Of a stretch of 64,000 nt of DNA, positions 1 to 64,000 are shown piece by piece. The notes below the pieces were generated by a model that was given only the letters and a program-made list of their open reading frames with translations, was not told the DNA's origin and searched no databases. Origin of the DNA: Lachnospiraceae bacterium. Its GTDB lineage: Bacteria; Bacillota; Clostridia; Lachnospirales; Lachnospiraceae. The position numbers and the translations under genes are program-made. How positions within the stretch are numbered: the first letter of the stretch is position 1; each line of letters opens with the position of its first letter. Where the stretch lies: positions 1-64,000 of the forward strand of contig JAFWWB010000078.1 in assembly GCA_017518185.1 (NCBI GenBank), given 5' to 3'.

Positions 1-128
1 CGGAAACGGATGCCCTGTCACGTCTTACAGCCGGATTTCCTTACTCCCTCTCGGAGTTAATGGCGGATGCTCAACCCCGCCTTGTTTCCTGACGCCAAAA
101 TTTTTATTCAGTTTTTTTCTATTGGGCT
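1..128. other. Unassigned edge sequence
   Basis: No convincing coding frame is seen. Two weak stem candidates are visible (CTCC/GGAG near 44-57 and GGCGG/CCGCC near 62-83), followed by a T-rich stretch near 101-121. This could be the end of a structured RNA or terminator that begins outside the window, but nothing identifies it. Confidence 0.3.
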
Positions 129-362
129 GTGAATAGTAACGTTCTCCCAGTTAACGCAAAAGTGCGTGTACGCCAAAGATGGCCGCTTCTCATAACTGCG
201 CATACACCAAAGATTATCAGTGATCTAACGACCAGGTCCTTAACTAAATTCAGGGAAGCATACGGAAAAAGAATGGGGGGAGCCTATATCATACATCCAA
301 AGAATCTGAGCATTAAAGATGATGTGATCTGTATCCCCCCATATATGACAATATGCCTGTAA
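129..362 (+). pseudogene. Remnant of a DUF4143-type AAA ATPase (C-terminal end only)
   Basis: The last 40 or so residues of this 77-codon frame (about 250-362), with GGAYIIHP and a final YMTICL, resemble the C-terminal end of the AAA ATPases with a DUF4143 domain that are abundant in Clostridia. Those proteins usually end in a hydrophobic P-x-Y-M-T-x-F/C-L motif and are about 400 residues long. Here nothing resembling the ATPase core precedes it, the first half of the frame does not look like protein, and there is no ribosome site at the ATG. I infer a decayed gene fragment. The family link is from recognition of the terminal motif only. Confidence 0.45.
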
Positions 363-386
363 AGTTACATCGTAAAATGAGCGGGC

Positions 387-1121
387 TTAATCGATGAACT
401 CTCCGTTGAAGTAATACTCTTCGAGGATATCCCCGGTTTTGGCGTCGATCCTGATCCGGCTATCGTCATTTATCCTGAAATAATAGTACAGCTCATCCCT
501 GAATACGTCATACTCCGGATTATAGACTACGTATATTTCCTTACCCTGATCCATATTCAATTCCGATTCATGCTGCACAGCCAGTTCATCAACAACAGGG
601 AACAATTCTTCGGGCTCGGTCATGCCGCTTGTATCAAGAGAACGGATGGCAGGGGTATCACCTGTTTTTTCGATATTCATGCTTCCATCCTGCGTTAACC
701 TGTAAGTCACCTCCGGAACTACTACTCCGTCAAAATACTGATATGCATTAAACATGAGCCTGTTATCATCAGACTGCCTGCACCAGCCTACTACCAGGAT
801 ATCCTCATCCAGTTTTCTATCGGCCTGCTCCAGACAGTCTCTCAGCTCTTTTTCTTCAGAACGTTTAAGATTCCTGTCCTTAAACACGTTATCGGTATAA
901 TAGACGTGCGTTCCCGTCTTTCCTGTTACCAGAGGTGAAAAACTGCCGTTCAATCCGGGCTGCGCAGCCGGCGTCGCAGCTGTTTCGATATGATCTAAGC
1001 GCCCCCTCTCCCGGTTTGTCTGCCCGGGATCATTCAACTGCATTAAAATGATGACCGATATTATTGCCAATACCACCAGTATTCCTGCAATTACTATGAT
1101 AATGATCGTTTTCTTTTTCAT
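387..1121 (-). CDS. Membrane-anchored protein with PepSY-like C-terminus
   Basis: This is a 244-residue protein. Residues 4-26 form one strong hydrophobic segment after MKKK, with no lipobox cysteine, so it is probably a signal anchor with the rest outside the membrane. The C-terminal 90 residues contain the pattern YYYFRINDDSRIRIDAKTGD, which resembles PepSY domains (a strand followed by D-A-x-T-G-x-I). The middle is acidic and not recognised. The start has an AAGGAG about 10 bases upstream. It is divergent from the iorA operon, and the intergenic region holds the iorA promoter. Function is unknown. PepSY proteins are often extracellular inhibitory or structural modules, but that cannot be asserted here. 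Confidence 0.6.
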   Translation of the reverse strand: MKKKTIIIIVIAGILVVLAIISVIILMQLNDPGQTNRERGRLDHIETAATPAAQPGLNGSFSPLVTGKTGTHVYYTDNVFKDRNLKRSEEKELRDCLEQADRKLDEDILVVGWCRQSDDNRLMFNAYQYFDGVVVPEVTYRLTQDGSMNIEKTGDTPAIRSLDTSGMTEPEELFPVVDELAVQHESELNMDQGKEIYVVYNPEYDVFRDELYYYFRINDDSRIRIDAKTGDILEEYYFNGEFID

Positions 1122-1248
1122 ATCACCATTGCTCCTTGCTAAAGAGTATTATATACCTTATACGATCACAGTGCGGGAAAATTATGGGCTTTTCATCATA
1201 TTTGCAAAGGCATATGTCATCAGGAAAGCCACGCAGAAAACCCTGCGA

Positions 1249-1278
1249 TTGACAAAGCTCGAAGCCATACAGTAAAAT
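1249..1278 (+). promoter_or_regulatory. Sigma-A-type promoter of iorA-iorB-paaK
   Basis: TTGACA (1249-1254), an 18-base spacer and TAAAAT (1273-1278) lie about 48 bases upstream of the iorA start at 1327. Confidence 0.6.
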
Positions 1279-1326
1279 ATCATGGTGTTCGTATGCAATA
1301 CTAAGCGGTCCGGAAAGGAAACGTAT

Positions 1327-3195
1327 ATGAAAGAATATGTAATGGGAAACGGGGCGATCGCCCTCGGGGCGCTGAAAGCAGGCGTTAATATTGCCTGCGG
1401 CTATCCCGGCACGCCCTCATCCGAGATCATCGAGACCATCGCCAAATACCCCCATGAAGGGCTCCATCTGGAATGGTCGGTAAATGAAAAGGCAGCTCTG
1501 GAAGTCGCGGCGGCAGCTGCTTACTCGGGAGCAAGGGCACTGGTCACCATGAAGCAGGTGGGACTGAATGTGGCATCAGATCCTCTCATGTCCCTGGCCT
1601 ATGTGGGCGTAGAGGGCGGAATGGTCGTGGTATCGGCTGACGACCCCGGGCCCATTTCTTCGCAGACCGAGCAGGACAGCAGAAGGTTTGCCGAATTTGC
1701 CCGTATCCCCGTCTTTGATCCTTCCTCTCCCGAGGAAGCCTTCGAGATGATACAGGATGCCTTTGAATATTCGGAAAAATATAAAACGCCGGTCATCTTC
1801 AGGCCCACTACCCGTGTGGACCACGGTTATGCTTCCGTAGAAGCTCCGGATACCTATATACCCAAGGAGTTTGACGGCTTCAAAAAGGACGCGGGACGGT
1901 TCGTGATATTCCCGCGTCTTTCCTATAAGAATCACGGCATGATCGAGGAAAGGAATGTTCGTATCGGAGAGGACTTTTCTTCATACCGTTTTAATACCAC
2001 GGAGGGAGCAGCCTCCGAAAAAGCCGTGCTCAGCGGCGGGATAAGCTATATGTACGCAAAGGAGTTCTTAAAGGATCATCCCGAAGTAAAGCATATCCGT
2101 ATCGCCACAGCCTATCCTTTCCCCGAGAGCTTTGTGCTTGAGAAACTGAAGGGCGTAAAAGAGGTAATGTGTCTGGAGGAACTGAGCCCTTATCTGGAAG
2201 AGCAGCTGTTAAAGCTGGCCGGAAAGCACGGGCTGTCCGTCAAGGTATACGGAAAGCTGACGGGGCATGTACCCGCCATGGGCGAGAACAGCGCCGACAG
2301 CGCAAAAGCCATACTTGAAAGATATCTCGGCATACAGGAAGCTGAAAAGGCGGCGCCTGAGGAGATCCCGCCCCTGCCGGCAAGACCTCCGGTATTGTGC
2401 GCGGGCTGTCCCCACAGGGCCTCCTTCTATGCCGTGAAAAAAGCCATGGAAGGGCAGAAAACCTATTACTGCGGGGATATAGGCTGCTATACCCTCGGAA
2501 ATGCGATGCCACTGGATATGGTCGATACCTGCCTCTGCATGGGAGCCGGCGTTACCATGGCCCAGGGCTTCTCACATATCGATAAGGAAGTTTTGCCTAA
2601 CGGCAAATCTTTGAAGCGCCTCAAAGCCGGCGCGGGCTCCCCCGAGCCAAGCTCGGGGGCAGAAAAGGAAGGGAAAGCCTTTGCTTTCATAGGCGATTCC
2701 ACCTTCTTCGCATCGGGACTTACGGGCGTTGTCAATGCAGTGTACAACGAAGCGGACATCACCGTCTGCATCCTTGATAATTCGACGACTGCCATGACGG
2801 GGCACCAGCCCCACCCGGGAACCGGCAGGAATATGATGGGTCATGTAACGCAGAAAGTCAGCATACCGGCGATACTGGAAGCCATAGGACTCACAAAGGT
2901 GGTAACGGTCGATCCGCTGGATCTTGAAAAGGCCGTGGCCGCGGTAAAGGAATGCACCGCTCTGGAAGGTGTAAAGGCGATAATATTCAAGTCGCCCTGT
3001 ATCGCCATTGAAAGATCTTCGAAGAAATGCGTCATTACCGACAGCTGCGTAAACTGTAAAAAGTGCATACGTGAAACGGGCTGCCCGGCATTGTCCTTAA
3101 CGGAAGGCCGGGTGAACATCGATGCTTCCCTGTGTACCGGATGCGGCCTGTGCGCACAGGTATGTCCCGTATCGGCGATCGGAGGTGCATCATGA
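1327..3195 (+). CDS. iorA: Indolepyruvate ferredoxin oxidoreductase, alpha subunit
   Basis: Thiamine-diphosphate and Fe-S enzyme subunit that, with IorB, oxidatively decarboxylates aryl pyruvates (indolepyruvate, phenylpyruvate) to aryl-acetyl-CoA with ferredoxin, or runs in reverse. The 622-residue length fits the family. The N-terminal pyrimidine-binding domain shows GYPGTPSSEI. The central pyrophosphate-binding region has CAGCPHR, GDIGCYTLG and GDSTFFASG. The C-terminus is a 2[4Fe-4S] ferredoxin domain with CVNCKKC and CTGCGLCAQVCP. The start at 1327 is preferred over an upstream ATG at 1282 because AAAGGA lies 7 bases before it. The stop overlaps the iorB start (ATGA), so the two subunits are translationally coupled. 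A paaK gene follows in the same operon. Confidence 0.93.
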   Translation: MKEYVMGNGAIALGALKAGVNIACGYPGTPSSEIIETIAKYPHEGLHLEWSVNEKAALEVAAAAAYSGARALVTMKQVGLNVASDPLMSLAYVGVEGGMVVVSADDPGPISSQTEQDSRRFAEFARIPVFDPSSPEEAFEMIQDAFEYSEKYKTPVIFRPTTRVDHGYASVEAPDTYIPKEFDGFKKDAGRFVIFPRLSYKNHGMIEERNVRIGEDFSSYRFNTTEGAASEKAVLSGGISYMYAKEFLKDHPEVKHIRIATAYPFPESFVLEKLKGVKEVMCLEELSPYLEEQLLKLAGKHGLSVKVYGKLTGHVPAMGENSADSAKAILERYLGIQEAEKAAPEEIPPLPARPPVLCAGCPHRASFYAVKKAMEGQKTYYCGDIGCYTLGNAMPLDMVDTCLCMGAGVTMAQGFSHIDKEVLPNGKSLKRLKAGAGSPEPSSGAEKEGKAFAFIGDSTFFASGLTGVVNAVYNEADITVCILDNSTTAMTGHQPHPGTGRNMMGHVTQKVSIPAILEAIGLTKVVTVDPLDLEKAVAAVKECTALEGVKAIIFKSPCIAIERSSKKCVITDSCVNCKKCIRETGCPALSLTEGRVNIDASLCTGCGLCAQVCPVSAIGGAS

Positions 3196-3779
3196 TGGAT
3201 AAAGATATACTCATCTGCGGAGTGGGCGGCCAGGGTACCGTGCTGGCTTCCAGGATCATCGCGGCTGCCGCAATGGCAGAAGGCCACACCGTTCACTCGG
3301 CAGAGACCATAGGAATGGCCCAGAGAGGCGGCCCCGTAACAAGCCACGTAAGGATCGGAGAAGCGGCGTATTCTCCGCTGATCCCTCTCGGAAAGGCTGA
3401 TCTTATCATAGGCTTTGAACCTTCGGAGGTAGTAAGGAATATCGCCTATCTTTCACAGAAAGGCATAGCCGTAGTTAATACCGCCGCGGTCAAACCCGTG
3501 ACAGCATCGCTCTCCGGTTCGGGCTATGACGGGAGTGAGATGACGGAGTATCTGAATAAGCGCGGAGGCTGTATCTTCGCTGACGGTGTGGCTGAATGTG
3601 AAAAGCTCGGTTCGGTAAAGTTCCTGAACATACTGCTGCTGGGTATAGCGGCAGGGAGCGGACGGCTCGGCATGCAGAAGGAGACCCTTATCGCCGAGAT
3701 AGAAAAGAGAGTACCCGGGAAGTTCCGCGAAGCCAATATAAAGGCTTTTATGAGCGGATATGATATCGGAAAAAAATAA
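3192..3779 (+). CDS. iorB: Indolepyruvate ferredoxin oxidoreductase, beta subunit
   Basis: Gamma-type subunit (195 residues) of the 2-oxoacid:ferredoxin oxidoreductase superfamily, partner of IorA. The N-terminal motif ICGVGGQGT and the later QRGGPVTSHVRIG are characteristic. The start overlaps the iorA stop. GGAGG at 3181 serves either of two adjacent ATG codons (3192 or 3195), which differ by one residue. The next gene, paaK, starts 19 bases after the stop. Confidence 0.92.
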   Translation: MMDKDILICGVGGQGTVLASRIIAAAAMAEGHTVHSAETIGMAQRGGPVTSHVRIGEAAYSPLIPLGKADLIIGFEPSEVVRNIAYLSQKGIAVVNTAAVKPVTASLSGSGYDGSEMTEYLNKRGGCIFADGVAECEKLGSVKFLNILLLGIAAGSGRLGMQKETLIAEIEKRVPGKFREANIKAFMSGYDIGKK

Positions 3780-3798
3780 AAGAAGAGGAGCCGGAAAA

Positions 3799-5040
3799 AT
3801 GAGATTGAATGAAACCCAGTTAAAGCAGGTTGATGCGCAGATCAAACGTCTGCTTGCCACCGACAGTTATTACGGAAAGATATACCGTGAAGCGGGTATC
3901 TCCGGAGTAAGCTCACAGGAGGATTTTGAAAAGATACCTTTTTCAAGCAAGGGTGATCTGAGAAATGCCTATCCTCTGGGGATACAGGCAGTTCCCGACG
4001 AGGAGGTGGTGCGTATCCATTCATCCTCGGGTACGACGGGCAAGCCTGTCATAATACCTTATACCGCAAAGGATGTGGATGACTGGGCTGTCATGTTTGC
4101 AAGGTGTTATGAGATGGCCGGCATCACAAATAAGGACCGCCTTCAGATCACCCCGGGATACGGACTCTGGACGGCAGGCATAGGTTTCCAGGCCGGCTGC
4201 GAAAAACTTGGTGCAATGGCTATCCCCATGGGTCCGGGCAATACCGAGAAACAGCTTCAGATGATGGTGGATCTGAAGGCCACCGTTATATGTGCAACTT
4301 CTTCCTATGCGCTCCTGCTTGCGGAGGAGATAGAACGCCGCGGTATGAAGAAAGACATCTGCTTAAAGAAAGGCGTCATCGGTTCCGAGCGCTGGAGCGA
4401 CAAAAAAAGAGAATATATCCATGACAAGCTTGGTATTGAGCTTTACGATATTTACGGCCTTACCGAGATCTACGGCCCCGGCATCGGCATCAACTGCGAT
4501 AAGCAGAGCGGCATGCATTACTGGGATGATTATCTCTACATAGAGATCATCGATCCCGTAACGGGAGAGAACGTTGAGGACGGGGAAGAAGGTGAGATCG
4601 TTATAACCACTCTCGTAAAGGAAGGCGCTCCGCTGATCCGTTTCCGTACGCACGACCTGTCCCGCATCATACCCGGAGAATGCCCCTGCGGATCCAAGTA
4701 TCCCAGACTGGACATCATCCGCGGAAGAAGCGACGATATGTTCAAGGTTCACGGCGTAAACATGTTCCCCAGCCAGGTTGAAGAGCTGCTGGGCCAGATC
4801 GACGGCGTATCAAGTGAGTACAATATCAACATCGCACATGATGATGAGATAAACAAGGACGTGATCCTGATCACTGCCGAAGCCGAAGGACGCGTTAACT
4901 TTGAGAAGACAGGCATACTGATAAGGGAAGCCTTTAAGTCAAAGATGAACGTGACTCCCAGGGTCACGGTGGTTCCCGTGGGAACACTGCCCCGTTCCGA
5001 AAAGAAGACCCAGCGCGTCTTCGACCACAGAGAGGAATAA
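3799..5040 (+). CDS. paaK: Phenylacetate-CoA ligase
   Basis: ATP-dependent, AMP-forming ligase that converts phenylacetate (or another arylacetate) to its CoA thioester. The 413-residue length is normal. The adenylate-forming signature SSSGTTGKPV lies at about residues 75-84, YDIYGLTEIYGPG is the A5-like motif, and the C-terminal small domain has GRSDDMFKVHGVN. The start at 3799 has GAGGAG 8 bases upstream; an in-frame upstream ATG at 3760 lies inside iorB and is rejected. With iorAB, the product could be carboxylated reductively to an aryl pyruvate, as known for anaerobes that make aromatic amino acids from arylacetates, or the set could excrete arylacetates. The direction is not decided by the sequence. 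Confidence 0.9.
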   Translation: MRLNETQLKQVDAQIKRLLATDSYYGKIYREAGISGVSSQEDFEKIPFSSKGDLRNAYPLGIQAVPDEEVVRIHSSSGTTGKPVIIPYTAKDVDDWAVMFARCYEMAGITNKDRLQITPGYGLWTAGIGFQAGCEKLGAMAIPMGPGNTEKQLQMMVDLKATVICATSSYALLLAEEIERRGMKKDICLKKGVIGSERWSDKKREYIHDKLGIELYDIYGLTEIYGPGIGINCDKQSGMHYWDDYLYIEIIDPVTGENVEDGEEGEIVITTLVKEGAPLIRFRTHDLSRIIPGECPCGSKYPRLDIIRGRSDDMFKVHGVNMFPSQVEELLGQIDGVSSEYNINIAHDDEINKDVILITAEAEGRVNFEKTGILIREAFKSKMNVTPRVTVVPVGTLPRSEKKTQRVFDHREE

Positions 5041-5087
5041 AGAAAATAGCCACACAGATTATTGCATAGGAAGCCAGCTTAAATCAT

Positions 5088-7532
5088 ATGTCTAACTTTG
5101 CTTTCCTTAACAATGATAAATATCTAAACTATCCTGCATGCCGGGCACTGTACGAAAACGTATCCCTGGCTGAGGGCTGCTATTTTTCCGACCACGAGAA
5201 GTGCGCACTGAAGGTACGTTTCGTGCTTGAGCAGTTCTGCGTATTCGTTTCGGAAATGAAGCGGGCAAACTATCCCGAAAATATCTTCATGCTGGGAAGC
5301 TACTGGAACCGCAGCAACGAATTTGAATTCATAAGGGTATTCGGCAAACGCAACGCCGATCTCATCAAAAGCGCAAACCGCATTTCCTGTTCTTTCCTTC
5401 ACGATACCATGCCTTCCCGGGAAGACTGCTATCCCGATATGCTCAGAAGTGTATATATCCTTCTGCTGTGGCTTTATAAGGAACTGGGATTCCGTACAAA
5501 GCTTTCCGAAAAAGACTACGACACAAAAAATATCCCCGAAAATCTAATAAGCGAAAGCGCAGGCAGTGATATCGTCCACTCTTCGGAAGCTCTGCTGCAG
5601 AAGCTGGGAAGCTATTTCCCGGGATGCAACACAGACAAACTCTGTACGGTTGAGGAAGAAGGCGGCCGTTTTATAGTCCGCGACCTTGAGGGAAACAAGC
5701 TGGACGAACTCATCACTCCCGAAAAGCTAGAATACTCTGAAGCTGATGCCGAAAAACTGCGCTCGGAGCTTGCAAAAGCAAAAAAAGCCTATGAGAGAAA
5801 AGCGGCGGAATTCCTGGAAGTCCAGCTTGAGCGTGACAACAGGATCGCTGAACTGGAAAACGAACTTAAGGATTCGTCAAAAAAGGGAAAGCTTAAGGAA
5901 GAAGAACTGAGCAAAGAGCTTTATGCGCTCAAAAATGAAAAAGAATCAGCACTTGAGGATTACGGCAGGCAGCTCTCGGAGCTTGGAAGGCAGTATGATG
6001 AGCTGAATGAGCGCTATGAACAGCTGCTCCCCGTGAAGGAACAGCAGGCAGAGCTTCAAAAGAGAGTGAAAGAACTGCTGAATGAGCGTCAGGAACTTGA
6101 ACTGAAATTCCTGGAAAAGCAGGACAGACTTCAGGGAGAGATAGCTGAAAGCAGGAAACGTCTGAAGAAAGCAAATGAAAGCATTTCGGATCTGAATGCT
6201 GCGTCCGAAGAGAGAAGCCGTCTTATCAACAGCCTGGAAAAGGAACTGTCGGATAAAGAGACGCTGCTAAAGGCCGCAGTCGACGGAGCACAGGCAGAAT
6301 ATAAGCGTTATCACCGAGAGAGCAGTGAGGCCATAAAAGAGTATCAGGATAAGCTGAGCACTCTGGAGCAGCTTGTCACAAAGCTGATGGATGAGAATCT
6401 GTCCTTTAAGGAAAAACTCTCACAGCTGGATAACTCCGGACATGTACAGGATTATCTGATGGTGATAAATGAGGGAATCGAAGGCATGTCCGGTAAGAAC
6501 GCCCTCTACAGCCAGTCGCCGCAGGAAAGACAGCTGAGGGATTATCTCCGGCAGGTAAAGGAGCATTACGAGAGCAGGATCGCTGCCCTTGAAGAAGAGC
6601 TCCGCAGAAAAGAAGAGGAACGGCAGAGGGAAAAACAGCATTACGAAGAGATACTACACTCGCTTCACAGGGAACGTTACAATGATATAAGGCCCACGGC
6701 TGCTTCACGACGGAAGAAGCACCATGTCCTGCTGCCTGTTGCCGCGGCGGTCCTGGCATTCCTTTCCGGCGTCACTGCTTTTTTTATTCTGTATGTATTG
6801 AGCGGCAGCGGTAAAGAGACGCAGGATAACGAAAAAGAGAAAACTGCTGTTGCAGAGATCTCTGACGTTACGGAAATAACAGATACGGATGGCGGTGAAG
6901 CCGCCGCAGAGGAGAGTGGGACGGCTGAAGGCCTTTCAACTGCTGAAATTCTTGAAAACATGGCACAGGAGGTGGAAGACAGCCGGCCTCTCGTCACATA
7001 CCGCGATATCCCCGGGATCAGTCCGGCTCTTCTGAAAGAGATCGATGAGCTGAACGTGGATAAAGTAATATATTTATCAGAAATGGGCGAACGCTACCAT
7101 ACCGCAAGCGGAGCGGTCTTTTACGGGGAAAGAATGGTACCGTCTATATCAGCGTACAGGTCAAACGGAAGCTTTTATCCGCCCGGGATCTCTTCAAAGC
7201 GTATATGCCGTCCGGACGGATGCGAAAAGATACTGTTTTCATATCAGGTATTTTGGGATGAAATGATCGTAGTGGCCGCTGACGTTTCGGATGTCTGCGG
7301 ATGTTCGACGCGCGCTGAGATAGATGCGGTGCTGGGAAATAACCTCCGGCACGAGATGGAAAAAATCGGAGCGACAGATTTCTCAAGCTGCGATAACCCT
7401 GTTGTAGTCCTTTATGGTTTTTACGACAGGGAGCGGGAGACTTTTTTTGACAAATGCACTGCAGTGGTTATCTGCTATGACGCAGACGGAAACGTCTGCG
7501 ACAATGCTTATATCGCCTTTTATACAGAATGA
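5088..7532 (+). CDS. DUF4145-like / coiled-coil / single-pass membrane protein
   Basis: An 814-residue protein with clear modular layout. Residues 1-150 begin SNFAFLNNDKYLNYP and resemble the DUF4145-type N-terminal domain (HEPN-related helical fold) found on many restriction and helicase proteins. About residues 218-545 are highly charged, heptad-rich coiled coil. One transmembrane helix follows at about 547-569 (VLLPVAAAVLAFLSGV). The last 240 residues have an acidic linker and a globular end with several cysteines (around DVCGCST) that would be outside the cell if the N-terminus is cytoplasmic. The gene stands alone after paaK with a weak ribosome site. Function is not recognised. The DUF4145 resemblance is judged from the motif, not from a search. 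Confidence 0.6.
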   Translation: MSNFAFLNNDKYLNYPACRALYENVSLAEGCYFSDHEKCALKVRFVLEQFCVFVSEMKRANYPENIFMLGSYWNRSNEFEFIRVFGKRNADLIKSANRISCSFLHDTMPSREDCYPDMLRSVYILLLWLYKELGFRTKLSEKDYDTKNIPENLISESAGSDIVHSSEALLQKLGSYFPGCNTDKLCTVEEEGGRFIVRDLEGNKLDELITPEKLEYSEADAEKLRSELAKAKKAYERKAAEFLEVQLERDNRIAELENELKDSSKKGKLKEEELSKELYALKNEKESALEDYGRQLSELGRQYDELNERYEQLLPVKEQQAELQKRVKELLNERQELELKFLEKQDRLQGEIAESRKRLKKANESISDLNAASEERSRLINSLEKELSDKETLLKAAVDGAQAEYKRYHRESSEAIKEYQDKLSTLEQLVTKLMDENLSFKEKLSQLDNSGHVQDYLMVINEGIEGMSGKNALYSQSPQERQLRDYLRQVKEHYESRIAALEEELRRKEEERQREKQHYEEILHSLHRERYNDIRPTAASRRKKHHVLLPVAAAVLAFLSGVTAFFILYVLSGSGKETQDNEKEKTAVAEISDVTEITDTDGGEAAAEESGTAEGLSTAEILENMAQEVEDSRPLVTYRDIPGISPALLKEIDELNVDKVIYLSEMGERYHTASGAVFYGERMVPSISAYRSNGSFYPPGISSKRICRPDGCEKILFSYQVFWDEMIVVAADVSDVCGCSTRAEIDAVLGNNLRHEMEKIGATDFSSCDNPVVVLYGFYDRERETFFDKCTAVVICYDADGNVCDNAYIAFYTE

Positions 7533-7608
7533 TCATCCGGTAGTTCAATGGATGAAATATCCTCATGTTTTTCAACATTAAACGTTGTACGGAGACCGAT
7601 CCGGACCG

Positions 7609-7637
7609 TTGACTAAATGGCCTGATCGGAGTATCTT
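7609..7637 (+). promoter_or_regulatory. Promoter of xfp
   Basis: TTGACT (7609-7614), 17-base spacer, TATCTT (7632-7637), giving a leader of about 75 bases before the xfp ATG at 7721. The leader contains AGAAAGGA upstream of the start. Confidence 0.5.
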
Positions 7638-7720
7638 TAGACCAGACGTGTCATCTGTACAGTACGTTCCCGGCCTAAGCCATCCGGGACGCCATCATTC
7701 ACAAGAAAGGATACGGGATT

Positions 7721-10102
7721 ATGGAAAACACCATTGTTGAAAAAGGACCTGTTACCGAAGAACTGCTTGAGAACATGAACCGTTTCTGGCGTGCTGCCAA
7801 CTATCTTTCCGCAGGCCAGCTCTACCTTCTGGAAAATCCCCTTCTGAAAAAGCCCCTTACCGAGAGCATGATCAAGAAAAAGATCGTGGGACACTGGGGG
7901 ACAGTTCCCGGACAGAACTTTATCTTTGTACACTGTAACCGCGCCATCAAGCGCTATGATCTGGATATGATCCTGCTCTCCGGCCCGGGGCACGGCGGAA
8001 ACTTCTTTATCGCCAATGATTACCTTGACGGCTCCTACAGCGAGATCTATCCGAATATATCCAGGGATGAGGAGGGCATGCAGAAGCTCTTCAAACAGTT
8101 CTCCTTCCCCGGCGGCGTGCCCAGCCACTGCGCTCCCGAAACCCCCGGCTCCATCCACGAAGGCGGCGAGCTGGGTTATTCCATCGCACACGGCTGCGGC
8201 GCCATCTTTGACAATCCGGAGCTCATCGCCACGGTCGTGGTGGGTGACGGCGAGGCCGAGACAGGCCCTCTTGCCACCTCCTGGCAGTGCAACAAATTCA
8301 TCAACCCGGTGGGCGACGGCGCTGTCCTGCCCATCCTGCACTTAAACGGCTACAAGATCGCCAATCCCACCATCTTCGGCCGTCTCTCCAAAGCGGAGCT
8401 GACGGATTTCTTCCACGGCAACGGCTGGGAGCCTTACTTCGTGGAAGGCGAGGAGCCCATGGATATGCACAGGCAGATGGCCGCGGCCATGGATACGGTG
8501 ATAGAGCGCATCAAGGAGATACAGAAGCATGCGCGCGAGACCGGCGACGCTACACGTCCCGTATGGCCCATGATCGTACTTCGTACGCCCAAGGGCTGGA
8601 CCGGTCCCAAGGTTGTGGACGGCAACCGCATCGAGGGTAACTTCCTGGCTCACCAGGTGCCCGTGATGATGGACAAGCCCGAGCATCTGCAGATCCTTTC
8701 CGACTGGCTGCACAGCTACAAGCCGGAAGAGCTCTTTGATGAGAACGGACGCCTCCTTCCCGAGATCGAGGCTCTTGCCCCTGTGGGCGACGCCAGACTG
8801 GGCGCCAACCCGCATGCCAACGGCGGCAAACTCCTTCGCGACCTCAGGCTTCCCGACTTCAGGGATTACGCCTTTGATACCGGTGCCCACGGTTCAAAAG
8901 AGAGCCAGGACACCTCAAATCTTTCCGATTACATCCGCGATGTCTTCAAGCTCAACGCGGAAGCAAAGAATTTCCGTATCTTCTCGCCGGATGAGAACAA
9001 TTCCAACCGCTTCTCTTCCGTCTTTGAAGTGGAGAACCGTGACTGGAATGCACAGCAGAGCGACATGGACGACCATCTGTCCCGCTTCGGCCGCGTAATG
9101 GATTCCATGCTCTCCGAGCATATGTGCGAAGGCTGGCTGGAAGGCTATCTTCTGACCGGACGCCACGGCTTCTTTAATACCTACGAGGCTTTCTCCCGCA
9201 TCATCGATTCCATGGGCGCCCAGCACGCCAAGTGGCTGAAGGTCTGCAACCAGCTGCCCTGGAGGGAGGAGATCGCATCGCTGAACCTCCTCATGTGCTC
9301 CACAGTATGGCAGCAGGACCACAACGGCTTTACCCATCAGGATCCCGGCTTCATGGATCACATCGCCAACAAGAAGGCCGACGTGGTGCGTATCTATCTG
9401 CCGGCCGACACCAACTGCCTGCTCTCCACCATGGATCACTGCCTGCGGAGCCGCAACTACGTAAACGTGATCATCGCTTCCAAGCATCCCCGTCCGCAGT
9501 GGCTGTCCATGTCCGAAGCTGTCAAGCACTGCACCCAGGGTATAAGCATCTGGGACTGGGCTTCCAACGATCAGGGAAAGGAGCCGGATATCGTATTCGC
9601 CAGCGCCGGTGAAACTCCCACCCTGGAGGCTCTGGCAGCGGTCTCCATCCTCAGGAAGGAGCTTCCGGATATCAGGATACGTTTCATCAACGTGATCGAC
9701 CTCTTCAAGCTGGTGCCCAAGACCGAGCACCCGCACGGTCTGTCCGATTCGGAATATGACATGCTCTTCACCACCAACAAACCTGTCATCTTCAACTTCC
9801 ACGGATATGCTACCCTGGTCCACGAGATGACCTACCGCCGTCATAACAACCGTCTGATGCACGTGCGCGGCTACAAAGAGGAAGGCACCATCACCACTGC
9901 CTTTGACGTGCGCGTCCAGAACGATATCGACCGTTTCCACCTGGTACAGGATGCGCTGAAGTTCCTGCCCCAGCTCGGAAACCGCGGTGCTTATCTCTAC
10001 CAGAAGATGAGCGACAAGCTGGTGGAACACAAGCAGTACATAAGCGATCACGGCGTGGATCTGCCTGAGATCGTAAACTGGAAGTGGGAAGACCTGCATT
10101 GA
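7721..10102 (+). CDS. xfp: Xylulose-5-phosphate/fructose-6-phosphate phosphoketolase
   Basis: Thiamine-diphosphate enzyme that splits xylulose-5-P (and often fructose-6-P) with phosphate into acetyl-phosphate plus glyceraldehyde-3-P or erythrose-4-P, the key step of the phosphoketolase shunt. The 793-residue length matches the family. Visible motifs are [11 protein letters not shown] near the N-terminus, the ThDP/Mg motif [15 protein letters not shown] (about residues 175-190), and the C-terminal [12 protein letters not shown]. Codon use is unusually GC-rich and biased compared with neighbours (ATC, CTC, GGC, AAC), as expected for a highly expressed gene. It is monocistronic, with its own promoter and a strong terminator. 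In a xylan-degrading anaerobe this fits pentose catabolism; a GH10 xylanase lies in this window. Confidence 0.95.
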
Positions 10103-10125
10103 TCACCTTTTCTGTTTAAGACCAA

Positions 10126-10164
10126 AAAAGCCCCCGTCCATCCTATCCGGTGGACGGGGTTTTT
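10126..10164. terminator. Bidirectional terminator between xfp and the DUF4353 lipoprotein
   Basis: Stem CCCCGTCCA (10132-10140) / TGGACGGGG (10151-10159) with a 10-base loop, flanked by an A-run on the left and TTTTT on the right, between two convergent genes. Confidence 0.85.
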
Positions 10165-10166
10165 GA

Positions 10167-11546
10167 TCATTCTTTCTGTTCGCCTGCATCTTCCATAGGA
10201 CCGTGTCTTCCGGGGCCTTCCATCTGAAAGTTACCATCCATCGGACCATGGCCCCGCATTTCATTCACATCTTCCGGGTTAAACATATTTTCCGACTCAT
10301 CCATCATCCCCGGGCCTCTCATTCCGTGTCCGCCCATCATTCCGGGATCACCCATGTTTCCTCCAGGTCCAAAGGTCTGGTTTGTGATCGTGTTCGTTTC
10401 TTCGCCGTTTTCTATGATCGTGCCTCCGTTGTATTCGGCCGTTCCGTTGTAATCAAAGGTTGACTGTCCGGTAATGCTTATAGTACCGCCGTTTATCCTG
10501 ATGTCACCGTTCGAATCCACTCCATCCGTATCCCCTGCTCCCATCGCTATGCTCACGGTCCCGTCATTCATCTCAAACAGAGGGCTCATGGAGGAGCACT
10601 TATTTGCTGCGTTGATCCCGTCGTCAGAGGCCTTGATATCCGTCGTACCGCCGTTGACCTGTACCACTGTAGCTTCGATACCCTCAGCAGCTGATATCGT
10701 TATATCACCTTCATCAAGTATTACGGTCGCAGTTGCGTGGATCCCGTCATCCGCCGCGTTTATATCGATAGTACCTCCGCCGATGTATATATATCCTGCG
10801 CTATCGTCATCATCATCTTCGGCGTGCAGACCGTCATTACAGTTCGTTATTTCAATATTTCCGTCCGCGATCAGTATCTCATCCTTCGCCTCTATCGCGC
10901 TGCCTTCGCAACTGATCAAAAGGCTTCCGCCGGTGATCTTTATATCATCTTTTCCTGATATACCGTTATCCGTTGATGATATGGCCAGCATCCCGGTGCC
11001 GTTGAATACCAGGTCATCCTTTGAATATATGACAGCATCCGTATTTGTATCACCATCAGCTTTGAAGCTTCCGCTCACGCTGAGGCTGTTATCCTCCGAC
11101 AGAGCGGTAATGAACACCTTATCGGCATTCTTCACATAGATACAGGGTGTATCCGTGTTGCTCATCACCAGACCGTCCGTAACAAGCTGTACCTTTTCAT
11201 TGTCATCAGCATCAACATATACCGTTGAATCCGATGCTTTTCCGCTCAGTACATATATCCCTTCCTCATCGATGGTTATATCCTCACCGTCCGATACTGT
11301 CAGATAAACCGCATCCGTCAGATCCGGAGTCTGCAGCAGATCTCTTTCCGAGAACATGCCGTCAGTATCCTTTACTTCAACCGTTGCCACTGCAGTATTT
11401 TTCTTCGTGCCTGCTTCTGCATTTCCGCTCTCCTGCGTCACTGCCGTTTCTTCGTTCATAGTCCTCACCGTGCCCACTGCCTGTCCGCAGGCGCCCAGCA
11501 TCAGAGCTGCTACCATAATGCTTATCATCATCATTCTTTTCTTCAT
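10167..11546 (-). CDS. DUF4353 carbohydrate-binding-type beta-helix lipoprotein
   Basis: A 459-residue lipoprotein: signal peptide with lipobox LGAC (Cys about 20), then a long right-handed-helix-like array of short repeats (I-x-G-G-x-I-x-I, with D-D-G-I-H/N-A turns) typical of the DUF4353 'carbohydrate-binding domain-containing' family. The tail is Gly/Met/His-rich (repeated GPGMM and GPMDG). It is the last gene of a minus-strand group after DUF4956 and VTC genes, 49 bases downstream. The start has GAGGAGGAAAG just upstream. A second, much larger DUF4353 protein lies at the head of the cluster, so the pair may act together on the cell surface. The ligand is unknown. Confidence 0.8.
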   Translation of the reverse strand: MKKRMMMISIMVAALMLGACGQAVGTVRTMNEETAVTQESGNAEAGTKKNTAVATVEVKDTDGMFSERDLLQTPDLTDAVYLTVSDGEDITIDEEGIYVLSGKASDSTVYVDADDNEKVQLVTDGLVMSNTDTPCIYVKNADKVFITALSEDNSLSVSGSFKADGDTNTDAVIYSKDDLVFNGTGMLAISSTDNGISGKDDIKITGGSLLISCEGSAIEAKDEILIADGNIEITNCNDGLHAEDDDDDSAGYIYIGGGTIDINAADDGIHATATVILDEGDITISAAEGIEATVVQVNGGTTDIKASDDGINAANKCSSMSPLFEMNDGTVSIAMGAGDTDGVDSNGDIRINGGTISITGQSTFDYNGTAEYNGGTIIENGEETNTITNQTFGPGGNMGDPGMMGGHGMRGPGMMDESENMFNPEDVNEMRGHGPMDGNFQMEGPGRHGPMEDAGEQKE

Positions 11547-11595
11547 ATCCCTTTCCTCCTCACCTTCCTGATAATAATACCACCTTCACATCTTT

Positions 11596-12276
11596 TTACA
11601 ATGCATCCTCTGCCTCCGTCATCCTTCCGAGACTGATATCGAGATTTCCGTTTAAGGTCCTCAGCTCATCCAGCATTTCCCTTGATGAAACGTTGTCCTT
11701 CAGGATCACGCTCAGCGTGAGTTTATAAAGGCTTCCCATATTCGTGGTACGTACTTCGTCATAGGTATACTCTTTCAGATATTTCCGGAAAGCATCGTCA
11801 AATCTGTCTTCATAGTCCAGGTTCTCCGGCACTGATATCCTGAGTTTCCGCATCCCCTTATCATCCGCGCCGAAGTGCATCAGCTTGAGTATCAGGTTTG
11901 CGGCCGAAACGATCACGGAAAACAGCAGCGCTACACCTACATATCCCATACCTGTGGCAAGACCTACTGCCATCGCCAGGAAGATCCCGGTTATCTCCTG
12001 CCCGCGTCCGGGTGCCGAACGGAACCGCACCAGGCTGAATGCACCCGCGACTGCCACTCCCGCGCCGATGTTCCCATTCACCAGTATGATCACAAGTTCC
12101 ACTATAGCCGGGAGCAGCACCAGTGTTGTGACAAAGCTCTTTGAATACCGGTTCTTTATCATATAGCTTCCCGCTATAATCAGTCCGCACAGAAAAGCTG
12201 TCACCATAGTGATCATAAACTCCGTTCCGCTGAAAGTACCGTCAGAAAGTATTGATTGAAAAATATAGTTATACAT
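11596..12276 (-). CDS. DUF4956 membrane protein
   Basis: Integral membrane protein of 226 residues, with three or four hydrophobic helices in the first 130 residues (for example FMITMVTAFLCGLIIAGSYM) followed by a soluble tail. The segment AFSLVRFRSAPG with GRGQEITGIFLAMAVGL is characteristic of DUF4956. Such proteins are regularly encoded next to VTC-domain polyphosphate polymerases, as here. The start at 12276 (MYNYIF) has AAGGAGA upstream and overlaps the end of the VTC gene by 8 bases, so the two are probably translationally coupled. Its function is not established; a membrane partner for the VTC protein is the obvious guess. Confidence 0.82.
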   Translation of the reverse strand: MYNYIFQSILSDGTFSGTEFMITMVTAFLCGLIIAGSYMIKNRYSKSFVTTLVLLPAIVELVIILVNGNIGAGVAVAGAFSLVRFRSAPGRGQEITGIFLAMAVGLATGMGYVGVALLFSVIVSAANLILKLMHFGADDKGMRKLRISVPENLDYEDRFDDAFRKYLKEYTYDEVRTTNMGSLYKLTLSVILKDNVSSREMLDELRTLNGNLDISLGRMTEAEDAL

Positions 12277-13051
12277 AAGCCATCTCTCCTTTCGTTCTTT
12301 TTCTGTTTGTTTCACTTCCCTGCATGGCGGGTATCCTTTCGGTGATCCTCACCCGGCTGCAGCGAAGCATATCCGCATAGCCTGCCCCGTACTTTGAAAA
12401 CGATGCCGGAAATATCTTCAGTTCACTGAGCTTATCAGCAAGTCCGATAGGGAAAGCGTTGCTTATCTTTATCTCCATCAGATACTGTCCCGGCTTGAGC
12501 AGCGCTCTTCCTGTCTTTGCCTCTCTCAGGTCCCTGCTCTCGGTACTCCATTCGATATTGCTGTCAAAGGTCACTCTGAAATCCTTATCCTGTATCCCTG
12601 CCATCGCAAGTCTGTCATAGCAGATCCTCATCGCCGGTACCAGCTCACCATACAGCCTTATGAAAGCCTCTATCTCCTTTGCTATCTGTCCGTCTCCCAT
12701 ACAGGCTTCCCTTCCTGACAGCCTCCGGTACATTTCCCCGTATTCCCCGGAGATACGTCTTTTATAAACAACTCCGTCATATTTTTTCTTTATCTCGACA
12801 AATGCATTGGTATCATCTTTTGTCACGCCGTAGGTACGCAGCCTGAGTTTTTCCTTGTATAACGGTTTCTCGATCGAGGTACGCACCAGCAGATGATCCT
12901 GCGTGTCATAGTAGATATTGTTGATCCTTGAAAGCCCGTATGCATCCACTTCAGCCATACCCTCCATATAGTTCATCAGGGCTTTATACTGTCCTTCGTC
13001 GATCAGATACTTGATCTCCGTTCTCCTGAAAACCTCCCTGTATGTACTCAT
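12269..13051 (-). CDS. VTC-domain protein (polyphosphate polymerase-like)
   Basis: 260 residues. The sequence shows the VTC tunnel-domain pattern: RTEIKYLID at the N-terminus, then YDTQDHLLVRTSIEKPLYKEK with the basic RLRTYG, VEIKKKYDGVVYKRR and a late LMEIKISNAFP. In the VTC/CYTH superfamily these alternating basic and acidic strands bind triphosphate, metal and growing polyphosphate. Polymerase activity is therefore likely but not proven. The start at 13051 is chosen because AAAGGAAG lies 8 bases upstream; an earlier in-frame ATG at 13099 falls between the operator and the -10 box and cannot be in the mRNA. It is the first gene of its own transcript, followed by the overlapping DUF4956 gene. 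Confidence 0.82.
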   Translation of the reverse strand: MSTYREVFRRTEIKYLIDEGQYKALMNYMEGMAEVDAYGLSRINNIYYDTQDHLLVRTSIEKPLYKEKLRLRTYGVTKDDTNAFVEIKKKYDGVVYKRRISGEYGEMYRRLSGREACMGDGQIAKEIEAFIRLYGELVPAMRICYDRLAMAGIQDKDFRVTFDSNIEWSTESRDLREAKTGRALLKPGQYLMEIKISNAFPIGLADKLSELKIFPASFSKYGAGYADMLRCSRVRITERIPAMQGSETNRKRTKGEMAYV

Positions 13052-13084
13052 GTCCATCACTTCCTTTCTTCCTTTTATGATCGA

Positions 13085-13118
13085 ATGATAATCTTTCATC
13101 CTTAAACGAATATTAAAA
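13085..13118 (-). promoter_or_regulatory. Response-regulator-type promoter of the VTC/DUF4956 operon
   Basis: Read on the minus strand: TTTAATATTCGTTTAAGG, 9 bases, TATCAT. The TTTAA half-sites repeat with an 11-base period, as in OmpR/PhoB-family operators, and straddle the -35 position. An identical arrangement lies upstream of the large DUF4353 gene at 16848-16880. The upstream end merges with the U-tract of a terminator. Confidence 0.65.
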
Positions 13119-13142
13119 AACGGGGCTTTTTCGCCCCGTTTT
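13117..13142 (-). terminator. Terminator after the large DUF4353 gene
   Basis: Perfect 10-bp stem AAAACGGGGC / GCCCCGTTTT with a 6-base loop, followed on the minus strand by a T-run that continues directly into the operator of the VTC promoter. Confidence 0.85.
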
Positions 13143-13153
13143 CCGTATTTTTT

Positions 13154-16100
13154 TTATTCTGTTATGACTACCCTTATCTTTACCCACTTTCCGTTTATCT
13201 TTGTCTTGAGCAGCACCTTTCCTTTCTGCCGCGCCATAACGGTACCGTATTCATTAACAAATGCCTTCTTTTTACTGCTGCTGGTCCATAATGCATCATG
13301 ACTCAGTCCCGTCTGGCTTATCTTAAAGCTGTCCCCGACTTTCATGGTATATGTGTAATTGAGTGTCCCATCCTTTACCGGAGTAATATTGTCCAATGAA
13401 GGGTCCTCAACATGCACAGTGGTATAATACACATCTGTCCCGTTTATCGTACAGCTTATCAAGGTATCCCCCGGTTCATTCCCTGCGGTCAAGGTGACCT
13501 TCGCCCTGTCTGTATTCGACAGTGTTACTGAGTCTCCGGAGATCACATTCCAGCTTATACTGCTGCCCCCAGCGAAACCGTTCTTCAGGGCTGTCGTTTT
13601 CCCCACGGTCAGGTAAATGTCTATGTTTACCGGCGCTGTTTTGCTGTTTTTTACGGTTATGCTTGCGGTATAAGCCTTCCCGCCGACAAAACATTTAAGC
13701 TTCGCGCTGCCGCTTCCCACTGCGGTTATGGTTCCCTTCGCGGTACCGTTTGCGGCATACTGATCTCCCTCAACCTGTATCACCGAAGTATTGCTGCTGG
13801 TCCAGGTCACCGGCATGCTTCCCGTATCGCTTATGCTCACTTCCAGCGTATCTCCTGTGGTCATAGCTGTTTTTTTGATGCTGAGTGCCGGCTGATGCAC
13901 CGTTACTGTTATGTATATATTCCCGCCGGCTCCGCTGTTTGTCAGCATAGTTTCCCCGGCCTTCTTCGCTATGGCCGTACCGCCCTTCTTCGTAACCCTT
14001 ACCGTCCTGTTATCGGAGCTTGTCCACACACCGCTTCCGAAGCAGTACCTTTGGCCTTTCACCATTTCCGTACTGAAGCTGTTTTCGCCTGTCTTGACCA
14101 TGACGACCAGATCATCCTGGCCGGATGCTTCATCAACGACCGTATTTCCGGGCACTGTGTTCTCTGAGGCGGTATTATCGGAAGCTGTGTTTTCAGATGC
14201 AGTATTTTCTGATACTGTATTCTCCGACGCAGTGTTTTCCGATGCTGTATTCTCTGACGATGTATTCTCCGATACTGTATTTTCGGATGCCGTATTCCCG
14301 GACTCTGTATTTTCGGATGCAGTGTTCTCTGACGCCGTATTCTCCGATACCGTATTCTCTGATACCGTGTTCTCTGATGCCGTATTCTCGGACGGTGAAG
14401 GCGGGATAACTTCACCGCCCTGGGATCCGCCGCCCTGACCTCCCTGACCTGACGCTGTCCCTGCCTGTGCAGCCGTGACACTCATCGTCGTGCTTCCTAT
14501 AGTAACCGTATATGTCGTTCCGCTCACCAGCTCAGGTGATGCGAATATGGCAAAGCTGCCCGCATAAGGGAGAGTTCCCTCATATATCACCGTACTGCCA
14601 TTCTTTATCGTGATAGAAGATCCGGCGGTAAAGGAAATGCTGCTGCCGCTGCTGCTCTGCTGCCCGAAGCCTCCCTGCTGTCCCGGAAATCCCGATCCTC
14701 CGGGGCCTCCTTGTCCTCCTGCTCCTCCTGCAGAACTGCCAATGCTCAGATATACTGCGCCTCCTGTAGAAGGAATGCTCTCGGAACACATATCGTTTGA
14801 GCCCGTTGCGAGCACCGTTGCTCCTGTTCCCAGTGTGAATCCGCTGTCCGTGTCAAGAGGAGAATTTGCTCCGCTTGACTGGCCGTATACATATACCTCT
14901 CCGCCTTCTATATCCAGAGTGCCGTTGCAGTCTATGCCGTCAGCCTCTGCGGAATATGTAAGTGTCTTTGTGCTTGATGCGCTTCCGTTTCGCAGCGTGA
15001 CGCTGTGAGTGCTGTCCACATTTCCCGAATCGATCTTTATTGTCAGCTTTCCGCTGTACACCGTACAGCTGTTGTTTTTATTCGAGACCGAGCTCTTTGT
15101 ATAATAGCAGTCCGTATTATCGGCACTGTCATAGGTATAGGTCACCGTCTTTGACGAAACATTTATACCGTCATCGCAGCTGTATATGCTGATCTCCGGC
15201 CCTGTGCTCTTTCCGCTCTCTCCTATCACGACTTTCGCGGCTTCAATACCTTCATAAGCCCTCTGTATATCGATCTTCGCACTTCCCGTGATACTCAGTG
15301 TTCCGGCGCTGCTGATCCCGTCATCCGAGGATCTGACGGTGATCGTACCGCCGCTTATCTCCAGATCATTATTGGACTGTATCGCGTCGTCCGGGCTGCC
15401 TATGATATATGTACCTGCAGCACAGGCCGTATAACTTCCACCCGAAACCTTTCCTGCCTTCAGACCGCTTCCTGTAGTATCGATGGTCATCGTACCTCCG
15501 GTTATGGTCAAACCTCCGGAAGCCTCCGTCACTTCGGTCTCGCCGGTGTCACTGTATATCTGTGTCGACGCCTTTGTACCGGCCTTTATACCCTTATGAC
15601 TTCCGGTATCCACGTTGATACGCTCGGTCTTGGTCCCGCTCTGTCCGTTTTCCGTAAGCGTATTCAGAGTGGTGCTGCTGCTTCCGCTCGTATAATATGA
15701 GGTTGCAGCATTATCAAAAACAGTCGAAATGTTTATCGTACCGCCGTTTATTTCCACATCCTCAGCCTGTATCCCGTCGCCGCTTATGTCTGTGATGTTG
15801 ATCGTTCCGCCGTTTACCGTCACACTGCCGTTCTTTGCCTTTATACCGTCGGCACATTCAATGAGATCAAGTGTACCGCCGTCTATGGTCACACTTCCTT
15901 TCTTTGCGGAAATGCCGTCGCCGCAGCCGGTAAGCGAAAGACTGCCTGCTCCGGATATGACAAGAGTACCCTGTGCGGCTTTGAAGATCCCCTCGGGATC
16001 TTCAGCGGAACTGCTGCCGTCTATACTGTTTTTCCCCGTAAGCGACAGACTGACCTTGCTCTTCTTCCCCACACTCAGCGCCGGGCTGTCTTCACCGAGA

Positions 16101-16801
16101 ACCTCCGCTATACCGCTGTTGTCGATCTCAAGTCCGGAGAAAATGACAGTCACATCATCCAGACCTGCCGCCACGCATATCACGGTATTTTCAGCTTCTC
16201 CGCTAAAGCTGTAGCTCCCGTTTTCCGCCACCGTGACAGTGAGGACCTTCCCGCTTTCATCGTATGACGCCGTAATGCCGGCATCTTCGGAACTGAGATC
16301 CGCAGCAGCGATCCCGACTGCCGTACTGAACTCTACAGCCGCCTCATTTGCGCCGTCATTCTCCGGTTCTTCCTCTTCTTCATCAACGTCTTCTTCGCCC
16401 TCATCAACAGACGTTTCTTCATTGTCATCCTCTTCTACACCGTCAGCAGGTGCTTCTTCATTGTCATCCTTTTCTACACCGTCAGCAGGTACTTCTTCAT
16501 TGTCATCCTTTTCTACACCGTCATCAGGTGCTTCTTCATTGTCATCCTTTTCTACACCGTCAGCAGGTGCTTCTTCATTGTCATCCTCTTCTTCACCGTC
16601 AGCAGACGCTTCTTCATTGTCATCCCGAGCGGAGTCTGCGCCAGCAGACGCAGTCGAGGGATCTTCTGCTTCTCCGCTGTATTCAGGCGCTTCCTCCGCC
16701 TCCGCTGCCCATACCGTCACCGGCTCCGAGACCAGCATGAGAGCGCACAAAAAAGCCGCCAGCTTCCTGTACGCACTGCCGAAAAACATATGTTTCTTCA
16801 T
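13154..16801 (-). CDS. Large secreted DUF4353 beta-helix protein with Ig-like C-terminus
   Basis: 1215 residues, secreted (signal peptide residues 1-32 ending in VWA-A). Order of parts: acidic tandem repeats (about 50-140; unit like DDNEEAPADGVEK); a DUF4353-type beta-helix region (about 185-740) with many I-x-G-G-T-I-x-I strands and D-D-G-I turns; a Gly/Gln-rich linker; a Ser-Glu-Asn-Thr pentapeptide array (about 803-885); and two or three BIG2/Ig-like domains with typical W-T-S-S-N/D motifs (about 890-1215). No LPXTG or membrane anchor is seen at the end. It has its own response-regulator-type promoter and terminator and lies between the two-component pair and the VTC operon. Probably a cell-surface or matrix protein binding a glycan or polyanion; the ligand is unknown. 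A REP-like palindrome is embedded in its coding sequence. Confidence 0.8.
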   Translation of the reverse strand: MKKHMFFGSAYRKLAAFLCALMLVSEPVTVWAAEAEEAPEYSGEAEDPSTASAGADSARDDNEEASADGEEEDDNEEAPADGVEKDDNEEAPDDGVEKDDNEEVPADGVEKDDNEEAPADGVEEDDNEETSVDEGEEDVDEEEEEPENDGANEAAVEFSTAVGIAAADLSSEDAGITASYDESGKVLTVTVAENGSYSFSGEAENTVICVAAGLDDVTVIFSGLEIDNSGIAEVLGEDSPALSVGKKSKVSLSLTGKNSIDGSSSAEDPEGIFKAAQGTLVISGAGSLSLTGCGDGISAKKGSVTIDGGTLDLIECADGIKAKNGSVTVNGGTINITDISGDGIQAEDVEINGGTINISTVFDNAATSYYTSGSSSTTLNTLTENGQSGTKTERINVDTGSHKGIKAGTKASTQIYSDTGETEVTEASGGLTITGGTMTIDTTGSGLKAGKVSGGSYTACAAGTYIIGSPDDAIQSNNDLEISGGTITVRSSDDGISSAGTLSITGSAKIDIQRAYEGIEAAKVVIGESGKSTGPEISIYSCDDGINVSSKTVTYTYDSADNTDCYYTKSSVSNKNNSCTVYSGKLTIKIDSGNVDSTHSVTLRNGSASSTKTLTYSAEADGIDCNGTLDIEGGEVYVYGQSSGANSPLDTDSGFTLGTGATVLATGSNDMCSESIPSTGGAVYLSIGSSAGGAGGQGGPGGSGFPGQQGGFGQQSSSGSSISFTAGSSITIKNGSTVIYEGTLPYAGSFAIFASPELVSGTTYTVTIGSTTMSVTAAQAGTASGQGGQGGGSQGGEVIPPSPSENTASENTVSENTVSENTASENTASENTESGNTASENTVSENTSSENTASENTASENTVSENTASENTASDNTASENTVPGNTVVDEASGQDDLVVMVKTGENSFSTEMVKGQRYCFGSGVWTSSDNRTVRVTKKGGTAIAKKAGETMLTNSGAGGNIYITVTVHQPALSIKKTAMTTGDTLEVSISDTGSMPVTWTSSNTSVIQVEGDQYAANGTAKGTITAVGSGSAKLKCFVGGKAYTASITVKNSKTAPVNIDIYLTVGKTTALKNGFAGGSSISWNVISGDSVTLSNTDRAKVTLTAGNEPGDTLISCTINGTDVYYTTVHVEDPSLDNITPVKDGTLNYTYTMKVGDSFKISQTGLSHDALWTSSSKKKAFVNEYGTVMARQKGKVLLKTKINGKWVKIRVVITE
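14146..14392 (-). repeat. Pentapeptide-coding tandem array (ENTxS)
   Basis: About 16-17 copies of a 15-base unit coding S-E-N-T with a variable fifth residue (A or V, occasionally E, S, P or G). Units differ at synonymous positions (TCT/TCC/TCG, GAT/GAC), so the array is not a very recent expansion. It forms a flexible linker between the beta-helix and the Ig-like domains. Confidence 0.85.
16410..16617 (-). repeat. Acidic tandem repeat (unit about 39 bases)
   Basis: Five or six near-identical units coding D-D-N-E-E-A-P-A-D-G-V-E-K or close variants. On the plus strand the phrase TCATTGTCATCC recurs in each unit. The near identity at DNA level indicates recent slippage or recombination and likely length variation between strains. 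Confidence 0.85.
16618..16664. repeat. REP-like palindrome inside a coding region
   Basis: TGTCATCCCGAGCG ... AGTCGAGGGATCT with a short internal hairpin (GTCTG/CAGAC). The same ends occur, in reverse orientation, in an intergenic copy at 60038-60073. Here it is read in frame as part of the large DUF4353 protein (residues about 46-61). Confidence 0.6.
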
Positions 16802-16847
16802 AAAATGCTACCCCCTTTTCTGCTGTGGATTTTTTCCTACGGCAGTA

Positions 16848-16880
16848 ATGATAAGATCCCAACCTTAAACGAACATTAAA
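16848..16880 (-). promoter_or_regulatory. Response-regulator-type promoter of the large DUF4353 gene
   Basis: Minus strand: TTTAATGTTCGTTTAAGG, 9 bases, TATCAT (complement at 16848-16853). It matches the VTC promoter in sequence and spacing. The start codon at 16801 lies about 40 bases after the expected transcription start and is preceded by a GGGGG-type ribosome site. Confidence 0.65.
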
Positions 16881-16905
16881 AAAGCACCGTGAAGATCCAC
16901 GATGC
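16878..16905 (-). terminator. Terminator after the histidine kinase gene
   Basis: Stem GCATCGTG / CACGGTGC (one G-U type pair) with a 6-base loop, then TTTTTT on the minus strand. The T-run is also the upstream edge of the operator for the next promoter. Confidence 0.8.
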
Positions 16906-16933
16906 CTTTACATTCTCTTAATACCTGATCTCT

Positions 16934-18229
16934 TTATCCCAGCATCACCCTGAAGACCGTCTCACCGCCTTCGGAAAATGCTTCTATATCCCCGTTATGG
17001 TTCTGCGCTATCCTCTTTGCGATGGCCAGTCCCAGTCCGTAATGGTTTTCTTCCCTGCCCCTGGCTTTATCCCCGCGGTAAAAACGCTCGAATATCTTTT
17101 TCCTGTCCTCCTCGGGAATAGGATCTCCCGTATTCATCACCTGTAATACTATGCTGTTCTTTCCTTTTCCACGTGAGAGTTTTATCCTTACCGTTGTGTC
17201 CCTGTAGCTGTGCCGCACCGCATTATCCAGCAGCGTTGCCATCATCTGCTCTATCTCATCCCTGTTGCAGCTGTACAGCAGCCCTTCCCCGATCTCAGTC
17301 TCTACTGCGACACCTTTCTCAAAAGCAACAGCCTCGTACGCCATGCAGGTCTTTTCCGCCAGGAGCGATATGTCCTCCTCATGAAAAGCAGCTTTCCCCT
17401 CACTGTTTTCCAGCCTGGAAAGCCCCAGCAGTCCCGAGATCAGGCGGCTCATCCTGTCCGATTCATACCGTATATTATCGAGATACTTCTTTTCCTCATC
17501 ACTTACCTTCAGCTCATCTGCAGAAGTCATGATAACGGCCAGCGGTGTTTTCAGTTCATGCGAAGCATCCGCTATGAACTCTTTCTGCCTTGTGAAGGCC
17601 TCTTCCGCAGGTTTCGTTATCCATCCTGTGATAAGCTTTGAGATCAGGACTATCCCCAGCTCCCCGGCGATAAGCAGGACCAGGGATTCGGCCAGCAATC
17701 CCCAAAGCTTCTGTCTTATCTCCTTATCATTCAGGATCACCAGGGTCTCGTTTCCGTGGAAAAGCCAGGAATAACTGCTAAAATACAGATTACCTGTATG
17801 GGAGCGCTCTTTCTTCCCTGTCTTAAGGATCTCCTCCGCCGCGGAATAAACATCAAAATCCTCGGAAACCTCCCCGTGGGAATTGATCTCCGTGACCTGC
17901 CCGTCTTTTATCGTGGCGGTATAGAGCTCATAATCCATGATCATCATATCGCGGATATCATCAGGCGGTACCCTGTTATCTTCGGTCCTTTCCGGTTCTT
18001 TTTTTTCCGGTATGTTCTTTTCGGATCCGCTCTTTTCCGCTTCTTTCTTCCCCGCCCACGGATCGCCCACCGGCGCTCCCTTCCGCTCTTCAAGCACGTT
18101 CAGATTCCTCCTGACGCTTTCAGCTTCCCTTGCATAAGCCCGTACATTCAGCAGCAGGAGTACGGCAAGCAGAAAAAAGCTGAGCAGCACAAAGAGCGTT
18201 GTTCCTGTTTTTCTCCGTAATTCCCGCAT
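16934..18229 (-). CDS. Sensor histidine kinase
   Basis: 431-residue HisKA/HATPase_c kinase with two membrane helices (about 12-30 and 183-205) enclosing an extracytoplasmic domain of about 150 residues that includes a highly charged Lys/Glu-rich stretch. The H-box is ASHELKTPLAVI (phospho-His about 240), the N-box DNAVRHS, and the G2-type box GLGLAIAKRIAQNHNG. No HAMP domain is obvious. It starts directly after the stop of the response regulator (TAG then ATG with no gap), with GAGGG in the end of that gene as ribosome site. The signal is unknown. Position and shared operators suggest it controls the downstream DUF4353/VTC genes. Confidence 0.9.
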   Translation of the reverse strand: MRELRRKTGTTLFVLLSFFLLAVLLLLNVRAYAREAESVRRNLNVLEERKGAPVGDPWAGKKEAEKSGSEKNIPEKKEPERTEDNRVPPDDIRDMMIMDYELYTATIKDGQVTEINSHGEVSEDFDVYSAAEEILKTGKKERSHTGNLYFSSYSWLFHGNETLVILNDKEIRQKLWGLLAESLVLLIAGELGIVLISKLITGWITKPAEEAFTRQKEFIADASHELKTPLAVIMTSADELKVSDEEKKYLDNIRYESDRMSRLISGLLGLSRLENSEGKAAFHEEDISLLAEKTCMAYEAVAFEKGVAVETEIGEGLLYSCNRDEIEQMMATLLDNAVRHSYRDTTVRIKLSRGKGKNSIVLQVMNTGDPIPEEDRKKIFERFYRGDKARGREENHYGLGLAIAKRIAQNHNGDIEAFSEGGETVFRVMLG

Positions 18230-18916
18230 CTATCCCTCTTCTGCCCCATACTCAAGACTATAGCCCATATTCCGTATCGTTTTGATGGTAACCCTCGAAC
18301 CGGTTATCTTCAGCTTCTTTCTCACAAACGACATGTATGCTTCCAGATTGTTCGATACCGCCTCGGAATCCATGCCCCATATCCTGTCGTAGATAAGCTC
18401 ACGCGACAGTATCCTGTCATGGTTGCTCATAAGATATTCGAGAAGCTGGAATTCCTTATTGTTCATACCCACCTCTTCACCGCTGCCTGTGCAGCGAAGC
18501 TTGGATGAGCGGTAATCCAGTTCTATATCGCCGAATACGAGCCTGTTATCGACGGCCTTTCCTATGTTCAGCTGGGCGTTCACCCTTGCGGCAAGTTCAT
18601 CGATATGAAAAGGTTTGGGAACATAATCGTTCGCCCCGCTCCCGAAGCCCAGAAGGCGGTCTTCCAGTTCGGCTTTTGCCGTGAGCATTATGACCTTTAC
18701 TTCACTGTCCTTCTTCCGCAGTTCTTTAAGTATATCGATGCCGTTCCGTTTAGGCAGCATGATATCAAGTATGATAAGATCATACATCCCCGACAGTGCA
18801 TTATCCAGGCCCTCTTCGCCGTCACCCGCTATATCCACGGTATAGCGGTCGCGTTTCAGCCTGTCCGCCACCAGTTCGGCAAGCGCTTTTTCATCCTCTA
18901 CTACCAGAATACGCAT
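18230..18916 (-). CDS. OmpR-family response regulator
   Basis: 229 residues. The receiver domain has the acidic pocket VVEDEKA, phospho-acceptor Asp in LIILDIMLP (about 51), LTAKAE and the conserved Lys in VPKPF. The C-terminal winged helix has the trans_reg_C pattern (NKEFQLLEYL, SRELIYDRIWG, VSFVRKKL-like). The start at 18916 is chosen because AGAGGA lies 8 bases upstream and the protein then begins MRILVVEDE; an upstream in-frame ATG at 18943 is less likely. It is the first gene of a two-gene operon with the histidine kinase. OmpR-family regulators bind 11-bp-period direct repeats, and two such sites lie just downstream. Confidence 0.93.
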   Translation of the reverse strand: MRILVVEDEKALAELVADRLKRDRYTVDIAGDGEEGLDNALSGMYDLIILDIMLPKRNGIDILKELRKKDSEVKVIMLTAKAELEDRLLGFGSGANDYVPKPFHIDELAARVNAQLNIGKAVDNRLVFGDIELDYRSSKLRCTGSGEEVGMNNKEFQLLEYLMSNHDRILSRELIYDRIWGMDSEAVSNNLEAYMSFVRKKLKITGSRVTIKTIRNMGYSLEYGAEEG

Positions 18917-19024
18917 ATCACTGATCCTCTGCAAGGCATCCATTTACGTCATTTTACCCAAAAAACACGTCACACAACTTAACAGGATACCACATTTTTG
19001 CCAAAAAGTACAGCCTGCTGTGCC

Positions 19025-19053
19025 TTTACACTGTATTTCTCCTTTGTTATAAT
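19025..19053 (+). promoter_or_regulatory. Promoter of the HD-GYP fusion gene
   Basis: TTTACA (19025-19030), 17-base spacer, TATAAT (19048-19053), about 42 bases before the ATG at 19095. Confidence 0.7.
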
Positions 19054-19094
19054 GTTCTCTGGATAATAAAGCTTCCCGATGGGGGTCTGATCAT

Positions 19095-22000
19095 ATGAAA
19101 AAGTGGAAAACCTGGCAGATCATCCTGTTTACGGCGGTCAGCGTCTGTCTTAACGTTGGCGGAAAATCTATATGCGCCGGCCTGCAGCTCCCGCTTTGGG
19201 CCGATTCCTTCGGGACCGCGCTCTGTGCCTATATCGCCGGTCCTGTTTGCGGCGCTATTGTCGGACTCACCGGGAACCTGGCCTACTGTCTTATAAACCA
19301 TCTTTCCATGGCCTATTCCCTGACCAGCATCGCCCTGGGTTTCATCGTTGGTATGGCGGCCCGCAAACAGTGGTTCAACCAGTTCTACGGCTTTATGAAG
19401 GCCGCCACCCTTGCAATGGTCACAGCCCTGGTGGTGTCAGTCCCGCTGAACATATTGTTCAACAGCGGATATACCGGCAATATGTGGGGAGACGGCGTTA
19501 TCGACTACCTTCTGGATAAGGAATGGACTCCCTTCATCTGCACGGTCATGGGCCAGCTGTTCATTGAGTTCCCGGATAAGATACTTACGATCGCAGCTGT
19601 ATATATCGCGGTCCTCATAAGACGGGCAAGGCGCGACAGTGAAAACACTGCACCTCCCACCCATAGCCATGCGGCAGTCCTCCTGCTCTGCCTGTCCATG
19701 GGCATGCTCTTGTACATGCCCGTCAGAGCCGAAGATGATCCGGAAGCAGGTTCCACAGACTATAACGACTACGTCCAGAGCGTTTACAGCAGCAATAACG
19801 GCCTGCCCTGCGGCGAGGCCAATGACATCGCCCAGACCAATGACGGTGTCCTCTGGATAGGAACCTATGCCGGTCTGTACCGTTACAACGGCCGGGAATT
19901 CCGCTGGGTGGATGATTATGAATCTGTCAGGAACGTAAACTGCCTTTATGTGGATGAAGAGGGCCGTCTGTGGATAGGAACAAACGACAACGGACTTTCC
20001 ATAGTCATACGCGAAAAAGTGGTCAACGTGCTGGATGAATCCAGCGGCCTGCCCTCCAACACCGTAAAATCCATAATCAGGGCTTCAGACGGATATTACT
20101 ATGTGGGAACCGCGGACAGCCTTCAGGTGCTGGTCATGAACAACGGACTTAAGGCCGTAAACACCCTTGATGAGGTAACCTATGCCGACAGCATAACGGC
20201 CGATGATGAAGGACACGTAGCAGCAGTCGCCTCCGGCGGCCGCCTTTTCCTTCTGGATAAGGGAGAGATCCGCTGCTCGCTGCAGCTGCCGGGAGAGGAT
20301 GAGCTCTTCAACTGCTGCGCCTTCGCCCCGAACGGGATCCTGATGGCAGGTTCCTCTACAAACCATATCTACAGCTATGACGTTTCAGATGACACTCTTG
20401 AGCAGACCGGCGTGATCACCTGCGGGGACGTCAACTGCATCAACAACCTGAACTACCTGGATGACGGCACCCTGTTCGTTTCAACCGACAGCGGTGTATC
20501 CTATATCGATAATGGCATCTATCACCGTATCAACACCAACGATTTCAACAACTCCATAGACCATATGCTCTATGACTACCAGGGGAACCTCTGGTTTACC
20601 TCTTCGAGACTCGGTCTCCTGCGCATGGCAAAATCTCCCTTCAGGGATATCTACGGCGCCATAGGCATGGAACGCCGCGTGGTCAACGCCATCGTCTTCT
20701 GGAAGGACTGCTACTACATCGGCACCGATACCGGCCTGGATGTTGTTAACAGCGCCTGCAGGGAACAGGTCACGAACAGCCTGACGGAGGAGCTGGCCGG
20801 CAGGCGCATACGCTGCATGTACGTGGACAGTCAGGATCATCTGTGGGTCTGCACCTACGGCAGCGGCCTTATGGAATTTGCTCCGGACGGGGAATCCTGG
20901 GCCTACAATGCGGATAACGGAAGCTTCGGGAACCGTGCCCGTGTGGTGACCGGTCTTTCCGACGGAACGATACTTGCCGCCGGCGACAGCGGTATCAGCT
21001 ATATCCGTGACCACAAGATCATACGGACCATTCACAATGATGAAGGTCTTATCAATTCCATGATACTTACCCTGACCGAGCTGAGCGACGGCACCGTGCT
21101 CGCGGGTACCGACGGCGACGGCATAGCAATACTGAAAGACGGCGAGATGACAAAGCTCCTTACACGCGAAGACGGCCTCAGCAGCGAGGTCATCTTAAGG
21201 ACCGTTAAGGATCCGAAATCCGAGGGCGTGTTCATCGTTACCAGCAACAGCCTCTGCTATCTGGATGAGAACGGCAATATAAGCGTGCTGGATAAATTTC
21301 CTTATTTCAACAACTACGATATCTGGGTCAGGGACGAGGATACCCTCTTCGTCATGTCCAGCGCAGGTATCTACGTTGTTGAGCGCGACGAGCTGGTCAG
21401 CGGCGGAGATATGGCATGGGAGCTCCTGGACGCAAAGAGAGGCCTGGGTACTTCCCTGACAGCCAATTCCTGGAACTGGTATAACAAAAGCGGAGAATTA
21501 TTCCTTCCCTGCGACACAGGCGTATATGCGATAGAAGTGGAAAAGTACAACAGCGATGTACGTTCCTACCGTATGCAGCTGGCCTCCGTCAGGCTGGACG
21601 GCGTAGACCAGCCCATTACGCGTCAGGGCGCCATCACGGTAGGCCAGGGTGTCAGCCGTGTTGAGCTGGATCCGGAGATCCTGAACTATACCATCCAGGA
21701 GCCCAATGTCGGATACTTCCTGGATGGATATGACGACCAGTGGACTATAATGCCCCAGAACAACCTGAACACTATCATCCGCGTTAACCTTCCTGCCGGT
21801 GAATACACCTTCCATCTGGCGATCTTTGACAGCGCCGGAGAGAAGATACTGGAAGAGAGAAAATTCACGCTGATAAAAGAGGGTGAGATCTACGAAAAAC
21901 CGGGCTTTATCGTATACATGCTCATCATCCTTTCACTCAGCATCATCTGGTTCACCTGGCTGGTGGTACAGAGACAGCTGAACCAACAACAGATAAAATT

Positions 22001-22754
22001 GAACATGGCAAATGAGACGGTCATGGCAATAGCAAACGCAGTCGATGCCCGTGACGTCCGTACGCACCAGCATTCCCTGCGTGTGGCGGAATACTCCGTA
22101 CTCATCGCGGAGGAAATGAACTGCTTTAAGTGGTGGGAAAGGAGCAAGGCCCTGTCCAACCTCCGTAAGGCCGCCCAGCTCCACGATATAGGAAAGATCG
22201 GCGTTCCCGACAACGTGCTCAACAAGATAGGAAGGCTGACAGACGAAGAATATGCCAAGATGAAATCCCATGTTATAAGGGGTGCGGAGATACTGAAGGA
22301 CTTCACCCTGGTGGAGCATGTCGAAGAAGGCACCCGCTTCCACCACGAACGCTATGACGGCCGCGGCTATCCCGACGGGCTGGCAGGCGAGGATATCCCT
22401 CTCTTCGCCCGTATCATCGGCGTGGCCGATGCTTTTGACGCCATGACCTCCAACCGTATATACCGTAATCACATGGATACCGATTATGTTATGACGGAAA
22501 TGAAGCGCGGACGCGGTACGCAGTTTGATCCTGATGCACTGGACGCCTTCCTCCGTCTGATAGAGAAAGGCATCATCAACCTCGACGAGCTCTACGCCCA
22601 GAAGCGTGCCGAGATCACAATGGCGGAGCATGAGAATGCCGAAGCCCAGACGGAGCTTGCACGGCGTGCCGAAGAGGATAAGAAGATACAGGCTTCCGAA
22701 GTAGAAGACGGGGAAAAGAAGGATCCGGAGAAAGATAAAGGAGCTGAGGAATGA
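19095..22754 (+). CDS. ECF-S-like membrane domain / Reg_prop propeller / Y_Y_Y / HD-GYP phosphodiesterase
   Basis: 1219-residue fusion. Residues 1-178 are five or six membrane helices resembling an ECF-transporter S component (GPVCGAIVGLTGNLAY). Residues about 190-212 form another hydrophobic segment ending VRA-E, like an internal signal sequence. About 225-800 is a two-component-regulator (Reg_prop) propeller with repeated D-G-x-L-W-I-G-T and N-G-L-P-x-x motifs, then a Y_Y_Y-like beta domain (about 815-925), a membrane helix (about 937-960) and a cytoplasmic HD-GYP domain: HD at LHDIGKIGVPD (about 1030), then HHERYDGRGYP. All canonical metal and GYP residues appear present, so c-di-GMP hydrolysis is expected. 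The tail is charged. The stop overlaps the start of the BMP-family gene, so the two are coupled. The ligand is unknown. Confidence 0.85.
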   Translation: MKKWKTWQIILFTAVSVCLNVGGKSICAGLQLPLWADSFGTALCAYIAGPVCGAIVGLTGNLAYCLINHLSMAYSLTSIALGFIVGMAARKQWFNQFYGFMKAATLAMVTALVVSVPLNILFNSGYTGNMWGDGVIDYLLDKEWTPFICTVMGQLFIEFPDKILTIAAVYIAVLIRRARRDSENTAPPTHSHAAVLLLCLSMGMLLYMPVRAEDDPEAGSTDYNDYVQSVYSSNNGLPCGEANDIAQTNDGVLWIGTYAGLYRYNGREFRWVDDYESVRNVNCLYVDEEGRLWIGTNDNGLSIVIREKVVNVLDESSGLPSNTVKSIIRASDGYYYVGTADSLQVLVMNNGLKAVNTLDEVTYADSITADDEGHVAAVASGGRLFLLDKGEIRCSLQLPGEDELFNCCAFAPNGILMAGSSTNHIYSYDVSDDTLEQTGVITCGDVNCINNLNYLDDGTLFVSTDSGVSYIDNGIYHRINTNDFNNSIDHMLYDYQGNLWFTSSRLGLLRMAKSPFRDIYGAIGMERRVVNAIVFWKDCYYIGTDTGLDVVNSACREQVTNSLTEELAGRRIRCMYVDSQDHLWVCTYGSGLMEFAPDGESWAYNADNGSFGNRARVVTGLSDGTILAAGDSGISYIRDHKIIRTIHNDEGLINSMILTLTELSDGTVLAGTDGDGIAILKDGEMTKLLTREDGLSSEVILRTVKDPKSEGVFIVTSNSLCYLDENGNISVLDKFPYFNNYDIWVRDEDTLFVMSSAGIYVVERDELVSGGDMAWELLDAKRGLGTSLTANSWNWYNKSGELFLPCDTGVYAIEVEKYNSDVRSYRMQLASVRLDGVDQPITRQGAITVGQGVSRVELDPEILNYTIQEPNVGYFLDGYDDQWTIMPQNNLNTIIRVNLPAGEYTFHLAIFDSAGEKILEERKFTLIKEGEIYEKPGFIVYMLIILSLSIIWFTWLVVQRQLNQQQIKLNMANETVMAIANAVDARDVRTHQHSLRVAEYSVLIAEEMNCFKWWERSKALSNLRKAAQLHDIGKIGVPDNVLNKIGRLTDEEYAKMKSHVIRGAEILKDFTLVEHVEEGTRFHHERYDGRGYPDGLAGEDIPLFARIIGVADAFDAMTSNRIYRNHMDTDYVMTEMKRGRGTQFDPDALDAFLRLIEKGIINLDELYAQKRAEITMAEHENAEAQTELARRAEEDKKIQASEVEDGEKKDPEKDKGAEE

Positions 22755-23944
22755 AAAGAGTATATATCACAACAGCGCTTACCTGCCTTGTCCTGCTGGC
22801 AGCTTTCCATGGGATGTTCAGATTAATGAACCTTACAGGCGGAAGGGATCACTTAAAGATCGGTTTCCTTTACGACAACGACGAAAGCACCCCCTATACA
22901 TACAACTTCTCCCTTGCCAAGGATGACCTTGAAAAGAAATACGGGGAGAAGGTGGAAATTGTGACCTGCAGCAATGTGCTGGACGATGAGATGGAGGAGC
23001 CTCTCAGGGAACTTGCCGAAGGCGGCTGCGACATCATGTTCTTCAGCGGCTACAGCGACCTTGTCATCAAGCTTGCTCCGGAATATCCGGACATCCAGTT
23101 CTGCCAGACTTCCTATATGGACATGTACGGACAGACCGTTCCGGAAAACTACCATACCTTTAAGGGTGAGGCCTATCAGGCCAGGTACGTCAGCGGCATC
23201 GCTGCCGGAATGAAGATCGAGCAGATGATCGAAGAAGGTACCCTTACGGAGGATCAGGCCCTCGTAGGTTTTGTGGCTGCATTTCCCACCTCTGAGGTCA
23301 TCTCCGGCTACACAGCTTTTGTATTGGGTGTACGCTCCATAGTACCCACCGCAAAGATGCAGGTCAGCTACACAGGAACCTGGAGCAGCTACGCCCACGA
23401 GATCGGTTCCGCAAGACAGCTTATCAAAAACGGCTGTGTGGTCATCACACAGCATACAGATACCATCGGTCCCGCCATCGCCTGTGAGGAAGTCTCCGGG
23501 ACCAAAGAGGTTTATTACATAGGCTGGGGACAGAGCATGTCGGAAGTTGCTCCCGGAACCTCGCTGATCACTGCCAGGATCGACTGGGAACCCTATGTGC
23601 TGTCAGCTGTGGAAGCGGTAATGGAAAACAGACCGATCGAGTCCGTGGTCGCCGGAAAGATCCACGGAACCGACGTTTCAGCCGGTTTTGAAAAAGGCTG
23701 GGTGGAGATGATCGACCAGAACCAGCATACCCTCGCTCCCGGAAGCATTGAAGCCATGGACAGTGCCATAGAACGCTTTACCCGCGGAGAAGTTGACTTC
23801 GTCTTCAAAGGTGATTACACAGGAACGGATCCCGATGATCCTTCCCGCACCTGCGACCTCCGTAACGGTTATATCGAGAACGAGAATACCTCCTATCCTC
23901 TCTTCGATTACATCCTTGACGATGTGGTGACTGTTTTGGAGTGA
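22751..23944 (+). CDS. BMP-family (PnrA-like) extracytoplasmic binding protein, orphan
   Basis: 397 residues with the BMP/PnrA fold pattern: GFLYDND at the start of the mature part, GCDIMFFSGYSD, EAYQARYVSGIAAGM and VGFVAAFPTSEVISGYTAFVLGV. Family members bind purine nucleosides or related ligands for ABC import or as chemoreceptors. The N-terminus is a hydrophobic helix without a good lipobox, so it may be a membrane anchor. No ABC permease or ATPase accompanies it. Its ATG overlaps the stop of the HD-GYP fusion protein by 4 bases (ATGA). I infer that it presents a ligand to that sensor rather than to a transporter. Confidence 0.83.
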   Translation: MKRVYITTALTCLVLLAAFHGMFRLMNLTGGRDHLKIGFLYDNDESTPYTYNFSLAKDDLEKKYGEKVEIVTCSNVLDDEMEEPLRELAEGGCDIMFFSGYSDLVIKLAPEYPDIQFCQTSYMDMYGQTVPENYHTFKGEAYQARYVSGIAAGMKIEQMIEEGTLTEDQALVGFVAAFPTSEVISGYTAFVLGVRSIVPTAKMQVSYTGTWSSYAHEIGSARQLIKNGCVVITQHTDTIGPAIACEEVSGTKEVYYIGWGQSMSEVAPGTSLITARIDWEPYVLSAVEAVMENRPIESVVAGKIHGTDVSAGFEKGWVEMIDQNQHTLAPGSIEAMDSAIERFTRGEVDFVFKGDYTGTDPDDPSRTCDLRNGYIENENTSYPLFDYILDDVVTVLE

Positions 23945-24006
23945 CCGCCATATTCAGTGGAAGGACAAGTCATCCGGTAAAGAATATATTTGCATGAGGA
24001 AAAACC

Positions 24007-25179
24007 ATGAAAAGAATGATGACCGCCTTTCTCTGCAGCGCCCTGCTGCTCACTGCCTGCGCCGATGCGGCTCCTGCCGGGAGCAGCGTTTCAGACGGAC
24101 AGAGCGGAACACAGAGCGAAGAGCAGGCCGAAGATCAGGCTGAAATAAAGGGACTTAAGGACGTCTTTGCAGAGCACGGCATAAAGGCCGGCTGCTGTGT
24201 CTCAGGCTTTGCCATAAACAGCCGTAACATAGAGCCCATACTGCTTCAGCAGTTCAACAGCGTTACGGCGGAAAACTCCATGAAGCCGGATGCCATATTA
24301 AGCAAGGCAGACAGCCTTGCCGAAGGAACACTTGTCGTGAAATACGGCAGCGAGGCACAGTCCATCCTTGCCTGGGCCAAAGAAAACGGTCTCTCCATGA
24401 GAGGCCATACACTCATATGGTATAACCAGACACCGGACTGGATCTTCCATGAGGATTTCGATACACAGAAGCCCTTTGTGGGACGTGACGAAATGCTTTC
24501 CCGTATGGAGAGCCTGATAAAGGGAAATTTCGAAGAGCTTGACGCCCTCGGATATACGGATCTTTTCTATGCCTATGACGTAGTCAACGAAGGCTGGATG
24601 GAAGACGGCACCATGCGTAAGAACAACTGGTACGATATCATAGGTGAGGATTACATCTGGTATGCCTTTTATTACGCCGACAAATACGCGCCGGAGAGCA
24701 TAGACCTCTATTACAACGATTATAACGAACAGTACAAGGCTGACAGCTTATGCAGATTCGTTAATACCCTGGTGGATGAAGACGGAAGATATCTTATAGA
24801 CGGCATAGGCCTCCAGGCCCATCTCTTTACCGATGATGATCTTAACATCTACCTTAAAGGAGTGGATAAGCTGGCCACAACAGGACTTAAGCTTCAGGTG
24901 ACGGAGCTGGATCTGGGACTGGGCAGCTACGGCTCACCCAAGGAGCCTTCGGAGGACATGCTTAAAGAGCAGGGCCGCTACTACTACGAGCTGATAAACG
25001 GCCTGCTGGAGAGAGCCGATGCCGGCACCATCAATATGGATGCCATCGTTTTCTGGGGATTTTCGGATCTGACCTCATGGAGAGCAGAGTACTCTCCCAT
25101 GCTTTTCGACAAGACCTTTCAGCCCAAGTACGCATATTACGGGGCTGTGCAGGAAAAGGATAAAGCCGGATACGAATAG
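24007..25179 (+). CDS. GH10 endo-1,4-beta-xylanase lipoprotein
   Basis: Secreted 390-residue glycoside hydrolase family 10 enzyme that cleaves the beta-1,4-xylan backbone. Lipobox LTAC (Cys about 20) anchors it to the outside of the membrane. Family motifs are NSVTAENSMKP, RGHTLIWYNQTPDW, the acid/base Glu195 in YDVVNEGW and the nucleophile Glu300 in LQVTELDLG. The C-terminal VFWGFSDLTSWR is also typical. No carbohydrate-binding module is present. It lies 62 bases after the BMP-family gene on the same strand with a GAGGAAAA ribosome site, so it may be read through from that operon. The released xylose would feed the phosphoketolase pathway. Confidence 0.93.
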   Translation: MKRMMTAFLCSALLLTACADAAPAGSSVSDGQSGTQSEEQAEDQAEIKGLKDVFAEHGIKAGCCVSGFAINSRNIEPILLQQFNSVTAENSMKPDAILSKADSLAEGTLVVKYGSEAQSILAWAKENGLSMRGHTLIWYNQTPDWIFHEDFDTQKPFVGRDEMLSRMESLIKGNFEELDALGYTDLFYAYDVVNEGWMEDGTMRKNNWYDIIGEDYIWYAFYYADKYAPESIDLYYNDYNEQYKADSLCRFVNTLVDEDGRYLIDGIGLQAHLFTDDDLNIYLKGVDKLATTGLKLQVTELDLGLGSYGSPKEPSEDMLKEQGRYYYELINGLLERADAGTINMDAIVFWGFSDLTSWRAEYSPMLFDKTFQPKYAYYGAVQEKDKAGYE

Positions 25180-25190
25180 CATCCGGCTTT
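25162..25190. terminator. Hairpin between convergent xylanase and YkgJ-like genes
   Basis: Stem AAAGCCGGAT / ATCCGGCTTT with a 9-base loop. It overlaps the xylanase stop codon. The U-tract is short on both strands, so it is a modest bidirectional terminator. Confidence 0.6.
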
Positions 25191-25192
25191 CC

Positions 25193-25846
25193 TCACATCT
25201 CTTCCCACTCTTTTATCCTTGCATAGATCTGCGGGAAGAAATCCTGTGTAAGATCATAAGGCGTTTCAAAGAACTTCTTCAGGAACATAACGTGAATGTT
25301 CCTCTTTACTCCGGGCTCCGCGGGTTCCTTCATGAACTCTGAGATATTCTTTACAAGAGTGTGCCATCTGAGGACGTATTCCTCATAGGCTTCCAGCTCT
25401 TCTATCTCAAGCCAGTCACGGACCTTTACTTCTTCGCGGTCTTCTATCCTGCATTCATGTGTCTGCAGTATGTAGGAAAAAGTATCGTCATGATAGAATC
25501 TTCCCAGAGGAAAGAGCCTGCAGATACCGGGGCGGAAGGAATGTATGGTGCAGCGTTTTTCGGCGCTCAGGAATCCGCAGCCGGCTCCGTTGTCCTTTAT
25601 GTGCGGCATACTGATCAGGTCATAGAGCCCTATATCCAGATAGCCCTCCAGCATCAGCGCGGTGAAATCCTTTCCCAATCCCTTACAGACCGAATACAGA
25701 TCGTATGGATCCAGGAAGATGGTGTCGCACATGTTCTCGCAGCACCAGGAACAGCCTTTGCAGCCGTGGGCATCCGCCTTAACCAAATCCTCCGAAGTGT
25801 AATACTTTCCGTCGGAGATCTCCTCTATCATCACATTGCGTTCCAT
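25193..25846 (-). CDS. YkgJ-family cysteine-cluster protein
   Basis: 217 residues with the cysteine cluster GCKGCSWCCENMC near residue 29 and a second set, GCGF with RCTIHSFRPGICRLFP, the pattern of the CxxCxxCC family (Fe-S or zinc binding) that is widespread and of unknown role. The start at 25846 (MERNV) has AGAGGA just upstream; an earlier in-frame ATG at 25879 lacks one. Confidence 0.8.
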   Translation of the reverse strand: MERNVMIEEISDGKYYTSEDLVKADAHGCKGCSWCCENMCDTIFLDPYDLYSVCKGLGKDFTALMLEGYLDIGLYDLISMPHIKDNGAGCGFLSAEKRCTIHSFRPGICRLFPLGRFYHDDTFSYILQTHECRIEDREEVKVRDWLEIEELEAYEEYVLRWHTLVKNISEFMKEPAEPGVKRNIHVMFLKKFFETPYDLTQDFFPQIYARIKEWEEM

Positions 25847-25926
25847 AAAGATCCTCTCATTACTCTTGATACAGATCATAATACATCATAATGAGAGGAT
25901 TTACAATGTGTGGTTTTCTGATACCG

Positions 25927-26820
25927 TTATCCTTCTATCATTTCCATCTTTATCTCCTTCTGGCTTATCCTGAAGGATGTAAGCTCCTCCGTGACCCTGC
26001 GGCAGTAATCCAGCGTCTTCTGCATTTTTCCCATCAACACTCCCACCTCCTCCAGCATACGCGGATCATCGGTCTGAACGCAGAGGGTGAAACTGTCAGG
26101 CTCTATGCGCAGTGTCTTTATTGCATCATGTACATGAAAAGCTATTATATCGCACTCCTCAGTATAGTCGTTTATGTCATAGAGCAGTGTGGTATTTCTG
26201 TCCGCCGCCACGTCTATCTCATCCGCCAGTCTTATGAGGGAAGACAGATAGGGCAGGCACAGTGTATTGCCATTTGAAAGCTTCATATGGGCAGGATATT
26301 CTTCCTTATCGTAAAGATCAGTCTTACGGTGCCCCCTGGATATCTCTGCGATAGCAAAGGTATGCTCCTCCGAAGGAAAATCAAAGAGCATGGCGTACTT
26401 GTGTATGAAGCAGCCGCTGAATTCATGATGCATGCGCCGTATCGTATCGGGACGGTCGTCCTCGTTCAAGTCCGGTACTTTCACATGCTGCTTTATCTCC
26501 CCGAGAAAATGCTCGTAATCACTCTCTGCTATGCCCATCCCCACATCGTGAAGATAGCAGCCCATAAGAAGGCAGTATATCTCGTCATCGTTAAGCTTCT
26601 TACAGTTTTCGGGTCCTATTACGTGATTGCAGTAATCTATGACATTCAGCGAATGGAGCTCCGTATGATCCGTGAAATTGGGAAAGAAATGCTGGTATCC
26701 CGAAAGCATGCGGTTAAGCACGAACACCGAATCCTGAAAGCGTTTGAACAGATCCGGATTCCGCCTTTTCAGTTCCCGTTCCATCATAAAGTCACATTCC
26801 GTATTTACCAGATCTTCCAT
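25927..26820 (-). CDS. HD-domain phosphohydrolase-like protein
   Basis: 297 residues. The first 140 contain FTDHTELHSLNVIDY and LLMGCYLHDVGMG, the H...HD metal-binding pattern of the HD superfamily, closest to the HD-CE type seen on stress and defence proteins. A later HE-F-S-G-C-F-I-H-K-Y segment and RLADEIDVAADR complete the expected histidine/aspartate set. There is no GYP motif, so it is not a c-di-GMP enzyme of that class. The start at 26820 (MEDLV) has AAAGGA 8 bases upstream. It lies 17 bases after the ABC exporter permease and is probably cotranscribed with it. The substrate is unknown. Confidence 0.7.
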   Translation of the reverse strand: MEDLVNTECDFMMERELKRRNPDLFKRFQDSVFVLNRMLSGYQHFFPNFTDHTELHSLNVIDYCNHVIGPENCKKLNDDEIYCLLMGCYLHDVGMGIAESDYEHFLGEIKQHVKVPDLNEDDRPDTIRRMHHEFSGCFIHKYAMLFDFPSEEHTFAIAEISRGHRKTDLYDKEEYPAHMKLSNGNTLCLPYLSSLIRLADEIDVAADRNTTLLYDINDYTEECDIIAFHVHDAIKTLRIEPDSFTLCVQTDDPRMLEEVGVLMGKMQKTLDYCRRVTEELTSFRISQKEIKMEMIEG

Positions 26821-26837
26821 AACGCTTTTCCTTTCGT

Positions 26838-28439
26838 TCAACTCTTTTTAGCCAGTGACATGGCCCTGAGATAACTGAGGGCTGCCAGCAGTGTCACGAT
26901 AAGGATCATGCCTGCCGTAAGTAGGTTATGATCCAGCATTTTCCCAAGTACCACCATGAGAACGATAAGTCCCATATTAATGAACATGTTGGGAAACATA
27001 TATATCATCGTGGCCTTGCCCTGCTTGATGACTTCTATCTCGTTCTCCCATTCCAGCTTTATGAATCTTATGCCACAAACGCAGCCCCAGGCCGTTGAAA
27101 AGGCGCAGAGAGCAATGCCAAGCACAAGGGCCAGGACCGTTCCTACCGGAGATACATGGGCCGATATACACAGACAGAGCGTGGAAAATACCGAGAAGGG
27201 CAGGGTGAGGTACATATTGAACAGCATCTTTCCCCTGTACAGCACCTTCTTATCTATGGGCAGGCTCTGCACTATCCAGTAGTTCTTTCCTTCAAGGGAA
27301 GGTGAACAGGCCGCAGTGGACATCATGCCTATAAAAAAGTAGATGATGAAGGGGATGGCCGGTATGAGCATTTCCCCATCCAGCGGAGCATTCTGTGTTA
27401 CTTTCTGAATGACGTTTTCAAATCCGAAGATCAGCACCACTATCCCGAAGATAGCGGCAAGTATCACCCCCATCCCGACATTCACCAGATAATTGGTGGA
27501 GCCCATCATCCTCCTGAATTCCTTAAAGGCAACAGCATTTACCACGCTGCCCGCCTTCTGTGAGGTCATATGGTAATCCCCGGATGCATCGTGTGAAGAA
27601 AGGGCCGAGTTGATCTGACGGTAATTCTTTCCGACTATGAGAAAGACCAGTTCGAACAGGACCAGTGAGATGCCCACAAGAAGTAAGCTGTCCGATAAAG
27701 AGGACTTAGTCACAGCTGCGGTAAACCAGCCCGCAGGGAGATAGATACCGCAGGCTTTATCGATCCCTTCCGCTGCAGCCGTCAGTACATCCTCAACTTT
27801 ATCATTGCGGAATATTCCCTCGATCATAAACCTGAGGGAAAAACAGAATATCACAAATACAAAAGTGAGTATGGTCTGCACGAGTTTTTTCAGTTTGAAG
27901 CCCGCGCTTACTTTTGTTATGAGAAAACCGATGAAGGCTGCGATGAGCATGGGTATCACCGGAACAAAGAGCGAGAGAAGTATCCATAAAGGATAGGTCA
28001 TAAAGCCGGGCTTTGCATACATGCCGTATCCCGCCATGACCGAAAGAGAGATGACCAGGTACATGGGCAGGCTCTTTATGTACATGTAAGAGAACTTGCA
28101 GGCTGCCACTGTGGACGGACTGAAGGGCAGAGCCATCAGCATATCGTATTCTTTGAAGTTGAAGAGATATCCGTTTGTCTTAAAGAAGGTGAACAGGAAA
28201 GACAAAAGTGATATGGTCAGCGCGCAGATCCCGGGCACGGTCTCTATGATCCCGAGCCTGCCGTAACCCACACAGGTGGCAAAGGCATAGAAGACCAGCA
28301 TCGCGTAGAGAAAGAAATAGGCGATGCAGCCTCCGGCTATCTTCCCCTTCTTCTTTTTGTCTTTGCAATATTTATACTTGTTGAAAAGGCTGGTGGATAA
28401 GAGCAGCGCCTTCAACAGTACGGGACTCTTACTTTTCAT
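26838..28439 (-). CDS. ABC-2 type exporter permease
   Basis: A 533-residue membrane protein with about twelve hydrophobic segments in two halves separated by a soluble loop, typical of the large bacterial ABC exporter permeases. It overlaps the end of the ATPase gene by 11 bases. ATG 28439 has GGAGGG 6 bases upstream and is preferred to a GTG two codons earlier. The substrate is not predictable. Confidence 0.85.
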   Translation of the reverse strand: MKSKSPVLLKALLLSTSLFNKYKYCKDKKKKGKIAGGCIAYFFLYAMLVFYAFATCVGYGRLGIIETVPGICALTISLLSFLFTFFKTNGYLFNFKEYDMLMALPFSPSTVAACKFSYMYIKSLPMYLVISLSVMAGYGMYAKPGFMTYPLWILLSLFVPVIPMLIAAFIGFLITKVSAGFKLKKLVQTILTFVFVIFCFSLRFMIEGIFRNDKVEDVLTAAAEGIDKACGIYLPAGWFTAAVTKSSLSDSLLLVGISLVLFELVFLIVGKNYRQINSALSSHDASGDYHMTSQKAGSVVNAVAFKEFRRMMGSTNYLVNVGMGVILAAIFGIVVLIFGFENVIQKVTQNAPLDGEMLIPAIPFIIYFFIGMMSTAACSPSLEGKNYWIVQSLPIDKKVLYRGKMLFNMYLTLPFSVFSTLCLCISAHVSPVGTVLALVLGIALCAFSTAWGCVCGIRFIKLEWENEIEVIKQGKATMIYMFPNMFINMGLIVLMVVLGKMLDHNLLTAGMILIVTLLAALSYLRAMSLAKKS

Positions 28440-29160
28440 CGACACCCTCCAGGAACACTTCTTCCAGTGAACGTCCTTCCGTCAATTCCTCCATTGTGCC
28501 TGATGCGATTATCCTGCCTTTTTTGATGATCGCCACTTTATTGCAGAGCTTTTCCGCCACATCGAGAACGTGGGTGGAAAAGAATACCGCGGAGCCTTCT
28601 TTGCACATCTCGTGCATGATCTCCTTTAAGGTAAAGGCTGCCTTGGGGTCCAGACCCACAAAGGGCTCGTCCAGCACCATAAGCTTCGGCTTGTGTATGA
28701 GCGCCGAAACCAGTGCGACCTTCTGCTTCATGCCGTGGGAATACGAACCGATAAGGTCTCCCAGACTCTCGGTTATCTCAAACATGTCGGCATATTTTCT
28801 GAAGCTTGCTTCCCTTTCGGAAGCCCCGATGCCGAAGACATCCGCAATGAAATTCAGATACTGTATGCCGGTGAGGTTATCGTACAGATCCGGATTATCG
28901 GGGATGTATGCAGTGATCCTCTTGCAGGCCATGGGATCATTCTTTACGGAATGTCCGTCGATAAGGATCTCTCCCTCGGTAAAATCCAGCACACCGACCA
29001 CTGCCCTGATGGTCGTGGATTTCCCGGCCCCGTTATGACCGATGAAGCCGAAGATGTCTCCCCGTTCTACCGTAAGGCTCACGTTGTCGGCAGCTCTCTT
29101 GCCTTCACCGTAAGTCTTGCCGTAGCCCTTTATCGAAAGGATAGGTGCAGTGTTTTCCAT
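28429..29160 (-). CDS. ABC exporter ATP-binding protein
   Basis: 243 residues with Walker A GHNGAGKST, a signature region YSHGMKQKVALVSAL, Walker B LMVLDEPFVGLD and the H-loop FFSTHVLDVAE. It powers the adjacent permease. The start has AAGGAGACAGCC directly upstream. A CDF transporter gene lies 40 bases further upstream on the same strand, so the operon may be longer. Confidence 0.93.
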   Translation of the reverse strand: MENTAPILSIKGYGKTYGEGKRAADNVSLTVERGDIFGFIGHNGAGKSTTIRAVVGVLDFTEGEILIDGHSVKNDPMACKRITAYIPDNPDLYDNLTGIQYLNFIADVFGIGASEREASFRKYADMFEITESLGDLIGSYSHGMKQKVALVSALIHKPKLMVLDEPFVGLDPKAAFTLKEIMHEMCKEGSAVFFSTHVLDVAEKLCNKVAIIKKGRIIASGTMEELTEGRSLEEVFLEGVDEK

Positions 29161-29200
29161 GGCTGTCTCCTTTATATTCTGTAGTATATCGGCTCTTTGC

Positions 29201-30073
29201 TTATTCTTCTCCGGGATTTACATGTATCATCACATGCTTTACGTTGGGGAACTTCTTCTCCACCGCCTCATGCACTCTCTCCGCTATGGCATGGGCTTCT
29301 ATCAGGGAGCTGTCCCTTCTTACGGCGATCTCCAGGTCGATATAGATCTTGCTGCCGAACTGCCTTGTCCTGAGCATATCTATCTTCTGCACGCCTTCCT
29401 GTTCATTTACAAAATTGCTGACCTTCTGCTCGAATACGCTGTCGCAGGAGGTATCCAGCATCTTGTTGAGAGCATCCTGGCAGATATCGAAAGCCACCTT
29501 CAGTATAAGAAGACAGATGAGCAGACTGGCCACGGGATCCATGAAGGTAAAGCCCAGTCTCGCCAGCCCTATTCCTATGAAAGAACCTATTGAGGAAATG
29601 GCATCGGAACGGTGATGCCAGGCATCGGCCTTGAAGGCCGGAGAATCCAGCCTCTTGGCGTAGTACATGGTGTACCAGAACATGCCCTCCTTGACCACTA
29701 TGGAAACCACCGCAGCGATAAGGGGCAGCAGCGTGGGCGTTTCTATGGCTTCGCTCTCGAAATACAGCTTGTGTATGCCGGTATAGCCTATGCCAACGCC
29801 GGTTCCCGCCAGTATGACGCCAAGTATAAGGGAGGCGACGCATTCCAGCCTTTCATGGCCGTAGGGATGCTCCTTATCCTCCTTCTGCCTGGACATGACC
29901 ACACCCACCCAGGCTATCAGTGTTGCAAATACGTCGGAAAGGGAATGCACCGCATCGGAGATCATGGCGCCCGAATTACCGAAGATACCTGCCAGAAGCT
30001 TAAATGCCGACAGGAATACATTTCCTATTATGCCGACCAGGGAAAGCTTATTTACTATCCTGTCCTCACCCAT
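29201..30073 (-). CDS. Cation diffusion facilitator transporter
   Basis: A 290-residue CDF-family metal/proton antiporter with six membrane helices. The metal site pairs are in helix 2 (ISDAVHSLSD) and helix 5 (ADAWHHRSDAISS), followed by a cytoplasmic dimerisation domain (about 210-290). The H/D pattern is compatible with zinc, iron or cobalt export; specificity is uncertain. It begins 6 bases after the GH74-like gene with GAGGAAGAG as ribosome site. Confidence 0.92.
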   Translation of the reverse strand: MGEDRIVNKLSLVGIIGNVFLSAFKLLAGIFGNSGAMISDAVHSLSDVFATLIAWVGVVMSRQKEDKEHPYGHERLECVASLILGVILAGTGVGIGYTGIHKLYFESEAIETPTLLPLIAAVVSIVVKEGMFWYTMYYAKRLDSPAFKADAWHHRSDAISSIGSFIGIGLARLGFTFMDPVASLLICLLILKVAFDICQDALNKMLDTSCDSVFEQKVSNFVNEQEGVQKIDMLRTRQFGSKIYIDLEIAVRRDSSLIEAHAIAERVHEAVEKKFPNVKHVMIHVNPGEE

Positions 30074-30079
30074 GCCGTC

Positions 30080-32380
30080 TCACTCTTCCTCGCCCACGAT
30101 GACGCCGAAGCTGCCGCTCCCGATAAAGAAGCGTCCGAAGTGCCGGCTGTCACCTTCTATGCTGTTGATATCGCCGTAGCGGTGTTCTTCATCGTTTAAG
30201 AGCTGCCAGCTCTTTCCGTTATCCGGCGAACGGTAAAAACCGTAATGTCCGTCTATGATGCCGTTTATATATATCATCTTCGGCATGCCGGTATATGCCT
30301 TATCCAGGATACCGAGTCCGCAGCGGAAAACACGTTCTCCCTCTTTAGTAAGGCGCTCCGCATTAAAAGCATCCTTTTCCCTGTCATATTCCAGAAGCCA
30401 GAGACCGTGTTTTTCAAGAGCCAGATAAAAGCGTCCGGAGAAACCTGCGTCTCCCCTTATCTCCGTCTTATCCGCGCAGTCTATCAGTCCGAACTGTATG
30501 CCTGCAGGCAGGAGGGAGGGCTTTTCACTGAAGCTCCTGCCTCCGTCGCTGCTGACATAAAGACGGCTGTCCTCACCGAAGCCGTAAAAGTATGAAGGAT
30601 CCGTCCTGTCAGCAAACACCTTCATACAGGGCGTATCGTTTTTATCTTCCTCCGCGCTGATACTGACAGCGCTGTAGCTCACGCTTCCGTCCTCAGACAG
30701 CTCAGCCCGGACAGTATTCCTGCGTTTCAGGGTGATCCCCTCCGCGAGGGTGAACACAAAGCAGGAGGCGTCAGCCGATACCGCCACCCAGCCGGGATTG
30801 GTATTGGGCCGCTCGATGCTTTCGCAGAGCCCGTCAAGCTCATCATTTATACCGTAAGGAAGGGCAAGCCTCTTCCAGTTTTCACCGTTGTCCTTCGAAT
30901 ATATGAGACCGCCCTTCGTCGTCGAGATCCAGTTTCCCCTCGCTGTCACGATGAACTTTGAAGGATCGGCATCTGGAAAGTCCGCATTTATACAGGTTAT
31001 ATAGCGGTCCATCTTCTCATCCACAAAGGGTCTGTCACAGGGCGAATGCAGGTCACGGAAGGCAAAGCCTCCAAGGTCTCCCACAAGATCCAGAAGCTTA
31101 ACCTCTCCCGAAGGGGGGCTGTATAGGTTCATATGCACCGTCTCTTCGATGCCGTCGCAGTGATCGCTGAAGCAGCGCTCATCCTTTGTGAAATTTTCGG
31201 ATAAAAAGACTCCCGTCCCAGTATTGAACCAGAGCTTGTCAGGATCATGTGGATCAAGGCCGAGATCAGTCATCCAGTGAACGGGTGAATGGCCGCTGTG
31301 AAGCTCCGGCCGCAGATAGGGCGCGCGGAAAGTGATATTGTCCAGTTCCAGATCCTTCAGGGCCACCTTCCAGTGTTCACCGCAGTCCCGGGAGACCCAT
31401 ATGACATAGCCGCCGTAATTTCCTATGCCGGCACTGCAGATAAATCCGCCGGAGGCTGCCGCCACGCCGCCCATGGCATAGGTGAGAGGCATCTTATCCG
31501 CCTCAGGCGTTATATCCTCAAAAGCTTTTGTAAGCTCTGCCAGGAGGTACCTTGCCAGGCGGCCGTTCCTCACGTCGCCGCCGTCGCAGGCATAGCCCAT
31601 CCATCCGGCGTAAACATTAGGGCAGCTGCAGCAGTAGCTTACATATAAATATCTCTCATCAACGGCATATCTCAGCGCTACCGAGCCGCCGTACATCTCA
31701 TCGGAAGGATCCTCCGGCTCGGAAAGGGGCGTAAAGCTCTCTCCTCCGTCAAAGGAGGCGTATAGACTGTGGCCTCTCCGCTTTCCGGAGCGTCTGCTTA
31801 TGCCGGCTGTACCCGCCACAACAGTCTTCTCGTCGGGAGAGACCCATACAAAGGTAAGGAAGCTTTCCCCGCATACAGGCTTAAAGCTCCATTTCCCTTC
31901 CGCATCCCTTATGCCCAGACCGTCACGCTGTGACGCAAAAAAAATACGGCCCGACTCCGTGATGACCATCCGTTTTCCGCTGCTCCTGCCACAGAGATTC
32001 CCGTGAACATAGCAGGGTATATCTTCATAAACAAAGCTGTTTCCGAGATCATCGGAGATGCAGAGACGTCCGCAGGCTTTTACCTCTTCTTCGGGGCCGG
32101 GATTCCAGCCCACCTCGCGTCCGTCGCCGCAGATGATATAAAGACGTTTCTTATATGATGCTATGGCGATGGGAAAGGTCTCGCTCAGGTCCTCCATTCC
32201 CACGCCTTCGTTCAGGCAGTACCAGCGCCTGTCCTCATATGAGTATCTGTAACTGCCGCCTATGTCGGTACGGCAGTACAGTATTCCCTTCTCAGCCGGA
32301 TCATAGGCAAAGCCCGTGACGTAACCGCCGCCGGGAATAGGGGCATGATAATACTTGTAAGAAAGCGATCCTTTACTCAT
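30080..32380 (-). CDS. GH74-like beta-propeller protein without signal peptide
   Basis: 766 residues resembling GH74 xyloglucanases: N-terminal GGGYVTGFAYDPAEKGILYC then RTDIGGSYRY, where Asp39 corresponds to a catalytic Asp position of the family, and BNR-type repeats (S-x-D-x-G-x-x-W/F) throughout, for example SKDNGENWKRL and SPDNGKSWQLL. Known GH74 enzymes are secreted. This protein has no signal sequence or anchor, so it is predicted cytoplasmic, possibly acting on imported oligosaccharides, or catalytically repurposed. The promoter lies unusually close to the start codon. The downstream CDF transporter follows after 6 bases. Confidence 0.7.
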   Translation of the reverse strand: MSKGSLSYKYYHAPIPGGGYVTGFAYDPAEKGILYCRTDIGGSYRYSYEDRRWYCLNEGVGMEDLSETFPIAIASYKKRLYIICGDGREVGWNPGPEEEVKACGRLCISDDLGNSFVYEDIPCYVHGNLCGRSSGKRMVITESGRIFFASQRDGLGIRDAEGKWSFKPVCGESFLTFVWVSPDEKTVVAGTAGISRRSGKRRGHSLYASFDGGESFTPLSEPEDPSDEMYGGSVALRYAVDERYLYVSYCCSCPNVYAGWMGYACDGGDVRNGRLARYLLAELTKAFEDITPEADKMPLTYAMGGVAAASGGFICSAGIGNYGGYVIWVSRDCGEHWKVALKDLELDNITFRAPYLRPELHSGHSPVHWMTDLGLDPHDPDKLWFNTGTGVFLSENFTKDERCFSDHCDGIEETVHMNLYSPPSGEVKLLDLVGDLGGFAFRDLHSPCDRPFVDEKMDRYITCINADFPDADPSKFIVTARGNWISTTKGGLIYSKDNGENWKRLALPYGINDELDGLCESIERPNTNPGWVAVSADASCFVFTLAEGITLKRRNTVRAELSEDGSVSYSAVSISAEEDKNDTPCMKVFADRTDPSYFYGFGEDSRLYVSSDGGRSFSEKPSLLPAGIQFGLIDCADKTEIRGDAGFSGRFYLALEKHGLWLLEYDREKDAFNAERLTKEGERVFRCGLGILDKAYTGMPKMIYINGIIDGHYGFYRSPDNGKSWQLLNDEEHRYGDINSIEGDSRHFGRFFIGSGSFGVIVGEEE

Positions 32381-32386
32381 TCCCCC

Positions 32387-32415
32387 ATTTTACTCCGATA
32401 AGGTCAAATAATCAA
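32387..32415 (-). promoter_or_regulatory. Promoter immediately upstream of the GH74-like gene
   Basis: Minus strand: TTGATT, 17-base spacer, TAAAAT, then only GGGGGA before the ATG at 32380. If used, transcription would start at or within a base or two of the start codon. Confidence 0.45.
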
Positions 32416-32422
32416 TACAGGC

Positions 32423-33310
32423 TTATCGCATTCCGGGATACCACTCCTCAGCCTTTTCGGCGGTAACTTCAAAATGCTGGTAGTCCTTTGTGTTCTTCCA
32501 GTCGCCGCCCCAGTCAAAGCCGTGCTCCTTAAAGAGGCGGCAGCAAAGGTCATCCTTTTCTATCTTGTAGGGGAACTCCTCATCCCTGTGAGTATAAGGC
32601 TCAGCCATGACGGGCTCGATAAGGAGCTGTCCGTCCACTGTTTTGACATAAGGGTTATAGAGAGTGTTGATATCAACCGCCAGCCCCAGGCCGTGAAGCG
32701 AGACTTTAGTGGTATGGGATATGAACCTGAAATTGAAGGAAGAGGAATTGTTGTCCTCCATGGAGAGCTCGTCATCGGCGCCGTAGTCATCCACCAGCTT
32801 CATCTTCTCAATGGGGTAGCCGGCTTCGTAGAGCTCCTTAAATATCTCAAGCACATCCTCTGCTATATGGACGTTCACCACCATCTCTCCCTCAAGGGTC
32901 TCACCTTCAAGGTTTTTGTGAAGGACATGAAGATAACGGAGATCCTCTCTCGGCAGTGTACAGTCTTCTTTAAAGGACTTTCCGTACATGCGCTCAAACA
33001 GTCCGTCATCGATCTCCGTGATATAAAACTGAGCCAGGAGATCCGGTTCGGTGGGAGCAGTCTCCGTCGGGGTCTGTTCCGCCGTGGCCTGCGCTGCGGA
33101 AGGCTTTTCGCTATCCGCCTGCTCTCCGTTATCTTCAGCTGATACGGCTGTCACGGATACGGACGGTGCGGGCTCCGCAGCGGTTTCCAAAGTAACAGGA
33201 AGAGCGGGCTGCCCTGCCTCTTCATGGGAACAGCCCGCACAGAGTATCCATATCAGAATAGATCCGGCTGCAGCCGCAGCCCCGATACCGCTTCCTTTAT
33301 GTCTTTTCAT
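32423..33310 (-). CDS. M15-family peptidoglycan peptidase lipoprotein
   Basis: 295 residues; lipobox LCAGC (Cys about 28), then a Thr/Glu/Pro-rich linker and a catalytic domain. Zinc ligands are visible in SLHGLGLAVDIN (HxxGxAxD) and DYQHFEV (xHF), with WGGDW before the last, as in M15C L,D-type endopeptidases (CwlK-like) or D,D-carboxypeptidases. It probably trims the stem peptide of peptidoglycan outside the membrane. It starts 5 bases after the small upstream gene, so they are cotranscribed. Confidence 0.85.
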   Translation of the reverse strand: MKRHKGSGIGAAAAAGSILIWILCAGCSHEEAGQPALPVTLETAAEPAPSVSVTAVSAEDNGEQADSEKPSAAQATAEQTPTETAPTEPDLLAQFYITEIDDGLFERMYGKSFKEDCTLPREDLRYLHVLHKNLEGETLEGEMVVNVHIAEDVLEIFKELYEAGYPIEKMKLVDDYGADDELSMEDNNSSSFNFRFISHTTKVSLHGLGLAVDINTLYNPYVKTVDGQLLIEPVMAEPYTHRDEEFPYKIEKDDLCCRLFKEHGFDWGGDWKNTKDYQHFEVTAEKAEEWYPGMR

Positions 33311-33315
33311 GTTGA

Positions 33316-33537
33316 TCAGTATTCCTTATCCACGTGTTCGAGGCCGAAGGCTTCCATGAAAAGCTTCAGGTCGTTCCCGTCAGCCAGGAACATCACTTCG
33401 TGGAATTCTCCCGTCTTTCTGTCCTTAAATCCTGCCAGCTGTTCTCCGTTACAGATGGATGCCCGGATCACCGGCCTCTCCCGCTCCGGATCATAGGGAT
33501 ATTCCGGCACCTTACTCTTCTTCTTCCCAAACAGCAT
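33316..33537 (-). CDS. Small conserved Lachnospiraceae-type protein
   Basis: 73 residues beginning MLFGKKK, with YDPE-x-E-x-P-V-I and ICNGEQLAGFKDRKTG. Closely similar small proteins are common in Clostridia, and I recall some carrying the misleading label 'aspartate dehydrogenase'; 73 residues is far too short for one and there is no nucleotide-binding motif. The start at 33537 is preferred since AGGAGG lies 6 bases upstream, whereas an ATG two codons earlier touches it. Function unknown. Confidence 0.7.
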   Translation of the reverse strand: MLFGKKKSKVPEYPYDPERERPVIRASICNGEQLAGFKDRKTGEFHEVMFLADGNDLKLFMEAFGLEHVDKEY

Positions 33538-33643
33538 CGTCATCCTCCTGCTTACCGAAACTACCGTCAATCTCACCGACGCAGCAAATGCAAAGATCAG
33601 TTTCCAGAGGAAATACTTAAAGGTTCTCCGGGATAAATGTTTA

Positions 33644-34624
33644 TTAATACAGATAGGGAATTATGCTAAGAGTTTCCTCTGTGCGCTGCTCTTCATCTAT
33701 TATACCCGGAACCTGCTCGGTCACATATGTATCCCCGGTCGAAGGATCAACGTAATATCTTACCATTGCTCCGGTGTAGGATCTGTACAGCACCACTATC
33801 TCGCCGTTTTCATTTGTGTAAACGCTCCAGTAGCTGTAGCTTTCTTCTGTCTCGCTCTCTTCCCCAAAAGAATAATAATACTTACGTACGGCTTCAAGCG
33901 CCTGCTCCTCGGTGATGGTCCCGAAATCTTCGGAAGCATCTGCTCCGCCGCCGGGTACAAAATCATCTTCCCTTACGAAGGTGGTGGGATCGGCACCGGC
34001 ATCTCCGTTCTGCCTGCTGTCTGTCCAGTGAACTCCGCCTTCTGCATAAACGAAGAGCCCGCTTACCTCTGTTTCTTCTTCGACCGTATCATTTCCGTTC
34101 TCATCAAATAATATCTTCTGATACTTCCCGCTGTTATATACAAGGTTGCCGTTGCGCTCGTCGATCTGCGCCGTCATATTCCAGACATTCGTCTCGGAAG
34201 CGCTGTCGCTCCAGTTTACCTGAACGTTGAATTCGTTGTTCCCGGTCTTTTCGATAGTCAGATAACCGCGGCCGGCGATGGAATCCACCCAGGTTCCAGT
34301 ATAGGATGCGGCAACCGCATCGTCTACGCCGGCATCGGATCCTTCCGTGACTGTGTCTTCCGTGGCAGTGTCTGCCGCAGCAGCTTCTCCTGCGTCGGAT
34401 CCCGTTCCGCCGGCTGCAACCGTTTCACTTGCTGCATTATCACCGCTGCCGCTCTCTGCTGTTGAGCCTGCGGCAGCTCCGACATCTGCCATATCAAGGG
34501 TAACCGCCTCATTACTCTTAGAACCGGTGTTTACTGCTGCCTTGCCGGCATCATTTCCTCCGCAGCCCGCAAGACTAAACGCCAGTGTGCCTATCAGTAC
34601 AGGCATCAGTAAATTCTTCTTCAT
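33644..34624 (-). CDS. Lipoprotein of unknown function
   Basis: 326 residues; lipobox LAGC (Cys about 21), then a low-complexity Ala/Gly/Ser/Thr/Glu linker to about 115. Two small beta-rich units follow: one with GYLTIEKTGNNEF and HWTDSRQ (lipocalin-like strands), and a C-terminal one with ALEAVRKYYYSF and YYVDPSTGDTYVTE that is PepSY-like. The start at 34624 follows GGAGGAGAAAAG. It is divergent from the WYL regulator, which could control it. Confidence 0.65.
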   Translation of the reverse strand: MKKNLLMPVLIGTLAFSLAGCGGNDAGKAAVNTGSKSNEAVTLDMADVGAAAGSTAESGSGDNAASETVAAGGTGSDAGEAAAADTATEDTVTEGSDAGVDDAVAASYTGTWVDSIAGRGYLTIEKTGNNEFNVQVNWSDSASETNVWNMTAQIDERNGNLVYNSGKYQKILFDENGNDTVEEETEVSGLFVYAEGGVHWTDSRQNGDAGADPTTFVREDDFVPGGGADASEDFGTITEEQALEAVRKYYYSFGEESETEESYSYWSVYTNENGEIVVLYRSYTGAMVRYYVDPSTGDTYVTEQVPGIIDEEQRTEETLSIIPYLY

Positions 34625-34712
34625 CTTTTCTCCTCCCTGATTCGTTTTGCCGAGAGGTGATTGTACCACCCGTACACCTATTATGTCAACCGATCAAAAG
34701 GATCCGTAACTT

Positions 34713-34741
34713 TTGACCGCAGCTGTAAAATATGGTAAAAT
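34713..34741 (+). promoter_or_regulatory. Promoter of the WYL regulator
   Basis: TTGACC (34713-34718), 17-base spacer, TAAAAT (34736-34741) with an extended -10 TGG. The -10 neighbourhood AATATGGTAAAAT is identical to that of the RNA promoter at 36749-36777. Confidence 0.75.
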
Positions 34742-34771
34742 CAGTCCAAATGTATTAAGGGAGGTGCCGGG

Positions 34772-35761
34772 ATGCCCAAGGGAACAAATCAGAAGCTTAA
34801 GCTGTACTATTTAAGCCGCATCATGACCGAAAAGACGGATGACGAGCATTCGCTCACCATGCCGGAGATAAAGGAACTGTTGGAGGCCTATGATGTCACT
34901 GCGGACCGTAAGAGCCTTTACGACGATATGGAAGCACTCGGGCTCCTGGGCCTTGACATAATCGGTGAGAAGGAAGGCAGAAGCTACGGCTACCACATAG
35001 GAAAGAAGCATTTCGAGATCGCCGAGCTCAAGCTTCTGGTGGACGCGATCCAGTCTTCGCGTTTCATTACGGAGAAGAAATCCGGCGAGCTGATCAAGAA
35101 GCTTATGGCCTTTGCCAGCGAATACGAAGCCATGCAGCTGCGGCGGCAGGTCTTCGTCCAGAACCGGGTAAAGACCATGAACGAAAGCATCTACTATCTG
35201 GTGGATGATATATATTCGGCCATCTCCAATAACCGCAGGATACGTTTTGAATACCTTCGCTGGAACCTGGACAAGAAGATGGAGCCGAGAAAGGATGAGC
35301 CCTATGAGGTGAGTCCCTGGGCTTTGACCTGGGCAGACGAGAATTACTATCTTATCGGATATGATGATGACGACGAAAAGATAAAACATTTCCGTGTGGA
35401 CAAGATGCGCAGCATAGAAGTCACGGATGAGAGGCGTCTTGGCCGTGAGCTGTTCAGGGATTTCGACATCGCCGCCTATACCGAAAAGAGCTTCGGCATG
35501 TACGGAGGCGAGGAGACGGATGTTAAGATCGAGTTTGAAAACAGCAAGGTAGGCATCTTCCTGGACCGCTTCGGCACAGATATCCCTGTCCGCAGGGCGA
35601 AGCAGAAGGGTTGGTCAGAGACCCGGGTGAGAGTAGCTTTAAGCGACCAGTTCCTGGGCTGGATCTTCGCGCTGGGTTCCGACGTCCACATCGCCGGCCC
35701 CGAAAAAGTGGTGGAGCTCTATCGCAAAAAGCTTAAGGAGATGTTAAAAAATTACAAATAA
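34772..35761 (+). CDS. WYL-domain transcriptional regulator
   Basis: 329 residues: N-terminal winged helix (about 1-70, beginning KGTNQKLKLYYLSRIM), then a WYL domain (about 150-235; here EVSPWALTWADENYYLIGYD carries the W-A-L...Y-Y-L-I-G-Y core) and a C-terminal WCX-like region. WYL domains bind nucleic acids or nucleotides and regulate many stress and defence loci. A GGGAGGTG ribosome site precedes the ATG. It is divergent from the lipoprotein gene at 33644-34624; a local target is possible. Confidence 0.85.
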   Translation: MPKGTNQKLKLYYLSRIMTEKTDDEHSLTMPEIKELLEAYDVTADRKSLYDDMEALGLLGLDIIGEKEGRSYGYHIGKKHFEIAELKLLVDAIQSSRFITEKKSGELIKKLMAFASEYEAMQLRRQVFVQNRVKTMNESIYYLVDDIYSAISNNRRIRFEYLRWNLDKKMEPRKDEPYEVSPWALTWADENYYLIGYDDDDEKIKHFRVDKMRSIEVTDERRLGRELFRDFDIAAYTEKSFGMYGGEETDVKIEFENSKVGIFLDRFGTDIPVRRAKQKGWSETRVRVALSDQFLGWIFALGSDVHIAGPEKVVELYRKKLKEMLKNYK

Positions 35762-35873
35762 AGAACAGCTATAAGTTGGAGGAATCGGATTCTCCCCCCA
35801 ATATACCGCACAGAGGAATCATTTCAATTTTACAGGAACAGAAAATGCAGAATCTACAGGGGAGCAGCGATAA

Positions 35874-36668
35874 ATGATATACGCTATAAGTGACATACAC
35901 GGCTGTATAGGGGCCTTTGAGGATGCATTAGACAGGATAAACCTGTCCGGCCTTAACAGACTGATACTTCTTGGGGATTATATTGATTACGGGCCCGGTT
36001 CCGGTCAGGTACTTCGCAGGGTATATGAGCTTCAGCAGAAGTATGGGAACGGGAAGGTTATAGTTCTCATGGGAAATCACGAGGATGCTCTCCTTGGCTG
36101 GCTCAGGATGTACCGGAACGGACGGGCTCCAAAAGATATCTTGCCTTATGATTCTTGGATCAAGTACGATTCCGAGGATGGGTATAAGACATTCAAAACT
36201 CTGGTCACCGAAGAACAAATGGAAAAGATCAGGCATATGGAACGTAAGGCCTCATTTATTAAGTTGAACACAACCGCTGCTGAAATGATCATGACTTCCA
36301 ACGGTGATCTTATCCGGTGGATGGAGTCTTTTAAGACATATTATAAGACGGACTCTCAGATATTTGTCCATGCCGGCGTTGATGAAGATGCCGGTGAAGA
36401 ATGGGAACACGGAACGGGGAGAGGGATCTTTCTTGGGAAATATCCTGCTGCTACGGGGCGGTTCTGTAAGACGATAATTGCCGGGCATGTAGGATCCGCA
36501 AGTGTTGCAGGAGATAAAGATTTTCATGATATCTATTATGACGGTATGAGTCACTACTATATAGACGGGACAGTCTATGCCGGCGGGAAGCTGAATGTAT
36601 TGGGATATGATGAAAAGAACAGGGCATACTATCAGATAGAGCCTAATGGAATGAGAGAGATAGGTTAA
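35874..36668 (+). CDS. PPP-family metallophosphoesterase
   Basis: 264 residues with the calcineurin-like signature spread over ISDIHGC, LGDYIDYGPGS, MGNHEDAL and a late IIAGHVG with a further H-Y. These supply the two-metal site of Ser/Thr protein phosphatases and Ap4A hydrolases of the PPP type. The middle contains an insertion of about 60 residues. A monocistronic unit ended by the terminator at 36712-36750. Confidence 0.85.
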   Translation: MIYAISDIHGCIGAFEDALDRINLSGLNRLILLGDYIDYGPGSGQVLRRVYELQQKYGNGKVIVLMGNHEDALLGWLRMYRNGRAPKDILPYDSWIKYDSEDGYKTFKTLVTEEQMEKIRHMERKASFIKLNTTAAEMIMTSNGDLIRWMESFKTYYKTDSQIFVHAGVDEDAGEEWEHGTGRGIFLGKYPAATGRFCKTIIAGHVGSASVAGDKDFHDIYYDGMSHYYIDGTVYAGGKLNVLGYDEKNRAYYQIEPNGMREIG

Positions 36669-36711
36669 GCTCTCTCCCGCGCATCTATGCGGCGATCGAT
36701 GAGAGGTTCAT

Positions 36712-36750
36712 AGAGGCCTGTCCGTATGACCGGGTGCGCCTCTTTATTTT
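36712..36750 (+). terminator. Terminator after the phosphoesterase gene
   Basis: Outer stem AGAGGC (36712-36717) / GCCTCT (36738-36743) followed by TTATTTT. The inner part pairs only weakly. The U-tract overlaps the -35 box of the next promoter. Confidence 0.5.
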
Positions 36751-36777
36751 GACCTCGGGCATATAATATGGTAAAAT
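36749..36777 (+). promoter_or_regulatory. Promoter of the structured RNA / TSCPD transcript
   Basis: TTGACC (36749-36754), 17-base spacer, TAAAAT (36772-36777) with extended -10 TGG. Expected start near 36784, just before the closing stem of the RNA. Confidence 0.75.
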
Positions 36778-36783
36778 GGCTGG

Positions 36784-36963
36784 TGAATTTTGTTGATGCT
36801 AGTGTGCCCGTTTCCTGATAACTGGATCAAATGCGCAGAATGGGTTTTCGTTCTGCGAGGAGGAGGAATGAGTCGTACCGGGCGGTACGGCGATTGACGA
36901 CAACGAAGCAGGCGGAAATCCAGGCAAGCATTTGGTCCGGTTAATTAGGGACGGGTACACTAG
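36784..36963 (+). ncRNA. Structured non-coding RNA (possibly raiA-motif class)
   Basis: A stretch of about 180 bases without an ORF forms a nested, highly paired structure. Closing stem P1 is 36799-36811 with 36951-36963 (13 pairs, one G-U). P2 is 36821-36833 with 36928-36940 (13 pairs including three G-U). P3 is hairpin CGCAGAA/TTCTGCG (36834-36840/36851-36857), and P4 is GTCGTACC/GGTACGGC around a GGGC loop (36872-36891). A purine-rich GAGGAGGAGGAA follows P3. It has its own strong promoter and no terminator before the TSCPD gene, so it could be a leader or a processed RNA. The size, architecture and host remind me of the raiA motif, but this identity is uncertain. Confidence 0.7.
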
Positions 36964-36989
36964 GAAATAAATTGTAGGAGGAAACCGGC

Positions 36990-37247
36990 ATGAACCATGT
37001 AACCTATATACCCGAGGGGGTCTGCTCCCGTCAGATCGACTTTGACCTTGATGATGAAAACCGTATCCGCAACCTTTCCGTTGTAGCGGGCTGCAACGGC
37101 AACCTGAAAGCCATAGGCCGCCTTGTGGAAGGCAGGGATGCCGCAGAGATCGCGGACATACTCCGCGGAAACCAGTGCGGCATGAGAGGCACCTCCTGTG
37201 CCGACCAGCTTTCCAAGGCCATAGATTCAGCTCTCCGCAGCGCCTGA
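36990..37247 (+). CDS. TSCPD-domain protein
   Basis: 85 residues of the small TSCPD family (TIGR03905-like), with VTYIPEGVCSRQIDFDL, VAGCNGNLKAI and the final conserved cysteine run GMRGTSCADQLSKAI. The domain is also found fused to ribonucleotide reductases and may bind metal through its cysteines. AGGAGG precedes the ATG. It is read from the promoter in front of the structured RNA. Confidence 0.88.
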   Translation: MNHVTYIPEGVCSRQIDFDLDDENRIRNLSVVAGCNGNLKAIGRLVEGRDAAEIADILRGNQCGMRGTSCADQLSKAIDSALRSA

Positions 37248-37274
37248 GGCCAGGGGTAAAGATACGGACATCCG

Positions 37275-39677
37275 ATGAAAGACGTTCACTTTGATGCGTT
37301 CATAAGCTACAGGCACAGTGAACTTGATGCCTTTGTGGCTGAGAACCTCCACAAAAAACTGGAAAGCTTTAAGCTGCCGAAACCGCTCCGTGATAAAGCG
37401 GCGGGGGGTAGAACGCGTATCAGCCGGGTCTTCCGGGATGTGGACGAGCTTCCTCTTTCGGAGAATCTAAGCGACCAGATAAAACAGGCTCTCGATAATT
37501 CCGACTATCTCATTACCGTATGCACTCCGAGATACCTTGAATCAAAATGGTGTATGAAGGAGATCGAGCTTTTCCTACGTAACCATGAGCGCGACCATGT
37601 GCTGGTGGTGCTGGCGGAGGATGAGCCCTGCAATTCCTTCCCCGAAATACTCACCTTCAAGGAGGTGGAATACACCGACGAAGACGGCAACACCGTCATC
37701 CGGAGGAAAGAGATAGAGCCTCTTGCAGCCGATGCAAGGGGAAACAGTAAGAAAGAGATAAGGAAAGCCCTTGATACCGTTGTGCTCAGGCTCTGCGCCG
37801 CTATCTTCGGCTTTGATTTTGAAGACCTCCGCCAGCGCAGGCGTGAAGCCGGTATGCGCAGAAAAGCGGCGTTTTTCGGCGGCATAGCCGCAGTACTTCT
37901 TGTTTTCGCACTCATCGTTACTTCGATGCTCTTTAAGATCAACCGCCAGAATGAACTCATAGAAGAACAGTATGCCGCCCTGCAGGAAAAGTATGCAGGC
38001 TCCATGGCTCTTTCCGCGGAAAAGCTTGCGGCTTCCGGAAGGCGAAGGGATGCTGTCTATGCATTGCGAAGCGTGCTCCCCGATGATCCGGAGAAGGGTT
38101 ATTCTCCGGACGCACTGAGGGAGCTTTATGCCGTGATGAACGTATACGGAGTCTCGGATTCCTGCATGCCTGTTAATGCATACGACACCCAGGCGGAAAT
38201 ATATGAATTTTCCGTATCGCCGGAGAACCGCTATATCCTTCTGAACGACCTCTTCAACATATACGTATACGATCTTGAGAGCTCCGAGACCGCTGCAGTG
38301 ATCGAACGAAGGCATAAGCAGGCCGAGGATATCTTTGAAGCGTCATTCTGCGGCCCTGATGCACTGATGGTCTGCGACGGTGATGATATATACCGCTGTT
38401 CCCTTGCCGACGGATCAAAAAAGACCGTGAAGGTACCGGGAGACATCGGAGAGTTCTTTCCGTCCGATGACGGGGAGATCACCCTGTATTATTCCGATGA
38501 TATCATCTACGGCATAGACGAAGAATGTAACATCACCTACAGCATAGACATTTCCGAAAAGTTCGGTGAGTCATACCTGGATCTTGTCAGGGTATGCTTT
38601 GAAGACGGTACCTTCGCCGCCTTTTTTCTGGACAGCTTCGATCACTATATAATAGTTGCGGATGAAAAAACAGGCAGCGTGAGCCGCATGTATCACGACA
38701 ATGGCGGGTACGAGCTGTATGCGGCAATGAAGGATCACACTATTTACTATACGCCTGTGGATTATGATTTTACCGCCTCCGCATCCGTCTATTCCGTTGA
38801 TCTGGATAATAAAGGCGCAGGGTGGATAGCGGATATCAAAGATGCGGTGGTAGAGAGGATCCTGCCGGCAGACACTCTGGTTTACGTCTGTGAGGCCGGC
38901 ACCATCTATGCACTGTCAAAAAAGAGCGGCAGTCTCGTCTGTATGTATAATTCGGATATGGCCATGGCGGAATGCTGGACCGAAGGCGATACTCTCTATT
39001 ATGTACTGCGTGACGGCAGGATCTTCAGCTGCGATGCCGAGACAAATTATGAGATCACTGAAGCCTTCTATTCGATCATTCCGGAGGGATACTTTGATGA
39101 GGTCTGCCGCGTGGGTGATGACCTCTTCATGCATTTTCAGAATGCGAACTATCTTGTAAGATATGCGGCCGAATCCGGAAGCCTGGCGAAAGCCGTGGAT
39201 CCGGGCAGGGATTACTATCCGGAGACGGCGGAGATTGCGGACTATGACATCGAAGACATAGAGGGCGTGAATCCTGCCCTTATGGAGGAAGCGATATACT
39301 CCGATGATATGTCCTACATTTACGTATCCTATACCGATTATACCGCGCAGATCATCGATGCTGAAAGCCGTAAGGTCATAAAGAACCTGCAGCAGGATGA
39401 GACGGAATATGAAAGCTTTAAATACTATAAGGCTGCGGAAGGCTATATCCTGAGTTCCAGGTATTATTCCTATTTCTTCGATGACGATTTCAATATCATC
39501 AGTAAGACGGAAAGCGTTGTGGACGAGAAGGGAAAGAAGCTGCTCTTCTGCAATAACATATGGGAGTACCGCGAGGTCCCCTTCATCCCGGCAGACGAAC
39601 TGCTCGAACTCGCCGATGAGTACCTGGACGGTTACGAACCGCCGGAATGGGTGAAAGGGAAATACAGTATACAATGA
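37275..39677 (+). CDS. TIR-domain / membrane helix / beta-propeller protein
   Basis: 800 residues. Residues 1-150 are a TIR domain: FDAFISYRHSELDAFVAENL, SRVFRDVDELPLS, YLITVCTPRYLESKWCMKEI, with the Glu of W-C-x-x-E in the position of the TIR NADase catalytic glutamate. A basic linker, one membrane helix (about 198-220), a coiled segment and then about 500 residues of acidic WD40/PQQ-like propeller strands follow. The architecture places TIR inside and the propeller outside the cell. The ribosome site is weak; the start 27 bases after the TSCPD stop suggests cotranscription. The class is recurrent in Lachnospiraceae as far as I recall; its role (NAD turnover, signalling or defence) is not known. 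Confidence 0.82.
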   Translation: MKDVHFDAFISYRHSELDAFVAENLHKKLESFKLPKPLRDKAAGGRTRISRVFRDVDELPLSENLSDQIKQALDNSDYLITVCTPRYLESKWCMKEIELFLRNHERDHVLVVLAEDEPCNSFPEILTFKEVEYTDEDGNTVIRRKEIEPLAADARGNSKKEIRKALDTVVLRLCAAIFGFDFEDLRQRRREAGMRRKAAFFGGIAAVLLVFALIVTSMLFKINRQNELIEEQYAALQEKYAGSMALSAEKLAASGRRRDAVYALRSVLPDDPEKGYSPDALRELYAVMNVYGVSDSCMPVNAYDTQAEIYEFSVSPENRYILLNDLFNIYVYDLESSETAAVIERRHKQAEDIFEASFCGPDALMVCDGDDIYRCSLADGSKKTVKVPGDIGEFFPSDDGEITLYYSDDIIYGIDEECNITYSIDISEKFGESYLDLVRVCFEDGTFAAFFLDSFDHYIIVADEKTGSVSRMYHDNGGYELYAAMKDHTIYYTPVDYDFTASASVYSVDLDNKGAGWIADIKDAVVERILPADTLVYVCEAGTIYALSKKSGSLVCMYNSDMAMAECWTEGDTLYYVLRDGRIFSCDAETNYEITEAFYSIIPEGYFDEVCRVGDDLFMHFQNANYLVRYAAESGSLAKAVDPGRDYYPETAEIADYDIEDIEGVNPALMEEAIYSDDMSYIYVSYTDYTAQIIDAESRKVIKNLQQDETEYESFKYYKAAEGYILSSRYYSYFFDDDFNIISKTESVVDEKGKKLLFCNNIWEYREVPFIPADELLELADEYLDGYEPPEWVKGKYSIQ

Positions 39678-39729
39678 GTGTGGATTGTGTTAATATATTC
39701 ACTATCTGAGATATAAAGGAGGTATCATT

Positions 39730-40500
39730 ATGGAACCGGATTACGGACAGAGGGAACAGTATTATTCACAGGACATGTATCAGGAAGATGCGGGGTATGA
39801 CCCCACGATCGAAGGAAGACTGAGCAGTGTCTACGATCAGGTGAACGGGCTGATGCATCAGGAGGTCATAGCCAAGTCCTTCCTGTATATGGTGGCTGCC
39901 CTTGCGGTCACTGCAGTGGCTGCTTTTGCTGCGCCTAACGCCATGGCCAGGATCCTGGCCGCCAATCCTTCGGCGATCTTTATACTTGTGATACTGGAAT
40001 TGGTGATAGTGCTGGTGTCGAATGCCGCCATCAAAAAGAATAATGCCCCGCTTATGGCGGTTCTGTTCACGGTATATTCTTTCCTTACCGGAGCCACCCT
40101 GGGTGTGATCTTCTGGGCCTATGATCTGGCATCCGTCGGCGCTGTGTTCCTTATGACAGCCGGAATGTTTGCCGTGACGGCGGTCTACGGCCTGGTAACA
40201 AAGAAGGACCTCTCCTCCGTGGGAAGCATATGCTTAATGGCTGTGATCGGTATCATTATAGTGTCACTTGTCAATATGTTCCTGCTCCACAGCGAGGGAC
40301 TTGATCTTGTTATCTCCTACATCGGAGTGGCTGTCTTCGTGGCCATTACTGCATATGATACGCAGAAGATCAAGAAAGCAGTTGCCTATGCGACTCCCGA
40401 CCGTATGGCGACCATAGCACTCTCCGGCGCATTCGGACTTTACCTTGATTTCATCAATATCTTCCTCCGCCTTTTACGCATCATGGGCCGCAGGAAGTAA
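39730..40500 (+). CDS. BI-1/YccA-family membrane protein
   Basis: 256 residues with a polar N-terminal tail (about 45 residues, Tyr/Gln/Asp-rich) and seven hydrophobic helices (UPF0005/BI-1 pattern; SLYDQ-like start YDQVNGLMHQEVIAKSF, FVAITAYDTQKIKKA near the end, where the Asp pair is typical). Such proteins act as pH-sensitive cation leak channels or protease modulators. AGGAGG lies upstream of the ATG. Confidence 0.88.
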   Translation: MEPDYGQREQYYSQDMYQEDAGYDPTIEGRLSSVYDQVNGLMHQEVIAKSFLYMVAALAVTAVAAFAAPNAMARILAANPSAIFILVILELVIVLVSNAAIKKNNAPLMAVLFTVYSFLTGATLGVIFWAYDLASVGAVFLMTAGMFAVTAVYGLVTKKDLSSVGSICLMAVIGIIIVSLVNMFLLHSEGLDLVISYIGVAVFVAITAYDTQKIKKAVAYATPDRMATIALSGAFGLYLDFINIFLRLLRIMGRRK

Positions 40501-40510
40501 GGCTCGGATA

Positions 40511-41230
40511 ATGAAACTGTTTATGGATCCTAAAGAAAATCTGTTCCACGTACACACATTCCGCTGTCTTCATGCTTCCATGTGTGAAGACAGCGTATAT
40601 GTGGAAAGAGCGTTGGAACTGAATGCAGGATCCATATGGTTTACAGATCATGCTCCCTTTCCGGGAGATCCGTTCGGTCATAGGATGAGATATGAAGAAC
40701 TGGAAGAATATCTTACGACGCTGACGGAACTGAAAGAAAGATATCAGGATCGGATCGATATACATATCGGTCTGGAAACAGAGTATTTTCCATCTTTTGA
40801 CAAATCAGGTTATTATCGCCGGTTAAGATCTGATGAACGTCTGGAACTGCTGTTATTGGGGCAGCATATGGCAGAGGACGAGAACGGAGATTATACATTC
40901 CATTGGGATGGGGAACTCTTGCAGGAGGGCGAAGCAAAGGCGATCGGAACAGCGATCTGTCAGGGGATCAGGAGCGGATACTTTGATATCGTAGCGCATC
41001 CGGACCGCTCTTTCCGGAGAAGGAAACAGTGGACAGATGATATGACGGAGATTGCAGAGCAGATCATCAACACTGCAAAACAAAAGGGCGTAGTGTTGGA
41101 GCTTAATGAGACTTCGAAGCGGCATAAGCATCAATACTGGAAAGAGTTTTGGGAGCTGAATGCGGACCAATGCCCGGTTGTGATCGGACTCGATGCTCAT
41201 TCACCTGAGGAGTTGATGTTGGAGCAATAA
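40511..41230 (+). CDS. PHP-domain phosphatase, histidinol-phosphatase-like, shortened C-terminus
   Basis: 239 residues of the PHP superfamily: HVHTFRCLHA supplies the first metal ligands, ITFTDHAP-like WFTDHAPFP the next, then GLETEYF, LLGQHMAED, IVAHPDRSF and GLDAHSPEEL the remaining histidines and aspartates. All core ligands appear present. The protein ends immediately after DAHSPEELM, about 20-30 residues before HisJ-type proteins normally end, and the DNA beyond is a patchwork of fragments, so the terminal helix may have been lost. The start at 40511 has only a weak ribosome site (TAAGG). Confidence 0.75.
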   Translation: MKLFMDPKENLFHVHTFRCLHASMCEDSVYVERALELNAGSIWFTDHAPFPGDPFGHRMRYEELEEYLTTLTELKERYQDRIDIHIGLETEYFPSFDKSGYYRRLRSDERLELLLLGQHMAEDENGDYTFHWDGELLQEGEAKAIGTAICQGIRSGYFDIVAHPDRSFRRRKQWTDDMTEIAEQIINTAKQKGVVLELNETSKRHKHQYWKEFWELNADQCPVVIGLDAHSPEELMLEQ

Positions 41231-41403
41231 TGACCATGGCAGAAAAGATGAAGCTGGACGATATCCTTGCCGGCATAAGGCAGGAAAAAGACGAAGAAGA
41301 AAAAAGAAAGAAAAAACGGAAAGAAGAAGCATACAGGTGGTTTGACGAATCTCCCTGGTATTTATCCTCTATCTTTTTGATCTGGTCTACAGACTCAAAG
41401 TAA
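41230..41403 (+). CDS. Small charged ORF, probably a fragment
   Basis: 57 codons from ATG 41230 (overlapping the PHP stop; a second ATG lies at 41236). The first 40 residues are strongly charged and helical (KLDDILAGIRQEKDEEEKRK). The last 15 are hydrophobic and unlike them, as if a junction lies near 41350. From about 41350 to 41468 the minus strand instead reads a plausible peptide ([17 protein letters not shown]). I take this as recombined gene debris with an uncertain product. Confidence 0.3.
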   Translation: MTMAEKMKLDDILAGIRQEKDEEEKRKKKRKEEAYRWFDESPWYLSSIFLIWSTDSK

Positions 41404-41484
41404 CTCATGGCTATGTCATTGCTGAGAAGCGCGTCATCATGATTTCCAAATTTCATCCATCTCCTCAACAGATTTAAAGGGCCG

Positions 41485-41670
41485 GTGATCGTACTTTATT
41501 ACGTTTTGATGTCCGAAGTGGGTGTCGGCCAAATACAAGTTCATTTCTTTTTTACCATTATATTTTTTTCAAGCATAGCAATAAATCTGTACGCCCTTAC
41601 ATTATACATCCAGAAGGCGATAAACAAAAGGCCATTTCAACGCGAATACACAGGAGGTGATCAAAAATGA
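41485..41670 (+). CDS. Small membrane protein (hypothetical)
   Basis: 61 codons from a GTG at 41485 (an ATG lies at 41509). It has one long hydrophobic stretch ([20 protein letters not shown]) and a basic tail. There is no clear ribosome site. Its last codons contain a perfect Shine-Dalgarno for the tiny ORF that overlaps its stop (ATGA), which argues that the pair is translated together. Confidence 0.3.
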
Positions 41671-41735
41671 AAAAACTTGATATAATTATCGATCTTCCGG
41701 ATATAGGACTTGATGACTTTGATGATGCGAACTGA
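41667..41735 (+). CDS. 22-residue acidic peptide with an ideal ribosome site
   Basis: ATG 41667, preceded 5 bases upstream by AGGAGGTGATC, the full complement of the 16S rRNA 3' end. It encodes 22 residues starting MKKLDIIID and ending in an Asp-rich DDFDDAN, then TGA. It may be a regulatory or precursor peptide, or the 5' remnant of a longer gene. No known family is recognised. Confidence 0.35.
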   Translation: MKKLDIIIDLPDIGLDDFDDAN

Positions 41736-41803
41736 TGCCAATCAGCGCATCATCATGCGCAGTCTCTTCCTGAACCATCGTCTGCTTCATCATCTGAGTC
41801 CCT

Positions 41804-42602
41804 CTACTCTATGATCCCTGCCGGATACAAGTCGCCGCCCGGGAGGAAGATCTTCTCGGGCTCAGCATTATCTTTAGAGATTTCCTTCCTTTCACCCGGA
41901 TCGAGCCGTATCGTTCCTTCAAACGCTTTAACAAAGAGTGTTGAAGTCCCGATATTCTCGACAAATAACGGATGATCTTTCGTGCTTTCCACATAAAATT
42001 CAATATTCTGAAAATGCGGGAAGTAGCTGAGATCAACATATCCCCCTTTTGAGAATATCAGATAACTATCCTGAAAAGTTCCTACATGCGGATATGAACA
42101 GTATTCAACTTTTTCTCCATCTGTCGAGTCTTCAGGCACAAAATAGAGCGAATGGAAGTAATAAGAACAGAAGTCAGCTATTACTAAAAGTACCTTACCG
42201 GGCTCTATCGAAGGATAGGGTATAGTGTTCTTATACTGTGCTTTAAGCCTTTCATAATCCGGCAGTAGATCAGGATACTCATCCTGTTTTTCGAAACGGC
42301 AATAGGAAAGAGGACAATGATATACGCTGTTTTGCGTTGTGATCAGCGCTTCATCAGTATCCTTATCTATGTGTACCGCCCGAATAGCTGAGGTATGCAT
42401 AGATATCGAATCATTGAGTCTCTTATGACCTGTGACTATCCCGTGTGCCACATGATATAGCTTTTGATCGATATAATGCTCCCCAATGTACCAATAGTGC
42501 AGCATGATCTTTCTCTCACTTTCCGGAGATGCCATGTCGGATACATATGTATCTATCAGACGGGAGCCTATTTCCTCGAATTTCTTCTTTTAACATGGTC
42601 AT
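41804..42602 (-). pseudogene. Hypothetical gene with an apparent frameshift near its 5' end
   Basis: The open frame from 42535 (or ATG 42505, MLHYWYIGEH) down to 41804 codes about 235-243 residues with no recognised domain; the C-terminus has DPGERKEI and PGGDLYPAGIIE. Sensible coding in the same frame continues upstream of 42535 to a stop at 42590-42592 (KFEEIGSRLIDTYVSD) with no start codon. A good start does exist at 42602 (GGAGG, 8 bases, ATG), 16 bases past the previous gene, but it is in another frame and ends after 28 codons. A 1-base gain (or 2-base loss) between 42535 and 42595 would explain this. A functional shorter protein from 42535 or 42505 cannot be excluded. Confidence 0.5.
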
Positions 42603-42618
42603 CTATACGTCCTCCATG

Positions 42619-42870
42619 CTACATTGCTATAAAGCCTTGCCGTTCAATCTCTTCCCGGTCCTCGCGCAGCTCAAACGGCAAAGCCGTTATCTCATCGTCA
42701 AATGCCAGAATCCCTTTCCCTCACTTAGGACATTTTGTATCTATTCCATTTACCCCATTTTTCTTTTTGTAGCAAATAAATAATCCCCACTCACCCGGAG
42801 TCTTGTTAAACACAAAGCGATGTCTGCAGCATCCGCATATGATCTCGCGATACTGATATCCGGGTTCCAT
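42619..42870 (-). pseudogene. Zinc-ribbon protein interrupted by an in-frame UGA at a CxxC position
   Basis: From ATG 42870, 49 codons run to TGA (42721-42723), and the same frame then continues for 33 sensible codons (GKGILAFDDEITALPFELRE ...) to TAG at 42619. The N-terminal half has ICGCCRHRFVF and the stop follows CPK, so TGA sits where the second cysteine of the CPxC knuckle is expected, followed by GKG. A TGC/TGT to TGA change is the simplest cause. Selenocysteine is formally possible, but only a short hairpin (AACGGC/GCCGTT, about 37 bases downstream) is seen and no sel genes are in the window. Confidence 0.55.
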
Positions 42871-42876
42871 ACTTCT

Positions 42877-43002
42877 CTATCCCACCTCCCACGTAGTGTA
42901 TTCCATTGTCCTTGACGCAAAACCCTTTATTTCTATCTTTCCCATAAGATCCCATCCTTTCCTTCTGTAGAAAGCACCCTTTTTACTGTTGGATAAAGCA
43001 TA
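42877..43002 (-). pseudogene. C-terminal fragment of a GNAT-type acetyltransferase
   Basis: 41 codons, preceded by an in-frame stop, include AFYRRKGWDLMGKIE, the end pattern of GNAT acetyltransferases (F-Y-x-x-x-G-W/F). Nothing of the acetyl-CoA-binding core is present. It is a decayed remnant upstream of the zinc-ribbon gene. Confidence 0.35.
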
Positions 43003-43011
43003 TCAGAAACA

Positions 43012-43047
43012 AAAAAATAATTCACTAAACCTGTAGTTTAATGAATT
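43012..43047 (-). terminator. Terminator of the 43-47 kb minus-strand genes
   Basis: 12-bp stem AATTCACTAAAC / GTTTAATGAATT (one G-U) with a CTGTA loop; the minus-strand 3' side continues as TTATTTTTTTG. Confidence 0.75.
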
Positions 43048-43137
43048 ATCGAAATGCGTTATCAGCTTTTATAGCTGTTCTATGTTCAAAGATAGAATAA
43101 TGATGCGTGAAGTATGAGTTGTAAGAAGGCTTCAGTT

Positions 43138-43374
43138 TTAGGAGATGTGATTCCAATAGCCGATGATATCTGTGAATCCATTATCCAGAGCGTCCTGTTC
43201 ATCACATACAAAGCCGCATTTTGAACAGCGGATCCTCACTATCGGGCCCGAATTATGATAAACGATATCATCACAGCCTGCTGAACAAAAGGGACAGCCG
43301 GAATCGATCTTTCTTCCTGTCCTCTTGCTCTTATGGTCTTCCTTAACGTACGGCATAAACATCACTTTTTGCAT
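43138..43374 (-). CDS. Small zinc-ribbon protein
   Basis: 78 residues with CPFC-x3-C and CSKCGFVC, two zinc knuckles like the Lar/restriction-alleviation type of small proteins (a pattern ending D-A-x-x-x-W-N). Ribosome site poor; the start could be M1 or M6. It is the last gene before the terminator at 43012-43047. Confidence 0.6.
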   Translation of the reverse strand: MQKVMFMPYVKEDHKSKRTGRKIDSGCPFCSAGCDDIVYHNSGPIVRIRCSKCGFVCDEQDALDNGFTDIIGYWNHIS

Positions 43375-43396
43375 ATAAAGAATATTTTAAACATTT

Positions 43397-44407
43397 TCAA
43401 TCGTAGCCGAACTCCCCGAATAAAGCGCGGAATGCGTCTACACCCTCAAAAGAAGATGCATCTTCCCCACTGCCCGTATGAGCCGCAAAAAGAGACTTAA
43501 CATCTGCTCCTTTTTTAAACAGCTCATCATAGCGGTAATATTCCGAAAGCTCTTTATTATCAACATATATCATGCCCGGATTCTGCACCGGCATAAGCGG
43601 ATACTGATAATACATTGATCTGTAATCCATCTCTTTCAGGTATGCGGTCTCGGCTCTCATCCACTCATCACGGAGCTCATTCCTTCTGTTAACAAAGAGA
43701 TGGGAGAGATATCTGTCCTCTTCATTAACGGGGCACCCAAATTTATCTATCGTTGCCAGAGACTCCTGTTCCCACCTGTCATATTGTTCTTTACCGATGC
43801 TGACTATATCATCTATGTATGTCCCGGAACGGTCCCGCTTTATACCTTTTCTTTTATCGTGTATCCTTCTTATCCTGTCCTCCTCCGAACGGATCAGGTC
43901 TTCTATAGTCCCTGCATAATGGTTTTCCAATACCTTTGCCAGTCTGAAGAAAGTAAACTCATGCCACTTCCCGTCAAAGAGTCTGCCGAAACCTTCGGAC
44001 GAGGACAGATCAACATAATAACGGACAAACTCAGCCTCTCCCGCAATGACATCCCTGCCGAAGCCAAATTGGTTTTCCAGATGAAATATGACCTCATAAA
44101 ACCTGTCTGTCCGCATATCCGCAACAGCCTTCTCCGGTAGCGGCAGGAGATCTTTCACTCCGGCATATGTGGAACATGAAGTCAGACGTTTGCGGATCAC
44201 ATCCTCTATGCACTCTTCATCATCGCTGCTGTCACAGAACACTTCCTTATCCCAGCTGCCACTCAGCCGGTCGCTGCAGCTCTCCCCGTTCCTTTTCTTC
44301 AGGACTTCATCCCTTATCACATTCTTAAGGTCTGTTTCGTTAACAAGAAATGCATCCGTATCACTGCCCATTCCGTATGCAGAAGGGTAATTCAATATGT
44401 ATTTCAT
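43397..44407 (-). CDS. Hypothetical protein
   Basis: 336 residues, soluble, acidic, no signal peptide, membrane helix or recognised motif. Rich in Asp/Glu/Arg/Tyr, with a helical central region (ENHYAGTIEDLIRSEEDRIR). It lies 9 bases downstream of the AAA/PD-(D/E)XK gene and 22 bases before the zinc-ribbon gene, in one apparent operon. Confidence 0.6.
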   Translation of the reverse strand: MKYILNYPSAYGMGSDTDAFLVNETDLKNVIRDEVLKKRNGESCSDRLSGSWDKEVFCDSSDDEECIEDVIRKRLTSCSTYAGVKDLLPLPEKAVADMRTDRFYEVIFHLENQFGFGRDVIAGEAEFVRYYVDLSSSEGFGRLFDGKWHEFTFFRLAKVLENHYAGTIEDLIRSEEDRIRRIHDKRKGIKRDRSGTYIDDIVSIGKEQYDRWEQESLATIDKFGCPVNEEDRYLSHLFVNRRNELRDEWMRAETAYLKEMDYRSMYYQYPLMPVQNPGMIYVDNKELSEYYRYDELFKKGADVKSLFAAHTGSGEDASSFEGVDAFRALFGEFGYD

Positions 44408-44416
44408 AATCCTGTT

Positions 44417-45994
44417 TCACTTCTCAAATCGTTCTATGCGGCAGCTGTGCTCTTTTGTCTTTTCATCGTAGTTTATGCCGACGAAGAGTAGGCTGCCGCT
44501 GTAGTGGTCAAGACTTGCATAATACTTTTTATCACGGATCTGGTCGATGGCGCTTTCGGCGGTATCGTTGCGCTTCAGTTCGATGATCATGGCCGGGATA
44601 TCCGGCACGTACGGAATGAAGACAACATCCGCAAATCCCTTGCCCGTAGTCATCTCGCGGATCACCGTATACTTGTTGAGAGCGTACAGATAAGCCAGAT
44701 AGATTGCGCTCTGGAGCGCATCCTCGTTATTGTAGCTGCGGTTGCTCGTCACGTGGATATGCGTTTCATCCAGAGCCTTCGCGACAGCATCCGCATTACC
44801 GCGCAGGGTCTCTTCAAGTAGGTCTCGGGATTTCTCGATTATCCTGTTTGTAACCTCATACCCCGGCTCGGTTTCAATCGCGTTATACCATTCCTGTTGT
44901 ATCTCCTGATTCGGTATCCTGCAGGTCTTCGTCTCTCTTTCATAAGCAAGATAACCCACGTGTATCAGATATGTAAATACGTCATTACGGCTTTCAAAGG
45001 AGTCCATGGTATTCAGGTACCGCGTAACATTTACATCCACGCTTTCTCCTGCCAGCATGCGTATCACGGCATCCCTGATGCCGTCAAAATTCGCCCTTAT
45101 CCTTTCTGATATCACCTTATAGCTGGAAGTCATGCCCCAATAGTTGTCGAATTCGTGCTCCTCCGCACAGCGCACGACAGACTCGGGATTGTATAATTCT
45201 ATCCCATGCTGCGAGTAACCGTCATACCAGCGCCGGCATTCTTCGTAATCGACATCATATCTGTCACATATCGCACGTACTTCCTCATCGGTAAAACCGA
45301 TATATTCAGCCAACGACCCTGCGTTCAGGATAGTGTATTCCCTGAAATTATTCAGGTTCGACTGTATCTTGTCCCTTACTACCGGCAGAATACCTGTCAG
45401 ATAAGCCAGAGTGATAGCAGGCCTTAATGTATTACTCTTGAACAGTCCATTCAGAAAAGACAGGTATTCGTCAAACAGTTCCTTATCAGCCTGCTCCCTG
45501 ACGAGAACATCGTATTCATCCATGATGATGATAAACTTCTGGGAGTCATCCCACGCATATACTTTTAATATGCCTTCAGCCAGCGAATCATCCTCCGTTA
45601 TCTCGACCAGAGGAAAAGCTGTCCGCATTTCTTTCTTTATCTTTTCGGTAAGCCACGATATCAGATGTTCCTTATTTCTCGTTCCCTGGTACTCACTGTT
45701 CATGTCTATCTGGATGACATTATACTTGTTCAGCTTTTCCTCAAAACCTTCAGTACCGGCAATCTTCAGCCCCCTGAAAAGTTCTCTTGAATCACAACCC
45801 TTGGAATAGTAAGCGGCAAGCATGTTCCCGGTGATCGTCTTTCCGAAACGTCTGGGACGGGTGATGCAGATATACTTATTCCCATCCCTGACGATACCCG
45901 CTAAAATATCGATCATCATTGTTTTATCCACGTAGATCTTTGCGTTTACACTTTCTGCAAATCTTTCATTTCCGGGATTCAGATATATACCCAT
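44417..45994 (-). CDS. AAA-ATPase-like / PD-(D/E)XK nuclease-domain protein
   Basis: 525 residues of the AAA-ATPase_like plus PDDEXK_9 family common in gut anaerobes. Beginning YVDKTMMIDIL, then the P-loop-like RPRRFGKTITGNML and Walker B-like FIIIMDEYDVLV. The C-terminal nuclease-type domain has GFADVVFIPY and MIIELKRNDTAESAIDQI (D...ExK). Its length is normal. AGGAGG precedes the ATG. The last residues (NYDEKTKEHSCRIERF) are duplicated in a fragment at about 47.97-48.03 kb, showing that a second copy once existed. Role unknown; the family multiplies in genomes and is suspected of mobility or defence. Confidence 0.85.
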   Translation of the reverse strand: MGIYLNPGNERFAESVNAKIYVDKTMMIDILAGIVRDGNKYICITRPRRFGKTITGNMLAAYYSKGCDSRELFRGLKIAGTEGFEEKLNKYNVIQIDMNSEYQGTRNKEHLISWLTEKIKKEMRTAFPLVEITEDDSLAEGILKVYAWDDSQKFIIIMDEYDVLVREQADKELFDEYLSFLNGLFKSNTLRPAITLAYLTGILPVVRDKIQSNLNNFREYTILNAGSLAEYIGFTDEEVRAICDRYDVDYEECRRWYDGYSQHGIELYNPESVVRCAEEHEFDNYWGMTSSYKVISERIRANFDGIRDAVIRMLAGESVDVNVTRYLNTMDSFESRNDVFTYLIHVGYLAYERETKTCRIPNQEIQQEWYNAIETEPGYEVTNRIIEKSRDLLEETLRGNADAVAKALDETHIHVTSNRSYNNEDALQSAIYLAYLYALNKYTVIREMTTGKGFADVVFIPYVPDIPAMIIELKRNDTAESAIDQIRDKKYYASLDHYSGSLLFVGINYDEKTKEHSCRIERFEK

Positions 45995-46028
45995 GCTCGT
46001 GCCCTCCTGTGCGGCACATCAGTCTGAA

Positions 46029-46487
46029 CTATAGTCTTTCATATATTTTGATCTGCTTCAATATCAGCTTAACATCACTGTCCGTGAGCCCTGTAACAGC
46101 TGATGTAAGATACAGATGCGGAGTCATGCTCTTCTGCTCAAATAATCCTTCATCATCATCCAGGATGATATAGCCGTCCGCCGGATGTCTTTTAAGATAA
46201 TGCCCGATCTCTCTCGACCGGCTGCCGTCAGGTGATATTCCCGTCCTGTCGATCGAGGTGATCCCGGCAGGCCTGAGCGCCTGAATAAGCTCATCGATAT
46301 GCACGGCCGTGGAGCCGTCTCTCGCGATACCGTTACGCCAGGTGGATGATAATACTATCTTCGGGTCTGCCAAACCCTCCAGCAGTCTGCAGAAGACCTT
46401 AACACACTCCGGATCCAGCGAATAAACCTTTCGCGCCCAGTCTGCAGTCGTATTCAATACACCATCTACATCAAGAAAAACGTACAT
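46029..46487 (-). CDS. HAD-like protein of the Swiss-army-knife RNA-repair type
   Basis: 152 residues: FLDVDGVLN gives the HAD nucleophile Asp and second Asp, VLSSTWRNG the motif II Ser/Thr, and YIILDDDEGLF the acidic motif. The S-S-T-W-R combination is typical of the HAD domains found in bacterial 'Swiss army knife' RNA-repair proteins, where they may act as a 2',3'-phosphate phosphatase. Here it is a stand-alone domain between the ATPase gene and the PD-(D/E)XK gene. Confidence 0.75.
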   Translation of the reverse strand: MYVFLDVDGVLNTTADWARKVYSLDPECVKVFCRLLEGLADPKIVLSSTWRNGIARDGSTAVHIDELIQALRPAGITSIDRTGISPDGSRSREIGHYLKRHPADGYIILDDDEGLFEQKSMTPHLYLTSAVTGLTDSDVKLILKQIKIYERL

Positions 46488-46526
46488 ATTTACATCTCTT
46501 CGTACTCACAATATATGATACTATGA

Positions 46527-47495
46527 TCAATCACTTCCGAAATCCAAGCCCTTTATCACCCGCAGGATTTTTTCCTTGTTCGCACTGTGAAGATATACTT
46601 CATTCAGCTTATTCTTTCTGTACTTCAGATAATCATCCTCTGTATAGGAGATGAGCACATCCGTAAAAAACTGTTCCCAGCTGAAATAATCCAGGCTATC
46701 TGCATATTCTTCAGGTTTTTCCAGTCGTGCTTTCACTTCATTCCCATCAATCAGCCCGGACATCAATATGATCCATTCGAAAGATTCCGGAAGGTAAAGA
46801 TGGTAATTCTTTAACGACAGGATCCTTTTGTATACACGATTCATCTGCGCCCCAAACGCAGCCCCATCTGCTATGATGCATACTTCCTTTGTCTCGGAAG
46901 GATCTATCATTCCGTATATTTGAGCATTTCCACCGGAAGAGATGCATTCTATCGATCTTTCCATTCCGAGTGAATGAAAGAAATCATACCCGGCATTTGA
47001 ATCTTCAACGATCAGTTTCTCGGGTCGGACAGGCAATACTTCTTCCTCTGAGTATATCCTGTAAAACTGCTGGTAGACGCGTTCCGTATTATGGTACCTG
47101 CCTGCATTATGAATTCCGTAAATCTCTTCCACACTGATCGGCAGCTCATACAGGTTCTCTCTGGTGATCAGAACATAATAGTTATCCGTATCACGAATAG
47201 CCCTGGCAAACTCCTCCGTGTGAATAAAAGAATTCTCCTCATCGGTAAAAAAGATCACACCGGGATTATTACGTAAGATAGTTTCCCAATCACGCCCTTC
47301 AAGCACCCTGCACGGAACATCGCAGGAAAGCGAGATGCCGCTGCTGTCTCCCAGATTATCATAAGATCTGAGCATATCGATCAGTGTAGACTTCCCCGTT
47401 CCGCTGTCTCCCTGAATGATCGTTATGTTCCGTCTGATATCAAATTCGTAATGAAGACTCCGGTTCTGTATGATGATCCTGTGTTTCCCCTTCAT
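46527..47495 (-). CDS. P-loop ATPase with possible TOPRIM-like C-terminal part
   Basis: 322 residues. Walker A is IIQGDSGTGKST near residue 35. A FFTDEEN motif follows at about 85 (Walker B-like), then LIVEDSNAGYDFF (about 162-175) and VCIIADGAAFGAQM (about 205-218), spaced like the Glu and Asp motifs of a TOPRIM fold; that reading is inference. No membrane segments. It starts 9 bases after the DUF4869 gene, so the two are cotranscribed. I recall DUF4869 genes paired with such ATPases, but cannot verify it here. Confidence 0.6.
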   Translation of the reverse strand: MKGKHRIIIQNRSLHYEFDIRRNITIIQGDSGTGKSTLIDMLRSYDNLGDSSGISLSCDVPCRVLEGRDWETILRNNPGVIFFTDEENSFIHTEEFARAIRDTDNYYVLITRENLYELPISVEEIYGIHNAGRYHNTERVYQQFYRIYSEEEVLPVRPEKLIVEDSNAGYDFFHSLGMERSIECISSGGNAQIYGMIDPSETKEVCIIADGAAFGAQMNRVYKRILSLKNYHLYLPESFEWIILMSGLIDGNEVKARLEKPEEYADSLDYFSWEQFFTDVLISYTEDDYLKYRKNKLNEVYLHSANKEKILRVIKGLDFGSD

Positions 47496-47504
47496 TCCTT
47501 TTCC

Positions 47505-47945
47505 TCATACATAATCCCCCGCAATTGCGGAAAATTCCATCATATCGTGAACAATGGTTCCGGTATTTAATACCTCAGCCTTAAATGCTGCATCTCCGAA
47601 ATCCATAACATGACGCAGATTGATCGTTATATCCTTAAGCTCCGCAATCTTCAGGATCCATTTGGCGCAGTTATCTCCACATGCCGAGGCATTAAACACT
47701 TTTCCGCTGTCATCAAAACGAAACAGGATCAGTGTCTTAACGCCTCCCGAAATCGCTTTGACAGGAATTGGGCCAAGCACTGGGCTCTCGATCAGATGTG
47801 CCCCGACAACGTCAGATTTATCCACATCCTTTATCATTTCCACAGTGAGCGGATCAGTGATCCATTCATCCCGATATTGATTGTCAAAATATGTAGGAGG
47901 ATGATATACCGCTTCCGGCATCTCCCCAAGAAAGATCTTAAGCAT
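47505..47945 (-). CDS. DUF4869-type protein
   Basis: 146 residues beginning MLKIFLGEMPEAVYHP, with DEWITDPLTVEMIKDVDKS and SPVLGPIPVKAISGGVKTLI, the DUF4869 pattern. The start at 47945 is chosen because GAGAG lies just upstream and it removes a 28-residue in-frame N-terminal extension derived from another gene. It pairs with the downstream ATPase. Function unknown. Confidence 0.75.
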   Translation of the reverse strand: MLKIFLGEMPEAVYHPPTYFDNQYRDEWITDPLTVEMIKDVDKSDVVGAHLIESPVLGPIPVKAISGGVKTLILFRFDDSGKVFNASACGDNCAKWILKIAELKDITINLRHVMDFGDAAFKAEVLNTGTIVHDMMEFSAIAGDYV

Positions 47946-47969
47946 TGTTATTCTCTCTGTATCATAAAC

Positions 47970-48029
47970 TCGCATCACTAATCGGTCTATGCGGCAGCTG
48001 TGCTCCTTTGTCTTTTCATCATAATTCAT
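47970..48029 (-). pseudogene. Leftover C-terminus of a second AAA/PD-(D/E)XK protein
   Basis: MNYDEKTKEHSCRIDRL matches the extreme C-terminus of the 44417-45994 protein almost residue for residue, and the DNA is nearly identical over about 50 bases (GCGGCAGCTGTGCTC...). It is fused in frame to sequence upstream of DUF4869 but lacks everything else. Confidence 0.7.
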
Positions 48030-48058
48030 GAATTCATCAACATTTTATATTTTACATC

Positions 48059-48087
48059 AAAAAAAGCCGCCCCGCAAGCGCGGAGCG
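48059..48087 (-). terminator. Leftward terminator
   Basis: Stem CGCTCCGC / GCGGGGCG (one mismatch) with a GCTT loop and seven Ts on the minus strand. It would stop leftward transcription coming from the IS side. Confidence 0.6.
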
Positions 48088-48206
48088 ACTGACAATGCCC
48101 TGAATCGGGCGGGAATAGGACGGATTATACCGTTATTTCGTGATATAAGCAAGAGATTTTTCATTTTTATGAATGATCTTTTGTGGTGTATCACATTAAT
48201 ATGAAT

Positions 48207-48380
48207 GAACTTGTGTAATTCAAGCACAATTATATGAACGTATTTATCCTTCCAGTTCCAGGTCCAGTTCCAGTTCCAGTGACACTTCGACAGGAAGGAT
48301 CCGGCACAATATACGACGAAACGAATATACAGAACAAATAAGTATTTGCCGTTTGCCATATTTCCACAACTGTGCTAAAA
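48207..48380 (+). repeat. Left copy of IS target duplication
   Basis: 174 bases that recur at 50321-50476 as 156 bases. The only clear differences are 18 extra bases here (three more units of a TTCCAG hexamer repeat: five units versus two) and one A/G change. It contains a copy of the promoter of the GGDEF gene with a weakened -10 (TAAAAA). No gene is seen between 48030 and 48390. Confidence 0.85.
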
Positions 48381-48421
48381 AATATAGAACCTGACTTTCG
48401 GTGTTGAGAAGAAAAATATAG

Positions 48422-48463
48422 TGCTAAGCCACAGATTAAAACCTATGGCTTAGCATCTTTTTT
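48422..48463 (+). terminator. Rightward terminator at the left end of the IS
   Basis: 10-bp stem TGCTAAGCCA / TGGCTTAGCA, then TCTTTTTT on the plus strand. It overlaps the end of the transposase gene and would block outside transcription from reading antisense into it. Confidence 0.7.
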
Positions 48464-50151
48464 ATCTGTCCTGATGAAAGAAAATAGGATGTTAAGGGAA
48501 GACTCGTTTTCTTCGACAGCTCTTTTATCAGGGAGCTATTTCGTGTCAGGTTCATATACTTTCTATCCGAGATTTTTGCTACACGAAAATCTCGGATGAA
48601 CGAAAAGATCTCCTCAGAACAAAACCTGTTTTCAAGCACTTTGAATTGGAGCAGTCTTGTCAGAAGAACCGCAAGATAGCATATCAGGAAATGTCCTGTT
48701 ATGGTTTCTTCTCTTTGGAGATATACCGGGCGCGCATCCAACTCTGATTTCATGATCCTAAAGGATTCCTCGATTCTCCAAAGATTATGATAAGCTTTAT
48801 ATATTTCCTGATCCGACATCTTTAATTCTGACGTTACCAGCATGTTGTAGCCGGCAAGCTTGCGTGCATTTTCGATGGCCTCATCATTCAAAGTCACTTT
48901 TACTTTGCCATCGGTTTCTTTTCCCTTTTTGTCAGCAGAGACAAAATTTACAAATCTTGCGCACTCTCCATACTCTGATTTCTTTGCCTGTGACGTTCTT
49001 AAATTCTGTGCTTTTTCTATAAGTTTGTTTATTTCGTATAGCTGTTTTTTAGCAAGTGTTGGATTAAAAGTAACGACTCTTTTTTCGGTAAAGACCGCCT
49101 TCCTTTTTCGGCCTGATTTTTCATCATCGATCTCGTATTCAAAGTCGTCTATGCATTCCTTTATTTTATACAGGACATCACCGCTACTGTTTTTGATTTC
49201 CCGGTAATCATTTGGAAGCAGCACCCATACTTTTTCTTTTTCAGAGAGCGTTTTTACGGATCTGGAAAAAATATATCCATCCCCTTCTTTAAGTGCGTGC
49301 ATTATGTTATTGCCACAGTTCAAGCCTTTATCAGCGACCTGTATCGTTCTGCCGGAAATGTTGTTTCTTGTTTTCAGGCTGTCGATAACATCGCGCATCA
49401 CCGGCTTTTCGCTTTCGTTTCCCGGATAGAGTTTCATACCAATGGGTATCTGGTTTGCGTCCAAAAGAAGCCCCAACCCAACAAGAGGCTCGTGTCTGTT
49501 TTCCTTAGATGGACCTTTTCGCCTGAAATCATCCTCTCGGTCAATCTCAAAGTAGAAGTTGGTGCAGTCAAAGTATGTATGAGATGTATCGAACTTATAC
49601 TTCAGATTGACCTGATGATTATAGATTTCAATAACCTTTTCGTACTCCATACCGAGGTACTCTAAACCGGTATATATCTGATCGAGAGAGAAATCTGCAG
49701 ATTCGAATAGTTTTGGTATCACTTCATCATAGGTCTTTGATTTTGAACAGGGATGTACAATGTGGGAATAAACAAGAGCGGACATCATGTCAAAAACATT
49801 GAAGCGATAATCCGTAGCAGTCTGCATCAAATCAATGTATTGCTTGGTTCGCAGAGAATCATTCAGATTTTTTAAAGGAAAATATCCCAGGAACTTTTCC
49901 GGAGATTCATCAGAAATGGTTTTTGACTTATCAGCCGCTTTCTTTTCGTTATGCTGACGATTAAGTTCATCTACCTCGGACTGATAGTGTGATATGGGAT
50001 CATCGATGCCTCCGGACACCAACTCGTGAACATAACCTATAGGTTTAAAAGAACGGTGAGCTCCACCTTTACGTTCCGGATCATAATAACTCTCGTAAAT
50101 CTGAAGATAAGTGCCTTTTTTGTTATTGGTCTTTTTTAAGAAATATGCCAT
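48436..50151 (-). CDS. IS1634-family transposase
   Basis: 571 residues of the IS4-superfamily DDE type. It begins AYFLKKTNNKKGTYLQIYES and has RSFKPIGYVHEL, the catalytic-core Asp in VADKGLNCGNN, and the C-terminal WRIEESFRIMKSELDARPVYL-like region (shown here only in part) that carries the conserved Glu. Full length, no stop inside, so it may be active. The start at 50151 (MAYFL) is preferred over upstream codons. A palindrome-rich stretch (TATAGCGCTATA near 50170) precedes it. Confidence 0.9.
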   Translation of the reverse strand: MAYFLKKTNNKKGTYLQIYESYYDPERKGGAHRSFKPIGYVHELVSGGIDDPISHYQSEVDELNRQHNEKKAADKSKTISDESPEKFLGYFPLKNLNDSLRTKQYIDLMQTATDYRFNVFDMMSALVYSHIVHPCSKSKTYDEVIPKLFESADFSLDQIYTGLEYLGMEYEKVIEIYNHQVNLKYKFDTSHTYFDCTNFYFEIDREDDFRRKGPSKENRHEPLVGLGLLLDANQIPIGMKLYPGNESEKPVMRDVIDSLKTRNNISGRTIQVADKGLNCGNNIMHALKEGDGYIFSRSVKTLSEKEKVWVLLPNDYREIKNSSGDVLYKIKECIDDFEYEIDDEKSGRKRKAVFTEKRVVTFNPTLAKKQLYEINKLIEKAQNLRTSQAKKSEYGECARFVNFVSADKKGKETDGKVKVTLNDEAIENARKLAGYNMLVTSELKMSDQEIYKAYHNLWRIEESFRIMKSELDARPVYLQREETITGHFLICYLAVLLTRLLQFKVLENRFCSEEIFSFIRDFRVAKISDRKYMNLTRNSSLIKELSKKTSLPLTSYFLSSGQIKKMLSHRF

Positions 50152-50320
50152 AAAAATCACCCTTCCCTATTATAGCGCTATAGCACTATATAGTAAAGAG
50201 CAAATAAAAAGTTTTGTCAAGTTTTTTGGGCACAAGAAAAAGCCAGCAAATATGCTGACTTAACCGGAATAGCAGGTCTGCTAACCCCTAAAGAATTATA
50301 GTGCTAAATCCTAAAGACGG

Positions 50321-50476
50321 GAACTTGTGTAATTCAAGCACAATTATATGAACGTATTTATCCTTCCAGTTCCAGTGACACTTCGACAGGAAGGATCCGG
50401 CGCAATATACGACGAAACGAATATACAGAACAAATAAGTATTTGCCGTTTGCCATATTTCCACAACTGTGCTAAAA
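50321..50476 (+). repeat. Right copy of IS target duplication
   Basis: 156-base direct copy of 48207-48380, contiguous with the GGDEF gene's own promoter and leader, so this is the original context of that gene. It contains an 8-bp inverted repeat ATCCTTCC/GGAAGGAT enclosing the hexamer repeat. Confidence 0.85.
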
Positions 50477-50477
50477 T
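50449..50477 (+). promoter_or_regulatory. Promoter of the GGDEF/HD-GYP/DctP operon
   Basis: TTGCCA (50449-50454), 17-base spacer, TAAAAT (50472-50477), about 38 bases before the ATG at 50516, with AGGAGG in the leader. Confidence 0.65.
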
Positions 50478-50515
50478 ATATTGAATTGTTGGCAGAGGAG
50501 GTATAGGGGGACTGT

Positions 50516-51742
50516 ATGAATTCTGCTTCATTTATTTACTACGGTTATGACAGGGATACCTATCGTGACTGCAAGCCTCAGATAGATGGGATGAACCTGA
50601 AGCACATGGTCTTCATGAACACCTGGCTGCTGGTGGTGACGATAATAATCCTCGGTATAAGGATTTACGACAGTTCCGCGGTATCAAGCATCTTTGTTAA
50701 ATTCAACATGAACGGCCTGGACCGTGTGGGGCTGCCTGTTTTTATCGTGTTTGCCGTGCTGGCAGCCCTTCTGGAGGTCCTGATAGCGGTCTTCAGAAAG
50801 CATCCGGCATGGCCTTTCCAGATACTTGTCTACATGGATATCATGCTGATGATAGCCTTCAGCTTACTGCTCTCGATGGCGCAGAACCTGAAGCCCGCCG
50901 TGCTCTTCCCGGCTCTGCTGGTGCTGATCTCGGTTTCCTATATCGACAACATGATAAGCATGGGCGTGGTCATGTGCGGCCTGTCAGCGTGCTTTCTTCT
51001 GGGAGTGTTTAAGGGCTTCCCGGCCATGAGATTCCAGCCAAAGCCCCCTTCAATAGCAAACGAGGATGTGTTCAGCATGGTGCTCTTCCTGAGCCTTTCA
51101 CTGGTGCTCCATTACACCAGACAGCGCACCCGCCTTCAGCAGTTTGTCACCTACCTTAAGAATATACAGATAACCCGTGAGCTGGAAGAGAAATCCAGCT
51201 TTGATATGCTGACCTCTCTCCTGAACCGCGGCCGTTTTATGACCATGGCCGGAGAGGTTCTGCGGGGCGAGCATGACCACGAATACATGGCCATCTGCCT
51301 CCTGGATCTGGACAGCTTCAAACAGATCAATGACAAGCTGGGACATCAGATGGGCGACAAGGCCCTGCAGATAACCGGACGTACCATCATAGAGCAGCTG
51401 GGCGGCGAACAGAGCGAGCGCTGGTCCTTCCCCGAAAGGGCCCTGAAGGAGCGTCTCAGCTTTGCCGGCCGTCTCGGAGGAGATGAGTTCATAGTATTCT
51501 TCCGTTCCGAGAAGAACAAGGAAGAGCTCTTCAAACACCTGAAGAGCCTGCTGACTGCGCTGAACTGCGTGGATTTCGGTGACCTTCACGGTATACACTC
51601 CTCCTTTGGAGTCACCGAGATCACGGCTGCAGATCACGATATAGACAGGGTTTATAACCGGGCGGATGACGCTCTCTACCGCTCAAAACGCGCCGGTAAG
51701 AACCGTATTACCTTTGATGGTGAAAAGGAAAGCAGATCATGA
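50516..51742 (+). CDS. Membrane diguanylate cyclase (GGDEF)
   Basis: 408 residues: about six membrane helices in residues 35-205, then a GGDEF domain (about 225-400) with FDMLTSLLNRGRF at its start, LLDLDSFKQINDKLGHQMGD and an intact RLGGDEFIVFF active-site loop. An insertion of about 20 residues precedes the active-site loop, and no RxxD inhibitory site is visible 5 residues upstream. It should make c-di-GMP. The stop overlaps the next ORF's start (ATGA). Confidence 0.92.
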   Translation: MNSASFIYYGYDRDTYRDCKPQIDGMNLKHMVFMNTWLLVVTIIILGIRIYDSSAVSSIFVKFNMNGLDRVGLPVFIVFAVLAALLEVLIAVFRKHPAWPFQILVYMDIMLMIAFSLLLSMAQNLKPAVLFPALLVLISVSYIDNMISMGVVMCGLSACFLLGVFKGFPAMRFQPKPPSIANEDVFSMVLFLSLSLVLHYTRQRTRLQQFVTYLKNIQITRELEEKSSFDMLTSLLNRGRFMTMAGEVLRGEHDHEYMAICLLDLDSFKQINDKLGHQMGDKALQITGRTIIEQLGGEQSERWSFPERALKERLSFAGRLGGDEFIVFFRSEKNKEELFKHLKSLLTALNCVDFGDLHGIHSSFGVTEITAADHDIDRVYNRADDALYRSKRAGKNRITFDGEKESRS

Positions 51743-52458
51743 ATGTACCCTATGCTTTATTTATCTGTGTAACTTCAGCATTACTGCTGGTCATAGTGCT
51801 GCTGCTGATCCGGCTCAAAAAAGTCCGAAAAAGGGAGACCTGCGTGCTTGCCATGGTGACAGGCTGTACCGAAGCCGGTGACCCCAGCCTTGACGGACAT
51901 TCACTTAACGTGATGTTCCTTACCATGCTGCTCTATGATTTTCTCCCTACAGAGTACAGGATAAAGCTGGACCGTGAGAAGCTCATGTTTGCATCTCTTC
52001 TCTTGGATCTCGGGAAGAAGAGCATACCCTCTTCTATCCGCAACAAGTCGGGAAAGCTTACGGATAAGGAGTGGAAGCTTATGAGGCAGCACCCTGAGAT
52101 AGGGAGCAGGATAATCGCCTCCGTACCTTCCCTTAAGGGAGTGGGCGATCTTGTGCTCTATCATCACGAGCGTGTTGACGGCGGCGGATATCACAAGCTC
52201 AAGGGTGAAGAGATCCCCCTTGCTTCGAGGGTGATAGCGGTGACCGATACTTTTTCCGCTATCACGATGATACGGCCCTACAGGCCTTCCCTTCCCTACG
52301 AGGAGGCCATACAGGAACTGAAGCTGGCAGCAGGTACACAGCTGGACAGCGAGCTGGTGAAATATTTCTGTGAGATCCCGCCCAAGCGCGTAAACGAATG
52401 TCTGGAGACCGTTAAGAAAATGATGGAATGCTATTCGCATGAGCGGATAAAGGAATAA
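51739..52458 (+). CDS. HD-GYP-like protein with degenerate active site
   Basis: 239 residues: one N-terminal membrane helix (about 5-27), then an HD-GYP domain. The HD motif reads LLLDLGKKSIP, where active enzymes have a His before the Asp, so the metal-binding histidine is replaced by Leu. The GYP region reads HHERVDGGGYH, with the Pro lost as well. A fold-intact but probably inactive phosphodiesterase, perhaps a c-di-GMP receptor or a partner of the GGDEF protein encoded by the overlapping upstream gene. DctP follows 14 bases later. Confidence 0.85.
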   Translation: MNVPYALFICVTSALLLVIVLLLIRLKKVRKRETCVLAMVTGCTEAGDPSLDGHSLNVMFLTMLLYDFLPTEYRIKLDREKLMFASLLLDLGKKSIPSSIRNKSGKLTDKEWKLMRQHPEIGSRIIASVPSLKGVGDLVLYHHERVDGGGYHKLKGEEIPLASRVIAVTDTFSAITMIRPYRPSLPYEEAIQELKLAAGTQLDSELVKYFCEIPPKRVNECLETVKKMMECYSHERIKE

Positions 52459-52472
52459 GGAGGCAGAAGATC

Positions 52473-53477
52473 ATGAAGAAGAAAACACTCTTTACCGTCG
52501 GGCTGGCAGCCGTGCTGGCTTCCGCATCCCTGGCAGGCTGCGGGGGGAACAGCTCCGGCGGCCCCATCGAGCTCAAGATAGGAGTATCCACCGGAGAGAG
52601 CGATCCCCGTAATATAGCGGCAAAGGCTTTTGCAGACGAGATCGCAGAAAAGACAGGCGGACAGGTTACCGCAGTGGTCTACCCTTCGGGAGAACTGGGA
52701 GGCGACAGCGACATGATAGACGCTCTTTCCATGGGAAACGGCAAGATCGACATCGTCATCTCGGATGCTTCCAACTTCTCACCTTACGAGCCTACTATGG
52801 GCATTTCCGCCATGCCCTTCCTCTTCGATGATTTTGACACGGCCTGGGCTTTCATGGACAGCGATATAGAGGCGGCCGCTGAGGAGAAGCTCATAGCGTC
52901 CAACATCCGCGTCCTGGCCCATTATGATAACGGCTTCCGCTGTGTCACCAATTCCATAGGCCCGGTGAATTCACCTGCGGATATGAACGGCCTGCTGATA
53001 CGCACGCCCGAGAATCCCATTATCATGGCTACCATGGATGCCCTCGGCGCAAACGCGCAGCCCCTGGCTTTTTCCGAGCTTTACGAAGCACTTAAGCAGG
53101 GCACTTACGATGCACAGGAAAATCCCATCCCCGTCATTTATAACAACAAGCTTTACGAGGTACAGAAATACCTCTCCGTTACCAACCACATTTATTCCGG
53201 CATGTGCTTCGCAATATCCGAGAATACCTGGAAGAAGCTTACTCCCGAGCAGCAGGAGATCGTAAAAGCTGCGGCTGAAAGCTCCGCAAAGTCGGACCGC
53301 GAGAGCAACAGACAACAGACCGAGGATCTGATAAGCAAGCTGGAAGAAGCCGGAATGATAATCAATTATCCTGATCTGGAGCCCTTCGCCCAGGCCACCT
53401 CTTCGGTGCTGAGCAATAATTCCTCCACCTACGGGGATATGATAGACAGGCTTACAAAATGGCAGGCAGAACACTGA
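52473..53477 (+). CDS. Orphan DctP-type TRAP binding protein (lipoprotein)
   Basis: 334 residues, lipobox LAGC (Cys about 23). DctP family pattern: KIGVSTGESDPRNIAAKAFA, YPSGELGGDSDMIDAL, then RTPENPIIMATMDALGANAQPL and AQENPIPVIYNNKLYEVQKYL. Family members bind carboxylates or other small acids; the Arg in LLIRTPE is the usual carboxylate contact. There is no DctQ/DctM membrane component nearby; a terminator follows directly. It is the third gene of the GGDEF operon with AAGGAGG as ribosome site. Confidence 0.92.
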   Translation: MKKKTLFTVGLAAVLASASLAGCGGNSSGGPIELKIGVSTGESDPRNIAAKAFADEIAEKTGGQVTAVVYPSGELGGDSDMIDALSMGNGKIDIVISDASNFSPYEPTMGISAMPFLFDDFDTAWAFMDSDIEAAAEEKLIASNIRVLAHYDNGFRCVTNSIGPVNSPADMNGLLIRTPENPIIMATMDALGANAQPLAFSELYEALKQGTYDAQENPIPVIYNNKLYEVQKYLSVTNHIYSGMCFAISENTWKKLTPEQQEIVKAAAESSAKSDRESNRQQTEDLISKLEEAGMIINYPDLEPFAQATSSVLSNNSSTYGDMIDRLTKWQAEH

Positions 53478-53492
53478 AACACTTAGAAAAAC

Positions 53493-53526
53493 GCCCCCGG
53501 AGATGATCCGGGGGCATAATTTTTTT
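53493..53526 (+). terminator. Terminator of the GGDEF/HD-GYP/DctP operon
   Basis: Perfect stem GCCCCCGG / CCGGGGGC, loop AGATGAT, followed by ATAATTTTTTT. Confidence 0.9.
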
Positions 53527-53544
53527 ATATGGCTTATATGGCTT

Positions 53545-54048
53545 TTATACGACTTCTATCTGGCAGCTGCGCATGACCTCAAGCGCAGCTTCGTGTTTTT
53601 CGGGGGTCACGCCGGCGCAGCAGCTGCTGTCCACGATCATCGGGACCTCCCTGTAGAAGGCCTTGAGTATAAGGGCATTTGATACCACGCAGATATCGGT
53701 GCAGAGGCCCACCAGCTCTATGCTCTCGATAGGGCCGAAGTTTCCCAGCATGCCTGCCAGTTCGGCGCTGCCGAAGCCGTACTTCTTCCAGCTGAACTGC
53801 ACGTAAGGCCTGAGCTTATCGCAGATCTCCCAGCCGGGAGTGCCTTCGATGCAGTGCTTTACGGGAAGCCTTCTGCCCTCCTGGGTCTGAAGATAATCAT
53901 CCGCATGGGTATCCTGGGTGAATACCACCTGTCCTTCGAAGTTCTTAACTTTTTCAACCACATTATCGACTATGGCCTGTGCCTCTGCCGTGCCGAGGCT
54001 GCCGTCGATAAAATCATTCTGCATATCAACAACTACAAGAATTTTCAT
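53545..54048 (-). CDS. Isochorismatase-family cysteine hydrolase (nicotinamidase-like)
   Basis: 167 residues with the catalytic triad pattern: Asp in VVDMQNDFIDGSL, Lys in SWKKYGFGS, and Cys in GLCTDICVVSNAL. TQDTHADDYL carries the usual metal-site residues, so a nicotinamidase-type reaction (nicotinamide to nicotinate) is a fair guess, but the family is broad. The start at 54048 (MKILVV) has GGGAGG upstream; the longer frame to 54096 lacks one. Confidence 0.82.
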   Translation of the reverse strand: MKILVVVDMQNDFIDGSLGTAEAQAIVDNVVEKVKNFEGQVVFTQDTHADDYLQTQEGRRLPVKHCIEGTPGWEICDKLRPYVQFSWKKYGFGSAELAGMLGNFGPIESIELVGLCTDICVVSNALILKAFYREVPMIVDSSCCAGVTPEKHEAALEVMRSCQIEVV

Positions 54049-54322
54049 AGTTTTTATCCTCCCATAGATATTGTGTTCCCAGTGGAAGTATACCACAAGA
54101 GTGAAGGCAGGACAAGGGAAATGAGGGGCTCAAACCCGCATTTATCATGGCTTTTTAACGTAATATTTACTATAGGTTCATATTCTGTACATAATTGCTG
54201 TGTATCATCTGTATCAGAGTGAAGCGAAAAGCGACACCATCGGGCATGACGTTTTCATAGTAAAGTGTCCGGATGCCTCCTTTCCAATCATCCGGACGCA
54301 CCTCCTTTCTAGTTTTGCAATA
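54049..54322. other. Intergenic region with an unexplained hairpin
   Basis: No gene is convincing. A 9-bp inverted repeat GTCCGGATG/CATCCGGAC (54267-54297) has AAAGGAGG in its loop on the minus strand, and a 14-codon minus-strand ORF (ATG at about 54258) follows it. A plus-strand frame over 54200-54340 is open but has no start. Confidence 0.35.
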
Positions 54323-54360
54323 AACGAAAAGAACCTGTCGGAAGACAGGTTCTTTTCGTT
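54323..54360. terminator. Terminator after sufU, 17-bp perfect stem
   Basis: AACGAAAAGAACCTGTC / GACAGGTTCTTTTCGTT, perfect 17 pairs closed by a GGAA (GNRA) tetraloop; U-rich on both strands. Confidence 0.8.
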
Positions 54361-54375
54361 ATGCCGCATGTTTTC

Positions 54376-54828
54376 TTAATCCTGTTCGGAGGTCGCCTCT
54401 CCGATATTTCCCAGCATCTTCTGTATGGTCTTCCAGCCCAGGGTGGCACATTTGACGCGGGCAGGCATATGGGCTATGCTCTCCAGCGCCGCGGACTCTT
54501 CCAGGGCTTCTATCTCCTCCGGAGAAGCGGTGCTCCTGACCATGCCCATAAAGCTTCCTGCAAGCTTAAGCACTTCCTCCCTGCTCTTTCCTATGACCAG
54601 ATCCAGCATCATATCGGCAGAGGCCTGGGAGATGGCGCAGCCGCTCCCGTTGAAAAGACCTTCCGTCACGATATCATTTTCGTCCAGCTTAAGCTGAAGG
54701 TATATGTCATCTCCGCAGCTTGGGTTCACGCCCTGAAGCACCAGATCAGGGTTCTCCATATCGCCTCTGTGGGCAGGATAGAGGTTATGCTCGTTCACAA
54801 CCTCACGGTACATCTCCTTAAGCTCCAT
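54376..54828 (-). CDS. sufU: SufU-type Fe-S assembly protein
   Basis: 150 residues; the three zinc/sulfur-acceptor cysteines are visible in NPSCGDD, GSGCAISQASADMM and RVKCATLGWKTI. In Firmicutes SufU accepts persulfide from SufS for Fe-S cluster assembly in the cytoplasm. The start overlaps the sufS end by 11 bases. No sufBCD genes are in the window, so this is a separate sufS-sufU pair. Confidence 0.92.
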   Translation of the reverse strand: MELKEMYREVVNEHNLYPAHRGDMENPDLVLQGVNPSCGDDIYLQLKLDENDIVTEGLFNGSGCAISQASADMMLDLVIGKSREEVLKLAGSFMGMVRSTASPEEIEALEESAALESIAHMPARVKCATLGWKTIQKMLGNIGEATSEQD

Positions 54829-56047
54829 AGCCCATATACCCCCTTATCTTCTTAAGGGCAGCCGCAAAGCGCACTGCCTCCTCTTCCGTGTTATAGAAGG
54901 AAACGCTGGCCCTTGCCGTGGCCCTGAATTCCATGCCGCATTCCTTCTGCATATATTCCATGAGCGGCTGGGCACAGTGATGTCCCGCGCGTACCGCTAT
55001 CCTGTCTTCGTCCAGCACTCCGGCCACATCGTGGGGATGCACGCCTTCGATATTGAAGGTAAAGATGCCGTGATGCTCCGCAGGATCCTCGGGGCCGTAG
55101 ACCTTTATATGGGGATCGTCAGCCGTCTCCTTCATGATGAGGCTTATGAGCTTTGTCTCATGTTCTTCCAGCTCTTTACGGTCCAGCTTCTTCATATATT
55201 CCACGGCAGCGGCCATGCCTACGGCTCCGCTGGCGTTGACTGTTCCCGCCTCGAATTTATGGGGCAGTTCCGCATAGGTGGCACTGTCCCTGGTGACATA
55301 CTCTATCATCTCCCCGCCTCTTAAGAAGGGCGGCATTTTTTCCAGCAGTTCTTCCCTGCCGTATAATCCGCCTATACCCATGGGCCCCGGCAGCTTATGG
55401 CCTGAGAAAGCATAGAAATCGCAGCCTATGGCTTTTACATCCGTCTCCAGATGGGGCAGGCCCTGGGCTCCGTCCGCCACCAGTATGCCGCCCTTCGCAT
55501 GTATGAGTTCTGCAGCTTCTTTTAAAGGCGTTGCAGTGCCCATAACATTGGAGAGCTGTGTAAGGGCCAGTATCTTCGTTTTCGGGCTGAGGGCAGCCTC
55601 TATCATGTCCACGGTGATCACACCGTCCGGACGGGGCTCTATGAACTTAAGTGCCGCACCTTTGGCCTTTGCCGCCATCTGCCAGGGAAGCAGGTTGGAA
55701 TGATGCTCCAGCACCGAGATAAGGATCTCATCGCCCTCCGACAGCGTGCTCAGGGCATAGCTGTAAGCCACAAGGTTCAGGGCCTCGGTGGCGTTACGAA
55801 CAAATATGAGCTCCGAGTCGCGGCAGCCTATGAAGGAAGCTACGGTATGCCTTGCGCTCTCATAACGTTCGGTAGCCTCAACGCTCCATTTATAAAGTCC
55901 CCTCATGGGGTTTGCATTATAGTGTTCGGAAAAATCCCGCATGGCATCCAGCACCTGCACGCAGCGCTGGTGGGTGGCGGCGTTGTCAAAATAGACCGTA
56001 CCGTCCGAGAGTATGGGGAAATCCTTTCTTATAGCCTCTATGTTCAT
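54818..56047 (-). CDS. sufS: SufS-type cysteine desulfurase
   Basis: 409-residue PLP enzyme that takes sulfur from cysteine. YFDNAATHQRC at the start, PLP-lysine in FSGHKLPGPMGIGG, catalytic Cys358 in RAGHHCAQPLM. Its ATG overlaps the stop of the VanX-like lipoprotein gene (ATGA), placing it in a cell-envelope operon. Confidence 0.93.
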   Translation of the reverse strand: MNIEAIRKDFPILSDGTVYFDNAATHQRCVQVLDAMRDFSEHYNANPMRGLYKWSVEATERYESARHTVASFIGCRDSELIFVRNATEALNLVAYSYALSTLSEGDEILISVLEHHSNLLPWQMAAKAKGAALKFIEPRPDGVITVDMIEAALSPKTKILALTQLSNVMGTATPLKEAAELIHAKGGILVADGAQGLPHLETDVKAIGCDFYAFSGHKLPGPMGIGGLYGREELLEKMPPFLRGGEMIEYVTRDSATYAELPHKFEAGTVNASGAVGMAAAVEYMKKLDRKELEEHETKLISLIMKETADDPHIKVYGPEDPAEHHGIFTFNIEGVHPHDVAGVLDEDRIAVRAGHHCAQPLMEYMQKECGMEFRATARASVSFYNTEEEAVRFAAALKKIRGYMGYGA

Positions 56048-57738
56048 CTCATATATCCTTCCGCGTCAAAAGAGTATTCCACGTCATTTATCACCGCCAC
56101 ATTATCGGAGATGTACTCACCGTTGTCAAGCCTGTAGCGCACTCCCCTGTCATCTTTTTTCCAGCCGGCGATGCTGACGCCCTTCTGTACCCTTGCGGGG
56201 TTGTCATTCATTATATCATTATCCTGGAAATGCCACCACTCACTGTAGAGACCGCCGAAACCGGCATCGTACATATAGCCCTGCAGAAGCTTCGCATTGG
56301 CGTTATTTGCGTTGACCACGGAGAAATGGGTCAGGTCGTGCATACGGGTCTGCATGGACAGCTCCTCCCCGGTTTCAAGGCTTTCCAGGGTAAGGTCCAG
56401 GGCATCTCCCAGATTGTGCCTGGAGCCCTTTGCCGAAAGGAAGACCGTAAGGGGATAGCCTCCCTCCATCATCATCTTCCTGTAGGTCATCACCTCGGGC
56501 TGCTCCGGCTCGGGAGGCAGGGGAGTAAATGTGCCGTCGGGATTGGCTATATAGCGGTTGCCCTCAGGGTCAAGGACTATCAGGGCACCTTCGGGTATCA
56601 CGACGGCATTCTCCGAGGCGCTGTTCTCAGAAACCGGATCAGGCGCGTTCTCACTGATGGTCTCCGTTTCTCCGGCGGTTTCCTGCGCAGGCTCCTCTTC
56701 CGTTTCTTCAGCCTCCTCCGGGGTGTCTGCCTCTCCGGCCTCGTCCTCTGAGATGCTCTCTTCCTCAACACGTCTTCCCAGATACTCGTCCAGGCTCACG
56801 CGCTTTAGCTCCTCCTCCGGTATGGGATCGTCCAGCTGAAGCTCGGTGATGTCGTAGATGGTGCGGGTAGCCACATAAGGCCTGAAGGCGTCGTAGATCT
56901 TCAGCCTGTAGCCATCCTCCAGGCAGGCTTCCGCCGCCACGGTAAGACGTTTTGCAACAGGATAGAGGAGCGGTACCACAAAGGTACCGTCATCCAGCAG
57001 TATATCCTCATAGCCCTCGGTCACTACGCCTGATACCCCCGGTATCTCGTACTCATGGGCCATGTAGTTTGAAAAGTAGCTGTTGGTTATATCGTAGGCG
57101 CACATCCCGCCAAGGTATTCCGTCAGGTTTATCATGCAGCGCGCGCTGTTTATGTAATACTCACCCTTTGAAGTGTATACCCGGAAGCGCTCTCCTTCTT
57201 CTCCGGTCACGCAGAGGGCTGTGCCCACGCTGACCTCCCCGGCCTTAGCATCGCCTTCCGCATCCATGTAAAGCTCCATATCCTCCGTGGGCCATATTGT
57301 GCAGTACAGCGTGCTTATGCCTGTTGTCAGCTCTGTGCTATCCTCCGCGCTGCCTCCGACAGCCGTAAGGGTAAAGTATTCGTTCTCATAAGAGGGCAGG
57401 CGTCCGGTCTCGCAGCTAAGCTCACCCTGTTCAAGAGTGCGGCTCTCCTTCAGCTCCCCGTCCTCATAACGGCAGAGCTCGTAATGCTCCGCCCTGACCG
57501 CATCCCAGCTGAGGCGGTAACTGTTGTCTCCAAGATCCTCGAACTTTAAGTTAAGAGGCCCCTCGGGAAGTGGTATCTCCGTGGGAGTTGGCGTGGGCGC
57601 TGCCTCCTGTACGCGGTCCACAGCAGGGTTCAGTTCGGCTGGCGTGGGGGTGGGAGCAGCAGTCTTTATGCCCTCGGTCTTTCCGCAGGAAGTCACGAGA
57701 AGGCACAGGGATAAAAAAAGCGCAGCCCTTCTCTTCAT
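56044..57738 (-). CDS. VanX-like D-Ala-D-Ala dipeptidase lipoprotein with interrupted catalytic domain
   Basis: 564 residues; lipobox VTSC (Cys about 18), a Thr/Pro linker, an Fn3-like unit (about 55-125), an SH3-like unit (about 145-200) and an M15D dipeptidase domain. Catalytic features: Arg in IYDAFRPY (about 284), zinc ligands in SRHNLGDALDLTL (about 438), EWWHF near the C-terminus. Between the Arg and the His motif lie about 155 residues, against about 45 in VanX. The extra part is an acidic low-complexity stretch (about 315-385, with SENxASEN units like the linker of the DUF4353 protein). It overlaps the acyltransferase gene by 4 bases upstream and sufS by 4 bases downstream. Likely acts on peptidoglycan peptides; not evidence of vancomycin resistance by itself. 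Confidence 0.82.
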   Translation of the reverse strand: MKRRAALFLSLCLLVTSCGKTEGIKTAAPTPTPAELNPAVDRVQEAAPTPTPTEIPLPEGPLNLKFEDLGDNSYRLSWDAVRAEHYELCRYEDGELKESRTLEQGELSCETGRLPSYENEYFTLTAVGGSAEDSTELTTGISTLYCTIWPTEDMELYMDAEGDAKAGEVSVGTALCVTGEEGERFRVYTSKGEYYINSARCMINLTEYLGGMCAYDITNSYFSNYMAHEYEIPGVSGVVTEGYEDILLDDGTFVVPLLYPVAKRLTVAAEACLEDGYRLKIYDAFRPYVATRTIYDITELQLDDPIPEEELKRVSLDEYLGRRVEEESISEDEAGEADTPEEAEETEEEPAQETAGETETISENAPDPVSENSASENAVVIPEGALIVLDPEGNRYIANPDGTFTPLPPEPEQPEVMTYRKMMMEGGYPLTVFLSAKGSRHNLGDALDLTLESLETGEELSMQTRMHDLTHFSVVNANNANAKLLQGYMYDAGFGGLYSEWWHFQDNDIMNDNPARVQKGVSIAGWKKDDRGVRYRLDNGEYISDNVAVINDVEYSFDAEGYMR

Positions 57739-58766
57739 AGTATCCGCCTTATCCCCGGTATCAGCTTAAGCAACGCCGTGATCGCCATGGAAGCGAAGAA
57801 GCTTCCCGCCGCGATAGCCGCAAACACGCCTATACCGCCTTCGTAGGGGTCTATCTCCATGTAGCGCAGGAACAGGCGCAGGAATATCATATGTATCAGA
57901 TATATGCCGAAGGTGCAGCCGTCAACAAAGCTTAAGGCTTTTCCGGCATTTTCCTTCTTCACGTCCTTGAGCAGAGCAAATATGCCCGCGGACTGGAGCA
58001 CCACTGCAGGCGATGAATAAGCGGAGACTATGCCCTTCACGGCATCCGCATTGTCGCCCCTTATGAAATAAGTGCCGGCTATGGTCAGGGCCGTACCGGC
58101 TATGATAAAGCATACAGCCCAGCCTCCGTTCAGCTTAAGCTTTCCGGAATAAAGGCCGTAGCCCAGGAAGAAATACAGGGTGTAGACCGCGGAGAGCTGG
58201 AGATGAAAGGCCGAGGTAAAGCCGAAAAGCTCAGTAAGGTTTAAGATGCTCAGGAATATGAAACAGACCACGGTGAGATACAGGAAGGTCTTCTCATCGC
58301 ATTTTTCCGAAATGAAGCGGTAGGCCGGGAGCAGCAGGTAAAGTCCGATGAGCATATAGAGGTACCAGAGATGGGACCAGCTGCTGCCGGATACAAGCTT
58401 ATAGAGGGCGTCCGTAAGGACTGCTCCGGAGAACTCCTCCTTATTCATCACGCAGTCGAATATGCGGAATATAAAGACAAAGAGCACCAGCGCTCCCAGC
58501 ACACGGGGAACATAGCGGGTAAGGATCTTCTTTATGCTCATCTCCCTTGCAGGATCCAGGAGAAGCGCTCCCGAGACCATAACAAAAACAGGAACGGCCC
58601 ACATGAGGCAGTACACAATGCCCATGCTCACGGCATCCGCCGCGGCCGAAATCCTGTCCCTGTACAGTATCTCCGAAACATTCAGAGTATGCAGTATGAC
58701 TATTGCAAAGCTTGCGAGGATGCGCAGCAGCATAAGACCGCCGCTGCGGCTCCCTTTACCAGACAA
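57735..58766 (-). CDS. Acyltransferase family 3 membrane protein
   Basis: 343 residues with about ten membrane helices. ILASFAIVILHTLN (the conserved His in helix 1) and WAVPVFVMVSGALLLDP are the family signatures (OatA/WecH type O-acetyltransferases). Substrate unknown; in this context a cell-wall glycan or secondary polymer is likely. It overlaps both neighbours. Confidence 0.88.
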   Translation of the reverse strand: MSGKGSRSGGLMLLRILASFAIVILHTLNVSEILYRDRISAAADAVSMGIVYCLMWAVPVFVMVSGALLLDPAREMSIKKILTRYVPRVLGALVLFVFIFRIFDCVMNKEEFSGAVLTDALYKLVSGSSWSHLWYLYMLIGLYLLLPAYRFISEKCDEKTFLYLTVVCFIFLSILNLTELFGFTSAFHLQLSAVYTLYFFLGYGLYSGKLKLNGGWAVCFIIAGTALTIAGTYFIRGDNADAVKGIVSAYSSPAVVLQSAGIFALLKDVKKENAGKALSFVDGCTFGIYLIHMIFLRLFLRYMEIDPYEGGIGVFAAIAAGSFFASMAITALLKLIPGIRRIL

Positions 58767-59154
58767 GACCCTCGTCTCCTATGCAGCCCTGGTCATCACC
58801 GCTGCCGCCGTCTCCCATGCCGTCAAGGGCAGGGAACTGCTCCGCAGGGGCCTCGGTAGGCTCCGGAGTAGGTGTGGCCGTTGCAGTAGGTGCGGCTGTG
58901 GGTGTGGGTGTAGGTGCCTCGGTAGCTGTGGGACCTACGGTGGGTGTGGCTTCAGACGCCCCGGTAGGAGCTGCGGCCTCTTCAGCCTGCTCCTTAGCGG
59001 TATCTGCCTCATCCTCTGCGGTGCTTTCTTTCACGATACTCTCTTCCGGCTCTCCTGCAGACACCTTTGTGCCCTTAGGAGCGGCAAATACAAAGCCGAA
59101 GCCAAGTGCCAGCAGTATCAGTATACTTACTATAGCAGGTAACTTATCTCTCAT
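58756..59154 (-). CDS. Membrane-anchored Pro/Thr-rich protein
   Basis: 132 residues: N-terminal helix (about 6-25), then an Ala/Glu-rich and a Thr-Pro-rich stretch (repeats of A-P-T-P-T) ending in Gly/Asp-rich sequence. No domain. Looks like a wall-spanning stalk. The start at 59154 (MRDKLP) lies 11 bases after the transglutaminase stop, with TGAGG upstream. Confidence 0.65.
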   Translation of the reverse strand: MRDKLPAIVSILILLALGFGFVFAAPKGTKVSAGEPEESIVKESTAEDEADTAKEQAEEAAAPTGASEATPTVGPTATEAPTPTPTAAPTATATPTPEPTEAPAEQFPALDGMGDGGSGDDQGCIGDEGLVW

Positions 59155-59165
59155 CTCAATAAACC

Positions 59166-60008
59166 TCAATCCGTCATAGGAGTGTAATTTACGTATCTCC
59201 AGGTACCGGGCTTGCCGTACCAGATCTGATACGCGTCGATACGTGATGCATAGGAGCATTCGGGGTCGAAGACCCATGAGGTGCCGTCTATCACGATCTC
59301 ATCCCAGGAATGGGGGCCCTGGGTGCCATTGGTCCTGGGAACATAGCCGGACATCTGTGTGGCATCGTAGCCAAGGAGCCTTGCCATCTCGCAGAAGGTA
59401 GCCGCGAAAACGTAGCAGTTGCCCTTGTGGTTGGTAAAGCCGAACTCCGCAAACCAGCGGGTTCCGGGGGAACCGTTCTCAGGCATATCGGGCTTTCCGT
59501 GTCCGTAATAGGTAAGATTATGGACAGACCAGTTAAAAGCGCTCCTAAGATCCCACCCGGCCATATCAAGGGCTTCCGCCGCCTGGGGGTAGGTGGACCT
59601 GGTTATCGTCGCGGGAATTACCGTCTCGTCCGAATAAACCCTGTCTTCCTTTGAACCGTGATCGTGGAAATGCTTATAAAGCACTGTGGGGCTGCTGCCC
59701 AGAGCCTGTACCACGTCGGGATTATGGGCCGCATATACCGCCGCGTCAAATCCGTTCTCAAATGAGGCCATGGCCGAACCGGGCCTGTAGGGGTAACGCC
59801 CTTCCTTTATCCCGTAGTCCCTGTAATGCCGGTACAGCAGGGCCTTGTCATTGCCAAAGGCCGCCTTTACGTCTGGATTGGATTCCGCATAGTATTCCGC
59901 GTCGAAAAACCAGCCTTCCTCCACTTTTTCGGGGGCGGCCTGCACGCTCATGGGCAGGCCTGCCAGCAGCAGACCGGCTGCCAGCAGTGCCGCTATTCGT
60001 TTTTTCAT
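59166..60008 (-). CDS. Secreted transglutaminase-like protein
   Basis: 280 residues; signal peptide ending VQA-A (about 24). Two copies of a 40-residue motif (YYAESNPDV...HYRDYGIKEGR and VYAAHNPDV...HFHDHGSKEDR) precede a transglutaminase-type core with Cys in NHKGNCYVFAATF, His in GPHSWDEI and Asp in WVFDPEC. Such repeats occur in exported Clostridia proteins. The start at 60008 has AGGAGA upstream; the longer frame runs into a repeat. First gene of a six-gene overlapping operon to sufU. Confidence 0.82.
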   Translation of the reverse strand: MKKRIAALLAAGLLLAGLPMSVQAAPEKVEEGWFFDAEYYAESNPDVKAAFGNDKALLYRHYRDYGIKEGRYPYRPGSAMASFENGFDAAVYAAHNPDVVQALGSSPTVLYKHFHDHGSKEDRVYSDETVIPATITRSTYPQAAEALDMAGWDLRSAFNWSVHNLTYYGHGKPDMPENGSPGTRWFAEFGFTNHKGNCYVFAATFCEMARLLGYDATQMSGYVPRTNGTQGPHSWDEIVIDGTSWVFDPECSYASRIDAYQIWYGKPGTWRYVNYTPMTD

Positions 60009-60037
60009 TTCGGTTCTCCTGATAGTGTTGGTATATA

Positions 60038-60073
60038 AGATCCCTCGACTCGCTACGCTCGCTCGGGATGACA
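60038..60073. repeat. REP-like palindrome (intergenic copy)
   Basis: AGATCCCTCGACT ... CGCTCGGGATGACA, whose ends match the reverse complement of the element at 16618-16664; the centre differs (CGCTACGCTCG). Confidence 0.65.
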
Positions 60074-60101
60074 TATCATACGCTCGGGATGACATATCAT
60101 A
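60060..60101 (+). repeat. Tandem 21-base duplication at the REP edge
   Basis: Two exact copies of a 21-base unit (CGCTCGGGATGACATATCATA) covering the end of the palindrome. Confidence 0.9.
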
Positions 60102-60108
60102 TACTTAC

Positions 60109-62055
60109 TTAGTACGAGAAGGAGTACACTGCAGCGCCGTAGGGCGGCAGGTCAAATTTTATTGCGTACTGCCTTCCGTCGCACTCGAATTCCTGGGCCT
60201 TGATCTCGGCAGGGAGCTCGGCTCCGTTGCCTGCAAAGCGTTTCTCATCGGAATTCAGCACCAGCTTGTACTTTCCCTTCCTTGGTACACCCACCGAATA
60301 GTCATTAAGGGCTATGGGGGTCATATTGAGGACGAAGATCATATTGTTCTTTCCGTCCTTGCTCTTCCTGATGAAGCTGTAGGTGGAACGGTAAGAGTCA
60401 TTGGCATTGATCCATTCAAAACCGTCCCAGGAATCATCCAGCTCATAGAGACAGCGGTTCTCCCTGTAGATCCTGAGAAGCTCCTTCATATACTCGAGCA
60501 TGCCCCTGTTCAGGTCATTTTCAAGGAGGAACCAGTCAAGCTCCCTCTTCTCGCTCCACTCACGTTCCTGGGCGAATTCCTGACCCATAAAGAGCAGCTT
60601 CTTGCCCGCATGTCCGAACATGAAGGCATAGCCCACACGGAGGTTGGCATACTTGTCCACCTGATAGCCGGGCATCTTGTTCACCATCGAGCATTTCAGA
60701 TGCACCACCTCATCATGTGACAGAGGCATGATGTATTTTTCCGCGCAGTTGTAGCTCATGGCGAAGGTCATCTTGTTGTGGTTATCCTTACGGAAATAGG
60801 GATCCAGCTTCATGTAATCGCAGAAGTCGTGCATCCAGCCCATGTTCCACTTAAAGGTGAAGCCAAGGCCGTCATCCTCTGGACGCGCCGTGACCTTGGG
60901 CCAGGCGGTGCTCTCTTCCGCTATGGTCATCACGCCGTTATTGAGACCGCGGATCACCGAATTCAGATGCTTGAAGAACTCGATGGCATCCAGGTTCTCG
61001 TTGCCGCCGTACTTGTTAGCGACCCACTGGCCGTCCTGTTTGCCGTAATCCAGGTAGAGCATGGAAGCCACGGCATCAACACGTAGGCCGTCTATATGGA
61101 ACTCCCTGATCCAGTAGAGCGCGTTGGCGATCAGGAAATTGCGTATCTCATTCTTTGAATAGTTGAAGATCTTGGTGCCCCAGTCGGGATGCTCGCCCAG
61201 CCTGGTATCGGGATGCTCGTAAAGAGGCTCACCGTCAAAATCCGCCAGTGCGAAGGAATCCCTGGGGAAGTGGGCGGGTACCCAGTCAAGGATAACGCCT
61301 ATGCCCGCATTATGCAGCTTGTTCACCAGATAGGCAAAATCTTCGGGAGTGCCGTAGCGTGAGGTGGGCGCGTAATAACCGCTGACCTGATAACCCCAGC
61401 TGCCGTCATAGGGGTGCTCGGCTATGCCCATGAGCTCCACATGGGTGAACTTCACCTCCGAAAGATATTCCACAAGACGGTCCGCAAATTCCCTGTAGGT
61501 ATAGAAGCCGTCCTCGGTGCCGTCGGGATGCTTCATCCAGGAACCGGGATGGCATTCGTATATGGCCATGGGCTCCTGGAACCAGTTCTTTCCTGCCCTC
61601 TCCTCCAGCCACTTTTCATCGCTCCATTTCAGCTTTCTTATATCGTATACCACGGAAGCGGTCCCGGGACGCAGCTCTGCATAGTTTGCATAGGGATCGG
61701 CCTTGTAGATGCCCTCGCCGCTGTGGGTGGTGATGAAGTATTTATAAAGTTCCCCCTCGCCTACACCCGGGATGAAGGTGGTGTATATGCCGCCGCTTCC
61801 TATGCGCATCATCTCGTTAGCGTTGACATCCCAGTTGTTGAAGGTTCCCACAACATGGACTGCCGCCGCATGGGGCGCCCAAACCGCAAAGAACACACCC
61901 TTTCTGCCTTCCTTTGTGCAGGGATGCGCACCAAGCTTCTTGTAGATGTCGTAGTGTGTGCCCTGTCCGAAGACGTACTGGTCCGCATCGGAAATGAATA
62001 CTGTCTCCTCCTGAAGCGTCTGTCCCGATTTTTCCTGCTTCTTTACTGCCATCAT
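60109..62055 (-). CDS. glgB: 1,4-alpha-glucan branching enzyme
   Basis: 648-residue GH13 enzyme that introduces alpha-1,6 branches into glycogen. N-terminal CBM48 region (GTFNNWDVNANEM), then the barrel: DWVPAHFP, nucleophile Asp in GLRVDAVASMLYLDY, acid Glu in IAEESTAWP, and LPLSHDEVVH-like MPLSHDEVVH. Full length. Start at 62055 or the adjacent ATG 62052, after GGAGGG. No other glycogen gene is nearby; it is the third gene of the patB/DUF3737 group. Confidence 0.95.
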   Translation of the reverse strand: MMAVKKQEKSGQTLQEETVFISDADQYVFGQGTHYDIYKKLGAHPCTKEGRKGVFFAVWAPHAAAVHVVGTFNNWDVNANEMMRIGSGGIYTTFIPGVGEGELYKYFITTHSGEGIYKADPYANYAELRPGTASVVYDIRKLKWSDEKWLEERAGKNWFQEPMAIYECHPGSWMKHPDGTEDGFYTYREFADRLVEYLSEVKFTHVELMGIAEHPYDGSWGYQVSGYYAPTSRYGTPEDFAYLVNKLHNAGIGVILDWVPAHFPRDSFALADFDGEPLYEHPDTRLGEHPDWGTKIFNYSKNEIRNFLIANALYWIREFHIDGLRVDAVASMLYLDYGKQDGQWVANKYGGNENLDAIEFFKHLNSVIRGLNNGVMTIAEESTAWPKVTARPEDDGLGFTFKWNMGWMHDFCDYMKLDPYFRKDNHNKMTFAMSYNCAEKYIMPLSHDEVVHLKCSMVNKMPGYQVDKYANLRVGYAFMFGHAGKKLLFMGQEFAQEREWSEKRELDWFLLENDLNRGMLEYMKELLRIYRENRCLYELDDSWDGFEWINANDSYRSTYSFIRKSKDGKNNMIFVLNMTPIALNDYSVGVPRKGKYKLVLNSDEKRFAGNGAELPAEIKAQEFECDGRQYAIKFDLPPYGAAVYSFSY

Positions 62056-62068
62056 GTAACCCTCCGTT

Positions 62069-62941
62069 TTATCTTTTCCACTCGGGCGCGTCGCTGCGCC
62101 TTCGTATATCGCTGCAATGGATCACGGTAGCTCCGGGATCCACCTCGCTCTTTTCAATGATGAGCTCACCTATATATTCTGCCGTGATGGTCCCTGCGGC
62201 AGGGTTGAAGACGCTGCCTATGCCGCTCCTCACATCAGCCTCTACCTTTGAATACTCGAATGCAAGGGTCGTGTTCATGAGACGGCAGTTACGCAGGGTG
62301 AGCCCGTCTATATAGCACATGCCCTGAAGGCTCTCTATGGTACAGTTCTCCAGGGTAAGGTTCTTTGAATTCCAGCCAAGATACTCTCCTGAGACAAAGG
62401 AATCCTTCACGGTAACATTCTCGCTGTTCCAGAAGGCATCCTTGGTAAGAAGGCAGGAGGAACGTACCACCACGTTCTTCGCCCCGTCAAAGGAATAGTT
62501 TCCGTCAAGCTTAAGATCGTCCACCTCTATGTTTTCGCTGTTCATGGCGAAATAATCACCCTTTGCGGATACATGCTTAAGCCTTACCCCGCTGCAGCTC
62601 CAGAGGGTCTCCGCCGCATCCGTCATTGCCGTGTCGGTGATGGAGATGTTCCTGCAGCGCCTGAAATTCTTCGGTGCCTGCAGAAGAGCCTTTTCTATCT
62701 CGATATTCTCGGTATACCAGACCCCGGCCCTTGCCATGGCAAGCCAGCTGCTCTCGTACACCTTCACGTTCCTGCAATACCAGAGAGGATATTTCCATCC
62801 GAAGAGGCACTGTCTTATCTCGATATCAGAGGCCTGCTTGAGAGGTGACTCGCCGCTGTCAAACACACAGTTATCAATGACAAGTCCTTTCTGCCCGAAC
62901 AGGGCACGCTCTCCCGTAAAATGCTGTTCACTGTATTTCAT
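62069..62941 (-). CDS. DUF3737 beta-helix protein
   Basis: 290 residues, cytoplasmic, made of a repeated N-V/I-x-V-x-x-S/C pattern (for example NSENVTVKDS, NSKNLTLENC) giving a right-handed beta-helix. The start EQHFTGERALF and GWKYPLWYCRNVKV are typical of DUF3737. It begins one base before the patB stop region and 13 bases before glgB. Function unknown. Confidence 0.85.
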   Translation of the reverse strand: MKYSEQHFTGERALFGQKGLVIDNCVFDSGESPLKQASDIEIRQCLFGWKYPLWYCRNVKVYESSWLAMARAGVWYTENIEIEKALLQAPKNFRRCRNISITDTAMTDAAETLWSCSGVRLKHVSAKGDYFAMNSENIEVDDLKLDGNYSFDGAKNVVVRSSCLLTKDAFWNSENVTVKDSFVSGEYLGWNSKNLTLENCTIESLQGMCYIDGLTLRNCRLMNTTLAFEYSKVEADVRSGIGSVFNPAAGTITAEYIGELIIEKSEVDPGATVIHCSDIRRRSDAPEWKR

Positions 62942-62942
62942 C

Positions 62943-64000
62943 TTAGATATTCTCCAATGCTCTTTTTAGTCTTCCGAGCCCGTCTTCAAGCATGGTTGAG
63001 GGGCAGGCCAGGTTCATGCGTACAAAACCCTCTCCGCCTTTGCCGTATTCCCTTCCCTCCGACAGGATCAGCCCTGTCTTTTCCCTTATCTCCGCCGCAT
63101 CCCTGCCGCTTTTCATCCACAGAAGATATGTGGCATCCGAATGCACGGTCTCGATGCCCGGGATCTCGTTCTTTATAAATTCTTCAGCCCTGTCCCTGTT
63201 GTTAAAAAGGTAGGCCATCAGCGCATCCAGCCATTCTCCGCCTTTATTGAAGGCCGCCTCGGCCGCGCACTGGGCGAAGACGTTCGGTTCCCCTGCCTCA
63301 TCGGTATTGATCCCGCGCCATACCTTATGTCTCAGTATCTCATTTTCGGCGTACACCGCAGCGCTGTGTATCCCCGCAAGGTTGAATGCCTTGGAAGGGG
63401 AGAGGCAGCTGGCGCTGACCTCCGCGCACAGCGGCGAGACGGATGCAAAGGGAACATAGCTTTTCCCCGGCCGCACTATATCACAGTGAACCTCGTCAGA
63501 GATCACTGTGACACCGTATCTCTTTGAAAGCTCTCCCATCCGCTGAAGCTCTTCCGCGCTCCAGATGTTCCCCGTGGGGTTGTGGGGATTGGAGAGCAGC
63601 AAAAGCCTTGACTGCGGATCGGCAAGCTTCTTTTCCAGGTCTTCAAAATCTATGCTGTAGGCGCCGTCCTTATATACCAGCTCACATTCCAGTGCCCTGC
63701 AGCCGTTGTTCTCAATACAGTTATAAAATATGTCGTAGACCGGAGTCAGTATGACTACCTTTTCGTTCGGGGTTGTGAGTTTTCTCACCATGGAGGAAAT
63801 GGCCGGTATCACCCCGGTGCAAAATATAAGCCCTTCCCTTTTCATGGTAAAGCCGTGGCGGCGTTCCCACCAGCCCGTGTAGGCCTCATACCAGGCATCC
63901 TCGATATCGGTATAGCCGAAGATACCGTGCGCTGCACGTTCCTCCAGCGCCCCGATCACCTCCGGAGCGGTCTTTATCTCCATATCCGCCACCCACATGG
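62943..64000 (-). CDS. PatB/MalY-type C-S lyase / aminotransferase (5' end outside window)
   Basis: 351 visible residues of a PLP fold-type I protein: MWVADMEIKTAP (normally about residue 35-40), NPHNPTGNIW, ISDEVHCDIV and PLP-lysine in SPSKAFNLAG. PatB-type enzymes cleave cystathionine or related C-S bonds to pyruvate, ammonia and a thiol. The first 35 or so residues lie beyond the window, so the ATG at 63998 is not the start. It overlaps or abuts DUF3737. Confidence 0.88.
   Translation of the reverse strand, partial: MWVADMEIKTAPEVIGALEERAAHGIFGYTDIEDAWYEAYTGWWERRHGFTMKREGLIFCTGVIPAISSMVRKLTTPNEKVVILTPVYDIFYNCIENNGCRALECELVYKDGAYSIDFEDLEKKLADPQSRLLLLSNPHNPTGNIWSAEELQRMGELSKRYGVTVISDEVHCDIVRPGKSYVPFASVSPLCAEVSASCLSPSKAFNLAGIHSAAVYAENEILRHKVWRGINTDEAGEPNVFAQCAAEAAFNKGGEWLDALMAYLFNNRDRAEEFIKNEIPGIETVHSDATYLLWMKSGRDAAEIREKTGLILSEGREYGKGGEGFVRMNLACPSTMLEDGLGRLKRALENI

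Follow-up and report, generated by a model that had tools for sequence, protein, structure and literature searches.

What is a TRAP-type solute-binding protein doing at the end of an operon for c-di-GMP enzymes? The window, the whole stretch of 64,000 nucleotides of Lachnospiraceae DNA that was analysed, carries three genes for a GGDEF protein, a degenerate HD-GYP protein and DctP (Table 1), which a sequence-only reading had taken as a single terminated operon devoid of TRAP membrane subunits. The answer that we consider likely is a ligand-sensing c-di-GMP switch, in which the loaded DctP would signal to the GGDEF protein, with the HD protein as a regulatory partner.

Table 1. Features of the operon and of the companion locus in the window.
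Feature	Position	Strand	Basis and remarks
Promoter-like site, TTGCCA-17-TAAAAT, TG before second hexamer	50449..50477	+	consensus match only
GGDEF protein, 408 aa	50516..51742	+	ORF; Pfam GGDEF 8.3e-26, match split in two
Degenerate HD-GYP protein, 239 aa	51739..52458	+	ORF; Pfam HD_5 1.7e-28
DctP (SBP family 7) lipoprotein, 334 aa	52473..53477	+	ORF; Pfam DctP PF03480 3.1e-85
Intrinsic terminator, strong stem-loop, operon end	53493..53515	+	minus-strand score too, 53517-53491
Companion HD-GYP protein, 1219 aa	19095..22754	+	ORF, profile matches
BMP/PnrA-like binding protein, 397 aa	22751..23944	+	ORF, profile match; 4-bp overlap with HD-GYP gene

The open reading frames, their Pfam matches and the terminator bear out the single operon. 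The HD gene overlaps the GGDEF gene by 4 bp, and dctP begins 14 bases past the HD gene, with GGAGG ahead of its ATG. The signal scan gave 16 terminator-like sites against 6.8 expected from shuffled sequences and 13 promoter-like sites against 9.6, and the promoter call is therefore weak. The architecture recurs in relatives: the window included, there are 21 distinct loci, namely 17 GGDEF-HD-DctP, three GGDEF-DctP (L078, L095 and L161) and one, L181, in which HD, DctP and SBP_bac_1 stand together with no GGDEF gene beside them. By the listed ORF ends, their genes overlap or lie up to ~150 bases apart. No DctM was found in the stretches read around these loci; in L063 and L069 the sequence stops within 200 bases of the end of DctP, and in L095 it stops before the gene does, so that a DctM would escape notice in these three. 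The presence of the architecture in 20 further loci therefore rules out a chance neighbourhood. In L123 and L160 the GGDEF-HD pair is accompanied by an SBP_bac_1 protein in the place of DctP; since this protein replaces DctP there and joins it in L181, the binding protein is an exchangeable piece. The 79 related loci were found by peptide patterns from the window's own DctP, which biases the class frequencies, and a further set of regions was chosen by hand. Beyond class A, the class of the operon, the Pfam scan covered L107 and L129 (class B) and L106 (class C, in which DctP lies next to a hybrid kinase); among these three, dCache scored above cut-off solely in L129.

By hydropathy and alignment, from which the membrane part is read, residues 1-222 of the GGDEF protein hold some six hydrophobic segments joined by short loops, followed by a GGDEF domain with an insert ahead of the intact motif. 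The GGDEF signature is invariant in all 18 rows of the alignment A1, and no RxxD stands at the I-site position. The protein has no Pfam match to a Cache domain and, having short loops only, no large outer domain like those of the receptors of published signalling binding proteins, as excerpts of their papers describe them. Twelve of the first 222 residues are invariant, and six of these lie in non-hydrophobic stretches (G67, S120, A128, K176, S179 and D184) that would face the outside if the segments are counted alternately, with the N-terminus in the cytoplasm. The conserved outer-loop residues are kept in the alignment also in L123, where the partner is SBP_bac_1, and are therefore not DctP-specific.

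In the HD protein of the operon, the H of the HD pair is replaced by L, GYP reads GYH, and a single hydrophobic segment stands at the N-terminus. Across the 17 rows of the family alignment, the D is kept throughout and the H once, while the GYP position is GYY in 14 rows, GYH in 3 and intact in none, so that the label "degenerate HD-GYP" is correct for this protein and family-wide. A region of ~100 N-terminal residues, absent from the window's HD protein, was seen by eye in 9 of the 17 aligned HD proteins (L066, L069, L071, L073, L076, L077, L081, L084 and L123). This extra region, the position of the HD gene directly ahead of dctP in 17 of the 21 loci and the arrangement in L181 would suit a main receptor of DctP that is the HD protein, which sits between the two others and has a longer N-terminal membrane region in many relatives, and not the GGDEF protein. 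We hold this to be unlikely: the three GGDEF-DctP loci do without HD, and the window's HD protein offers a single N-terminal hydrophobic segment.

DctP itself carries the lipobox LAGC with Cys23, scores above the cut-offs of NCBIfam TIGR00787 and NF037995, and keeps the pocket residues R156, R177 and N217. It has the QENP motif, and its R177 corresponds to R147 of HiSiaP, the carboxylate-binding arginine of that protein (PMC4646407, in excerpt). Identity with its TRAP relatives is 61-70%, and the ligand is probably the same as theirs or similar. The gene neighbours of the DctPQM relatives L082, L184 and L196 named no ligand; GntR-type regulators and a BKACE-like cleavage enzyme lie near all three, and a class II aldolase-like enzyme near L184 and L196, all by matches below the curated cut-offs.

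The surface by which such proteins dock on their transporter appears to have changed in part. The docking position S60 of HiSiaP is Lys91 in the window's DctP, and a lysine stands there in 20 of the 21 class A rows (which include L159, a duplicate of L066, and exclude L095) versus 0 of 36 DctPQM rows, and in just 4/11 class B rows and 1/11 class C rows. Gln208 is kept in 31 of the 36 DctPQM rows (four others have Lys and one Ser) versus 1 of 21 in class A, and the equivalent of E172, the second docking residue, is unchanged in all 21. Four DctP rows shorter than 290 aa (L095, L099, L100 and L138) were left out of these counts and of the tree, in which a 33-row clade including classes B and C (99/93) holds no DctPQM row; L177 duplicates L105. 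According to excerpts of PMC9352664, the substitution S60R in HiSiaP cuts docking almost to background and retains ligand affinity, and under S60R and E172R both docking and growth on sialic acid are disturbed while ligand affinity stays wild-type-like.

The window's genome (99.8% complete) has exactly one DctP, and two other genomes of the same genus within the sample have none. A genome-wide profile search returned 0 matches to DctM (PF06808), which rules out that DctP works with a DctM of its own genome; the case set against the earlier claim, membrane subunit genes elsewhere, was thus looked for, and the TRAP membrane subunits are absent from the operon and, for DctM, from the whole genome. 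Because the genome is without DctM and the transporter-docking surface appears changed, DctP probably feeds no transporter. That it still transports, served by DctQM or some other permease from another locus, and that the operon just couples its expression to the c-di-GMP enzymes, would agree with the preserved ligand pocket and E172 equivalent, and with a DctM of classical length elsewhere in the genomes of 5 of the 18 operon-bearing relatives and one present only as long frames (642-734 aa) in another 4. Set against the empty search in the window's genome and the counts for Lys and Gln208, this is quite improbable.

The pairing of a binding protein with c-di-GMP enzymes is not confined to this operon in the genome. 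The second c-di-GMP locus that the sequence-only reading had pointed out, HD-GYP plus BMP at 19-24 kb, is real by its ORFs and profile matches. Its 1219-aa protein combines a membrane part resembling ECF-S/5TM (matches under the family cut-offs), a Reg_prop beta-propeller and an HD-GYP domain in which HD and GYP are both intact; with the intact GGDEF motif of the operon, these motifs make it plausible that, as had been claimed, one locus makes the messenger and the other breaks it. The gene downstream of BMP encodes a GH10 glycosidase, not a permease, and the HD-GYP and BMP pair recurs in genome G357 (L182). In the window's genome, 5 of 20 binding-protein genes, the 20 coming from five Pfam families, have c-di-GMP genes next to them and no permease, against ~0.3 of 20 expected (binomial P ~2e-5, approximate, for an assumed gene number of 2600-3100 and 50 neighbour slots, of which 48 were computed outside the window and DctP and BMP added). 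The classes concerned are DctP, BMP, SBP_bac_8, Peripla_BP_4 and SBP_bac_5, and another four binding-protein genes adjoin histidine kinases. The 20 genes are a hand count, with SBP_bac_3 and other families outside it; C66:43881 (gene not delimited) and C27 (an unusual 630-aa protein) were kept, whereas the count excludes a BMP place on C72 (636 aa, without hydrophobic start) and, for Peripla_BP_4, one place below cut-off, two that are fusions with GGDEF and two within frames of ~1100 aa, five in all. A binding protein on C27 lies beside kinase-like genes, outside the four just mentioned. As a caveat to the permease-less pattern, a binding protein-permease-ATPase set on C72 likewise precedes an EAL-GGDEF gene. 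The enrichment, together with the conservation of the operon in relatives, supports the general design of sensor-type pairing that had been suspected, which is broader than claimed: it extends to five binding-protein classes and to histidine kinases as partners. Functional independence, three genes expressed from one promoter for the same conditions and without physical signalling, is very unlikely: co-regulation alone can produce gene clusters, but binding proteins are repeatedly paired with c-di-GMP enzymes and kinases, the docking surface shows residue changes, and the binding protein has been swapped on one GGDEF-HD pair.

In the ligand-sensing switch, DctP, a lipoprotein, would be tethered to the outer face of the cell and would bind a carboxylate-bearing ligand. 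In its closed, loaded state, DctP would dock on loops that the GGDEF protein's membrane part exposes outside, and this docking would alter the synthesis of c-di-GMP. The HD protein, its metal centre being damaged, would not be a strong phosphodiesterase but a regulatory partner or a brake that binds c-di-GMP. The gene set, its conservation, the absence of DctM, the residue changes and the swap of the binding protein were obtained directly; the docking of DctP on the GGDEF protein, the sign of its effect, the ligand and the role of the HD protein are what we infer. With evenly balanced confidence, we extend the scheme to a plug-in design in rumen Lachnospiraceae and Treponema, where a multi-TM GGDEF protein with a pseudo-HD-GYP would take unrelated classes of binding proteins as outer sensors, and where the TRAP DctP would have passed from transport into signalling on two or more occasions, with a changed docking surface and a preserved ligand pocket.

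c-di-GMP enzymes driven by binding proteins are already known (NspS-MbaA); what appears new here is a candidate sensor of TRAP type, the swap of the partner and the change in the docking surface. In the open-licence PMC literature, covered in excerpts, neither DctP or a solute-binding protein paired with a diguanylate cyclase nor such a pairing for a diguanylate cyclase/HD-GYP of Lachnospiraceae was found, and an earlier description is possible. A 2022 review states, in the part excerpted, that of the periplasmic-binding-protein clan domains occurring in c-di-GMP proteins, studies had dealt with SBP_bac_3 alone (PMC8846402). The outside signals controlling c-di-GMP are mostly unknown, and separate binding proteins of the DctP type and others are offered as inputs, with a route to the ligands through binding to a soluble protein rather than to a membrane enzyme. 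The lysine at the S60 position and the loss of Gln208 are a candidate signature that may separate this signalling class from transport DctP, useful for the annotation of genomes, where NCBIfam names such proteins after the transporter.

How does the operon compare with the closest known systems? It shares with HiSiaPQM, a DctPQM TRAP transporter, the DctP family, the arginine R177 (R147) and the QENP motif, and differs from it by a genome without DctM and a changed residue at the S60 equivalent. In the Clostridia three-component system XylFII-LytS, a second binding protein reportedly acts with a membrane signal protein. In CuaD-CuaSR, another of Clostridia, CuaD binds CuaS (PMC10384115); both systems drive histidine kinases, whereas the operon holds c-di-GMP enzymes, and the class C loci with DctP and a hybrid kinase are closer to them than the operon is. 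In Bordetella, BctC-BctE, a TTT binding protein with a sensor kinase, exemplifies a secondary-transporter binding protein used in signalling (PMC5812351); unlike the DctP of the operon, BctC still serves its own transporter, belongs to the TctC family and has a kinase as partner, not a c-di-GMP enzyme. In the L-arginine pathway of Salmonella, ArtI-STM1987, a GGDEF protein needs a binding protein to answer an outside nutrient, the combination that we propose here, but STM1987 requires a dCache domain (PMC8846402), whereas our GGDEF protein has no Cache match and the genome no DctM. In NspS-MbaA, the polyamine sensor of Vibrio cholerae, the binding protein signals and its gene directly adjoins, as in the operon, that of a membrane c-di-GMP enzyme (PMC8079147); MbaA has a periplasmic domain and joins GGDEF with EAL, whereas the operon combines a GGDEF protein of short loops with a degenerate HD protein encoded by its own gene and, as binding protein, a DctP lipoprotein of TRAP type.

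The model we propose combines a binding protein and two signalling proteins, and in it contact, ligand, sign of effect and the role of the degenerate HD-GYP protein (HD) are those we infer: ligand-loaded DctP would dock on the GGDEF protein's membrane part, the docked DctP would set c-di-GMP synthesis, and HD would act as a modulator. It is underpinned by the gene set, its conservation, the lack of DctM, residue changes and the swapping of binding proteins, and we hold to its odds because DctM absence, conservation and swapping carry it. The three genes that the sequence-only reading had placed in a terminated operon are present as open reading frames at the positions it claimed, with Pfam matches that confirm them, and a strong terminator does follow. 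The GGDEF and HD genes overlap by 4 bases, 14 bases separate HD from DctP, and DctP is preceded by GGAGG. The closest named relatives are Lachnospiraceae; a transposase gene lies about 350 bases upstream of the operon. DctP carries the lipobox LAGC, whose Cys occurs in 21/21 class A rows (the window's type, see below), so that the protein should be located at the outer face of the membrane.

Coordinates of the features discussed (G000, genome of the window; L, related locus; C, contig)
Feature	Location	Position	Strand	Details
IS1634-family transposase gene	window	48436-50160	-	NF033559 2.5e-98
GGDEF gene	window	50516-51742	+	Pfam GGDEF 8.3e-26
HD gene	window	51739-52458	+	Pfam HD_5 1.7e-28
DctP gene	window	52473-53477	+	Pfam DctP 3.1e-85
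Strong terminator	window	53493-53515	+	closes operon
GH10 glycosidase gene	window	24007-25179	+	directly 3' of companion-locus BMP gene
DctP and BMP	window			beside c-di-GMP genes
SBP_bac_8 lipoprotein	L226 (G000:C28)	3520-6695	-	first, 4-base overlap with 4HB_MCP-GGDEF-EAL gene
Peripla_BP_4, lipobox-like start	L216 (G000:C26)	4139-6882	-	before GGDEF gene, 4-base overlap
SBP_bac_5 lipoprotein	L200 (G000:C72)	3589-8532	+	after two GGDEF genes; sulfatase-like membrane protein gene too
Tandem BMPs	L242 (G000:C10)	87-6628	-	hybrid histidine kinase, two genes matching its regulator part
BMP/propeller-HD-GYP pair	L182 (G357:C15)	2416-11999	-	about 1.5 kb from DctP-hybrid kinase pair
Peripla_BP_4-like domain joined to GGDEF domain	L210 (G000:C55)	4195-6153	-
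Peripla_BP_4-like domain joined to GGDEF domain	L205 (G000:C46)	4477-6411	-
GGDEF, very divergent DctP, 1196-aa fusion	L161 (G053:C2)	1517-7425	-	amino-acid-permease-PAS-GGDEF fusion

The 102 DctP rows (window and related loci) were classed by gene neighbours. Class A comprises 22 rows, or 21 distinct loci, of which 17 have the order GGDEF-HD-DctP, three have GGDEF-DctP without HD (L078, L095, L161) and one, L181, has HD-DctP-SBP_bac_1; no DctM was seen in the class A stretches, three of which end at or inside DctP. The 11 rows of class B have a different GGDEF protein directly 5' of DctP, PAS-GGDEF with dCache in the Pfam-scanned pair (L129 passes the dCache cut-off, L107 does not reach it). 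Class C (11 rows, two identical; L106 scanned) pairs DctP with an adjacent hybrid histidine kinase, and DctPQM sets make up class D (36 rows); 12 further rows have neither partner and 10 lie near a stretch end. The gene neighbours of three DctPQM relatives of the window's DctP may point to the ligand class: L082, L184 and L196 all carry GntR-type regulators together with a BKACE-like cleavage enzyme, and in L184 and L196 there is a class II aldolase-like enzyme as well.

The binding protein itself is exchanged. In L123, a Treponema MAG stretch that carries in addition a class B DctP and that DctP's own GGDEF gene, an SBP_bac_1 protein (PF01547 5.9e-23) comes after the same GGDEF-HD pair; L160, from a genome without DctP match (G112), reads SBP_bac_1, GGDEF, HD; and L181 unites HD, DctP and SBP_bac_1, with a GGDEF relative at a contig end elsewhere (L162). 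The enzyme pair thus stays constant while its binding protein changes.

The claim that this DctP lacks a TRAP membrane subunit was borne out for DctM in the whole of G000 (99.77% complete, 92 contigs), where the PF03480 search returned one DctP, the window's, and the PF06808 search no DctM match. DctP matches occur in 160 of 397 family genomes and DctM matches (threshold E <= 0.001) in 204; among the 160 with DctP, 12 are without a DctM match (G000, G002, G022, G029, G081, G196, G210, G240, G265, G307, G344, G357). DctP surroundings were inspected in seven of these 12: class A genes occur in G000 and G307, DctP adjoins a hybrid histidine kinase in G002, G240 and G357 and lies near a His_kinase protein in G210, and the gene next to it in G081 gave no match in the Pfam scan. 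Of the 18 class A genomes, whose completeness is not given, seven have no DctM match, two have weak matches only (best E 2.6e-4 and 5.1e-6), four have their best match only in frames of 642-734 aa, which by their length we take to be TAXI-type, and five have a DctM of classical length. The two other sampled genomes of the window's genus gave no DctP match.

In HiSiaP numbering, counted along the alignment with the window's DctP, R177, R156, N217, K91 and E202 are equivalent to R147, R127, N187, S60 and E172 of this reference TRAP protein. The pocket is kept in nearly all rows: R156 in 21/21 class A rows, R177 and N217 in 20/21 each, all three in 11/11 rows of both B and C, and in class D 35/36, 36/36 and 36/36, respectively; the class A exception is the divergent L161, whose DctP has lost R177 and N217. 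Lys at position 91 occurs in 20/21 rows of A, 4/11 of B, 1/11 of C and 0/36 of D (T in 24 D rows), Gln at position 208 in 31/36 of D (Lys 4, Ser 1), 1/21 of A and 0/11 of B and C, and position 202 is Glu in 35/36 of D and, unchanged, in 21/21 of A, and Lys in 6/11 of C; Fisher values on these counts overstate significance because the rows are related. According to PMC9352664, S60R and E172R in HiSiaPQM strongly reduce growth on sialic acid, and docking of HiSiaP falls to background with E172R and slightly above it with S60R, ligand affinity staying wild-type-like in both, the S60R effect being attributed to a positive patch of QM; PMC9971032 indicates the same docking site. The Lys of class A is smaller than the Arg of the S60R test.

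In a tree of 98 DctP rows, whose root was not inferred, classes B and C fall in a 33-row clade (99/93) with no D row, and class A lies in a different clade among D rows, the 13 nearest of which have 61-70% identity to the window's DctP. At least three changes of the D label are required by the starred branches, a pattern compatible with two or more recruitments to signalling, or with losses; within the class A part many forks are open, and deep placements are unsure owing to several long branches.

The GGDEF signature is invariant in 18/18 aligned rows. The I-site position has no RxxD motif, so that the cyclase is likely to be free of the usual product inhibition. An insert ahead of the GGDEF motif, common to most relatives, splits the Pfam match. 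About six hydrophobic segments, joined by short loops, make up the N-terminal part; G67, S120, A128, K176, S179 and D184 are invariant, in stretches placed outside by alternation. In the HD protein, whose profile matches are HD-GYP structures (e.g. 5z7c, 4mcw), H54, D90, K93, H118, H142, H143 and D170 are kept in 16 or 17 of 17 rows and the H of the HD pair in 1/17. We take it to be a weak or dead phosphodiesterase, perhaps retaining metal and c-di-GMP binding.

The general design suggested earlier, binding proteins paired with c-di-GMP enzymes, is supported in G000, which has 43 GGDEF and 16 HD_5 places (50 such genes outside the window) and, by hand count, 20 binding-protein genes: one DctP, four BMP (of 5 places), 11 SBP_bac_8, one Peripla_BP_4 (of 6 places) and three SBP_bac_5. 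Five of the 20 (DctP and BMP of the window, SBP_bac_8 on C28, Peripla_BP_4 on C26, SBP_bac_5 on C72) have a c-di-GMP gene less than 150 bases away on their own strand and no recognised permease as a neighbour, versus 0.3-0.4 expected for 50 neighbour slots and an assumed 2600-3100 genes (P 1.4e-5 to 3.2e-5); with both window loci left out, 3/18 remain (P 0.0025-0.0042, gene number again assumed). The other neighbours scanned comprise an acyltransferase, esterase-like gene and aminotransferase on C28, with no permease among them, an oxidoreductase and an unmatched membrane protein of 256 aa on C26, and a sulfatase-like and an AAA gene on C72. The GH10 gene beside the companion locus hints at a possible link between this module and xylan use; its BMP/propeller-HD-GYP pair recurs in G357. 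Four more binding-protein genes adjoin histidine kinases, the two tandem BMPs on C10, where a BMP-type permease was absent among the scanned neighbours, and SBP_bac_8 genes on C4 and C31. As a counter-case, an SBP_bac_3-permease fusion and an ABC ATPase-like gene stand 5' of an EAL-GGDEF gene on C72, so that a c-di-GMP gene can also have a working transporter next to it. The L210 and L205 proteins, in which a signal peptide is not evident, look like cytoplasmic ligand-sensing cyclases.

No description of a DctP with a GGDEF partner was found in the open-licence PMC literature, judged mostly from listings. It is established that binding proteins act on chemoreceptors, on kinases and on c-di-GMP enzymes (PMC9602780, PMC8079147, PMC8846402). 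With c-di-GMP enzymes driven by binding proteins already known, we rate the DctP-GGDEF pairing as a new variant of them.
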